DNA from: an uncultured Spirochaetota bacterium
GTDB taxonomy: Bacteria > Spirochaetota > Spirochaetia > Treponematales > UBA12059
Assembly (NCBI GenBank): GCA_937873275.1
Contig: CALMRC010000157.1
Location: 1 to 41,181, forward strand
DNA length: 41,181 bases
Reading direction: 5' to 3'
The notes below the pieces were generated by a model. It saw nothing but the letters and a program-made list of their open reading frames with translations. It had not been told where the DNA came from and did no database searches. Below, piece after piece: positions 1 through 41,181 of this stretch. The translations under genes and the position numbers were made by a program. The first letter of the stretch is position 1. Every line of letters starts with the position of its first letter.

Positions 1-117
1 CGGCCCGTAGTTCGTCACGGCAACGAAGCCCCGCGGGCTTCGTCGAATACCCGGGGCCGGGGCGGCCCGTAGTTCGTCACGGCAACGAAGCCCCGCGGGC
101 TTCGTCGAATACCCGGG
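1..117. repeat. Two tandem copies of a 62-bp REP-like palindromic unit
   Basis: The first 55 bases recur exactly at 63-117, a period of 62 bp. Each unit contains a perfect 9-bp stem with a 3-nt loop (arms 23-31 and 35-43, again 85-93 and 97-105; arm ACGAAGCCC, loop CGC). The array touches the window edge, so more copies may lie to the left. A diverged relative sits at 9241-9280. The unit behaves like an intergenic REP-type element; no transposase is visible here. Confidence 0.8.
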
Positions 118-132
118 CCTGCGCGAAGCCAC

Positions 133-166
133 TTGATTTCCGGCGCCGGAGCGCGAGAATTGTCCC
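133..166 (+). promoter_or_regulatory. Candidate promoter of the histidine kinase, leaderless layout
   Basis: TTGATT (133-138), a 16-bp spacer and GAGAAT (155-160) are followed by only 6 nt before the ATG at 167. No Shine-Dalgarno sequence lies between. If this is the promoter, transcription would start at or next to the A of the ATG. Confidence 0.45.
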
Positions 167-1567
167 ATGGACGATCCCGACGGATCGGCTCGGAAGAGCC
201 TGCTTTCGGCCATTTTCGAGGCTTCCCCGGACATCATAACCGTGTCCTCCGTGGAGGACGGGGTGTTCCTGGAGGTCAATCCCGCCTTCGTCGAACAGAC
301 CGGCTATTCCCGGGAGGAGGTCCTGGGTCGGTCCAGTCTTTCCCTGGGCATTTGGGAGGATCCCGGGGAGCGGGACGGATTCACCGAGCTTCTCCGGCGA
401 GGGGTTCCGGTCCGGGGTTTCGAGGCCCGGCTCCGGATAAAGTCCGGGGAGGTGCGGGTATACCAATTGTCCGCGTCCCGTGTGGAGGCCGGGGGCGGGC
501 CGGCCCTCGTCATGATCTGCCGGGACATCACCCGGGCCTCCGAGGCCGCCGAACGGGAGCGCAAGAGCGCCTTCCTGCTGGAGCGCGCCGAGGAGATGGC
601 GAAGATCGGCAGCTGGGAGTTCGACTACGCCACCAAGGTCGTGACCGGTTCCGAAGGGGCCGCGCGGATCTACGGCGTGCCCCGGGAACACCTGACCGTC
701 GAGGATATCGAGACGGTCCCCCTGCCGGAATACCGGCCCCTCCTGGACAAGGCCCGGGACGACCATATCCTGCGGGGCGTCCCGTACGACGTCGCGTTCA
801 AGATCCGGAGACGGTCGGACGGCGAAATCCTGGACCTCTGTTCCCGCGCCTCCTGGGACCCGGCGAAGAAGCGCCTGTTCGGCATCATCCGGGACGTGAC
901 GGAGGAGAAGCGGGCGGAATCCGGACTCCGGAAGGCCATCGAGGAGCGCGACCTCCTGATCCAGGAGCTGTTCCACCGCATCAACAACACCCTCCAGGTC
1001 GTCCTGTCCCTTCTCATGCTGGAGGCGGACCGGGACGAGGACCGCCGCATCGACGACCTCGTGTCCCGGATGCGCCGGAGGGTCACCGCCATCGCCTCCG
1101 TGCACGGCAGCCTGTATTCCGCCCGGGACGTCTCCCGGATCTCCCTGGGGGACTTCCTATCCCGGTTCCTGGACCGGCAGGCCGCCCTGTCGAGGCGGGA
1201 GGGGGGAATGGAACCGTCCCTGGACGCGGAGGGTGTCGACCTCAACATCGAGGCCGCCGTGCCCTGCGGGATCCTCCTGGCGGAGTTGGTGGACAACGCC
1301 CTCACCCACGGGCGGATCCCCGGCCGGCCGGGCCGGGTCGCCGTCTCGGCCCGACGTCTCGGGGACGGGAAGGTGGAACTGACGGTCGCCGACGAGGGGC
1401 CGGGTCTTCCGGTGGATCCGGATCGGATTCCCCGGGAGTGGCTGGGTCTCCGGCTCGTCAAGCTGCTCGCGGAGGGCCAGCTGCGGGGAACCGTGGAGTT
1501 CCGCAGCGGCCCGGGCTTCGCGTGCGTCGTCCGGTTCGACGACGACCGTCCGGGGGGCGGCGGATGA
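167..1567 (+). CDS. Soluble PAS-PAS sensor histidine kinase, HisKA_2/HWE type
   Basis: A 466-residue cytosolic sensor kinase with no membrane segment. Two PAS domains are visible at about residues 12-125 and 140-250; each ends in the usual PAC-type phrase (RDIT, RDVTEE). The dimerisation/phospho-acceptor helix has FHRINNTLQVVLSLL with the predicted phospho-histidine at H270, the HisKA_2/HWE arrangement. The HATPase domain shows the N-box ELVDNALTHG and the G1-box DEGPGLP. No response regulator is next to it, so it is an orphan kinase here; HisKA_2 kinases often signal to stand-alone receivers or anti-anti-sigma systems. It converges on the barrel gene, with 33 bp between the stop codons. The ATG at 167 has no ribosome-binding site and lies just after a candidate -10 box. 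The signal sensed is unknown. Confidence 0.88.
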   Translation: MDDPDGSARKSLLSAIFEASPDIITVSSVEDGVFLEVNPAFVEQTGYSREEVLGRSSLSLGIWEDPGERDGFTELLRRGVPVRGFEARLRIKSGEVRVYQLSASRVEAGGGPALVMICRDITRASEAAERERKSAFLLERAEEMAKIGSWEFDYATKVVTGSEGAARIYGVPREHLTVEDIETVPLPEYRPLLDKARDDHILRGVPYDVAFKIRRRSDGEILDLCSRASWDPAKKRLFGIIRDVTEEKRAESGLRKAIEERDLLIQELFHRINNTLQVVLSLLMLEADRDEDRRIDDLVSRMRRRVTAIASVHGSLYSARDVSRISLGDFLSRFLDRQAALSRREGGMEPSLDAEGVDLNIEAAVPCGILLAELVDNALTHGRIPGRPGRVAVSARRLGDGKVELTVADEGPGLPVDPDRIPREWLGLRLVKLLAEGQLRGTVEFRSGPGFACVVRFDDDRPGGGG

Positions 1568-1600
1568 ACCGGCCCCGGGCCGGTTCGCCCTCCCCCTGCG

Positions 1601-2980
1601 TCACAGGCTGATCTTCAGTTCCGCGTAGACGCTGTCGGAGTCGATGGTGCGGGAATTGGAGAAGACCCCCCACTCGCGCTCGGGATCGTCCGCGGCGCGG
1701 AAGGATCCGTACAGCTTGAGTCCGATCTTCGCGTTCACCCCGTCCGCGAGATTGTAGGAGACCGACGCGGAACCCATCCAGTCCCGGGCGGACAGCCCGG
1801 CGAGGAACATCCCCTCGGGCTGGAGGGTTTCCCCCAGGAGCTTGCCGGCCAGCCGGAAGCCCGCGTACTGCTCGACCGCGTAGGCCTGGCCGTTGTACTC
1901 GGCCATCATGCTCTCCGTGTCCGCGCCGCCCGGCGTCGCCTCCGTGTGGTTCAGCACGAACTGGGGCGCCCAGGAGGCCGCGGCGGTGAGGGTCCCGTTC
2001 AGGAAGGTCCGGGACGCCTGGAGGACCCCGGAGATCCAGGGATTCCGCACCCCGGGATCCGTGCCGTCCGGATCCGCCGTGAGGGTGAAGGCCCACTCGC
2101 CGCGCAGGTCGAAGCCCGATACCGCCCAGGCCGCGTCCAGGCCGAACTGCTGGACCCGGGAGTGGAAGGGCGACAGGGTGGTGGTCATACCGACGGTGGA
2201 GATCGTGAAGTCCGGGTAGCGGTCCAGGAACGTAAGCCAGCTGGCGGAGAACGAGACGGGGCCCGCGTAGATCAGGGCCCGCAGGCCGCCCTCCACGTTT
2301 TCCCAGGCGATCCCGGGACCCCCGTCCTCCTCGATGACGATGGTCATCGGGCCGGCCGGGATGGTCTGGGCGATGGAGGGCATGTCGTTCGGGACGGAGA
2401 CGGGGAGGAAGACCCCCTGGATCGTCCCGCGGTTTCCGGGGAGGTTCCAGACCAGGTTCGCCATGAGGGCGCCCATCTTCATCTCGTCCGGGGCGGAGAC
2501 GAAGCGGATCCCCACGTACCGGGCGTTCAGGTTGTCCGTGGGATTGCTCCCGTCCGCCAGGCCCCAGGCGAGGATCTGCTTCCCGAACCGAAGGTCCAGG
2601 TCCCCCGCGGAGAGGTCGATCCAGGCTTCCTTGAGATCCAGGGCCGCCTGGAGGCGTCCGTTCGCGGAAGCCGATACGGCGAGGGGGCTCGGGGTGTCGA
2701 GGACCCAGCTTCCGCCGTCCGCGATCCCCGCCAGGTTCCCGTAGGCCTCGACGGCCAGGCGAAAGCCCGCGGCGTCCCCGATCCACCCGTCCAGGGCGGC
2801 CCCGGCGCGGACTCCCGCGGCGGCGAGGACCTCGTCCGAGGCGGGCTGGAGATAGACCGAGGGGGTCACCCAGGCGGAGACGGAGGCGTCCACGGCGGGC
2901 TCGTCCGCCGCCAGGGGCAGGACCGCCAGGGCGCAGGCGGCCAGGGCCGCGGCCCGGATGCCCGTTCTTGGGAAGCCCAT
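1601..2980 (-). CDS. Predicted outer-membrane beta-barrel protein of an RND/LolA-like cassette
   Basis: 459 residues with an N-terminal signal peptide (two arginines, an Ala/Leu-rich core, cleavage near ADEP). The remainder is made of alternating amphipathic segments (for example DLDLRFGKQILAWG, NAKIGLKLYGSF) and ends YAELKISL, consistent with a barrel. FGKQILAWG is the kind of phrase found in DUF1302-like and porin-like outer-membrane proteins that accompany RND exporters. It is the last gene of the minus-strand operon tetR-RND-LolA-like-barrel, and its ATG lies just 1 base beyond the stop of the LolA-like gene. A role as the outer-membrane end of a lipid or hydrophobic-compound export path is inferred from context; no family name can be assigned with certainty. 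Confidence 0.75.
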   Translation of the reverse strand: MGFPRTGIRAAALAACALAVLPLAADEPAVDASVSAWVTPSVYLQPASDEVLAAAGVRAGAALDGWIGDAAGFRLAVEAYGNLAGIADGGSWVLDTPSPLAVSASANGRLQAALDLKEAWIDLSAGDLDLRFGKQILAWGLADGSNPTDNLNARYVGIRFVSAPDEMKMGALMANLVWNLPGNRGTIQGVFLPVSVPNDMPSIAQTIPAGPMTIVIEEDGGPGIAWENVEGGLRALIYAGPVSFSASWLTFLDRYPDFTISTVGMTTTLSPFHSRVQQFGLDAAWAVSGFDLRGEWAFTLTADPDGTDPGVRNPWISGVLQASRTFLNGTLTAAASWAPQFVLNHTEATPGGADTESMMAEYNGQAYAVEQYAGFRLAGKLLGETLQPEGMFLAGLSARDWMGSASVSYNLADGVNAKIGLKLYGSFRAADDPEREWGVFSNSRTIDSDSVYAELKISL

Positions 2981-2981
2981 G

Positions 2982-3776
2982 TCAGCGCCCCCTCTCCAGG
3001 TAGCGGAGGGTGAAGTACGCGTCGTCGATGGAGGGCAGGTTCTTCGTGGCGACGAAGACCCAGGCGGTCTTGCCGCCGGTCTGGAGGTTCTCCATCTCCA
3101 TGCTCTCGAACTGCCAGTACTTGCCGTCCACCAGACGCTGGCCGTCGATGGTCAGGCGCTTCACCAGGCGTCCGGAGGCGTCGTAGAACTCGGACCTGCG
3201 GGTGGTGGCCCGCTCCGCGTCGATCCAGCGCACGACCTTGCCGTAACCGTATTTCTTGATCGTCGCCGGGCCCTTGGACGCGAACTCGACCTTCACGAAG
3301 CGACGTCCGTCGATGGTGTCCTCCCCCAGGGCCTTCACGTCGAAGTCCGAGCGGTCCAGGGTCCCGATGTCGGCGAAGGTGAAGTCGGATCCCAGGAAGG
3401 CCCCGGTCTTGGAGTCCCCCCCCGAGGTGCCGATCGTGCGGACCTTGCGGAGGGCGGGGATGTAGATGTACTGCTCGTCCTCCTTGCCGCCCTCCTCGTA
3501 GTCCACGGTCAGGAAGCGCGTGTCCCGGACGTCCGCAGGGGACAGGAAGACGAGGAGCTGGCGGTCGGTTCCGTCCGCCTCGGTCTTGGAATAGGACTTG
3601 ATCTCCCGGACCCGGGATTGGCCCGCCTTGTTCGTGATGATCATCTTCATCTCCCCCTCCGTGGCGGGGGGCCGGGGCAGGCTCTCGTTCCGGGCCAGGA
3701 GGGACGCCAGGTCTTGGGCGCCCGCGGAGAGCAGGGCGGCCGCGGCTAGGGCGGCGATCAGGATCGTTCGTTTCAT
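2982..3776 (-). CDS. LolA-like outer-membrane lipoprotein-sorting family protein
   Basis: 264 residues: a Sec signal peptide (cleavage near SAGAQ) followed by a periplasmic domain. It resembles the LolA-like family annotated as outer membrane lipoprotein-sorting protein. Recognisable stretches are FLSPADVRDTRFLTVDY, QYIYIPALRKVRTI, GAFLGSDFTFADIG and RSEFYDASGRLVKRL. Members are lipid-binding half-barrels encoded next to RND (MMPL-like) exporters, where they are thought to carry a hydrophobic cargo across the periplasm. The ATG is preceded by AAGGAG at good spacing. It lies 52 bp downstream of the RND gene and directly upstream of the barrel gene. The cargo is unknown; family assignment is firm, function is inferred. 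Confidence 0.88.
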   Translation of the reverse strand: MKRTILIAALAAAALLSAGAQDLASLLARNESLPRPPATEGEMKMIITNKAGQSRVREIKSYSKTEADGTDRQLLVFLSPADVRDTRFLTVDYEEGGKEDEQYIYIPALRKVRTIGTSGGDSKTGAFLGSDFTFADIGTLDRSDFDVKALGEDTIDGRRFVKVEFASKGPATIKKYGYGKVVRWIDAERATTRRSEFYDASGRLVKRLTIDGQRLVDGKYWQFESMEMENLQTGGKTAWVFVATKNLPSIDDAYFTLRYLERGR

Positions 3777-3828
3777 GGGATGCTCCTTGTTGTCGGGGCC
3801 GCCGGGAGGCCGGCCCGGAATGGCCCGG

Positions 3829-6744
3829 TCAGGCGGGCGTTTTCTCGATTTCGGCCTCGGGCCCGGATGTCTTCGAGGCGTGCTTCATCAGGAACCGGGG
3901 CTTGGTCAGGACCAGCAGGGCGGGGAACAGGGTCACCGAGAAGAGTGAGCTGGTCAGCATGATGAGGGCCATGAGCAGGCCCATGAAGACGTTGCCCCGG
4001 AGCTGGCTGAACAGGAGGGCCGCGAAGCCCGCGGCGACGGCCAGGGCGTTCACGAAGATGCCCTTTCCGGTGGTCCGCATCGTCTCCTCGATGGCCGGTC
4101 CCAGGTCCATCCGGGGGAGCGTACCCTTGAGCCTCTCCAGGAAGTGGCAGACGTAGTCGATCCCGATCCCGATCCCGATGGACGCGATGGTGGCCGTGGA
4201 GATGTCGATGGGAATGCCGAAGATGGACATCACGCCGAAGTTGATGGCCAAGGCGGCCGAGAGGGGGATGACGGAGAAGGCCCCTTCTGCCAGGCTGCCG
4301 GACATCAGGGCGATGAACAGGAGGCAGACGACCAGGGAGGCCAGGACGGAGGAAACCTGGGACGTGACCAGGAGCCGGAGTATGGCCATCGTCAGGTTGG
4401 ACAGCCCCGTGATGTCCGCCCGGGAGTCCGACGGGAACTCTTCCGCTATGTAGGCCCGGGCGCGGTCCTGGATCTGCCCCAGGACGGTGGAGCTGGCGGT
4501 CTTCAGGAAGACGTTGATCCGGGCGGTGCGCCGGGGATTGTCCAGGAATCCCTCGATGTTCTCCGGATCCCCGGAGTTCTCGTACTGGAAGACCAGCTGG
4601 CCCGCGTAGTCCCGGCCGGGGATGAGGTCCCGGGCCGTACCGGCGCTCAAGTCGATCTCCCGGCGTACGCCCCCGATCTCGATCGAGGCGGTGTCGCCCC
4701 GCAGGGTAAGCCCCGAGTCCGCCGCGTAGGTCGCGAGAAGTTCGCCCGTTTCGGAGTCCCGTTCCTCCAGGACGCCGCCCCGGAGGCGGTATCGTTCCGT
4801 GGTGACCGGCACGGGGGTCAGGTCGTCCGGGACCTTGTCGAAGGCCGGGTCGTCCGCGTTGAGGGCCTTGTTGATGCCTTTCACGAAGGTGACGATGGAT
4901 TGGGACCCTCCCACGACCTGTCGTGCGTCCCCGTACCCCGGCTCCCCGGGGGCGAGGATCCGCTTCCCGTCCAGACGCAGGAGTTCGAGGCGGGACTGCA
5001 GCCGATCCATGGCGCGCAGGACCCCGGGCTCCAAAACCGCCCCGTCCTCCCCGGTCCGCACGATCACGGTCATGACCGTGATGCCCGAGAAGTTCTCGTT
5101 CAGGTACTCCGAGGCCCGCCGGATCTCGCTGGACCGGCGGAAGGAGTTCAGGGTGTTCGACTCGAAGGCGACCCCCGGGGCGAAGGCGCCGATCCCCAGG
5201 ACCGCCGCCAGGCAGACGGCCAGCACGGGCACGGGGCGGGCGGCGGTGAAGCGGCCGGCCCGGGCCAGGGCGCCGGCCAGGCGGGAGCCGTCGTGGGCTT
5301 CCACGGTCCGTTCCCGGGGCCGAGGCAGAAGGGCCAGCAGCGCGGGGGTGAAGGTGAGGCTCAGGACCAGGGCGAAGAGGATCCCGAGGGCGGACAGGAT
5401 GCCGAACATCCGAAGCGCCGCCAGGCTGGATACCGCCAGGGAGGCGAAACCGATCATCGTCGTCGCCCCGGCCAGGAACACCGGCTTGGCGACATGGCCG
5501 ACCGCGGATTCCACCGCCGACCGGACGTCGATGGACCCGAGCAGGTCCTCGTAGTACCGGTTGATGACGTGGATCGTGTAGGCCGTGCCCACGGCGATCA
5601 GGATGATGGGGAGCACCATCGTGGCCATGCTGATGGGCTGGCCCAGGAGCCCCATGAGTCCCATGGCCCAGACCACGGACAGGATCACGTTGACCAGCGG
5701 GAAGAGGACGCCCCGGAGGGTCCGGAAGGACAGGAACAGGACGACGATGATGACCAGGATGACCACGGGGAATAGGTGACCCAGATCCGTGATCAGGAGC
5801 CGGCTGACGATGCCGGAGACCGCCTTGGAGCCCGAGACGAACACCTCGCCGTCCGTGCGGACGGACAGACTCTCCAGGGCCCGGGTCACCCGGTCATACC
5901 CGGTGGACGGGGACGAGAGGTACGCGGCCTTCCACCCCCGCGCGGAGGCCCGGGCCAGGACGGAGGCTGCCGCCTTCCCGGGATCCGCGGCCGGGTCGAG
6001 TTCCGCCAGGACCCGGGATGTGCCCTTCCGGTCCGGGCCGATTCTCGACCCGAAGCGGATCCACGCGTCCCCGAGGTCCGTCTCGGAAGCCGGGGAGTAC
6101 ACGCGAAGGACCGCGGGGACGGGGCCGTCGGGGGATTCGACGGACAGGGCCGCGAGGTCCGCCTCGAAGGACCCGTCCGGGGAAGCGCCCCGGGGAAGGG
6201 TGATCTCGACCCGCCGGAGGGGCTCGGTATCCAGGCCCTCCCGAAGGGTCAGGAGGATCGAGGTGGACCGGCCGTCCTTGCCGATGAGGCTTTCGGTCAT
6301 GGGGCTCGTCGTGACCCGGTCCCGGAAGGCTGCGATTTCCCCGTCCGTTTCCGGAACGGACGGCATCGCCTCCTCGATCACGAGTCCTTCCTCCGTGCCC
6401 CGGATGAGTCCCGCGGAGGCCAGGGAGATGACGTTCTTGACTCCGTCCACCCGGGAGAGGGCGTCGGACCATTCCCGGACCTGGCGGAGCATGCCCGGGG
6501 AAAAGACTCCGCGGCTGTCGGTCAGGGCCACGATGAGGAAGTCGTCGGAGGGGAAGATCTTGCCGACCTCGTCGTAGAAGGCCTTTTCGGGGACCGTGTC
6601 GGGGATGTCGTCGGTCATGTCCGCGTCGACGGTCATGCGCGTAAGTCCGAAGCCCAGTCCGAGGGTTACCGCCAGGGTGAGGGCGATGACCGTCCGGGGG
6701 CGGGAGGCGACGAACCGGGAGAGGGGTTTGAAGCCGATGCTCAT
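3829..6744 (-). CDS. RND superfamily (MMPL/HAE3-like) exporter
   Basis: 971 residues with the RND layout duplicated: one N-terminal helix (about 18-36), a large periplasmic domain, a five-helix bundle (about 325-480), then helix 7 (about 500-520), a second periplasmic domain and a final bundle (about 790-955). The second half keeps the proton-relay style motif GIGIDYVCHFLERLKG. The first half has GTAYTIHVINRYYE, where the aspartate of DY is Ala, a variant known in this RND group. It overlaps tetR by four bases (ATGA). With the LolA-like and barrel proteins it would form an inner-membrane pump, periplasmic carrier and outer-membrane partner, plausibly for lipids or amphiphiles. The substrate cannot be read from sequence. 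Confidence 0.9.
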   Translation of the reverse strand: MSIGFKPLSRFVASRPRTVIALTLAVTLGLGFGLTRMTVDADMTDDIPDTVPEKAFYDEVGKIFPSDDFLIVALTDSRGVFSPGMLRQVREWSDALSRVDGVKNVISLASAGLIRGTEEGLVIEEAMPSVPETDGEIAAFRDRVTTSPMTESLIGKDGRSTSILLTLREGLDTEPLRRVEITLPRGASPDGSFEADLAALSVESPDGPVPAVLRVYSPASETDLGDAWIRFGSRIGPDRKGTSRVLAELDPAADPGKAAASVLARASARGWKAAYLSSPSTGYDRVTRALESLSVRTDGEVFVSGSKAVSGIVSRLLITDLGHLFPVVILVIIVVLFLSFRTLRGVLFPLVNVILSVVWAMGLMGLLGQPISMATMVLPIILIAVGTAYTIHVINRYYEDLLGSIDVRSAVESAVGHVAKPVFLAGATTMIGFASLAVSSLAALRMFGILSALGILFALVLSLTFTPALLALLPRPRERTVEAHDGSRLAGALARAGRFTAARPVPVLAVCLAAVLGIGAFAPGVAFESNTLNSFRRSSEIRRASEYLNENFSGITVMTVIVRTGEDGAVLEPGVLRAMDRLQSRLELLRLDGKRILAPGEPGYGDARQVVGGSQSIVTFVKGINKALNADDPAFDKVPDDLTPVPVTTERYRLRGGVLEERDSETGELLATYAADSGLTLRGDTASIEIGGVRREIDLSAGTARDLIPGRDYAGQLVFQYENSGDPENIEGFLDNPRRTARINVFLKTASSTVLGQIQDRARAYIAEEFPSDSRADITGLSNLTMAILRLLVTSQVSSVLASLVVCLLFIALMSGSLAEGAFSVIPLSAALAINFGVMSIFGIPIDISTATIASIGIGIGIDYVCHFLERLKGTLPRMDLGPAIEETMRTTGKGIFVNALAVAAGFAALLFSQLRGNVFMGLLMALIMLTSSLFSVTLFPALLVLTKPRFLMKHASKTSGPEAEIEKTPA

Positions 6745-7340
6745 GGTGCGATTCCTTTGATCAAGATTTCCTCCAGGCTCGCGCGGATACGATCGGCGTC
6801 CGCGCCGGACAGGATGGGTTGTTCGAGGTGGGCCAGGACGCCGGAAAGCATCGCGAACAGGATGCCTCCGAGGACGCGGGGATCCTCCTTCCGGAACTCC
6901 CCGGACTCGATACCTTGCCGCATGATGCCCACGATCCGTTTGGGTATTTCCTGGGAAAGCCGCCGGATCTCGTCCCGTTCCGGACCCGGGGGCAGGCGCT
7001 CGCGGAACGACCTCATCTCGTGGAGGATCGAGCTGTATCCCCGGCTGCGGAAGTGCTCGTCCAGGTAGAGGCGGATCAGGGCGCGCAGCTTGTCGCGCGC
7101 CGGGCCGTCCCGGTCGCCGATTTCCCGGATGCCGACCAGGGCCTCGGTCAGTTCGCGCAGGACCAGGGAGCTGAGAAGCTCTTCCTTGCTCTTGAAATAG
7201 TAGTAGAGGGCCGGCTTGGTGTAGCCCAGCGACTCGGCCACCGTCTCCAGCGTCGTCCCCTCGGGTCCCCGTTCCCGGAGCACCCGGAGCGCAGCCTCCC
7301 GGATCTCGTCCCGGGTTTTTTCGTAGTCCCTTCCCGCCAT
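6741..7340 (-). CDS. TetR/AcrR-family repressor of the RND cassette
   Basis: 199 residues. The N-terminal TetR helix-turn-helix is clear (TLETVAESLGYTKPALYYYF, about residues 30-49, then KSKEELL), followed by an all-helical ligand-binding domain. It is the first gene of its operon and overlaps the RND gene by 4 bp, so it should be co-transcribed with its target. Its start codon lies 19 bp from two tandem palindromes that cover the -10 box of the only upstream promoter, which strongly suggests autorepression and substrate-induced release. The ATG is preceded by GGAGAGGAG. The ligand is probably a hydrophobic substrate or mimic of the pump, but this is inference. Confidence 0.92.
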   Translation of the reverse strand: MAGRDYEKTRDEIREAALRVLRERGPEGTTLETVAESLGYTKPALYYYFKSKEELLSSLVLRELTEALVGIREIGDRDGPARDKLRALIRLYLDEHFRSRGYSSILHEMRSFRERLPPGPERDEIRRLSQEIPKRIVGIMRQGIESGEFRKEDPRVLGGILFAMLSGVLAHLEQPILSGADADRIRASLEEILIKGIAP

Positions 7341-7358
7341 GGCGGCTCCTCTCCGGAA

Positions 7359-7399
7359 TATTTTACCCGAAGGTAAATATTTTACCTTCGGGTAAAATA
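7359..7399. promoter_or_regulatory. Double TetR operator (41-bp palindrome)
   Basis: A perfect 19-bp inverted repeat around a central TAT (7378-7380). It consists of two 16-bp sites, 7362-7377 and 7381-7396, each TTTACC-N4-GGTAAA and each palindromic in itself, with centres 19 bp apart. The block overlaps the tetR -10 box and start point, the classical position for repression by a TetR protein. Confidence 0.85.
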
Positions 7400-7422
7400 G
7401 TGATTTCCGTATGAAGTGTCAA
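7394..7422 (-). promoter_or_regulatory. Promoter of the tetR-RND-LolA-like-barrel operon
   Basis: On the minus strand TTGACA (7422-7417), 17 bp and TATTTT (7399-7394) make a near-consensus sigma-70 promoter. The -10 box lies inside the double operator. It is one of the best promoter matches in the window. Confidence 0.8.
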
Positions 7423-7450
7423 GCGGGACTTCCCGGGCCGAGCCTCCGCC

Positions 7451-7480
7451 TTGCGGGCCGCCTCCCCTTTGGGCTAGTAT
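7451..7480 (+). promoter_or_regulatory. Candidate promoter of trpS-dNK
   Basis: TTGCGG (7451-7456), 18 bp, TAGTAT (7475-7480). This leaves a leader of about 40 nt before the trpS ATG at 7527. It is about 30 bp from the divergent tetR promoter and outside the operator palindrome. Confidence 0.45.
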
Positions 7481-7526
7481 CACGGCATTCCCGCCCGAAA
7501 CCACGATCGACGGAGATACGGCAACC

Positions 7527-8572
<1,046 letters not shown>

Positions 8573-8576
<4 letters not shown>

Positions 8577-9217
8577 AGAAGTACCTGGTCCTGGCGGGCA
8601 ATATCGGGGCGGGCAAGTCCACGCTGGTCGGGCTCCTGGCCCAGCGTCTCGGGTTCCGGCCCTACTACGAGCCCGTGGCGGAAAATCCCTACCTCGCGGA
8701 CTTCTACGCCGACATGGGCCGGTGGGCCCTCCAGAGCCAGCTCTTCTTCCTTACCCATCGCGTCCGGACCCACCGCGCCCTCATGGACGATCCCAGCTCG
8801 GTCGTCCAGGACCGCTCCCTCTACGAGGACGCGGAGGTGTTCGCCCGGAACCTGCACGAGCAGGGGGCCCTGAGCGGCCGGGACTGGGCCACCTACCGGG
8901 AACTCTACACCACTGTGGCGGACCTGCTTCCGCCCCCGGACCTGGTCATCTACCTGCGGGCCTCCGTGCCCACCCTGAAGCGGCGGATCGCCAAGCGGGG
9001 GCGGGATTTCGAGGCGTCCATAGCCGACGAATACCTGGCCGGCCTCAACCGCCTCTACGAAGAGTGGATCGAGGGCTTCGACCGGGCGCCCGTGCTGGTC
9101 GTGCCCGGGGACCGGCTCGACTTCGTGGAGGAGTCCGCGGACTTCCGGGCCATAGCCTCCACCATCGCCGAGCGCCTCCGGGACAAGCAGGGCGCTCTCT
9201 TCCCGTATGGAATGTAG
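8573..9217 (+). CDS. Deoxynucleoside kinase (deoxyadenosine/deoxyguanosine kinase family)
   Basis: 214 residues, typical of the dNK/dCK/dGK family, which phosphorylate deoxynucleosides at the 5' position for salvage. The P-loop GNIGAGKST lies at residues 9-17. The DRS motif (QDRSLYEDAEVF) and the arginine-rich LID (LKRRIAKRGRDFE) are present, all expected for activity. ATG 8573 overlaps the trpS stop. Which deoxynucleoside is preferred cannot be read with confidence. A 12-bp hairpin starts directly after the stop codon and may end the transcript. Confidence 0.92.
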
Positions 9218-9244
9218 CGTGGGTCCGGCTGCGCCGGACCCACG
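9218..9244. terminator. 12-bp hairpin directly after the deoxynucleoside kinase gene
   Basis: Arms 9218-9229 and 9233-9244 pair perfectly (CGTGGGTCCGGC and its complement) with a TGC loop, starting at the base after the stop. There is no T-tract, so it may be a Rho-assisted terminator or 3'-end stabiliser. Its right arm runs into the REP-like copy at 9241. Confidence 0.55.
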
Positions 9245-9280
9245 GCAGCGAAGCCCTGCCGGGCCTCGCCGAATTCCTGG
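9241..9280. repeat. Diverged copy of the REP-like unit seen at 1-117
   Basis: About 33 of 40 positions match the left-edge repeat, from CACGGCA through the hairpin to the CGAAT tail. Stem arms are 9248-9256 and 9261-9269. The outermost A-T pair of the left copy is a G-C pair here, a compensatory change, while one inner pair is lost. Confidence 0.65.
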
Positions 9281-9281
9281 A

Positions 9282-9371
9282 AACCGGCTCGATGGAAGCC
9301 GGTTGACCTGCGGGCAATTCGCCGAAGCTTGCTTCGGCGCCGCCAAGCCGGCATCGCCGGCTTGGCGGCGC
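9282..9371. repeat. Cluster of three further inverted repeats, including a 16-bp stem
   Basis: Hairpins: 9282-9289 with 9297-9304 (8 bp, 7-nt loop); 9320-9328 with 9331-9339 (9 bp); and 9337-9352 with 9356-9371 (16 bp perfect, ATC loop). The second and third overlap and are mutually exclusive. The last could be a bidirectional terminator between the convergent kinase and lipoprotein genes. Confidence 0.7.
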
Positions 9372-9402
9372 ACTCCGTGGTTGATTCCGGGAAGATGTTC
9401 CC

Positions 9403-10986
9403 CTAGAACGCGAAGCCCACCCCGAGACCTCCCGCGTAGTACCAGCTGGAGAAGGCCGCCCACTCCCCGGCGGCGTAGGCGGAAACCACCAGACCCGAAT
9501 CCGGGGCGTACCAGTGCGCCTCGGCGCCCACGGACAGGGGAGGCCGGAACCCCGGCGTGCCGCCGAAGGGCTCCGTCCGGACCGCCGCGGAGAGGGCCAG
9601 GGCCAGGTCTCCTCCCAGTACCCCGGGCAGGAGGGCTTCCGCCCCGGCCCGGCCGTAGGCCCAGGCGAAGAGTCCGGGCGTCGCCTGGGGGCCGTCCTCC
9701 CACCCGGGGTAGTAGGTCGACGCGTGGGCGTGTAGGCTGCCGAAGACCCGGGAGGTCCGGGTGGAGGCCTCCAGGACGATACCCGCGTCCAGGCCGGGAT
9801 ACCGGGCCGGGCCGTCCCAGGAGGGCGGGAACCCCGAGGAGGCCTCGTCCAGGAAGCTCGCCACCGAGGCGGAGGCCAGGAAGGCGGCCGCTCCCCGGGG
9901 TCCCCCGGCCAGGGCGGTCTTCACGGAGACCGTGACGGAACCCCAGGAAGGATCCGCCCCGGAATACCCGAAGTACGGGACGAGCATCCCCGACGCGACG
10001 AGCTCCGATTTCCCTCCGAAGAGACCCCCCACGCGGACGCCCGCGAAGGCCGGCATCCGGGCCGCGGAGTCGGCGCCCCGGGGGGTCGCAAGGAGGTAGG
10101 TCCCGACGGAGGCCTGGAAGGAACCCTCCGGCAGGATCCGGGCGTCCGGGGCGAAGAGGGCCCCGGAAAATCCCCCGTGCAGGCTCGAGAACCGCTGGGG
10201 ATCCGCCTCCGGGGTCACCTCCACCACGGTCTCCAGGGAAGAAGCCCCGCCGTCCTCCCCCGCGGCGGTCAGACGGGCGTAGTAGGTCCCGGGGGGCGAC
10301 GCCCGGCGCGATTCGTCCCTCCCGTCCCAGGTATGGCTTCCGAAGGCGGAATCGAGATCGAGGTCCCGGACGGATAGGACCGTCCGTCCGTCGGGCCCCC
10401 GGATCTCCAGGTCCGCCCGTCCGGGGGCGGATACGGACCACTCGAACCGGGTCCGGCCCAGGGATCCCGGGGCGCCGGGGTCGAAGGAAGCCGGGGCGGC
10501 CTCCAGGCCCGTGAGACGGAAGGCCGCCGGGGGCATCCAGGCTTCGAGCTCGACCTGGGCTCCGACCCCCACGACCGTCCGGGCGGACCAGGCCTCGTAG
10601 CCGAAGGCCCGGGCTTCCACGAACCGCTCCCCGGCGTCCACCTCCGCGGAGCCTCCGGCATACGAACGCCCGTCCACGTACAGGGTAGCCCCGACGGGAA
10701 GGCCCCGCACGAGGATCCATCCCCGGTAGGCGGGCGGGGGCGGGGACGGGAAGAGGAATCCCGAGGAGGCGACATCGGCGGCGGGCGGATCCACGGGCCT
10801 GGCCGGAGGGGGCGAGTCCTTCTTTCGCTGGGCGGCTATCGCCGCGGCGGAGGAATCCCCCGTCGCGGATGCCTCGTACGCGCCGCCGCTCATCCCGGCG
10901 CAGGATGCCAGGACGGATGCGGCGACGACCGCGGCGAGCACTGCGGGGCCGGACGGTTCGCGTACGGGAAGACGGGGCTTATTCAT
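9403..10986 (-). CDS. Lipoprotein with PEGA-like, FlgD-like Ig and beta-barrel regions
   Basis: 527 residues. The N-terminus is a lipoprotein signal with lipobox LASC (Cys29). A Ser/Pro-rich linker is followed by a PEGA-like segment (VRGLPVGATLYVDGRSYAG, then VDAGERFVEARAFGYE). About residues 190-260 hold a FlgD-like Ig module (HTWDGRDESRRASPPGTYYA). The C-terminal half reads like a beta-barrel (repeated aromatic/glycine strands) and ends GGLGVGFAF with a terminal Phe. A lipid anchor, surface-type modules and a barrel in one chain is an unusual order. It has its own RBS (GGAGGA) and a TATACT box about 20 bp upstream (11010-11005). No precise family or function is recognised; an envelope role is likely. 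Confidence 0.75.
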   Translation of the reverse strand: MNKPRLPVREPSGPAVLAAVVAASVLASCAGMSGGAYEASATGDSSAAAIAAQRKKDSPPPARPVDPPAADVASSGFLFPSPPPPAYRGWILVRGLPVGATLYVDGRSYAGGSAEVDAGERFVEARAFGYEAWSARTVVGVGAQVELEAWMPPAAFRLTGLEAAPASFDPGAPGSLGRTRFEWSVSAPGRADLEIRGPDGRTVLSVRDLDLDSAFGSHTWDGRDESRRASPPGTYYARLTAAGEDGGASSLETVVEVTPEADPQRFSSLHGGFSGALFAPDARILPEGSFQASVGTYLLATPRGADSAARMPAFAGVRVGGLFGGKSELVASGMLVPYFGYSGADPSWGSVTVSVKTALAGGPRGAAAFLASASVASFLDEASSGFPPSWDGPARYPGLDAGIVLEASTRTSRVFGSLHAHASTYYPGWEDGPQATPGLFAWAYGRAGAEALLPGVLGGDLALALSAAVRTEPFGGTPGFRPPLSVGAEAHWYAPDSGLVVSAYAAGEWAAFSSWYYAGGLGVGFAF

Positions 10987-11030
10987 GGGGATCCTCCGAT
11001 TTCCAGTATAGCGCGTACCACCCCCGGGGG

Positions 11031-11064
11031 CGGGAAAAGAAGACCGCCCCGGAGTCCGGGGCGG
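11031..11064 (-). terminator. Rho-independent terminator of the galU-to-DUF134/NifX gene run
   Basis: Read on the minus strand, an 8-bp stem (11064-11057 with 11051-11044, CCGCCCCG/CGGGGCGG, 5-nt loop) is followed by the T-rich tail TCTTCTTTTC (about 11043-11034). It lies 47 bases beyond the DUF134-NifX stop. Confidence 0.75.
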
Positions 11065-11110
11065 CTCGGATCGGTCCGAGGCGAGGGGATCCCTCGCCCA
11101 GCGGGGGTCT

Positions 11111-11788
11111 TCAGGACGGATGGGCGCAGTCGTGCCCCTCGTGGTCGTGGGAGCAGACTTCCCCGGAGTCGGAGAGGCGTCCCGCCGTCCAGGCTTCCGC
11201 CGCGGAGCGGACGGGACCGGACACCCCCCGCACCGGGGTGATCCCGAAGGAGGCCATCACCCGGACGGCGCCCTCGCCCATGCCGCCGGCCAGCATCACC
11301 CGAACGCCCGCCTTGGCCAGGGTGGACGCGGCGGCGCTCTTGCATCCCGCCCCGTCCGGGGCTGCGAAGAACTCCTCCTTCACGACGGAGCCGTCCCGGA
11401 CGTCGAAGAGGGTGAAGCCCTTGCAGGACCCGAAGTGGGGGTCCACCATCCCGTCCCGGGTGGGGACGGCGATCCTGTACTCGTTCATTTCCGTGGTTGC
11501 CATCTGTACGATTCCTCCGTCGAATTCCAACGCCTTTCCGTTGACCAGGGCGTCCGCGATCTTGCGCCGCGCGGTCTCCACGATGCGCCCGAAAGTCTGC
11601 CGGGAAACGCCCATCCGGACCGCCGCGGCTTCCTGGTAGAGCCCCTCCAAGTCCGCCAGGCGGACCGCCTCGAGTTCGTCCAGGGATATCACGACGGTTT
11701 CCAGGTCCCGCAGGGGGGTACCCGCGGGCTTGAAGGCCCGGGACCGGGGCCAGCCCCGAACGCGGCGCTCCGATACGGGACGGGACAT
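11111..11788 (-). CDS. DUF134 DNA-binding-like domain fused to a NifX/NifB-type cofactor domain
   Basis: 225 residues. Residues 1-95 match DUF134, which has a sigma-like helix-turn-helix ([53 protein letters not shown]). Residues 105-205 are a dinitrogenase iron-molybdenum cofactor biosynthesis domain ([31 protein letters not shown]). The tail [13 protein letters not shown] is His/Cys/Asp-rich and looks metal-binding. The ATG follows the mrp stop by two bases, so both are co-translated. Such pairs occur widely in anaerobes without nitrogenase, where they are thought to handle Fe-S or metal clusters. No nif genes are present here. The combination suggests a metal- or cluster-responsive regulator, an inference. 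Confidence 0.88.
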
Positions 11789-11790
11789 GT

Positions 11791-12579
11791 CTACCGGGCC
11801 TCCGCCCGGGCGAGCACGCCCTCCACGCCTTCGGCCAGGTCCGAGGCCGTCGTGCGCACGTCCTCGGACAGGCCGTCCCACAGCAGGTGTCTTCGCTGCG
11901 CAAGGTCGGCCCGCCAGGGCATCCGGGCCAGGACGGGCATGCCCAGGTCCGGGCTGCCGGCCCCTTCGCCGGAAAAGAGGGGGACTTCCCGGCCGCAGTG
12001 GGGGCAGACCAGGGACTCCATGTTCACCACCAGTCCCAGGGCGCGGGTGTCGGTCTGGCCGGCCATGTGGACGGCCTTGGCCACGATCATGGATACGAAG
12101 TCCTGGGGGGTGGCCACGAAGACGAGGCCGTCGAAGGGCAGAATCTGGAGGGCCGTCAGCATCACGTCCCCGGTGCCCGGGGGAAGGTCGACCACCAGCC
12201 AGTCCAGGTCCCCCCAGGCCGTGTCGGTCCAGAACTGCTTGACCGCCTGGGACAGGAGGGGTCCGCGCCAAATGACCGGCCGGGACTCCTCCTCGATCAG
12301 GAAGTTGATGGACATCACCTCGATCCCGTCGTCGGACTTGATGGGTACCAATTTCCCGTCGTCCGTCTCGGCACGGAAGGAATCCACGCCGAGAAGCCGG
12401 GGCACGCTGGGACCCGTGATGTCCGCGTCCAGGATGCCGACCCGGGCCCCCTTGGCCGCGAGCGCCTGGGCCAGCAGGACGGCGACCGTGGACTTGCCGA
12501 CGCCCCCCTTGCCGCTGGCCACACCGATCACCCGGGCGATTCGGGGATTCGCGTTCCCCGCGGGTTTTTGCTCCTTCAT
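11791..12579 (-). CDS. Mrp/NBP35-family iron-sulfur cluster carrier ATPase
   Basis: 262 residues of the Mrp/ApbC/NBP35 family, P-loop ATPases that bind and transfer a [4Fe-4S] cluster. The deviant Walker A is [13 protein letters not shown] near residue 20; the conserved [14 protein letters not shown] follows. The Cys pair VCPHCG for the bridging cluster is near residue 190. The length is that of the short archaeal/anaerobe type, without the N-terminal DUF59 domain. AAGGA precedes the ATG. It is followed after two bases by DUF134-NifX, a frequent partner. Confidence 0.94.
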
Positions 12580-12669
12580 GGCATATCCTTGATAATGGGC
12601 TTATGCCAAATAATACCCCGATCGGGGGCGTGCGTCCAGAGAGGACGTGGCGGCGGGTTTTTCCGGCGT

Positions 12670-13863
12670 TCAGAGCGCCGCCCGGAGAACTCCCTCGAGT
12701 TCCTCCGGGGCGAGGGGTACGGGATTGGCCTTCATGGAGCTCGAGGCCCGGGCGTCCTCCGCCAGGGAGGGCAGGTCGGCCTCCCGGACGCCCCAGGAAG
12801 ACAGCCCGGGGATCCTGAGGTCCTCGGCCAGCGCGGACAGGGCGTCGACCAGGTCCTCGGGACCCGCCCCGGCCGAACCGGTGACGAGACGGGCCGCCCG
12901 GGCGTACCGATCCAGGGCGGGACCGTCCGGAGCGCGGTCCCGCAGGGCCCGGATGTTGGCCGCGGCCGCCGGGGCCAGGAGGGCCGCGCAGGCCGCCCCG
13001 TGGGGAACCGGGAAGCGGCCGCCCAGGGGCGCCGCGAGCCCGTGCACGGCCCCCAGGCCCGCGTTCCCCAATGCCAGGCCGCCGAACAGGGAGACCCGGG
13101 AGAGTATGGTGCGCGCCTCCCGGTCCCCGCCGTCCCGTACGGCCCGGCGGAGGGCCGGATCGGCTTCCTCCAGGGCGGCCGCGCAGAGTGCGTCCACGGC
13201 GGGATTCGCCTTGAGGCAGACGAAGGGTTCCAGCACCTGGGTCAGGGCGTCCATGCCCGTGTAGGCCGTGGGGGCCGGGGGGAGTTCGAGGCAAAGCTCC
13301 GGGTCCACCAAGGCCAGCCGGGGGTACATGGACGGGGACCGGAGGGAAACCTTCACCCCCCGGGCAGGTTCCGAGAAGACCGCGTTCTTGGTGGCCTCGC
13401 TGCCGGTGCCCGCGGTGGTGGGCACGGCGATCACCGGGACCGAGGGGCCCGTCAGGGGCCGGCCGGCCCCGATCACCTCCGCGTAGTCCAGGGGGTCCCC
13501 GGGATTCGCGAGGAGGATGCCCACGCCCTTGGCCAGGTCCAGGGCGCTGCCTCCGCCGAAGCCGACCACGACGAGCCCCGGGGGCGGTCCGGACGGACCG
13601 CCCGCCAAGGCCGGGGCCGCGAACCTGCGGGCCTCCTTGAGGGCGGAGCGCAGGACATCGAAGGTAGGTTCCCCGGACGTCGGGAATTCCGCTACCTCGA
13701 GGCCGGCGGCCCGGAGGGATGCCCGGGCGGAGGCGGCCCGGGACGGATTCCGGCCGGTGATCAGGAAGGCCCGGCTTCCCAGGGCGGCGGCTCGGCGACC
13801 GAGCTCCGCCGCGGCGCCTTCCCCGAAGAGGATCTCCCCGGGGCCCGAGAAGCCCCAGGTCAC
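12670..13863 (-). CDS. Iron-containing alcohol dehydrogenase family oxidoreductase
   Basis: 397 residues. The N-terminal NAD(P)-binding half has [12 protein letters not shown] and [12 protein letters not shown], and the C-terminal half has the metal site. By alignment with the known ligands of FucO-type enzymes (Asp, His, His, His), the positions here are D205, Q209, H274 ([12 protein letters not shown]) and H288 ([10 protein letters not shown]), so the first histidine is Gln. The Gln form occurs in a subgroup that reads TGMDALTQ; metal use there is uncertain. The start is the GTG at 13863, whose bases overlap the TGA of the monooxygenase-like gene (GTGA). The conserved N-terminus [11 protein letters not shown] follows immediately. 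The substrate is unknown; a small alcohol or aldehyde is likely. Confidence 0.9.
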
Positions 13864-14168
13864 CGCAGGTCCCGCTCGGGCACGTAGACCCCCTCGTAGA
13901 ACTCCCGGGTCCGCTCCCCCGCCAGGAGGGGCTCGGCGGTCTCCTTCCACCGGAGATAGTGGGCGGTCTCCTTGTGCCGGGCGGGGGCGTCCTCGTCCCG
14001 GTACGCCTCCACCAGGAGGAAGCGGGAGGGATCCCCGGCGTCCCGGAGGACGTCGAAGCGCGCGACCCCGGACTCCCGGTTGGACGCCCATGCGTTCTCC
14101 AGGGTCGCGGCCAGGAAGGCCTCCTCGGCTCCCGGCTTGACTTGAATGCGGACCAATACGACCTTCAC
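13860..14168 (-). CDS. Small quinol monooxygenase-like protein (ABM/YgiN family)
   Basis: 102 residues forming one ferredoxin-like ABM domain: [40 protein letters not shown] and [17 protein letters not shown] are typical. Members act as dimers on quinols or polyketides, degrade heme, or have no known substrate. The start is GTG at 14168 with AGGGAGA upstream. Its TGA overlaps the GTG of the Fe-alcohol dehydrogenase, suggesting that the two act in one redox step; this is inference. Confidence 0.85.
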
Positions 14169-14190
14169 GATGTCTCCCTTCGGCCCGGAA

Positions 14191-15042
14191 TCAGCGGGCC
14201 GTCTCCCCGGATTTCTCCCGATGGAAGGCCCGGATGACCTCCCGGTAGGCGGGATCCTCCCAGGCGTAGCGAAGGAGGGCGTCCAGGAAACCCGCCGGAT
14301 CCCCGGTGTCCAGGCGGGTGCCCCGGACCGGGGCCCAGGCGACCTTGCCCGCGGCGATCAGCCGGTCCAGGGCGTAGGCGTGGTAATACTCCCCGCCGGA
14401 ATGCCGGGCCCAGCCCTCCGCCAGGATCTCGAAGAATTCGGGGGTGTAGAGGTAGCGGCCCAGGGAGATCTCCCGGCTGGGCTCGGTTCCCGGGGCGGGC
14501 TTCTCCACGAAGCCCCGAACGTGGACGCCGTCCGGGGCGGGGTCCAGGACGCCGTACCGGGAAACGTCCCCCGGCTCGTGGAGCCCCGAGAGCACGGAGC
14601 ACCCGGTCCGCTCGTAGACGTCCATGAGCTGGCGGGCCAGGGGGGGCGTCCCAAAGTGGAGGTCGTCGGGGTAGGCCACCACGCAGGGCTCGCCGCCCAG
14701 CCAGGGCGCGGCCTGGAGGAGGGCGTGCCCGGTGCCCAGCATCCGGGACTGGCGGACGAAGGAGACGTTGACCTGGGGGGGGGCGATCCGTTCCAGCTTG
14801 CCCGCCGCGCCCTCGGCCTCGAACACGGATTCCAGCTCGGGATCCCGGTCGAAGTAGTCCTCCAGGACCTTCTTCCGGCGGCTCGTGAGGATCAGGATGT
14901 CCCGGATGCCCGAGGCCGCGAACTCCTCGACCACGAAGGCGATGCTCGGTTTCGTGAGGAGGGGGAGCATCTCCTTGGGGACCGTCTTGGTGACCGGAAG
15001 GAAGCGGGTTCCGTATCCCGCCGCGACGATGACGCCTTTCAT
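14191..15042 (-). CDS. galU: UTP--glucose-1-phosphate uridylyltransferase
   Basis: 283 residues, the usual GalU/GtaB length. It makes UDP-glucose from UTP and glucose-1-phosphate for envelope glycans and glycolipids. The nucleotide-binding loop AAGYGTRFLPVTKTVPKEML near residue 7 and the sugar-phosphate segment GFVEKPAPGTEPS are diagnostic. Its ATG has no Shine-Dalgarno and lies 7 nt after a TACCAT -10 box, predicting a leaderless message. It heads the minus-strand run galU, ABM-like, Fe-ADH, mrp, DUF134-NifX, all closely spaced. Confidence 0.95.
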   Translation of the reverse strand: MKGVIVAAGYGTRFLPVTKTVPKEMLPLLTKPSIAFVVEEFAASGIRDILILTSRRKKVLEDYFDRDPELESVFEAEGAAGKLERIAPPQVNVSFVRQSRMLGTGHALLQAAPWLGGEPCVVAYPDDLHFGTPPLARQLMDVYERTGCSVLSGLHEPGDVSRYGVLDPAPDGVHVRGFVEKPAPGTEPSREISLGRYLYTPEFFEILAEGWARHSGGEYYHAYALDRLIAAGKVAWAPVRGTRLDTGDPAGFLDALLRYAWEDPAYREVIRAFHREKSGETAR

Positions 15043-15049
15043 GCCGGAA

Positions 15050-15078
15050 ATGGTAGCGGAGGCCGGCCCCGGTGTCCA
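15050..15078 (-). promoter_or_regulatory. Promoter of galU, leaderless layout
   Basis: On the minus strand TGGACA (15078-15073), a 17-bp spacer and TACCAT (15055-15050) are followed by 7 nt and the galU ATG. No ribosome-binding site fits in between. Confidence 0.55.
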
Positions 15079-15104
15079 GGAGTCCGGTTCGCCACGGTTC
15101 TCGC

Positions 15105-15133
15105 TTGATGGCTCCGGAGTATTCAGCTAGGAT
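15105..15133 (+). promoter_or_regulatory. Promoter of the unknown exported protein at 15150
   Basis: TTGATG (15105-15110), 17 bp, TAGGAT (15128-15133). GGGAGGA (15139-15145) then precedes the ATG at 15150. It is back to back with the galU promoter. Confidence 0.5.
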
Positions 15134-15149
15134 GGCACGGGAGGATCCC

Positions 15150-15986
15150 ATGCGCAGTTTCCGCCTTGTCCCGGCAGCCATTCTTCTCCTCGGTATGTCC
15201 CTTTCCGCGTTCGCCATGGGCGCGGCCGAGGTCCTCCGCTACCCGGTCCGGACATCCTCGGACGGGAGTCTCGCGGTCATTTCCACGACGGGGGGGAAGG
15301 TCGAGCGCATGAACCTGCCGGCGTCCTCGCAGGACGGGTACCGTTTCTCTTGGCAAGGCAGTTTCTACGAACTTGTAACCTATTCGACCGGCCGGTACGC
15401 CGTGATGGCCCTTGATCCCTATCTGAAGGGGCGCTCGCTCCGGCACGCGCTTTACATGAAGGGCCGGGAGAATCCTCGCTCTCCTATCCCGGAATGGGTG
15501 ACCGACGAGCGTCTGCTCCTTTCGGACCTCCCCCAGTATGCGGGCGTCCTTGCCTTGCGGTACTCGAAGGCCAGCATGGCTTCGACGAAAAAACTCTCGA
15601 CGGAGCAGGTGCTTCGGGATACCATACAACCCTTCCTCGTTTCGACCCTCGGGAATCCTTCGGACGCGGACCGAGCTACTGCGGCGATCCTGGCGGATGA
15701 CCTCACCCTCAAGCTCGCCTCCCAAGCACGGCTTTCGACCTATTGGATAGAGGTCCTCCGGAGGGATCCGGACGGGGCTCCGAAGGATACGAGCTATGTC
15801 TCGACGAGGAAGATATATGCCCTGGTGGAGCTTCCCTTCGATGTGTGCCTCGCCGCGGTGGCCGACCTTCAACGTACCGCGGAGTCCGGCGGCGCTCCGG
15901 AATACGCGGGCCCTTCCGGGGCGGGGATGCTGGCCAACCTTTCCGAACTCCTCCGGAAGGAAGCCGGGATCGGCGCTGTTCCGTAG
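15150..15986 (+). CDS. Exported protein of unknown function
   Basis: 278 residues. A clear Sec signal peptide (MRSFRLVPAAILLLGMSLSA, cleavage near AFAMGA) is followed by a soluble mixed alpha/beta protein that I do not recognise. ATG 15150 is preferred over the in-frame ATG 18 bases upstream because GGGAGGA sits at ideal spacing. Third codon positions are less GC-biased than in neighbours (many CTT, TTG, TAT, ATA, TCG codons), so the gene may be younger, imported or under weak selection. It is divergent from galU and convergent with the lipoprotein gene at 16093. Confidence 0.7.
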   Translation: MRSFRLVPAAILLLGMSLSAFAMGAAEVLRYPVRTSSDGSLAVISTTGGKVERMNLPASSQDGYRFSWQGSFYELVTYSTGRYAVMALDPYLKGRSLRHALYMKGRENPRSPIPEWVTDERLLLSDLPQYAGVLALRYSKASMASTKKLSTEQVLRDTIQPFLVSTLGNPSDADRATAAILADDLTLKLASQARLSTYWIEVLRRDPDGAPKDTSYVSTRKIYALVELPFDVCLAAVADLQRTAESGGAPEYAGPSGAGMLANLSELLRKEAGIGAVP

Positions 15987-16092
15987 AATTCGTTCCCGCT
16001 TCGAGCCTCTCCACAGATTCGCCTTGCCGGGGCCCGGGCCGAAATCGCAAGTGTTCGAGCCCGATCTCCAACGCCTTGGGACCTTGCCGACC

Positions 16093-16827
16093 CTACCTCC
16101 AGGCCAGGGAGAACTCGATCGGCCTTTCCAGGACCAGGAGGTCCATCAGCCGGATCGCCGCCGTGAGGGTCCGGTCCGAAATGGAGCCGCCCGAATGCCG
16201 GACCACGGGGCCCGGAGCCCGGACCTGGACGCGGATCTCCGCGGCCTCCAACTCCGCCAGGGCCGCCGGTCCCAGAAGGGCCCGGAGCATCTCCCGGTAC
16301 TCGCCGGCGGTGACGGGATAGGGGTCCAGGGCCGGGGGCGAAAGGGCTTCCAGCAGGTAGGGATCCAGTCCCGGGAAAAGAAGGGGCAGGGATTCGGCGT
16401 TCTTCCGGGAAATACCGAAGGACAGGGAAGTGACCCCGTCCGCGGCCGCGATCCGGAGGATCCCGGACCCGGCGATCTCGGGATCCGCGGCGAGGGCGGC
16501 CAGGCTCCGGACGGAGAAACTCCCGCGGAAGCGATCCGGCCCGGGGGATTCCGCGGAGACCGCGGTCAGGCCCCGCCGGGCGGCCTCGCGCCGGACCGCC
16601 TCGGGGTCGACCAGGGGGGCCGACACCGGAGAGACGGATCCGCCGGAGGCCAGGGACCGGAGCCGGGCGGCGGCGGCCTCGGGCACCCGGGCGTCCACGG
16701 ACAGGGACCCCGAGCCGTCGGGATTCACCGCCAGGGTGACTCCCGCGGAGCAGGACGCGAGGAGGAACAGGGCGGCCAGCGCCGCCAGCGTCGGAATCGG
16801 GGTAGACGGTCGTCGAACGCGGTGCAT
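16093..16827 (-). CDS. Lipoprotein of unknown function
   Basis: 244 residues with a lipoprotein signal and lipobox LASC (Cys26). The mature part opens VTLAVNPDGSGSLSVDARV, a strand-rich start like that of small spirochaetal and firmicute LppM-type lipoproteins. It continues with helical segments and GVTSLSFGISRKNAESLPLLF. No catalytic motif is visible. GGAAGAGG precedes the ATG. Its neighbours give no pathway hint. Confidence 0.75.
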   Translation of the reverse strand: MHRVRRPSTPIPTLAALAALFLLASCSAGVTLAVNPDGSGSLSVDARVPEAAAARLRSLASGGSVSPVSAPLVDPEAVRREAARRGLTAVSAESPGPDRFRGSFSVRSLAALAADPEIAGSGILRIAAADGVTSLSFGISRKNAESLPLLFPGLDPYLLEALSPPALDPYPVTAGEYREMLRALLGPAALAELEAAEIRVQVRAPGPVVRHSGGSISDRTLTAAIRLMDLLVLERPIEFSLAWR

Positions 16828-16900
16828 GGCGCCTCTTCCGGGATCGGGATGGGGGACGGACCGGGGACCGGCCCGCGGGGGCCGCCGGACGGATCCTCGG

Positions 16901-16929
16901 TTCCGGCCTGTCCCCGGGTGTACTAGAAT
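16901..16929 (+). promoter_or_regulatory. Candidate promoter of the membrane protein at 16982
   Basis: TTCCGG (16901-16906), 17 bp, TAGAAT (16924-16929); a second possible -10, TACAAT, begins at 16930. The -35 box is poor. GGGGAGGG lies just before the ATG at 16982. Confidence 0.35.
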
Positions 16930-16981
16930 ACAATACTACAGAAGCTAGGTTACATCCGGCCCGGACGGGCGGGGAGGGCGT

Positions 16982-17539
16982 ATGTCGGAGAGATTCTGGA
17001 GGATCCTGGGTTCCGGGTGGTTCCTGGCCGGGGCGGCGGCCCTGTTCGCGGGCTTCCTGCCTCTCGTGCTGGTTCCCTACGCGGATGCGGCGGCGGCCTA
17101 CACCCCCGAGGGCGGGGGCTTCGACACGACGTTCTTCTACACTCCCGGAGAAGCCCTGAACCGGGCGGCGGCCTTCGACGAGGCCGGCCGGTTCGCCTAC
17201 ATCGCGGACCGCTGGACGATGGACCTTTTCTGGCCCCTGGTCTACGGGGCCTTGTTCGCATCGGCCGCGGCCTTCGCCCTGCGCCGAGCCGCGGCGAGTC
17301 CCGGAGCCTTCGCTCGGGTCCTTCGGGGCCTGGTCCTGGCGGGACCGCTTTTGGACTACGCGGAGAACGTCGCAGCCACCGTGCTCGTGGCCTCGGTTCC
17401 GGCGAGGCCCATCGGCTGGGCCCTGGCGGCCTCGGTCCTGACGCCGGCCAAGTGGATCGCCATATCCGCCGCGGGGGTCGGCATCGTGGGGCTGTATGCC
17501 GCCTTCGCGGTCCGGGCCCTGGGCGGGAGAAGAACCTAG
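16982..17539 (+). CDS. Four-helix integral membrane protein of unknown function
   Basis: 185 residues with hydrophobic helices at about 10-32, 82-102, 113-135 and 145-175, and a long outward loop (about 35-80) rich in aromatic residues (YTPEGGGFDTTFFYTPGEAL). A conserved-looking charged phrase GPLLDYAENVAAT lies in the third helix. The overall form recalls small uncharacterised membrane proteins with LLDYxEN. A strong GGGGAGGG precedes the ATG. It is followed after about 150 bp by the acyl-CoA synthetase. No function assigned. Confidence 0.72.
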   Translation: MSERFWRILGSGWFLAGAAALFAGFLPLVLVPYADAAAAYTPEGGGFDTTFFYTPGEALNRAAAFDEAGRFAYIADRWTMDLFWPLVYGALFASAAAFALRRAAASPGAFARVLRGLVLAGPLLDYAENVAATVLVASVPARPIGWALAASVLTPAKWIAISAAGVGIVGLYAAFAVRALGGRRT

Positions 17540-17562
17540 GTTCCTCGGAACGCGGATCGCCG

Positions 17563-17588
17563 GCCGGGCCGCCGGAACCCCGCCCGGC
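17563..17588. terminator. Weak hairpin after the membrane protein gene
   Basis: Arms GCCGGGC (17563-17569) and GCCCGGC (17582-17588) pair over 7 bp with a 12-nt loop, followed by GATAATC. There is no real T-tract, so this is only a possible terminator. Confidence 0.3.
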
Positions 17589-17695
17589 GATAATCGCGCC
17601 GACTTGTCTGCAACCTCTCTGAGGCCTCGGGTGTCTAAAGCACAGCGCGACAGCGCCCGGAGCCCCTCCGGTATCCTCGATCGGGAGCAAAAATC

Positions 17696-19408
17696 ATGGA
17701 ATCCGCCACCCCCTGGTCCTTCCTGGACGAATACCGCGGCACGATCTTCGACGGCGAATGGCCGACCCTTCCCGAGATGTTCCGTATCACCGCCCGGCGG
17801 CACCCGGACCGGCCCTGCTTCACGGTCTATTCCCCGGACCGGGTCACCCTGACCTATGCCCAGGCCCTGGAACGGATCGAGAAGACCGCCGCCTTCCTGG
17901 CCGGGATCGGCCTGGGCAAGGGGGACAAGGCGGCGGTGACCGGAAAAAACTCCCCGGAATGGGCGGTCGCCTACCTCGGGATCCTGTTCTCCGGCGCCAC
18001 CGCGGTGCCCATCGATTATCAGCTCCGGAACGAGGAGATCGAGAACATCCTCCGGGCCTCGGACTCCAAGATCCTCTTCGTGGACGAGGAGAAGTACGAG
18101 GCCTTCGATCCCGGCAGGCTCGGGTTAACAGGCCGGTATTCCCTGGCGCCGGGCAGGCCGGGCTACGTCTACGGCCTCGAGCCGGCCCCGGGAGCCGCCC
18201 CGTCGGAGCCCGCCCGGGAGGGGGACCTGGCTGCCATCCTCTTCACCAGCGGCACCACCGGGGTGCCGAAGGGGGTCATGCTGACCCACGCTAACTTCGT
18301 CGCGGACTGCTACCTGGCCCAAGCCAACCTCCACATCTTCCACACCGACGTCTTCTACGCCCTCCTGCCCATCCACCATTCCTACACGATGCTGGCGGTC
18401 TTCATCGAAGCCCTCTCCGTGGGAGCCGAGATCGTCTTCGGCCAGCGGATGGTCACCAGCCAGATCCTCAAGGATCTCAAGGAGGCCAAGGTCACCATGT
18501 TCCTGGGGGTGCCCCTCCTGTTCAACAAGGTGCTGGCGGGCATCCTGAAGGGAATCCGGGCCAAGGGTCCCGTCGTGTACGGGCTGATCCGCTTCCTGAT
18601 GGCTCTGTCGGGAATGATCAAGAAGGTGTTCAAGGTGAATCCCGGGAAGTCCCTCTTCGGCTCGGTCCTGGACAAGGCCTCCCTGCGGACCATCCGGATC
18701 TGCATCTCCGGGGGCGGTCCCCTGGCCCCCAGCGTCTTCCGGCAGTACAACCAGCTGGGCATCGACTTCGTCCAGGGCTACGGGCTCACGGAGACCAGTC
18801 CCATCCTCACCCTCAACCCCACGGACGCCTACGTGGAGACCAGCGTGGGCCGGGTCATTCCCCGGGCCCAGCTGCGCATCCTGGATCCGGACTCCGACGG
18901 ACGCGGCGAGATCGTGGTGAAGGGGCCCATGGTGATGCAGGGATACTACAGGAACCCCGAGGCCACCGCGGAGGTCTTCACCCCCGACGGTTGGTTCCGC
19001 ACCGGGGACGTGGGCTACCTCGACGCGGAGAACTACCTTTACCTGACGGGCCGGGCCAAGAACCTGATCGTCACCGAGGGGGGCAAGAACGTCTACCCCG
19101 AGGAGATCGAGAACCGGTTCCAGCTCTTCCCCGAGGTGGAGCAGGTCCTGATCCGGGGCTACGTCCAGGACCGGAAGGCCAAGATCGAGGGGATCGAGGC
19201 CCTCATCTACCCGAGCAAGGAGTACTTCGAGGGCCCGGGCGCCCGGGAGGGCATCGATTCCGGGGACGTGGAGGCGCGGATCCGGAGGGTCGTGGACGAG
19301 GTGAACTCCCGGATGCTGCCGTACCAGCGCATCTCCAAGGTGACCCTGCTGGAGGAGCCCCTGGAGATGACCACGACCAAAAAAGTGAAGCGCTACTCGG
19401 TGGCCTGA
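17696..19408 (+). CDS. Long-chain acyl-CoA synthetase (AMP-forming)
   Basis: 570 residues of the ANL superfamily, activating fatty acids to acyl-AMP and then acyl-CoA. The phosphate loop ILFTSGTTGVPKGVMLTHAN is at residues 181-200. The later motifs GYGLTETSP, GWFRTGDVGYLD and the C-terminal hinge GRAKNLIVTEGGKNVYPEEI are intact, as is the final lysine region TTTKKVKRYS. The N-terminus lacks a signal sequence; a hydrophobic stretch around residues 295-310 (VYGLIRFLMALSGMI) may touch the membrane. GGGAG precedes the ATG. The chain-length preference is not readable. Confidence 0.93.
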   Translation: MESATPWSFLDEYRGTIFDGEWPTLPEMFRITARRHPDRPCFTVYSPDRVTLTYAQALERIEKTAAFLAGIGLGKGDKAAVTGKNSPEWAVAYLGILFSGATAVPIDYQLRNEEIENILRASDSKILFVDEEKYEAFDPGRLGLTGRYSLAPGRPGYVYGLEPAPGAAPSEPAREGDLAAILFTSGTTGVPKGVMLTHANFVADCYLAQANLHIFHTDVFYALLPIHHSYTMLAVFIEALSVGAEIVFGQRMVTSQILKDLKEAKVTMFLGVPLLFNKVLAGILKGIRAKGPVVYGLIRFLMALSGMIKKVFKVNPGKSLFGSVLDKASLRTIRICISGGGPLAPSVFRQYNQLGIDFVQGYGLTETSPILTLNPTDAYVETSVGRVIPRAQLRILDPDSDGRGEIVVKGPMVMQGYYRNPEATAEVFTPDGWFRTGDVGYLDAENYLYLTGRAKNLIVTEGGKNVYPEEIENRFQLFPEVEQVLIRGYVQDRKAKIEGIEALIYPSKEYFEGPGAREGIDSGDVEARIRRVVDEVNSRMLPYQRISKVTLLEEPLEMTTTKKVKRYSVA

Positions 19409-19421
19409 TCGGGATCCCGCG

Positions 19422-19453
19422 CCGGGGGCCCGGGCCTCCATCGGCCCCCCCGG
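19422..19453. terminator. Bidirectional hairpin between convergent acyl-CoA synthetase and cyclase genes
   Basis: CCGGGGGCC (19422-19430) pairs with GGCCCCCCCGG (19443-19453) with slippage over the extra C residues. It sits between two stop codons facing each other. No T-tract. Confidence 0.5.
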
Positions 19454-19464
19454 TTCCCGGCGGG

Positions 19465-20730
19465 CTACTTCCTTCCGTACACGGCGCTGGGCTGGGTCTT
19501 GCCCCGGAGCAGGACTTCCCCGACGAGCTGGAGATGCTGCTGGGTCTCGATGCCCACCTGCTTGTAGACCGCCTGGCTCACCAGGACGTCCTGCTTGAAC
19601 TCCCGGCAGAGGGAATCCAGACGGGTGGCGATGCTCACCGCCTCCCCGAAGACCGAGAAGGACGGGCAGGTCCCGTTGTTGAGCTCGCCGACCATCACCC
19701 GCCCCCAGTGGACGCCCACGCCCACGTGCTTCACCACGGGCAGGCCCGCCGCGGCCAGGTCCTCCTGGAGGTGGGGCAGTTCCCGGAGCAGCTCGAAGGC
19801 GCAGGCCACGGCGCGCTCGGCCGCGTCCTTCTCCCCCAGGAGCCCGAATACCGCCACCGCGGTATCCCCCACGAACTGGTCCAGGTAGCCCCCGTTTCGG
19901 GTGACGGTCACGTTCCAGAGGGCGTAGTAGCGGTTCAGGACCTCCACGGCCTCCCGGGCGGAGACCTTCCCGGTCAGGGCGGAGAAATTCCAGATGTCCC
20001 CGTAGATCACCGCGGCGTCCCGTGTTTCCGCCTCGGCCCGGGGCGCCCCCTCCTTCGAGTCTCCCGTCGGCGGGGGGACCGAGCCGACGATCCGTTCCAG
20101 CCGGGCCCGCAGGGAAAGCTCCTTCACCTTGTTCACCAGCTGGAGCACCCCGAACACGAAGGCCCCGAAGGCGAAGAAGGTATGCTGGGGGGACTTGATG
20201 AACTTCACGAAGGCGGGAAGGAAGCCCGCGATGGACAGTCCCCGGAGGTAGCCTTCGTAGGGCAGGCTGCCGGCGTTGAACCGGGCGGCCAGGTTGATGC
20301 GGAGGTCCAGGTAGAAATAGAAGAAGATGAACGTGAAGACCGTTCCGAAGGAAAGGAAGGCCTCCAGGACCCGCTTGGGCCAGGACCTCCGGGCGGCCCC
20401 GCTCCAGGCCTGCAGGAGTCCCACGTAGAAGGAGACCGTCCAGAGGAAGAAGCTGGCCATGTCGACCGGGAAGGTCCGTCCGGTGATGGTCTGCAGGAGG
20501 GAGTATCCCGCGGGGGTTATGAAGGAAAAAAGGAAGCGGGGCAGGGGCTTGTGACCCCAGAAGGCCAGGAGGGTGATCTGGAGAAGGAGGAACCCGTTCA
20601 AGACGACGAGGGCGACGGGTTGTAGGGCGATGATGGAAGGCGTCGAGAAGAGCATCAGGATGAAGAAGACGGTGAACTGGCTGGAGTAGAGGAAAAACTC
20701 TTCCGCGAAGCGCTTGGGAAGAAACCGCAT
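19465..20730 (-). CDS. Membrane-bound class III nucleotidyl (adenylate/guanylate) cyclase
   Basis: 421 residues. The first 200 hold about six hydrophobic helices (17-36, 40-58, 66-82, 90-108, 122-141, 182-200), then a short linker and a class III cyclase domain (about 235-421). Both metal aspartates are present (D245 in YGDIWNFS, D289 in QFVGDTAVAVFG) and the transition-state arginine is R370. However, the base-selecting lysine position is Gln285, its partner position in FSVFG is Ser359, and the transition-state Asn position is Ser366 (GEAVSIATRL). It would act as a homodimer on the inner face of the membrane; whether it makes cAMP, cGMP or little of either is open. It is divergent from the DUF3798 importer operon and shares its AT-rich control region. 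Confidence 0.88.
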   Translation of the reverse strand: MRFLPKRFAEEFFLYSSQFTVFFILMLFSTPSIIALQPVALVVLNGFLLLQITLLAFWGHKPLPRFLFSFITPAGYSLLQTITGRTFPVDMASFFLWTVSFYVGLLQAWSGAARRSWPKRVLEAFLSFGTVFTFIFFYFYLDLRINLAARFNAGSLPYEGYLRGLSIAGFLPAFVKFIKSPQHTFFAFGAFVFGVLQLVNKVKELSLRARLERIVGSVPPPTGDSKEGAPRAEAETRDAAVIYGDIWNFSALTGKVSAREAVEVLNRYYALWNVTVTRNGGYLDQFVGDTAVAVFGLLGEKDAAERAVACAFELLRELPHLQEDLAAAGLPVVKHVGVGVHWGRVMVGELNNGTCPSFSVFGEAVSIATRLDSLCREFKQDVLVSQAVYKQVGIETQQHLQLVGEVLLRGKTQPSAVYGRK

Positions 20731-20828
20731 GCAACCCTCGAGGTATGGAATGGGACCCCGCGGTTCGCCGGAGCGTCCAGGAGTCTATGATACAGGATCC
20801 TCGGGCAAATGGAAACCCTGGCGACACC

Positions 20829-20911
20829 TGAATAATTATGTGTATAATTCTATATATAGAAACGACGGAACAGGCTTGACCATTCTTCCATTTAGGGTAC
20901 AATTCTTCCAT
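20829..20911 (+). promoter_or_regulatory. Promoter and AT-rich control region of the DUF3798 ABC operon
   Basis: TTGACC (20876-20881), 16 bp and TACAAT (20898-20903) form a good sigma-70 promoter. Upstream, about 30 bases are almost pure A/T in a 70% GC genome. They hold an inverted repeat AATTAT-GTGT-ATAATT (20834-20849) next to the palindrome CTATATATAG (20850-20859). ATTCTTCCAT occurs twice, at 20882-20891 and 20902-20911, 20 bp apart, flanking the -10 box. These look like an activator or UP element plus a repressor pair. Confidence 0.7.
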
Positions 20912-20941
20912 CGCCCACCAACATGGCGAAGGAGGCATTAC

Positions 20942-22171
20942 ATGAATCGTTACCTGAAGACGGCCGCGATCCTGATCGCGATCGCCCTGGTCTTCGCGGG
21001 CTGCCAGAAGAAGCCCGCCGAGCCCGCCGGTCCGGCCAAGGCCGCGTTCCACATCGGCGTCGTGACCGGGACGGTTTCCCAGTCCGAGGACGACCTGCGC
21101 GGCGCCGAGGAGTTGATCAAGCGGTACGGCAAGGTGGCCGACGGCGGCATGATCCAGCACATCACCTATCCCGACAACTTCATGGATCAGCAGGAGACCA
21201 CCATCTCCCAGATCGTCGCCCTGGCGGACGATCCCCTGATGAAGGCCATCGTGATGAACCAGTCGGTGCCCGGCGCCGCGGAAGCCTTCAAGCGCGTCCG
21301 CGCCAAGCGGCCCGAGATCCTGCTCTTCGCGGGCGAACCCCACGAGGATCCCCTCGTCATCGAGGCGGCCGCCGATCTCGCCCTCAACAGCGACTTCATC
21401 TCCCGCGGCTACACCATCATCTGGGCCGCCAAGGAGCTGGGCGCCAAGACCTTCGTCCACATCTCCTTCCCCCGGCACATGTCCTACGAGACCCTGGGCC
21501 TCCGCCGCCAGATCATGGAGCAGGCGTGCAAGGACCTGGGCCTGAAGTTCGTCTTCGAGACCGCCCCGGATCCGACCTCCGACGTCGGCCAGGCCGGTGC
21601 CCAGCAGTTCATCCTCGAGAAGACCCCCCAGTGGATCCAGAAGTACGGCAAGGAAACCGCCTTCTTCTGCACCAACGACGCCCACACCGAGCCCCTGCTC
21701 AAGCAGCTGCTCGCCTACGGCGGCATGTTCGTCGAGGCCGACCTCCCCTCCCCGCTGATGGGGTACCCGGGAGCCCTGGGCCTGGACCTCTCCGCCGAGG
21801 CCGGTAACTTCCCCGCCATCCTCAAGAAGGTCGAGCAGGCCGTCGTGGACAAGGGCGGCGCCGGCCGCTTCGGAACCTGGGCCTTCAGCTACGGCTTCAC
21901 GGTCACCGCGGGTCTCGGCGAGTTCGCCAAGAACATCATCGAGGGCAAGACCACCAAGGACAGCCTGCAGGGTCTCTACGACGCCCTCGCGGTCTACACC
22001 CCCGGCGCCCAGTGGAACGGCGGCTACTACATCGACGCCAACACCGGCGTCCGCGCCAAGAACCACGTCCTGGTCTACATGGACACCTACATCTTCGGGA
22101 AGGGCTACCTGCCCACCACGAAGCAGAAGGTCGACGAGAAGTACTACAACATCAAGTTCCAGAAGCAGTAA
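20942..22171 (+). CDS. DUF3798 substrate-binding lipoprotein of an ABC importer
   Basis: 409 residues. A lipoprotein signal with lipobox FAGC (Cys21) anchors it outside the inner membrane. The rest is a two-lobed periplasmic-binding fold of the DUF3798 type, distantly related to ribose/BMP-like binding proteins: FHIGVVTGTVSQSEDDLRGA opens lobe one, and AFFCTNDAHTEPLLKQLLAYG and GGYYIDANTGVRAKNHVLVY are typical of the family. A perfect AAGGAGG lies 6 bases before ATG 20942. Arginine codons are mostly CGC rather than the CGG common in neighbours, which fits high expression. The ligand is unknown. Confidence 0.92.
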   Translation: MNRYLKTAAILIAIALVFAGCQKKPAEPAGPAKAAFHIGVVTGTVSQSEDDLRGAEELIKRYGKVADGGMIQHITYPDNFMDQQETTISQIVALADDPLMKAIVMNQSVPGAAEAFKRVRAKRPEILLFAGEPHEDPLVIEAAADLALNSDFISRGYTIIWAAKELGAKTFVHISFPRHMSYETLGLRRQIMEQACKDLGLKFVFETAPDPTSDVGQAGAQQFILEKTPQWIQKYGKETAFFCTNDAHTEPLLKQLLAYGGMFVEADLPSPLMGYPGALGLDLSAEAGNFPAILKKVEQAVVDKGGAGRFGTWAFSYGFTVTAGLGEFAKNIIEGKTTKDSLQGLYDALAVYTPGAQWNGGYYIDANTGVRAKNHVLVYMDTYIFGKGYLPTTKQKVDEKYYNIKFQKQ

Positions 22172-22334
22172 CCGTACCGTCCGCGTGGTCGTGCCGGGCG
22201 CCGATCGCGCACGGGGCGGCCCGGGCCGGCCCCGGGGACGACCCGGGTCCGGCCATAGCGCGCGCCAGCCCCCTCGGCGCCGCCTCTCCACCCGGCCGGA
22301 CCCACCCGGCCGATTCAGCACGGAAGGTGCCTCT
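22172..22334 (+). other. GC-rich self-complementary spacer inside the ABC operon
   Basis: 163 bp without a gene. It contains the palindrome GGCCCGGGCC (22218-22227) and a 6-bp stem GGCCGG/CCGGCC (22224-22229 with 22249-22254). Such a structured gap may stabilise the binding-protein mRNA and lower read-through to the ATPase. No promoter of good quality is seen. Confidence 0.35.
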
Positions 22335-23936
22335 ATGTCGAATGAATCGCCTTTATTGAGTTTCGAGGGAATCACCAAGGATTTCTACGGCACGGTGGTC
22401 CTCAAGGACGTGTCCTTCACCCTGGGCCGGGGCCAGATCCTGGGCCTCGTCGGGGAGAACGGCGCGGGCAAGACGACGCTCATGAGCGTCCTCTTCGGAA
22501 TGCCGGTCATCTCCGAGACCGGCGGCTTTTCCGGGGCCGTGAAACTGGACGGCCAGGCCGTCTCCTTCCGCAATCCCTTCGACGCCCTGGACGCGGGCAT
22601 CGGGATGGTGCACCAGGAGTTCTCCCTGATACCCGGCTTCACGACCACGGAAAACATCGTGCTGAACCGGGAGTCCCTGAAGGCCGGTCCGGCCGTCGAG
22701 GTCTTCGGGGAGCGGCTTTCCGTCCTGGACCGCCCCGCGATGCGGGCCCGGGCGGAATCCGCGATCGGTCGCCTGGGGGTCAAGCTGGATCCCGAGATGC
22801 TCGTCTCGGAGATGCCGGTCGGCCACAAGCAGTTCACCGAGATCGCCCGGGAGATCAACCGGGACAACGTCCGGCTCCTGGTCCTCGACGAGCCGACGGC
22901 GGTGCTCACCGAGAGCGAGGCCGAGGTACTCCTGACCGCCCTCCGGAACCTGGCCGCCCAGGGCATCTCCATCATCTTCATTTCCCACCGGCTTCACGAG
23001 GTCCTGTCCATCTGCGACCGGATCGTGACCCTCCGGGACGGGCACGTCGTGAAGGACACGGAAGCCAAGGGCGTGACCGTGGCGGACGTGGCCTCCTGGA
23101 TGGTGGGCCGGGGAGTGGACGAGACGAGCCGGAAGGGTGCCGCCCGCGAGCTTCCCGGCAAGGCCCTGGAGGTCGAGAACCTCTGGGTGGACATGCCGGG
23201 AGAGACCGTGCGAAACGTCTCCTTCTCCGTGCGGGAGGGGGAGATCTTCGGGATCGGGGGCTTGGCCGGACAGGGCAAGCTGGGCATCCCGAACGGGATC
23301 ATGGGACTCTATCCCGCGGGCGGCACGGTCCGGCTCCACGGCGAACCCGTCACCCTGGACGCCCCCCGGGCGGCCCTGGACGCGGGCATGGCCTTCGTGA
23401 GCGAGGACCGCCGGGGCGTGGGCCTGCTGCTGGACGAGAGCCTGGACTGGAACATCGCCTTCACGGCCATGCAGGTCAAGGGCGAGTACCTGAAGACCTA
23501 CCTGGGGGGCCTCGTGCGCCTCCGGGACGAGAAGGCGATGCGGGCCCTGACGGAGGAGTACGTGAAGCTGCTGGACGTCAAGTGCACCGGGCCCAAGCAG
23601 AAGGCCAAGGAGCTGTCCGGGGGCAACCAGCAGAAGATCTGCCTGGCCAAGGCCTTCGCCCTCAAGCCCACGGTCCTTTTCGTCTCGGAACCCACCCGGG
23701 GCATCGACGTGGGAGCCAAAGCCCTGGTGCTGGACAACCTGCGCCACTACAACCGGGACTTCGGCACCACCATCGTGATGGTCTCCAGCGAGCTCGAGGA
23801 ACTCCGGTCCATCTGCGACCGGATCGCCATCGTGGACGAGGGCCGCATCGCCGGCATACTGTCCCCCGACGCCCCGCTGTCCGAGTTCGGGCTCCTGATG
23901 GCGGGCGTAAAGGTCGCCGAGGAGGTCCGGCCGTGA
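22335..23936 (+). CDS. ABC importer ATPase with two nucleotide-binding domains
   Basis: 533 residues of the RbsA/MglA/NupO-like twin ATPase class. Domain 1 has a full Walker A (GENGAGKTT, 40-48) and Walker B (LLVLDEPTA, about 181-189), but its signature is degenerate (EMPVGHKQF). Domain 2 has a degenerate Walker A (GLAGQGKLG) and a good signature LSGGNQQK (427-434), while the Walker B aspartate is Ser451 with the catalytic Glu452 kept (FVSEPTRGIDVG). Complementary degeneration predicts one main hydrolysis site. The frame is open further upstream, but ATG 22335 follows GGAAGG and begins the family-typical N-terminus. Its stop overlaps the next gene (GTGA). Confidence 0.94.
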   Translation: MSNESPLLSFEGITKDFYGTVVLKDVSFTLGRGQILGLVGENGAGKTTLMSVLFGMPVISETGGFSGAVKLDGQAVSFRNPFDALDAGIGMVHQEFSLIPGFTTTENIVLNRESLKAGPAVEVFGERLSVLDRPAMRARAESAIGRLGVKLDPEMLVSEMPVGHKQFTEIAREINRDNVRLLVLDEPTAVLTESEAEVLLTALRNLAAQGISIIFISHRLHEVLSICDRIVTLRDGHVVKDTEAKGVTVADVASWMVGRGVDETSRKGAARELPGKALEVENLWVDMPGETVRNVSFSVREGEIFGIGGLAGQGKLGIPNGIMGLYPAGGTVRLHGEPVTLDAPRAALDAGMAFVSEDRRGVGLLLDESLDWNIAFTAMQVKGEYLKTYLGGLVRLRDEKAMRALTEEYVKLLDVKCTGPKQKAKELSGGNQQKICLAKAFALKPTVLFVSEPTRGIDVGAKALVLDNLRHYNRDFGTTIVMVSSELEELRSICDRIAIVDEGRIAGILSPDAPLSEFGLLMAGVKVAEEVRP

Positions 23937-24976
23937 ATACCCTGAAACAGGCGGTCACCGATTTCGGCTGGCCCCGGATCATCATCTTCCTGTTCGTGGT
24001 CGCCCTGTTCATCGGGGCGCCCTTCGTGAACGTCCGGGTGGATTCCTCCTTCACGGACGTCTTCAACCGGTTCGGCCAGAACGCCGTCCTGGTCCTGGCC
24101 CTGGTGCCCATGGTCCAGGCGGGCTGCGGGCTCAACTTCGGCCTGCCCGTCGGGATCATCGCGGGGCTCCTGGGCTCCACCCTGGCCATGGAGTTCGGCC
24201 TGGTCGGATGGGCCGGGTTCCTGGGGGCGATCGCCCTGGCCCTGCCCTTCGCGGTGGCGTTCGGCTTCGCCTACGGGTTCCTCCTGAACAAGGTGAAGGG
24301 CGAGGAGATGACCATCGCCATGTACGTGGGCTTCTCCATCGTCACCTTCTTCGCGATCCTCTGGCTCCTCCTGCCCTACTCCAGCCCCAACATGGTCTGG
24401 GGCTACGCGGGCCGGGGCCTGCGAACCACGATCACCCTGGAAGGATACTGGGGGCGCATCCTCAACGACTTCCTGGCCCTCCGGATCGGGGAGAACTTCC
24501 AGTTCCCCACGGGCATGATCCTCTTCGTGGTCTTGCTGACCGTCCTCATGGGTTTCTTCCTCCGGAGCAAGACCGGGACGGCCATGACCGCCGTCGGGTC
24601 CAACCCGGACTTCGCCCGGGCGGGCGGGGTGTCCGCGGACCGGATGCGCCTGACCAGCGTGGTGCTCTCCACGGTGATCGGGGCGGTCGGAATCCTGGTC
24701 TACCAGCAGAGCTTCGGGTTCATCCAGATCTACAACGCCCCCCTGTTCATGGCCTTCCCGGCCGTGGCGGCCCTCCTGATCGGGGGAGCCTCCGTCAACA
24801 AGGCCAGCATGCTGAACGTGATCGTGGGCACCTTCCTCTTCCAGTCCATCCTGACGATGACCCCCTCGGTCATCAACAGCGTACTGCAGACGGACATGTC
24901 CGAGGTGATCCGCATCCTGATCTCCAACGGCATGATCCTGTACGCCCTGACCCGAAAGACGAAGGTGACGAAATGA
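23933..24976 (+). CDS. ABC importer permease 1 (BPD_transp_2 / RbsC-NupP type)
   Basis: 347 residues with about nine hydrophobic helices. The family signature lies in MTAVGSNPDFARAGGVSADRM, the cytoplasmic coupling loop before SVVLSTVIGAVG. The start is GTG 23933, overlapping the ATPase stop by four bases, with GGAGG upstream. It ends in an ATGA overlap with permease 2. The two permeases are related and should form a heterodimer, as in nucleoside importers of the NupPQ kind. Confidence 0.92.
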   Translation: MNTLKQAVTDFGWPRIIIFLFVVALFIGAPFVNVRVDSSFTDVFNRFGQNAVLVLALVPMVQAGCGLNFGLPVGIIAGLLGSTLAMEFGLVGWAGFLGAIALALPFAVAFGFAYGFLLNKVKGEEMTIAMYVGFSIVTFFAILWLLLPYSSPNMVWGYAGRGLRTTITLEGYWGRILNDFLALRIGENFQFPTGMILFVVLLTVLMGFFLRSKTGTAMTAVGSNPDFARAGGVSADRMRLTSVVLSTVIGAVGILVYQQSFGFIQIYNAPLFMAFPAVAALLIGGASVNKASMLNVIVGTFLFQSILTMTPSVINSVLQTDMSEVIRILISNGMILYALTRKTKVTK

Positions 24977-26082
24977 GCAAGACAATCGACGTTCGCAAGA
25001 TCCTCGCGGACAACCTGGTGGTCGTCATCTTCCTGGTGATCACGGCCTTCGCGGTCCCCGTTTCGGGCCTGTCCGCCCAGTTCATCATCCAGGAGCTCCT
25101 CACGCGCATCGGCCGGAACGCCTTCCTGGTCTTCTCCCTCCTCCTGCCCATCATGGCGGGCATGGGCATCAACTTCGGCATGGTCCTGGGGGCCATGGCC
25201 GGGGAGATCGGCCTGATCGTCGCCGTCGATTGGGGCATCCTGGGGGTCAACGGCCTGGCCCTGGCTGCCCTGGTGGGCATGCCCGTGGCGGTGCTCCTCG
25301 GATGGCTCGCCGGGGAGGTCCTGAACCGGGCGCGGGGACGCGAGATGGTGACCGGGTACATCCTGGGGTTCTTCATGGACGGGGTGTACCAGCTCATCGT
25401 CCTGTACATGATGGGTTCCATCATCCCCATCCGCTCCCCGGCCATCACCCTGTCCCGGGGCTACGGCATCCGGAACACCCTGGGGCTCGATTCCGTGCGC
25501 CAGTCCCTGGATACCCTCCTGGCGGTCCGGGTCGGACCCTACGTCCTTCCCATGGCCACCTACGTCGTCATCGGCCTCCTGTGCCTCTTCATCCTCTGGT
25601 TCCGCAGGACCAAGCTGGGCCAGGACATGCGGGCCATCGGGCAGGACCAGGGTGTGTCCCATTCCGCGGGCATCGCGGTGGAGCGGACCCGCATCATCGC
25701 CATCGTGATCTCCACGGTCCTCGCGATGATCGGCCAGATCATCTTCCTCCAGAACATGGGGAACATGGCCACCTACAACGCCCACAAGCAGACGGGGTTC
25801 TTCGCGGCCGCGGCCCTGCTGGTGGGGGGCGCCTCGGTCTCCAAGGCGACGATCCCGAACGTCTTCATCGGGGTCGTCCTTCTGCACCTGATGTACATCG
25901 TGATGCCCCGGGCTGGGGCCCAGCTCTTCGGGCAGGCCCAGATCGGGGAATTCTTCCGGGACGCCCTGTCCTACGCAGCCATCGCCATGGCCCTGGTCAT
26001 CTACGCCTGGCGGAAGAGGGCGAACGCGGACAAGGCCCGGGCGGGGCTCCGGGGCGGGGAAGCCGCGGGAGGCGCGAAATGA
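24973..26082 (+). CDS. ABC importer permease 2 (BPD_transp_2 / RbsC-NupQ type)
   Basis: 369 residues, about ten hydrophobic helices. The coupling loop reads MRAIGQDQGVSHSAGIAVERT, followed by IIAIVISTVLAMIGQII. An early segment IMAGMGINFGMVLGAMAGEIGL parallels GCGLNFGLPVGIIAGLLGS of permease 1, showing common descent. ATG 24973 overlaps the permease 1 stop (ATGA), and the end overlaps the accessory gene (ATGA). Confidence 0.92.
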   Translation: MSKTIDVRKILADNLVVVIFLVITAFAVPVSGLSAQFIIQELLTRIGRNAFLVFSLLLPIMAGMGINFGMVLGAMAGEIGLIVAVDWGILGVNGLALAALVGMPVAVLLGWLAGEVLNRARGREMVTGYILGFFMDGVYQLIVLYMMGSIIPIRSPAITLSRGYGIRNTLGLDSVRQSLDTLLAVRVGPYVLPMATYVVIGLLCLFILWFRRTKLGQDMRAIGQDQGVSHSAGIAVERTRIIAIVISTVLAMIGQIIFLQNMGNMATYNAHKQTGFFAAAALLVGGASVSKATIPNVFIGVVLLHLMYIVMPRAGAQLFGQAQIGEFFRDALSYAAIAMALVIYAWRKRANADKARAGLRGGEAAGGAK

Positions 26083-26552
26083 GCAAGCTCGATCCCAAGA
26101 CGGCCCGGCGCCTGACCGTCCGGGCGGCCCTGGGCGTCCTGTATTTCGTCGTGGCGGTGATCCTGTTCCTGACGGGGCGCGGCCACACGATCCTGGTGGA
26201 CAACAAGGCGGACCCCGCGGGAAGCTATCCCGCCCTGAAGGGGGCCGTCGTTTCCATCGGCCGGGCGAAACCCATGGAGTTCTATCCCGGGGACCGGGAC
26301 AAATTCATCGTGAAGGGCCAGCGGCACGTCCTCCGGGTGAAGCCCCTGGCGCCCGGGGCCCAGGAGCGGACCGTCGAGTTCCGGGTACCGTTGGGGGAGG
26401 ACATGACCCTGGTCTCGATCTCGAAGCTGATGGCCGGGGTGGAGCCCTGGTACGAGACCTTCACGGCCCCGACGGCCCAGGAGCGGGCGGCCGAACGGGC
26501 CGCGGCGGACGCGGAAAACCCCGTCGAGACCTTCGGCTCCTTCGGGCCCTGA
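26079..26552 (+). CDS. One-helix accessory protein of the DUF3798 importer (possibly DUF6672)
   Basis: 157 residues: a short basic cytoplasmic start, one membrane helix (about 18-37, VLYFVVAVILFLTG) and a strand-rich outer domain (IGRAKPMEFYPGDRDKFIVKGQ, RTVEFRVPLGEDMTLVSISKLM), ending in an Ala/Glu-rich tail. From memory of similar operons it may correspond to DUF6672, a family found beside DUF3798 importers; this should be verified. The ATGA overlap with permease 2 ties it to the transporter, perhaps as a docking or assembly factor. Confidence 0.75.
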   Translation: MSKLDPKTARRLTVRAALGVLYFVVAVILFLTGRGHTILVDNKADPAGSYPALKGAVVSIGRAKPMEFYPGDRDKFIVKGQRHVLRVKPLAPGAQERTVEFRVPLGEDMTLVSISKLMAGVEPWYETFTAPTAQERAAERAAADAENPVETFGSFGP

Positions 26553-26574
26553 CCCGGATACGACGGGAGGAACC

Positions 26575-27066
26575 ATGAAACGTTTCGTCGCGGCCGTCCT
26601 TACGACTCTCCTGCTCGTCGCGGCGGCGGCGTCCCAGACGCCGCCCCGGGTTCTGTCGACCTACGATATCGAGCGCTTCCTCAAGGACGCCCCGGCCCTG
26701 ATGTCCGACCTGGAAGCCGTCGGGTCGGACGTGGACGAGGAGGTGGCGGAATCCCAGGACGATCCCGCGTCCTTCTCGCCGGAAGCCATGAAGTCCCTCC
26801 TGGCCGCCGCCCGGACTTCCCTGGAGGTGCGGCGGGTCCTGGAGAAGTACAACTGGGACGCGCGGTTCTGGGACGTGTACTTCACGATCTACGTGGGCGT
26901 CTACGTCTCCATGATGGACCAGGCCCTGACCCAGTATCCCAGCCCGGAGCTCAAGGCCCAGGTGGACCGGTTCCGGGCGGCCATCCACCGGGACGATCAT
27001 ACCCTGGTCCTGCGGAACCTGCCGCGGCTGTTGGAAGTCTTCGAAGCCCTGGACGAGGAGGACTAA
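26575..27066 (+). CDS. Small secreted helical protein at the end of the importer operon
   Basis: 163 residues with a Sec signal peptide (cleavage near AAASQT) and an acidic, mostly helical mature part (IERFLKDAPALMSDLEAVGS, ARFWDVYFTIYVGVYVSMMD, LPRLLEVFEALDEED). No Cys and no known motif. GGGAGG precedes the ATG, 22 bp after the accessory gene, and a 20-bp hairpin follows the stop, so it belongs to the importer operon. Function unknown; a periplasmic helper of uptake is possible. Confidence 0.75.
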   Translation: MKRFVAAVLTTLLLVAAAASQTPPRVLSTYDIERFLKDAPALMSDLEAVGSDVDEEVAESQDDPASFSPEAMKSLLAAARTSLEVRRVLEKYNWDARFWDVYFTIYVGVYVSMMDQALTQYPSPELKAQVDRFRAAIHRDDHTLVLRNLPRLLEVFEALDEED

Positions 27067-27067
27067 T

Positions 27068-27155
27068 CCGGGGAAGAAACCCTTTCGTTTCGAGCGAAAG
27101 GGTTTCTTCCCCGGCCCCCATCTTCCCAAAGCACGACCAGGGGCTCTGCCCCTGG
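27068..27155. terminator. Two hairpins ending the importer operon, one with 20-bp arms
   Basis: Arms 27068-27087 and 27095-27114 pair perfectly over 20 bp with a 7-nt loop. A second stem CCAGGGGC/GCCCCTGG (27137-27144, 27148-27155) with a TCT loop follows. The second motif resembles the GGGGCTCTGCCCC palindromes common between genes in several GC-rich bacteria. No T-tract directly follows on either strand. Confidence 0.75.
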
Positions 27156-27183
27156 ACCCCGAAATCGAATCCCAAGCATGGTC

Positions 27184-27213
27184 TTGTCCGGCCCCCCGGG
27201 CTTCCTGTATCAT
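27184..27213 (+). promoter_or_regulatory. Candidate leuS promoter
   Basis: TTGTCC (27184-27189), 18 bp, TATCAT (27208-27213), leaving a leader of about 35 nt with CCAGGAGTG before the ATG at 27255. Confidence 0.5.
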
Positions 27214-27254
27214 CCATCGAAACCGTCTCGATTTCCCGGATCCAGGAGTGACCC

Positions 27255-29696
27255 ATGGCCAAGTACCCGTACACCGAGATCGAGTCCAAGTGGCAGCGCC
27301 ACTGGGACGAGCACAAGACGTTCAAGGCCGTCGAGGACCCGAGCATCCCCGCGGACAAGCGGGTCTACGTCCTGGACATGTTCCCCTATCCCTCCGGCGC
27401 GGGCCTCCACGTGGGCCACCCCGAAGGTTACACCGCCACGGACATCTATTGCCGCTTCCTCCGGATGAACGGGTACGCGGTCCTCCATCCCATGGGGTTC
27501 GACTCCTTCGGCCTGCCCGCGGAGAATTACGCCATCCAGACGGGCACCCATCCCGCGGCCACCACGGCGGCCAACATCGACCGGTTCCGGACCCAGATCA
27601 AGTCCCTGGGTTTCTCCTACGACTGGGACCGGGAGGTCTCCACCTGCGACGCGGACTACTACAAGTGGACCCAGTGGATCTTCCTCAAGCTCTTCGAGCG
27701 GGGCCTGGCCTACGAGGCGGAGGCGCCCATCAACTGGTGCCCCAAGTGCAAGACGGGTCTGGCCAACGAGGAGGTCAAGGAAGGGCGGTGCGACCGCTGC
27801 GAGACCCCGGTGGTCCGCAAGAGCATCCGCCAGTGGATCCTCCGGATCACCGCCTACGCGGACCGACTGCTCGCCGACCTGGACACCCTGGACTGGTCCG
27901 AGTCCATCAAGCTCATGCAGCGCAACTGGATCGGCCGGAGCGAGGGCGCCAACGTGGTGTTCAAGATGGCCGAGGGCGAGGGGGAGATCGAGGTCTACAC
28001 GACCCGGCCGGACACCCTCTTCGGGGCCACGTACATGGTCCTGGCCCCGGAGCACGCCCTGGTTTCCAAGATCACCACCCCGGACCGGAAGGCCGCGGTG
28101 GACGCCTACGTGGCCGAGGCGGCCCGGAAGAGCGACCTGGAACGCACGGACCTGGCCAAGGACAAGACCGGAGAGTTCACGGGGGCCTACGCGATCAACC
28201 CCGTGAACGGGCGGAAGATCCCCGTGTGGATCTCCGACTACATCCTGGCCTCCTACGGAACCGGAGCCATCATGGCCGTCCCCGCCCACGACGAGCGGGA
28301 CTGGGACTTCGCCAAGAAGTTCGGTCTGCCCATCGTGCAGGTGGTGGCCGCCCCGGGCAGCGAGGAGGCCCGGAGCGGCGAAGTGGCTGGCGAGCCGGCG
28401 GAATGCACCTCCGCGGAGGGCGTCGCGATCAACTCGGGCAAATTCGACGGCCTGCCCACCGCCGAGGCCATCCGGGCCATCACCGAGTGGCTTTCGGAAC
28501 AGGGCATCGGCCGCAAGGCGGTGAACTACAAGCTCCGGGACTGGATCTTCTCCCGCCAGCGCTACTGGGGGGAGCCCATCCCCGTGGTCCACTGCAAGGC
28601 GTGCGGCATCGTCCCCCTGCCGGAGAGCGAGCTGCCCCTGCGCCTCCCGGACGTGAAGACCTACGCCCCCACGGGCACCGGGGAGTCCCCCCTGGCCAAT
28701 ATGCACGACTGGGTGAACACCACCTGCCCGAAATGCGGGGGGCCCGCCAAGCGGGAGACCAACACCATGCCCCAGTGGGCGGGCTCCTGCTGGTACTACC
28801 TGCGCTTCATCGATCCCAAGAACGACTCGGCCTTCGCGGCCAAGGACAAGATCGAGTACTGGATGCCCGTGGACCTCTACGTGGGCGGGGCGGAGCACGC
28901 TGTGCTCCACCTGCTGTACTCCCGGTTCTGGCACAAGGTCCTCTACGACATCGGGGCGGTGAACACCATCGAGCCCTTCCAGCGCCTGGTGAACCAGGGG
29001 ATGATCCTGGGCGAGGACAACCAGAAGATGTCCAAGAGCCGGGGCAACGTGGTGAATCCCGACGACATCGTCCGGGATTTCGGGGCGGACGCCATGCGGG
29101 TCTACGAGATGTTCATGGGCCCCCTGGAGGTCTCCAAACCCTGGGCCACCGCGGGCCTCGTGGGGGTGAGCCGCTTCCTGGAACGACTGTGGGCCCTCTC
29201 GGAAAAGCCCTTGAGCGGGGCGGCTCCGTCCCCCGAGCTGGCCAAGCTCCTGCACAAGACCATCAAGAAGGTGACGGACGACACCGCCACCCTGAACTTC
29301 AACACCGCCATCAGCGCGATGATGATCCTGTCCAACGAGCTGGCCAAGCTCGACACCCTGCCCCGGGAGGTCTGGGAGGCCTTCGTCCGCCTCCTGGCCC
29401 CGTACGCCGCCCACCTGGCGGAGGAGCTTTGGGAGAAGGCGGGCAAGGCTCCCAGCGTGGGGCTGGCACCCTGGCCGGCCTACGACGAGGCCCTGGTTCG
29501 GGACGACACGGCGGTCATCGTCGTCCAGGTGAACGGAAAGGTCCGGGACAAGTTCGAGGCTCCCGCGGGCACGGACAAGGCGGAGCTCGAGCGGCTCGCC
29601 CTCGCGCGGGAGAAGACCCGGGAATGGATTTCGGGGAAACCGCTACGGAAGGTCATCGTCGTCCCCGATAAGTTAGTGAACATCGTGGTCGGGTAA
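27255..29696 (+). CDS. leuS: Leucyl-tRNA synthetase
   Basis: 813 residues, a complete bacterial LeuRS charging tRNA-Leu. The HIGH-equivalent HVGHPEGY begins at residue 52 and KMSKS is at 591-595 (KMSKSRGN). The editing domain is present, with [19 protein letters not shown] and the later [15 protein letters not shown]. Two Cys-rich segments, CPKCKTGL...CDRCETP in the zinc-finger insertion and CPKCGGPA near residue 495, look metal-binding. The C-terminal domain ends in [12 protein letters not shown] and [17 protein letters not shown] 27255 has a GGAG upstream. Confidence 0.97.
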
Positions 29697-29731
29697 GGCT
29701 GTATCGGCGGTTCCGACCCCCGGAGGTGCCC

Positions 29732-31552
29732 ATGGCACGGCGAGCGCTTTCGAACATCGGGATCCTGGGGAAAATGACGGTTCTCGGCGTCGTTTTCCTG
29801 CTTTCCCTGGGAGGCGTGTCCATCGTGTCCCTGCGGGCCTTCCGGGCCCTCACGGCCTCGATGGACCGTATGCTCGTCGTGCACAACGAGCGCGTCCGTC
29901 GCCTCGAGGATCTGGAGAACCAGGCCTACGCGGTCCAGGTGGCCCTGTACCGGGCCATCAACCTGGCTACGAACGGCGCGGAGCCGACCCTGTTCACGGT
30001 ATCCCAGCGGGCCTTCCAGTCCGCCCTGGCCGCGTTCAAGACCTCGGTGGATACCCTTCCGGAAGCCGAGGGGGAGCCGACCGGCGACGCCTCGGCCGCT
30101 TCGCCCGAGGGGCTTCAACGGAACGATTTCGAGAACTACTTCAACCAGGCGCGACGGGTCCAGGGTTTTCTCGGAACGGATTTACGGCAGGCCCAGTCCG
30201 CCTTGCCGGACCTGGACGACGCCTTCGACGCCCTGAGGGAGATGATCTGGGTCGAGTCGTCCAACGCCCGGGCTCAGGCCTCGGAGTCGGAGTCCGGGGC
30301 CCGGAAGTCCGCCGCCGCGGCTTCGTTCACCATCCTGTCCGCGACCGCCGCGGTCACCCTCCTGGCCCTGCTCCTGATCCTCCTGACCGTCCGCTCCATC
30401 ACGGTGCCCCTCCGGAAGCTGGAGGATACCCTGGCCCAGGCCGGCCGCGGGGATCTGCGGTCCTGTTCGGACCTGGACGGGCGGGACGAGATGGGCCGGA
30501 TGGGCCGGAGCGTGGACGCCCTGGTCTGCGGCATCCGGGATCTCGTCGCCACGGTGATGGAGAAGGTCCGGGACCTCGAGACCACGGGTCAGAGCCTTTC
30601 GGCGAACATGGAGGAGACCGGGGCCGCGGTGCTCCAGATCAACGCGGGCATCGGGAACACCCGGGGCCAACTGGACCAGCAGACGAATTCGGTGCAGGAG
30701 GTCTCCGCGGCGGTCGAACAGCTCGCCCGGAGCGTCGCGGCCCTCTCGGACCGGATCGGGACCCAGTCGGACGTGATCGGCCAGTCCTCGGCGGCCACCG
30801 AGGAGATCATCGCCTCCGTGGAGGCCGTGGCCCGCGCCGCGGACTCGGCGGCCCGGGCCAGCGAGGAGCTGACCGGCGTGGGCGTCCAGGGCAAGGAGAG
30901 GATCGACGAGGCCGGGGAGTCCGTCCGGGAAATCGCCCGGCATTCCGAGAACCTCACCGAGGCCGTGCGGCTGATCTCCGAGATCGCCAGCCGCACGAAT
31001 CTCCTGGCCATGAACGCGGCCATCGAGGCCGCCCACGCCGGCGACGCGGGCCGGGGGTTCGCGGTGGTCGCGGACGAGATCCGCAGGCTCGCGGAGCAGT
31101 CCACCACCCAGGCCAAGGACATCGCCGGGGGGCTCGGGCAGGTTTCCGGGGCCATCGAGAAAGTGCAGGAGGCGTCCCTCTCCGCGGTGGACTCCTTCGG
31201 GATCGTGCTGGCCAAGGCGGACGCCCTGGGGGCGGAGATCCGGCGGATCAACCAGTCCATGACGGAACAGCGGGAGGGCGGCCGGCTCGTGCTGGAGGAC
31301 CTGACCCGCCTTAAGGACCTCACCCGGGAGATCTCCTCCGGGGCGGAGGAGATGAAATCCGGCAACCGGACCATCCTGGAGCAGGTGGAGCGCCTGGGCG
31401 ACGTGAACCGGCTGGTCCTGCAGAACAACGCGGAGATCACCACGGGCACCAAGGAGATCAACGACGCCATCGCCGCGACCATGGACCTGGCCTCCCGGAC
31501 GGCGACCTCCATCGGGGACGTGCGGTCGGCGCTGGAATCCTTCGAGATCTAA
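29732..31552 (+). CDS. Methyl-accepting chemotaxis protein
   Basis: 606 residues. Membrane helices at about 12-33 and 198-222 enclose a helical periplasmic ligand domain (four-helix-bundle type). A HAMP domain follows (about 222-275, [19 protein letters not shown]). The signalling tip is intact: [20 protein letters not shown] then [18 protein letters not shown] (about 416-455). ATG 29732 is chosen over a GTG two codons upstream because GGAGG is spaced correctly from it. The stimulus is unknown. Its TAA shares bases with the convergent TAG of the EcfT-like gene. Confidence 0.94.
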
Positions 31553-32172
31553 CGGATCGCCCGGACCAGGTAGGGAAGCCACGCGGCCGCGGCCGCCAGG
31601 AACAGAATCGCCGAACCCGCCCCTCCCCGTCCCCTCGGGGCGGCGTTCCGCCGGCTCGGATCCGTCGACGGTACCTCGTCGTAGATGCCCAGGAGAGCCT
31701 CGTCCAAGTCCGAGAGGAAAGACGCGCGCCGCAGCTTGATCCGGGTTTCCAGGATACGCTCGTAGCAGAGCAGGGAAGCGCCGATCAGGCTGCCGGCCCG
31801 TCCGGGTATCCGGAGGTCCGAGCGGATCGCGGCCTTGGAGACGTAGATCAGGGCCTCGAAGGTGACGGCCTTCTCGACCCCCTCCCAGAGGGCGGTTTCC
31901 GTGACTCGGATCGGTCCCCAGACGGCCAGGACCCGCCCCACCGGGACCAGCAGGTTCGCCCCGACGATCCCGAGGATCACCAGGGTCGTTCCCAAAACGG
32001 GGACCCTGCGGCCCGTGGCCCAGGCGAAGGCCATGGCTCCCAGGAGGATCGACGTCCGGGGGACCAGGTCGGGTTGGAAGAGCAAGGCGGCGATGGCGGA
32101 AAGCCCCGCGGCCGCCAGGGCGTAGGGATCGAAGAGCCTCCGGGACCGCTCCGCCCGGGCGAGCCTATCCAC
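31549..32172 (-). CDS. Membrane protein resembling an ECF transporter T component (EcfT/CbiQ-like)
   Basis: 207 residues with four or five hydrophobic helices. The order [19 protein letters not shown] near the start and [20 protein letters not shown] in the middle resembles EcfT/CbiQ proteins. The Ala-Arg-Gly coupling motif is not obvious, and no ATPase is encoded here. It is the last gene of the cassette slyD-like, NusG-II, Gx transporter, EcfT-like and overlaps the Gx gene by 8 bp. A role as partner of the Gx membrane protein is inferred; the family assignment is tentative. Confidence 0.62.
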
Positions 32173-32713
32173 GGGCGTCCTCCCGGGCCCGGGCGTACCA
32201 TCGGGAGGAGGCGGAGAACCGCTCGGCGAAGGCGCCCAGGGCCAATCCTGTGGCGAGCCCCATGGCCAGGAAGACCGGGGCGATGATCCGGGCCGCTCGG
32301 CCGAAGACCACGAGGGAGGCCAAAACCACCTGCACCGCGTTCGAGGACACCGCCCCCAGGACGCTGATCCCCACGGCGCTGATCCGGCTACGGAACAGGG
32401 CCCGGGCTCCGTACATGACCAGGGCGGCGCACAGGGTTCCGGCCAACGAGAACAGGGCCACGTAGGAGAAGAGGGATCCCGTCACCAGGCTCATTCCGAG
32501 CACCTTGACGGCCGCCAGGGCCAGGAACGGCCCGAAGGGCAGGAGGTCCACCGCCAGCAGGAGGGGCAGGTTGGCGATCCCAAGGCGCATGAAGGGAAGG
32601 GGTTTGGGGATCATGTATTCCACGGCGGAGAGGAAGAAGCAGAGGGCCGAGAGGAAGGCCAGCAGCCGGGATCGGGAATCACCAGGTGCCGGAATCGACG
32701 CCCTCGGGGTCAT
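32165..32713 (-). CDS. Gx transporter family protein (heptaprenyl diphosphate synthase component I-like)
   Basis: 182 residues with five or six helices, typical of the Gx/Hpre_diP_synt_I membrane family: FFLSAVEYMIPKPLPFMRLG, IANLPLLLAVDLLPFGPFLA, KVLGMSLVTGSLFSY and LGAVSSNAVQVVLAS. These are S-component-like proteins; despite the name no prenyl synthase activity is implied. ATG 32713 has GGAGGG and overlaps the NusG-II gene by 35 bp, so the open frame further upstream is not used. NusG-II plus Gx is a recurrent pair, sometimes near flavin or quinone genes. Confidence 0.87.
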   Translation of the reverse strand: MTPRASIPAPGDSRSRLLAFLSALCFFLSAVEYMIPKPLPFMRLGIANLPLLLAVDLLPFGPFLALAAVKVLGMSLVTGSLFSYVALFSLAGTLCAALVMYGARALFRSRISAVGISVLGAVSSNAVQVVLASLVVFGRAARIIAPVFLAMGLATGLALGAFAERFSASSRWYARAREDARG

Positions 32714-33134
32714 CGGTCCCTCCTTCGACTCGTACGAACACCTGGTTCGGCAGGCACGCGACCCATTGGCCGGGCCGATCGATCGCTCCGGCGGCCACGC
32801 AGGTCTGGTTCGGGCAGGGGGAGCTCTCGATCGCCACCCGCCCCTCGTGGACATGAACGGTCGTGATACCCAGGGGACCCCGGACGCCGACTTCCCGTTC
32901 GTCGCCCAGGGGGTAGATCCACTCCTGGCCGTCCGCGTCGGTGATCACGACCCGGGGTTCTCCCGCGGCGTCCACGGCTCCGAGGGAGCTCAGGAAGACC
33001 GCGGCCGCGGCGGCCAGGATGGCCGCCGCATCCACCCAGGTGATCCGGAATTTCCGGGACCCTGCCCCCCGCGGACCCTGCGGGGCCGCCGGGCCGGGGT
33101 CCCGGGGTGCGTTCTCGTCAGCCGCAGCACCCAC
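32679..33134 (-). CDS. NusG domain II-containing membrane-anchored protein
   Basis: About 151 residues: a short Pro/Gly-rich start, one membrane helix (VDAAAILAAAAAVFLSSLGA) and an outer NusG-II domain (VVITDADGQEWIYPLGDERE, VRGPLGITTVHVHEGRVAIE, CPNQTCVAAGAI, WVACLPNQVFVRVEG). Three conserved Cys suggest redox or metal chemistry. It is not a transcription factor. The likeliest start is GTG 33134, overlapping the end of slyD by 17 bp; GTG 33035 would leave the helix almost at the N-terminus and is the alternative. Confidence 0.83.
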   Translation of the reverse strand: MGAAADENAPRDPGPAAPQGPRGAGSRKFRITWVDAAAILAAAAAVFLSSLGAVDAAGEPRVVITDADGQEWIYPLGDEREVGVRGPLGITTVHVHEGRVAIESSPCPNQTCVAAGAIDRPGQWVACLPNQVFVRVEGGTDDPEGVDSGTW

Positions 33135-33648
33135 AGCCGCAGCCGCCCTCGTCGCCGCAGTCGCAGTCGTCGTCGCACCCGTCGTGGGAGTGCACGTGGC
33201 CGTGGGCCAGCTCCTCGGCGGTGGCATCCCGGATGCCCACGACCTTGACGTCGAAGTGCAGATCCTCGCCGGCAAGGGGATGGTTGGCGTCCACGGTAAC
33301 CTCTCCGTCCTTGACCGCGACGACGGTGACGACCCGGGCGCCGTCCTCGCCGTGGGCCTCGAACTGCATCCCTTCCTCGATCTTGTCGGGATCCGCGAAG
33401 TTGGATTTCTGGACCGTGAAGACGAGATTCTCGTCGTACTCGCCGTACGCGTCCTCGGGGCGGATGACGCAGGACAGCTTCTCGCCTTCCTTCTTGCCCT
33501 CCAGCTGCTTCTCCAGGCCGGGTATCAGGTTCCCGTTGCCGTGGAGATACACGAGGGGATCCGATTCCTCGGAGCTGTCGATCGTCTCGCCGTCCGAATC
33601 CTTGAGGGTATAATCGATCGTGATGACCTTGTCTTTTTCTACGACCAT
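33118..33648 (-). CDS. SlyD-like FKBP peptidyl-prolyl isomerase with metal-binding tail
   Basis: 176 residues. The FKBP core opens with VITIDYTLKDSDGETIDSS and includes PLVYLHGNGNLIPGLEKQLE. The inserted chaperone flap of SlyD lies between, and NHPLAGEDLHFDVKVVGIRDA is the usual closing strand. The tail HGHVHSHDGCDDDCDCGDEG followed by a Gly/Cys-rich end should bind Ni or Zn. ATG 33648 has AAAGGTGG upstream and is favoured over a GTG three codons earlier. It heads the four-gene minus-strand cassette; the tight overlap suggests a shared metal or membrane-folding role, but SlyD is often a general chaperone. Confidence 0.93.
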   Translation of the reverse strand: MVVEKDKVITIDYTLKDSDGETIDSSEESDPLVYLHGNGNLIPGLEKQLEGKKEGEKLSCVIRPEDAYGEYDENLVFTVQKSNFADPDKIEEGMQFEAHGEDGARVVTVVAVKDGEVTVDANHPLAGEDLHFDVKVVGIRDATAEELAHGHVHSHDGCDDDCDCGDEGGCGCGCCG

Positions 33649-33828
33649 AACAACCACCTTTGCGGGGAAATTTCGCAGACAGGTTCGCTTCGGTCCGGGC
33701 TTGAAGGCTCAGGCGGAGGCGGAAGGTCCGTTGCCGGGTAGGAGCGTCCAGAATGCCCCGGTACTCTACCCTAATGAGGGATATGCGGCAAGCCCTGCGG
33801 CCCCGGTCGAGCGGTTCCTCCGCGGAGC

Positions 33829-33863
33829 TTGGCACGCCCGGACCCCCCGGCTATAGTGGCTCC
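33829..33863 (+). promoter_or_regulatory. uppP promoter, leaderless layout
   Basis: TTGGCA (33829-33834), 17 bp and TATAGT (33852-33857) are followed by GGCTCC and the ATG at 33864. Transcription should begin at or next to the start codon. No ribosome-binding site is present. Confidence 0.7.
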
Positions 33864-34667
33864 ATGACCATCCTGCAAGCCGTGATCCTGGGCCTGTTCC
33901 AGGGAGTCGCCGAGTTCCTGCCCGTATCCTCCAGCGGCCATCTGCTGGTGCTCCGGGGCCTGTTCGGCCTCGAGGACGTTCCCCGGCTGTTCGACGTCAT
34001 CCTGCACGCGGCCACCCTCCTGTCCGTCCTGGTCGTGTTCCGCCGGCGGATCGGCGGGATCCTGGGGGCCCTGTCCCGGTGGGCCCTCCGGCGGAAGGAC
34101 GTCCCGGATGCGGACGCGGAAAACCTCGCCCTGGTGCCTCCGGCCCTGGCCGCGACCGTGGTCACCGCGGCGGTCGGCCTGGGGGTCGAGAAGTACTTCC
34201 CCGTCGAGTCGCCCCGGACGGTGTCCGTCCTCTTCCTGGTCACCGCGGCCCTGCTCCTGGCGTCCGGGCGGTTCCGGGGGGACCGCGGCTACGCTCGGAT
34301 CGGCCTGGGGCGGGGGGCGCTCCTCGGCCTGGCCCAGGGCATCGGGGTGTTCCCGGGGATCAGCCGGTCGGGGATCACGATCTCCGCGGGCCTGGCGGCG
34401 GGTCTGGACCGGGACACCGCGGGGGAGTTCGCCTTCCTCCTGGCCATCCCCGCCGTCGCGGGGGCCCTGCTCCTGGAGTTGAAGGATCTTGCCGAGCTGG
34501 GCGGTACCGTCGGCCCGGGGCCCCTGGCGGCGGGATTCGTAGCGGCCTTCGCTGCGGGAGTCGCGGCGTTATCCTCGCTTATGCCCATGGTTCGCAAGGG
34601 GCGCCTGGCCTGGTTCGCGGCCTACCTGATTCCCGCGGGTCTGGCCGGTCTCTTCCTGTTCCGCTGA
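33864..34667 (+). CDS. uppP: Undecaprenyl-diphosphate phosphatase (BacA/UppP)
   Basis: 267 residues, the normal length. It removes a phosphate from C55-PP in the inner membrane so that the carrier can be reused for peptidoglycan and other glycans. The first catalytic segment QGVAEFLPVSSSGHLLVL is at residues 13-30 (Glu17, His26 in local numbering) and the second, FPGISRSGITISAGL, contains the catalytic Arg. About eight helices. The frame is open upstream, but the conserved N-terminus begins at ATG 33864. FtsK follows within about 10 bp. Confidence 0.96.
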   Translation: MTILQAVILGLFQGVAEFLPVSSSGHLLVLRGLFGLEDVPRLFDVILHAATLLSVLVVFRRRIGGILGALSRWALRRKDVPDADAENLALVPPALAATVVTAAVGLGVEKYFPVESPRTVSVLFLVTAALLLASGRFRGDRGYARIGLGRGALLGLAQGIGVFPGISRSGITISAGLAAGLDRDTAGEFAFLLAIPAVAGALLLELKDLAELGGTVGPGPLAAGFVAAFAAGVAALSSLMPMVRKGRLAWFAAYLIPAGLAGLFLFR

Positions 34668-34677
34668 TTTTCCGATA

Positions 34678-37308
34678 ATGAAAGGATACCGCGGCCGGCC
34701 GGGCCGCGGGACCCGTACCCCATTCGATGGAGCCTTGGATTTGAGAAACAACGGATCGAGGAGGAGCCCGGGACTTCCCGGACGCGTCGGGATCGTCCTG
34801 GGTGTCCTGGGACTCGTGTCCGCGGCCTTCGTGGTCGCGGGTTTGGCGGCGGAACCCGGCGCGGGATTCCCGGCCTCCGCGGGGAGGCTGCTGACCCGGC
34901 CCCTCGGCTGGGCGGCTCTCAGCCTTCCGGCCTTCCTGTTCGCCGCCGCCCGGGTGCTCTTCCTCCCGGGGTACCGGAAGGACCTCCTCATCCTCCTCTC
35001 CGGGGCGCCCCTTCCCTTCCTGGTCCTGGTGTTTCTCGCACGGTTCCTGGCCGATCCCGATCCTTGGTACGCGGCCTATCCCCTCCTGGAGGCCCTGGGC
35101 CTGCCGGGCACCACGGCCTTGGGAACCCTGGTCCTCCTGCTTTCCCTGGCCCTCCTGGTCCGTCTCAAGGGCCTGGCCTCCCGGGAGGAACCGGGCGAGG
35201 GTGCGGACGATCCGGGGCGGGAAGATCCGACCGCGGACCGGTCCGGGGGACGGTCCCGGGGGCGGACGGTCCCGCCCCGGGAATCCCGGAATCCCCCCGC
35301 GCGGGACACGGACACCGGGACGGGGACCGGGTCGGACATCGGCCCTCCGCGATTCGTCCCCCTGGTGCCCGCCGACGGGGAGGGGCTCTTCCCGGTAACC
35401 GGCCTCGTTTCCCCGGCCGCGCTGGGAACGGAGGAGCCGGGGATCGAGGATCCGGCCGAAGGCTCCGAAGACCGGCCGGAGCCGGACGCGGGGGAGGCGG
35501 AGGTTGCGGACGACCCGGACGAGGAGCCCATCCCCGTGCTCTTCCGCCGGCCCGGGGGCGGGGGAGGGCGGGTCGCGGAAGCCCCCCCGGGTCCGGAACT
35601 CCGGCCGCCCCTCCTGGCCGGGGTGGCGGCGGATCCCACGGCGGAGGCCGAGATGCGGCCCAGCCGGGGGGTTCCGGGGGCCGGAACGTCCGCGGACGGC
35701 GCGGCCGACCAGGGCGGCCGGCATCCCCAGCCCGTCTTCGAGTCCGTGCCCCCGGCCCCCCGGCGCTCCGCCAAGACCCTCCACGTCGCGGCCTACTCGA
35801 TGCCCACGGACATCCTCACGGTCTATCCCGACGGCCAGTACTGGGTCATCGACGACAAGACCCGGAGATCCGCGGACGTCCTCCGGGACACCCTGGCGGA
35901 GTTCAACATCGAGGCGGAGGTCACGGGGATCCGGCGGGGCCCGGTGGTCACCATGTTCGAGATCCTCCCGGCCCCGGGGGTCAAACTCTCCAAGATCGTG
36001 AACCTCCCGGACAACATCGCCCTCCGCCTGGCCGCCTCCAGCGTCCGCATCGTGGCCCCCATCCCGGGCAAGCACGCGGTGGGCATCGAGGTGCCCAACG
36101 ACAAGCGCTCGGTGGTGAGCTTCCGGGAGATCGTGGAGACCGACGTATTCCGGGCTGCCAAGTTCGAGATCCCCCTGGCCCTGGGCAAGGACATCGCCGG
36201 GGAGGTCCAGATCGTGGACCTGACCCAGATGCCCCACCTCCTCATCGCGGGGGCGACCGGGTCGGGCAAGTCCGTCCTGGTGAACTCCATCATCCTTTCC
36301 ATCCTCTACCGGAAGAGCTGGAACGAGGTGAAGCTCCTCCTCATCGACCCCAAGATCGTCGAGCTCAAGCTCTACAACGGGATCCCCCACCTCCTGACCC
36401 CCGTGGTCACGGAGCCCAAGCGGGCCTTCCAGGCCCTCCAGTACTGCATCTGCGAGATGGAGCGCCGGTACAGCCTCCTGGACGGGGTGGGGGTCCGGGA
36501 CATCAAGAGCTACAACCGCCGGATCAAGGAGCGCGAGTTCGCCGCGGAGACGATGCCCTACATCGTGGTGGTCATCGACGAGTTCGCGGACCTCATGGCC
36601 ACAACGGGCAAGGAGCTGGAGAGCACCCTGGCCCGCCTGGCCGCCATGAGCCGGGCCGTGGGGATCCACCTGGTCCTGGCCACCCAGCGCCCCTCGATCG
36701 ACGTGATCACGGGCCTCATCAAGGCCAACATCCCCAGCCGGGTGGCCTTCATGGTGGCCAGCAAGTTCGACTCCCGGATCATCATCGACGCCGTGGGGGC
36801 GGAGAAGCTCCTGGGCAAGGGCGACATGCTCGTGTCCACCGCCCAGGACGCCTTCCCGGTGCGCATGCAGGGCGCCTTCGTCTCCGAGGAGGAGGTGGAG
36901 CGGGTCGTGGGCCACGTGAAGACCCTGGGACAGCCGGACTACATCGACGACGAGATCTTCTTCGACGAGGACGAGGAGGACGGGAGCCTTTCCCTCTTCG
37001 ACGACGAGGGGGACGACCCCCTGTTCGACAAGGCCCTGGAGATCGTCCTCCAGCAGGGCAAGGCCAGCGCCTCCTACCTCCAGCGGAGGCTCAAGATCGG
37101 GTACAACCGGGCCGCCCGCCTGGTGGAGATGATGGAGGAGAAGGGCATCGTCGGCCCCTCCCAGGGCTCCAAGCCCCGGGACGTCATGCGCAACCCCGAG
37201 GTGGCCGGCCGTCCGGACGCGGGCCGTTCCCCGAGGGTGGGGGCCGGCCCGGACCTCGGTTTCGGAGACGACGGGCCCGGGGATCCCGGCGGCGACGGGA
37301 AGGGCTGA
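34678..37308 (+). CDS. ftsK: FtsK/SpoIIIE-type DNA translocase
   Basis: 876 residues from ATG 34678. Four N-terminal helices (about 38-175) anchor it at the septum. An acidic, Pro/Gly/Arg-rich linker (about 180-370) is followed by the motor. Walker A GATGSGKS is at residues 525-532, Walker B VVIDEFADLM follows, and ATQRPSIDVITGLIKANIPS is diagnostic. The C-terminal gamma winged helix (DPLFDKALEIVLQQGKASAS, about 778-840), which reads KOPS-like sites, is intact. A short Gly-rich tail ends the protein. A TTG at 34741 preceded by GGAG is an alternative start (855 residues). It moves DNA during chromosome-dimer resolution and division. purK starts one base after its stop. Confidence 0.94.
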   Translation: MKGYRGRPGRGTRTPFDGALDLRNNGSRRSPGLPGRVGIVLGVLGLVSAAFVVAGLAAEPGAGFPASAGRLLTRPLGWAALSLPAFLFAAARVLFLPGYRKDLLILLSGAPLPFLVLVFLARFLADPDPWYAAYPLLEALGLPGTTALGTLVLLLSLALLVRLKGLASREEPGEGADDPGREDPTADRSGGRSRGRTVPPRESRNPPARDTDTGTGTGSDIGPPRFVPLVPADGEGLFPVTGLVSPAALGTEEPGIEDPAEGSEDRPEPDAGEAEVADDPDEEPIPVLFRRPGGGGGRVAEAPPGPELRPPLLAGVAADPTAEAEMRPSRGVPGAGTSADGAADQGGRHPQPVFESVPPAPRRSAKTLHVAAYSMPTDILTVYPDGQYWVIDDKTRRSADVLRDTLAEFNIEAEVTGIRRGPVVTMFEILPAPGVKLSKIVNLPDNIALRLAASSVRIVAPIPGKHAVGIEVPNDKRSVVSFREIVETDVFRAAKFEIPLALGKDIAGEVQIVDLTQMPHLLIAGATGSGKSVLVNSIILSILYRKSWNEVKLLLIDPKIVELKLYNGIPHLLTPVVTEPKRAFQALQYCICEMERRYSLLDGVGVRDIKSYNRRIKEREFAAETMPYIVVVIDEFADLMATTGKELESTLARLAAMSRAVGIHLVLATQRPSIDVITGLIKANIPSRVAFMVASKFDSRIIIDAVGAEKLLGKGDMLVSTAQDAFPVRMQGAFVSEEEVERVVGHVKTLGQPDYIDDEIFFDEDEEDGSLSLFDDEGDDPLFDKALEIVLQQGKASASYLQRRLKIGYNRAARLVEMMEEKGIVGPSQGSKPRDVMRNPEVAGRPDAGRSPRVGAGPDLGFGDDGPGDPGGDGKG

Positions 37309-37309
37309 G

Positions 37310-38512
37310 ATGGGACTGCGGCGGATCGGTATCCTCGGGGGAGGCCAGCTGGGCCGGATGACCATCGAGGAGGCCCGAAAGTACCCGGCGCACTTCGCGG
37401 TTTTAAGCCCCGACTATCCCTCCCCGGCGGCGGACCTGGCGGACGAGGTGGTGATCGGGGACCTGACGGATCCCGAGGCGGTCCTGGACCTGGGCGGCCG
37501 GGCGGACGTGGTCACCTACGAGATCGAGCACGTCAGCGTGGACGCCTTGAAGGAGCTGGAATCCCGGGGAATCCCCGTCCTGCCGGGCTCCGCCGTCCTC
37601 GAGCGGATCCAGGACAAAGTCTTGCAGAAGCGGCTTTGGGACGAGGCCGGCCTGGCCCAGGCCCCCTGGATCGACCTTCCCGACGACCTGGCCTCCCTGC
37701 CCGCGGACGACCGCGCCGAAGCCCTCCGCTCCCGGGCCGCCCGGGTCGGGGGCTTCCCGGTGGTGCAGAAGCTGCGCCGGGGCGGGTACGACGGCCGGGG
37801 CGTCCGGGTCCTCTCCGGGCCCTCGGACGAACCCCTGCCCGGGCCCAGCTTCCTGGAGGCCAAGGTGGATTTCACGAAGGAGCTGGCGGTGGTCGCCGTC
37901 CGGGCCCCGGGCTCCGTCCCCTCCGCCTACCCCTGCGTCGAGATGGTCTTCGACCCCGCGGCCAACCTCTGCGACTCGGTCCGGGCGCCCGCGGACGAGC
38001 CCCCGGAGATCCTGGAGTCCGCCCTCCGCACGGCCCTGCGCTGCGTGGAGGCCCTGGACCGGGCGGCCCGGGCCGCGTCCCCCGACGGCGCCGGGGCCGT
38101 CGGGGTCTTCGGGGTGGAGCTCTTCCGGACCCGGGACGGGCGGGTCCTGGTCAACGAGGTCGCTCCCCGGCCCCACAACTCCGGGCACTTCACCCAGGAC
38201 GCCTGCACGGCCAGCCAGTTCGAGCAGTTCTTCCGGATCCTGGCGGGCCTGCCCCCGGCCTCGACGGAGCAGTTCCGGCCCGCCCGGATGCTGAACATCC
38301 TGGGCGCCCCCGGGGCCTCCGGGACGCCCGAATACGAGGGCCTGGCGGATGCCCTGGCGGTGCCGGGGGTCACGGTCCACCTGTACGGCAAGCGGGAAGT
38401 CCGGCCCTGGCGCAAGATGGGGCACCTCACCGCCGTCGCGGACACCCCGGAGGAGGCCGCCCGCCGGGCCGAGGCCGCCCGGTCCCGCCTGCGGGTGACC
38501 GGCGGAACCTGA
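37310..38512 (+). CDS. purK: N5-carboxyaminoimidazole ribonucleotide synthase
   Basis: 400 residues of the ATP-grasp fold. It makes N5-CAIR from AIR, ATP and bicarbonate in purine synthesis. The N-terminal GILGGGQLGRM, the ATP-grasp segments (VVQKLRRGGYDGRGVRVL) and the C-terminal VNEVAPRPHNSGHFTQDACT are hallmarks. No purE lies beside it. It follows ftsK by one base (TGAGATG), so translation is probably coupled, although the functions are unrelated. Confidence 0.96.
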   Translation: MGLRRIGILGGGQLGRMTIEEARKYPAHFAVLSPDYPSPAADLADEVVIGDLTDPEAVLDLGGRADVVTYEIEHVSVDALKELESRGIPVLPGSAVLERIQDKVLQKRLWDEAGLAQAPWIDLPDDLASLPADDRAEALRSRAARVGGFPVVQKLRRGGYDGRGVRVLSGPSDEPLPGPSFLEAKVDFTKELAVVAVRAPGSVPSAYPCVEMVFDPAANLCDSVRAPADEPPEILESALRTALRCVEALDRAARAASPDGAGAVGVFGVELFRTRDGRVLVNEVAPRPHNSGHFTQDACTASQFEQFFRILAGLPPASTEQFRPARMLNILGAPGASGTPEYEGLADALAVPGVTVHLYGKREVRPWRKMGHLTAVADTPEEAARRAEAARSRLRVTGGT

Positions 38513-38573
38513 GATCGCCGTCCCCGGGCGATTCCGCACCGCCGAGGAAAGTTCCCTCCCTCCCCCGGGGACG

Positions 38574-38582
38574 TGGTATACT
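38574..38582 (+). promoter_or_regulatory. Extended -10 promoter of glgX
   Basis: TGG-TATACT (38574-38582) fits an extended -10 element; no good -35 box is at the usual distance. The leader would be about 20 nt and contains GAGGAG (38598-38603). Confidence 0.55.
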
Positions 38583-38608
38583 GCGCCTTGCCCATTCGAG
38601 GAGTACCC

Positions 38609-40771
38609 GTGCCCCGGAACGACCTGACCGCGCGACCCGGCCACCCCCGACCCTTCGGGGCCGAACCCCTGGACGGGGGGGTGAACTTCGCCGTCTTCTC
38701 CCGCAACGCCCTCGCGATGACCCTCTGCCTCTACGAGTCCCCGGAGGACTCTGCGGCCTTCCGGGAGATCCCGCTGGATCCCCACCAGAACCGGACCGGG
38801 GACATCTGGCACGTCTTCGTGGAGGGGCTCGGCCCCGGGGCCCTTTATCACTACCGGGCGGAGGGTCCCTTCCTCCCGGAGCGGGGATTCCGGTTCAACC
38901 CGAACAAGGTCCTCCTGGATCCCTACGCGAAGGCCCTGACCGGGGAGTTCACCTGGGACCTCTCCCGGGCCCGGGCCTACGTCCCCGGACGGCCGGAGGC
39001 GGATCTCGGGTTCTCCGAGGAGGACGACGCGGCCTTCGTGCCCAAGTGCGTGGTGGTGGACGACCAGTACGACTGGGAGGGGGACCGGCCCCTCAACTAT
39101 CCCCTGCGGCACTGCGTGATCTACGAGGCCCACGTGCGGGGGCTCACGGCCCACCCCAGCTCCGGGGTCGAGCACCCGGGCACCTTCCGGGGGGTCGTCG
39201 AGTCGATTCCCCGCCTCAAGTCCCTGGGGATCACGAGCCTGGAGCTCCTCCCGGTCCAGGAGTTCGACTCCCTGGACAACCCCCGGAAGAATCCCCGTAC
39301 CGGCGAGCCGCTCCGGCAGTACTGGGGCTACAACACCCTGGCCTTCTTCGCCCCCAAGAGCGGCTACGCCGCCTCCCGGTCCCGGGGAGCCCAGGTGGCG
39401 GAGTTCAAGGACATGGTGAAGGCCCTGCACCGGGCCGGGATCGAGGTGATCCTGGACGTGGTGTTCAACCACACCGGGGAGGGGAACGAGCTCGGGCCGA
39501 CGGTCTCCTTCCGGGGCCTGGACAACTCGATCTGGTACATCCTGGGCGAGGATCCCCGGTATTACAAGAATTTTTCCGGCTGCGGAAACACCCTGAACTG
39601 CAACCACCCGGTGGTGCGCAACTTCATCCTGGACTGCCTGCATTACTGGGTGGTGGAGATGCACGTGGACGGGTTCCGCTTCGACCTGGGTTCCATCCTG
39701 GGCCGGGATTCCAAGGGGCGGCTCCTGGAGAATCCCCCGGTGATCGAGCAGATCGCGGAGGATCCCATCCTGCGGCAGACCAAGATCATCGCGGAGGCCT
39801 GGGACGCCGGGGGCGCCTACCAGGTCGGGAGCTTCCCGGGGGGGCGATGGGCGGAGTGGAACGACCGGTTCCGGGACGACGTGCGGAAATTCTGGCGCGG
39901 CGACCGCCACGAGGTCCGGCACTTCTGCACCCGGATCACCGGTTCCTCGGATCTTTACCTCCGGGACGGCCGCAAGCCCTTCCATTCCATCAACTACGTC
40001 ACAAGCCACGACGGCTTCACCCTCCGGGACCTGGTCACCTACGAGCGCAAGCGGAACCTGGAGAACGGGGAGGGCGAGACGGACGGGCACGACGCCAATT
40101 TCTCCTGCGGGTACGGCTCCGACGGCCCGACCGAGGATCCCGGCATCCTGGCCGTGCGGGAACGGCAGGCCCGGAACTTCCTGGCCACCCTCCTTCTGTC
40201 CATCGGCACCCCCATGCTCCTGGGTGGGGACGAGCTTCTCCGGACCCAGGGGGGGAACAACAACGCCTACTGCCAGGACAACCCGGTCTCCTGGATCGAC
40301 TGGACCCTGGCGGACGGCAATCCGGGGCTCCTGCGTTTCGTCCGGGAGCTGATCGCCCTGCGTCTGCGGCACCCGGCCTTCCGGCGCCCGGAGTTCTTCA
40401 CCGGGAAGGACGCCAACTACAACGCCATTCCGGACATCTCCTGGTACGATCCTTCGGGCAAGTCCCCGGATTGGGCCCGGATCGACCGGGTGATCGCGGC
40501 CCGGATCGACGGATCCCGGGCGGACATCGTGGCGGATCGGGACGACAACGACTTCTTCCTGATGTTCAACGCCTCGGACTCCGCCGTGCGGTTTCGGATC
40601 TGCCCGCCGCCTCCGGATACCCGCTGGCACCTTGCGGTGGACACCGCCCGGCCCTCTCCCGAGGACGTACGGGAACCCGGGTCCGAACCCGTGCTGTCTC
40701 CCCAGGACGAGTACTTCCTGTCGCCGCGCAGCCTGGTCCTCCTCCTGGCCCGGGATCCCGGGGCGCCTTGA
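38609..40771 (+). CDS. glgX: Glycogen debranching enzyme, GlgX/isoamylase type
   Basis: 720 residues. An N-terminal CBM48 domain (about 8-110) is followed by a GH13 catalytic domain cleaving alpha-1,6 branches. The conserved regions are VILDVVFNHTGEGNE (about 280), GFRFDLGS with nucleophile Asp359, IIAEAWDAGG with acid/base Glu396, and SHDGFTLRDL with Asp468. The GTG at 38609 is preferred as start because GAGGAG sits 5 bases upstream and the conserved RPGHPRPFGAEPLDGGVNFA follows. Used for storage glucan turnover; no other glycogen gene is nearby apart from distant galU. Confidence 0.95.
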   Translation: MPRNDLTARPGHPRPFGAEPLDGGVNFAVFSRNALAMTLCLYESPEDSAAFREIPLDPHQNRTGDIWHVFVEGLGPGALYHYRAEGPFLPERGFRFNPNKVLLDPYAKALTGEFTWDLSRARAYVPGRPEADLGFSEEDDAAFVPKCVVVDDQYDWEGDRPLNYPLRHCVIYEAHVRGLTAHPSSGVEHPGTFRGVVESIPRLKSLGITSLELLPVQEFDSLDNPRKNPRTGEPLRQYWGYNTLAFFAPKSGYAASRSRGAQVAEFKDMVKALHRAGIEVILDVVFNHTGEGNELGPTVSFRGLDNSIWYILGEDPRYYKNFSGCGNTLNCNHPVVRNFILDCLHYWVVEMHVDGFRFDLGSILGRDSKGRLLENPPVIEQIAEDPILRQTKIIAEAWDAGGAYQVGSFPGGRWAEWNDRFRDDVRKFWRGDRHEVRHFCTRITGSSDLYLRDGRKPFHSINYVTSHDGFTLRDLVTYERKRNLENGEGETDGHDANFSCGYGSDGPTEDPGILAVRERQARNFLATLLLSIGTPMLLGGDELLRTQGGNNNAYCQDNPVSWIDWTLADGNPGLLRFVRELIALRLRHPAFRRPEFFTGKDANYNAIPDISWYDPSGKSPDWARIDRVIAARIDGSRADIVADRDDNDFFLMFNASDSAVRFRICPPPPDTRWHLAVDTARPSPEDVREPGSEPVLSPQDEYFLSPRSLVLLLARDPGAP

Positions 40772-40802
40772 TTCGGCGCCGCCGAATTCGTACTTTATTC
40801 CC
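40768..40802 (+). promoter_or_regulatory. Promoter of the last gene, leaderless layout, with an overlapping hairpin
   Basis: TTGATT (40768-40773), overlapping the glgX stop, then 17 bp and TACTTT (40791-40796); six bases later is the ATG at 40803. A 7-bp hairpin ATTCGGC-GCC-GCCGAAT (40771-40787) lies between the two boxes and may terminate glgX. Confidence 0.6.
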
Positions 40803-41181
40803 ATGCGCGGAACCGTGAACGACATACTGGAACGACACTTCCGGGCGGGGATCCGTTCCCTGATCCGACACGACGCCCAGGCGTCGTTGCGTCACCTCCG
40901 CGCCGCCGTGGACGCCTGCCCCCCCGAACGGCCCGCGGCCCTGGCCCGGTATCTCTACTGGCTTTCCATCCCCCTCCTCCGCCTGGGAAAGTCGGAGCTG
41001 GCGGTGAAGAGCCTCGTTTCCGCCCAGAAGCTGGAGCCCCGGGGAGCCGCCCGTAGACTCTACCGGCACATGGTCAACGGCTACGGGATGGTGTCCACGG
41101 GATGCGCCGACAAGGACGATTTCCGCGCCTTCTTCAGCATCCAGCTCCGCCGGTACCTGGGGTCCCGGCCGGGCGGCCGGT
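40803..41181 (+). CDS. Partial protein, TPR-like helical repeats, open at the window end
   Basis: 126 codons are visible without a stop. The sequence MRGTVNDILERHFRAGIRSL is followed by helix pairs (ASLRHLRAAVDACPPERPAA, LRLGKSELAVKSLVSAQKLE) with the size and spacing of TPR repeats. No signal peptide. The ATG has no ribosome-binding site and sits directly behind a -10 box. The rest of the gene lies beyond the window, so no function is proposed. Confidence 0.7.
   Translation, partial: MRGTVNDILERHFRAGIRSLIRHDAQASLRHLRAAVDACPPERPAALARYLYWLSIPLLRLGKSELAVKSLVSAQKLEPRGAARRLYRHMVNGYGMVSTGCADKDDFRAFFSIQLRRYLGSRPGGR

Follow-up and report, generated by a model that had tools for sequence, protein, structure and literature searches.

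The window, a stretch of 41,181 nucleotides from an uncultured Spirochaetota bacterium, carries on its minus strand four reading frames in the order SlyD-like gene, NusG-II gene, Gx transporter gene and a last gene for a T-component-like protein. An earlier sequence-only reading had described these as an overlapping cassette without an ATPase, and this description holds: counted from the starts listed below, the genes overlap by 17, 35 and 8 nt, and no EcfA is encoded among the four.

33118..33648, minus strand: SlyD-like FKBP peptidyl-prolyl isomerase with a Cys/His-rich C-terminal tail (Pfam FKBP_C, 2.9e-13)
32679..33134 (start uncertain), minus strand: EetA, with an N-terminal TM-like segment and a NusG-II domain (Pfam NusG_II, 1.5e-20)
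32165..32713, minus strand: EetB, the Gx transporter (PF07456), a predicted ECF S-component-like FAD-binding/export subunit (Pfam Hpre_diP_synt_I, 7.4e-33)
31549..32172, minus strand: EcfT/FmnA-like T-component without conserved coupling arginines (AF2, Foldseek, VIA, hhalign and Arg columns)

The start of the NusG-II gene is ambiguous; its frame is open back to position 33275, and the GTG at 33134 yields the 17-nt overlap. A scan of the window with an EcfA-like ATPase profile found a single frame, a two-domain ABC ATPase (21759-23933, plus strand) 7.6 kb away, which most likely belongs to another importer because a branched-chain-type permease frame (24208-26082, Pfam) neighbours it. A sigma-70 scan gave only one promoter-like site, on the strand opposite the cassette, and a terminator scan for the cassette gave one terminator-like site against 1.2 expected.

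Identity of the encoded proteins

Sequence comparison identifies the NusG-II protein as EetA and the Gx protein as EetB, the two members of the FAD-export pair known from Listeria monocytogenes (PMC9973259). In a nine-protein comparison, BLASTP aligned the NusG-II protein with Listeria EetA (37% over 67 aa, E 3e-10) and the Gx protein with Listeria EetB (25% over 174 aa, E 8e-11), and in a five-protein comparison a spirochaete EetB family HMM matched Listeria EetB at 4e-34. NCBIfam left the NusG-II protein unmatched, and for Gx it gave nothing beyond a chance match at E 0.17. EetA has one N-terminal TM-like window, and three of its Cys columns are invariant in 76/76 sequences. The S-component-like character proposed for Gx holds: in a relative with a fused protein, the EetB portion has RibU as its best structural match (5kbw_B; Z 13.3, rmsd 2.8, 163 aligned).

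The Listeria study identifies PF07456 as EetB, an FAD-binding S-component required for FAD export, with EetA as its neighbour, and its genetics place EetB and FmnA in FAD export (PMC9973259). FAD was pulled down with EetB, deletion of eetB abolished PplA flavinylation, and external FAD partly rescued EET; deletion of eetA gave no EET phenotype (PMC9973259). A PF07456-type gene is also present, under its old name, in an enterococcal apbE locus (PMC7074142). The view that such a system had not been defined is thus outdated, and the metal link suggested with it finds no support beyond the His/Cys tail of SlyD. That tail has 11 His/Cys among the last 40 residues; the protein scores 158.6 bits against NCBIfam PRK10737 (cut-off 174) and is probably cytosolic, since no TM-like window was found in it.

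The last gene encodes an EcfT/FmnA relative, as judged from predicted fold and profile-profile comparison. Its proposed T-component-like nature was not recovered by Pfam or NCBIfam, which gave no match, PF02361 included, and was recovered by fold search and by comparison with FmnA/EcfT profiles. For the AF2 model (pLDDT 77.8), the top 11 structural matches by VIA/Foldseek were ECF T components, the best being 8bms_C (Z 13.4, rmsd 3.5, 204 aligned; next row Z 4.8); with Foldseek alone, one match only reached E 0.001. Comparison of the T-like family by hhalign gave 91.6% (local) and 95.7% (global) with FmnA as template and was weak against the spirochaete EcfT set alone (28.6%, 4.8% when reversed), with unrelated families below 0.5% both with and without the FmnA template. 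The T-like family HMM scored 24.7 bits against FmnA (bias 12.6), BLASTP of the window's T protein against FmnA gave no match, and a profile from 20 T-like proteins, run against PDB sequences out to E 10, hit a PPR entry by chance and no ECF entry. In a Foldseek search with the whole fused EetB-T model, ECF chains were interspersed with MFS-like chains, and no match reached E 0.001; the VIA alignment resolved the two halves.

In 33/33 ordinary EcfTs, two Arg columns are invariant. Neither has a conserved counterpart in 80 full-length T-like sequences, where Arg makes up at most 42% of any column in the C-terminal half (highest, 31/73) and the literal A-R-[GSAC] motif is absent from 75/80, versus 8/33 EcfTs. 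An earlier count on 84 sequences trimmed to the conserved domain had the same outcome. Every T unit is reported to carry two signatures, which in BioN couple to the ATPase (PMC3246461), and Listeria FmnA has both A-R-G motifs. The missing ATPase is therefore more interesting than the sequence-only reading knew. In the T-like protein, Arg139 is shared with 19/20 close homologues, 12/19 of a wider set and 26/80 overall; because of the first of these counts, a substitute coupling residue is conceivable in the family of the window's T protein.

Linkage and co-occurrence in spirochaetes

All 19 named relatives fetched carry SlyD, NusG-II, Gx and the last gene in this order on one strand, and the four-gene grouping is thus beyond chance; Gx and the last gene are fused in five of them. 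Among 30 P0004 loci from relatives (the window's own included), NusG-II adjoins in 25 and SlyD in 23, counts in which some missing neighbours may be cut off, the flanks being about 1.5 kb. Scattering of the genes in close relatives, considered earlier, is thus absent from the 19 named loci and is seen in one genus of the same family (L060-L062), where Gx and the last gene are kept, neither SlyD nor NusG-II adjoins them, and NusG-II lies on a separate contig in two of the three genomes.

Within the class, 56 of the 57 loci examined have a T-like gene next to eetB or fused with it, and the sole exception has an ordinary EcfT with two ATPases instead. One same-class locus groups ApbE-EetA-EetB-EcfA-EcfT-EcfA. 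Outside the class, 20 loci from elsewhere in the phylum show no T neighbour of this kind beside EetB. A 714-aa frame at L139 was considered as a T-ATPase fusion and rejected, as Pfam gives a phosphoglucomutase-type domain.

Across the phylum, eetA and eetB occur in identical sets of genomes (138/296). The suspected link to flavin and ApbE is borne out: ApbE is encoded in 134/138 genomes with eetB versus 90/158 without it (raw counts, uncorrected for shared ancestry), and lies within 3 kb of eetB at 13/77 loci. Since 90 genomes have ApbE and lack EetB, ApbE does not require EetB.

The genome to which the window belongs encodes ApbE (4.3e-96) on another contig, and three FMN_bind genes. Two of these stand beside Rnf-Nqr and NQR2/RnfD membrane genes, in Rnf- and Nqr-like clusters, and the third is single-domain and lipoprotein-like. 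One FMN_bind protein (L207) has an SGAT motif and the Nqr-like one has SGAS; neither motif occurs in the Rnf-like protein. The apbE contig also carries a polyprenyl synthetase and a full-length homologue of Listeria Ndh2 (39% identity over 658 aa). Where the Listeria-type EET chain has a DHNA prenyltransferase, the genome has a single UbiA gene, which aligns with an Enterococcus MenA at 26% over 299 aa, and no PplA homologue was found at E 0.01 in the five loci of this genome searched.

Proposed mechanism and its rivals

We consider it likely that the cassette is the spirochaete version of the EetA-EetB-FmnA FAD exporter and feeds ApbE. EetB would bind FAD on the cytosolic side and carry it through the inner membrane, with the last-gene product as a shortened EcfT/FmnA-like partner that docks EetB and, in many relatives, forms one polypeptide with it. 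EetA, membrane-anchored, with three cysteines and probably extracytosolic, may pass FAD on or organise its delivery. ApbE would attach FMN to periplasmic FMN-binding proteins; candidate targets here are the FMN_bind subunits of the Rnf-like and Nqr-like clusters and the lipoprotein-like protein. SlyD would be a co-encoded folding helper, probably in the cytosol. With the conserved coupling arginines gone and no ATPase linked, EcfA probably does not power FAD export in the manner usual for such transporters; irreversible FAD consumption by ApbE could pull the flux. Beyond this, we entertain only tentatively, as somewhat doubtful, the idea that in spirochaetes an ECF transporter once driven by ATP became an FAD exporter without a motor, in which the T docking fold was kept, the ATPase-coupling site was lost, T became permanently paired or fused with S, ApbE supplied the pull, EetA became an obligate extracytosolic partner (138/138 genomes, even where unlinked), and a cytosolic PPIase from one of two unrelated families was recruited to the operon.

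EetB and the T-like protein might instead form a normal ATP-driven ECF exporter that borrows EcfA/EcfA' encoded elsewhere, coupling to them by a surface that lacks the classical A-R-G motifs; we regard this as a genuine possibility, though one that falls short of even. The genome does hold EcfA-like genes, namely a locus with a PF09819 protein (which we take to be YkoE-like), a two-domain ABC ATPase and EcfT, an EcfA-EcfT pair, and a further match at 271.9 bits (cut-off 315) close to the beginning of contig C159; the TIGR04520 cut-off was reached in 0/14 genomes, even those with ECF loci, and is non-discriminating as an EcfA detector. Residues 125-142 and 152-165 of the T model form two helices retained past the fourth TM-like one, the first of which contains the Arg139 kept in close homologues, and an ordinary EcfT match is present in 73/78 EetB-bearing genomes of the class (72 over cut-off). 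In Listeria, EcfA/EcfA' are common to import and export, and the ATPases are required (PMC9973259). Against borrowing stand the arginines invariant in EcfT and unconserved in the 80 T-like sequences, the coupling role of the two signatures in BioN (PMC3246461), and the 5/78 genomes, all at least 95% complete, without an ordinary EcfT match; four fetched loci from these five genomes have the T-like partner.

That the system carries something else than FAD, for instance a quinone or isoprenoid precursor, is improbable. The old Pfam name of the family is heptaprenyl diphosphate synthase component I, and a polyprenyl synthetase adjoins eetB in Listeria and Enterococcus and shares the apbE contig here, but the FAD pull-down, loss of flavinylation and FAD rescue in Listeria (PMC9973259), the co-occurrence of EetB with ApbE, and the RibU match all point to FAD; on these same grounds the heptaprenyl-diphosphate-synthase reading of the PF07456 gene was rejected. 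The role of SlyD is more evenly balanced. Its linkage to the cassette is real, yet the chance is close to even that it merely sits nearby: a housekeeping FKBP, without a part in flavin export, whose gene happens to reach its stop codon where the eet operon begins. The linkage is confined to the order: SlyD is beside the eet genes at 0/20 other same-class loci, and among 37 loci of the order, nine have a same-strand FKBP gene within 700 nt upstream (one not SlyD-like by its tail) and three more have SlyD convergent and downstream. A bystander fits less well with the Treponema-like loci L101-L103, L132 and L133, where EetA has moved away and SlyD still adjoins EetB-T, or with the eight genomes from four other families in which a non-homologous SurA/PpiC-type PPIase overlaps the eetA start.

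Comparison with known systems

Literature on spirochaetes with EET and flavin yielded no title on a spirochaete exporter, none was found pairing NusG domain II with a Gx transporter, and that on eetB and Treponema concerned FmnB structure only. The text of PMC9973259 contains no "spirochaet", "NusG" or "fused" (its Data Set S1 may list spirochaetes), and PMC8238504 and PMC11334425 do not mention "spirochaet", "NusG" or "ECF". Flavinylation by Ftp/ApbE in Treponema pallidum (PMC4767422) concerns the same phylum and Rnf-type targets, but that work deals with the transferase; the part of the paper available names no exporter, and its authors did not know the source of FAD for periplasmic ApbE. 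With the cassette, spirochaetes gain a concrete candidate for the step that supplies it, and if the exporter does run without a motor, it would be the missing periplasmic flavin source in treponemes.

ECF transporters with EcfT/CbiQ (PF02361) share the S-component and T-component folds; unlike them, the cassette has no linked EcfA/EcfA', its coupling arginines are unconserved and PF02361 is unmatched. The solitary S-components BioY and BtuM transport without an ECF module (cited in PMC11109136) and offer a parallel for possible S-fold transport without an ATPase, but the cassette keeps a T-fold partner, its direction would be export, and its ATP independence is only inferred. With its conserved coupling arginines missing and S often fused to it, such a T component lends itself to testing whether ATP is needed at all for S components to topple, and in what way export by ECF systems departs from import.

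The closest system is EetA-EetB-FmnA of Listeria monocytogenes (PMC9973259), which matches the cassette in its EetA and EetB, in their order and in a T-component-fold partner; relatives of its ApbE, Ndh2 and polyprenyl synthetase are also encoded in this genome. That EetA and EetB occur in exactly the same genomes speaks for a conserved EetA role despite the lack of a Listeria phenotype (PMC9973259). The spirochaete system differs in that SlyD stands in front, apbE is on another contig, and the T-like gene adjoins eetB or is fused with it; in Listeria some 6 kb separate fmnA from eetB. EetB-ECF-T fusions have already been reported in other bacteria (PMC9973259), so that fusion alone is no novelty. 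The cassette is a variant of a known EetAB-type system, with a T-like partner that is shortened, has no Pfam match and lacks conserved coupling arginines.

Cassette and gene order

Two features of the window are listed below: the cassette and the single frame found to be EcfA-like.

33648-31549, minus strand: overlapping genes for a SlyD-like FKBP, a NusG-II protein (EetA), a Gx transporter (EetB), and an unnamed membrane protein
21759-23933, plus strand: two-domain ABC ATPase, EcfA-like, near a branched-chain-type permease

Pfam matches were obtained for the first three proteins (FKBP_C, 2.9e-13; NusG_II, 1.5e-20; Hpre_diP_synt_I/PF07456, 7.4e-33), and the last protein had zero. The cassette was observed correctly in the sequence-only reading: the coordinates agree with overlaps of 17, 35, and 8 nt, the NusG-II start codon itself being uncertain, and no EcfA is encoded within it, the EcfA-like frame lying 7.6 kb off. 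Branched-chain-type permease frames follow it, and together (21759-26082, plus strand) they make up an ABC importer, most likely unrelated to the cassette. At its 3' end (31549), the last gene shares stop-codon nucleotides with a methyl-accepting chemotaxis receptor gene that converges on it and ends at 31552.

A scan of named genomes (spirochaete metagenome genomes, save one labelled "bacterium") found the last gene to have a homologue at 19 loci, all with the order SlyD, NusG-II, Gx, last gene on a single strand; Gx and the last gene form one protein in 5 of them. Regions of at most 20 kb surrounding Gx were fetched for 77 further Gx-bearing genomes, out of 137 in a sample of the phylum; 57 of these loci belong to the same class, of which the sample holds 78 such genomes. 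The last gene, here called T-like, stands beside Gx in 56 of the 57 (24 adjacent, 32 fused), including one locus with a split Gx frame scored adjacent by eye (L148). NusG-II is relocated in Treponema-like genomes (L101-L103, L132, L133), where SlyD has stayed in contact with the Gx-T fusion, either overlapping or abutting it, and neither adjoins Gx in three same-family loci of one genus. At locus L139 (3725-5869), a 714-aa frame joins the T-like protein to a phosphoglucomutase/phosphomannomutase-type protein. In four loci of other classes (L156, L161, L171, L172), what looks by eye like a radical-SAM gene comes directly after eetB.

The last gene as a T component

The last protein was modeled with AlphaFold2 on 20 homologues (pLDDT 77.8). 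The top ten chains from Foldseek against the PDB all came from ECF transporters, 8bms_C (E 3.9e-4) being the only match below 0.001. VIA-align, for which Z below about 13 is possibly unspecific for helical bundles, gave a best match with Z 13.4, 204 aligned residues, and rmsd 3.5; rows 1 to 11 were all ECF transporters, and the following row dropped to Z 4.8. The molecule name EcfT was confirmed for 9kym, 4huq, 4rfs, 5d3m, 6zg3, 7nnt, and 7nnu, while T identity follows from entry title, chain, and length for 8bms, 8bmr, 5x3x, and 5x41. We call a T-component fold, despite the helical-bundle caution, because the score falls sharply after row 11 and the rows above that drop all belong to one family. 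In a model of a natural Gx-T fusion (L225; pLDDT 88.6, pTM 0.82), the first half matches RibU (Z 13.3) and the second EcfT (Z about 12). Profile-profile comparison of the last-gene family with FmnA as template gave 91.6% (local) and 95.7% (global), versus <0.2% for two unrelated control families and only 28.6% with spirochaete EcfTs alone. By fold and profile comparison, the last gene encodes a T component.

Arg is invariant at reference positions 160 and 196 (33/33 each) in 33 ordinary EcfTs drawn from relatives and the window's own genome. PMC3246461 describes two such signatures in all T units, which in BioN couple to the ATPase. Among the 80 T-like sequences of full length, Arg stays at or below 42% in every column of the C-terminal half, the maximum being 31/73 at position 125. 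Arg139 could conceivably be a private substitute coupling residue in the close family, since it is kept there in 19/20 sequences; it occurs in 12/19 and 26/80 in wider sets.

Probable flavin export, and peptidyl-prolyl isomerases

According to PMC9973259, exporting FAD to the flavin transferase FmnB/ApbE in Listeria requires EetB, an FAD-binding S-component, together with FmnA and EcfA/A'. In small direct BLASTP comparisons, the window's Gx and NusG-II proteins match Listeria EetB (E 8e-11) and EetA (E 3e-10), respectively. PF07456 and PF07009 occur in an identical 138 of 296 phylum genomes, none discordant (62/139 genera each); this identity, which includes genomes with the genes far apart, argues for EetA and EetB as a functional pair. 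ApbE is present in 134/138 genomes with PF07456 versus 90/158 without, relatedness not being corrected for, and the four exceptions (G041, G044, G061, G151) are 71-89% complete.

The window's own genome (3.6 Mb, 200 contigs) contains one ApbE gene and three FMN_bind genes, two adjoining Rnf-Nqr and NQR2/RnfD membrane genes. The Nqr-like protein has the flavinylation motif SGAS, and the Rnf-like protein has no SGAT-type motif by that pattern; TASTITS was seen by eye at the motif place in the latter (L205, 1453-3030, minus strand). The third (L207, 1471-1905), small and lipoprotein-like by eye, has a DTVSGAT motif and is possibly a PplA-like flavinylation target. One contig (L095; G000:C173, about 3821-10540) holds ApbE, polyprenyl synthetase, and a full-length Ndh2 (39% identity with Listeria Ndh2 across 658 aa), a set that could give a spirochaete the basis of flavin-based extracellular electron transfer. 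These ApbE, FMN_bind, Rnf/Nqr-type, Ndh2, and polyprenyl synthetase genes point to membrane electron transfer and flavinylation as the cassette's setting.

Of the 37 loci in the order sample, 9 have an FKBP gene on the same strand, ≤700 nt upstream (the tail is not SlyD-like in L120), and 3 more have SlyD convergent downstream; SlyD linkage was found in 0/20 loci in the rest of the class. In SlyD's place, eight genomes representing four further families within the phylum carry another type, which overlaps the eetA start.

L157, L160, L162, L163, L166, L173, L090, L091: SurA/PpiC-type PPIase-like gene upstream of eetA

The overlap is about 4 to 194 nt, taking first possible start codons. Three of these genes were scanned by Pfam, giving a SurA_N domain and, in 2/3, a rotamase domain too. 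A hydrophobic N terminus was absent in the four proteins checked; a longer frame in L163, its start codon uncertain, has a hydrophobic stretch ahead of the likely Met. That two unrelated PPIase types occupy the same place suggests that assisted folding is important for EetA or EetB.

Energy source and comparison with the Listeria exporter

The sole same-class locus without a T-like gene (L147, from a 1.2-Mb genome) carries the exporter in ordinary ECF form: ApbE, EetA, EetB, EcfA, an ordinary EcfT (PF02361, 8e-15), and another EcfA lie consecutively at 848-4602. Directly linked ATPases accompany an ordinary T there, and elsewhere in the same-class comparison the T is shortened. EcfA-like frames lie within 3 kb in 4/37 order loci, three on the opposite strand and the fourth beyond 2 kb. 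In another class, L174 (9883-12022) has EetB fused to a CbiQ domain covering only positions 9-145 of 216, with ApbE directly downstream.

The evidence leaves two mechanisms of nearly equal probability, each below even odds. An EcfA made elsewhere in the genome may drive EetB and the T-like protein: the Listeria exporter requires its ATPases, and ordinary EcfT genes were matched in 73/78 same-class Gx genomes. The other five (G239, G246, G247, G253, G286) had no such match, and the T-like gene is present in all four loci fetched among them. The strongest EcfA-like match of the window's own genome (G000:C159:522-1256) lies near where its contig begins, and the assembly may therefore lack a further ECF module. 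FAD transport without an ATPase, about as probable, is kept as the bolder reading because the T-like proteins have lost the conserved coupling site and are often fused to S, and because ApbE consumes FAD irreversibly, so that a downhill carrier would do. Work cited in PMC11109136 describes solitary S components transporting without an ECF module. The Arg139 count lowered our estimate for transport without an ATPase and raised that for a borrowed EcfA.

The sequence-only reading had proposed an undefined metal- or cofactor-linked membrane system. That reading was partly right: its S-like and T-like assignments stand, and the cassette encodes a spirochaete variant of a system already described, the EetA-EetB-FmnA FAD exporter. 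New within the literature searched are the exact EetA-EetB co-occurrence, the PPIase linkage to eet genes, the constant T-like/EetB pairing in this class, and a T component that is shortened and lacks the conserved coupling arginines; Listeria FmnA has both ARG motifs.
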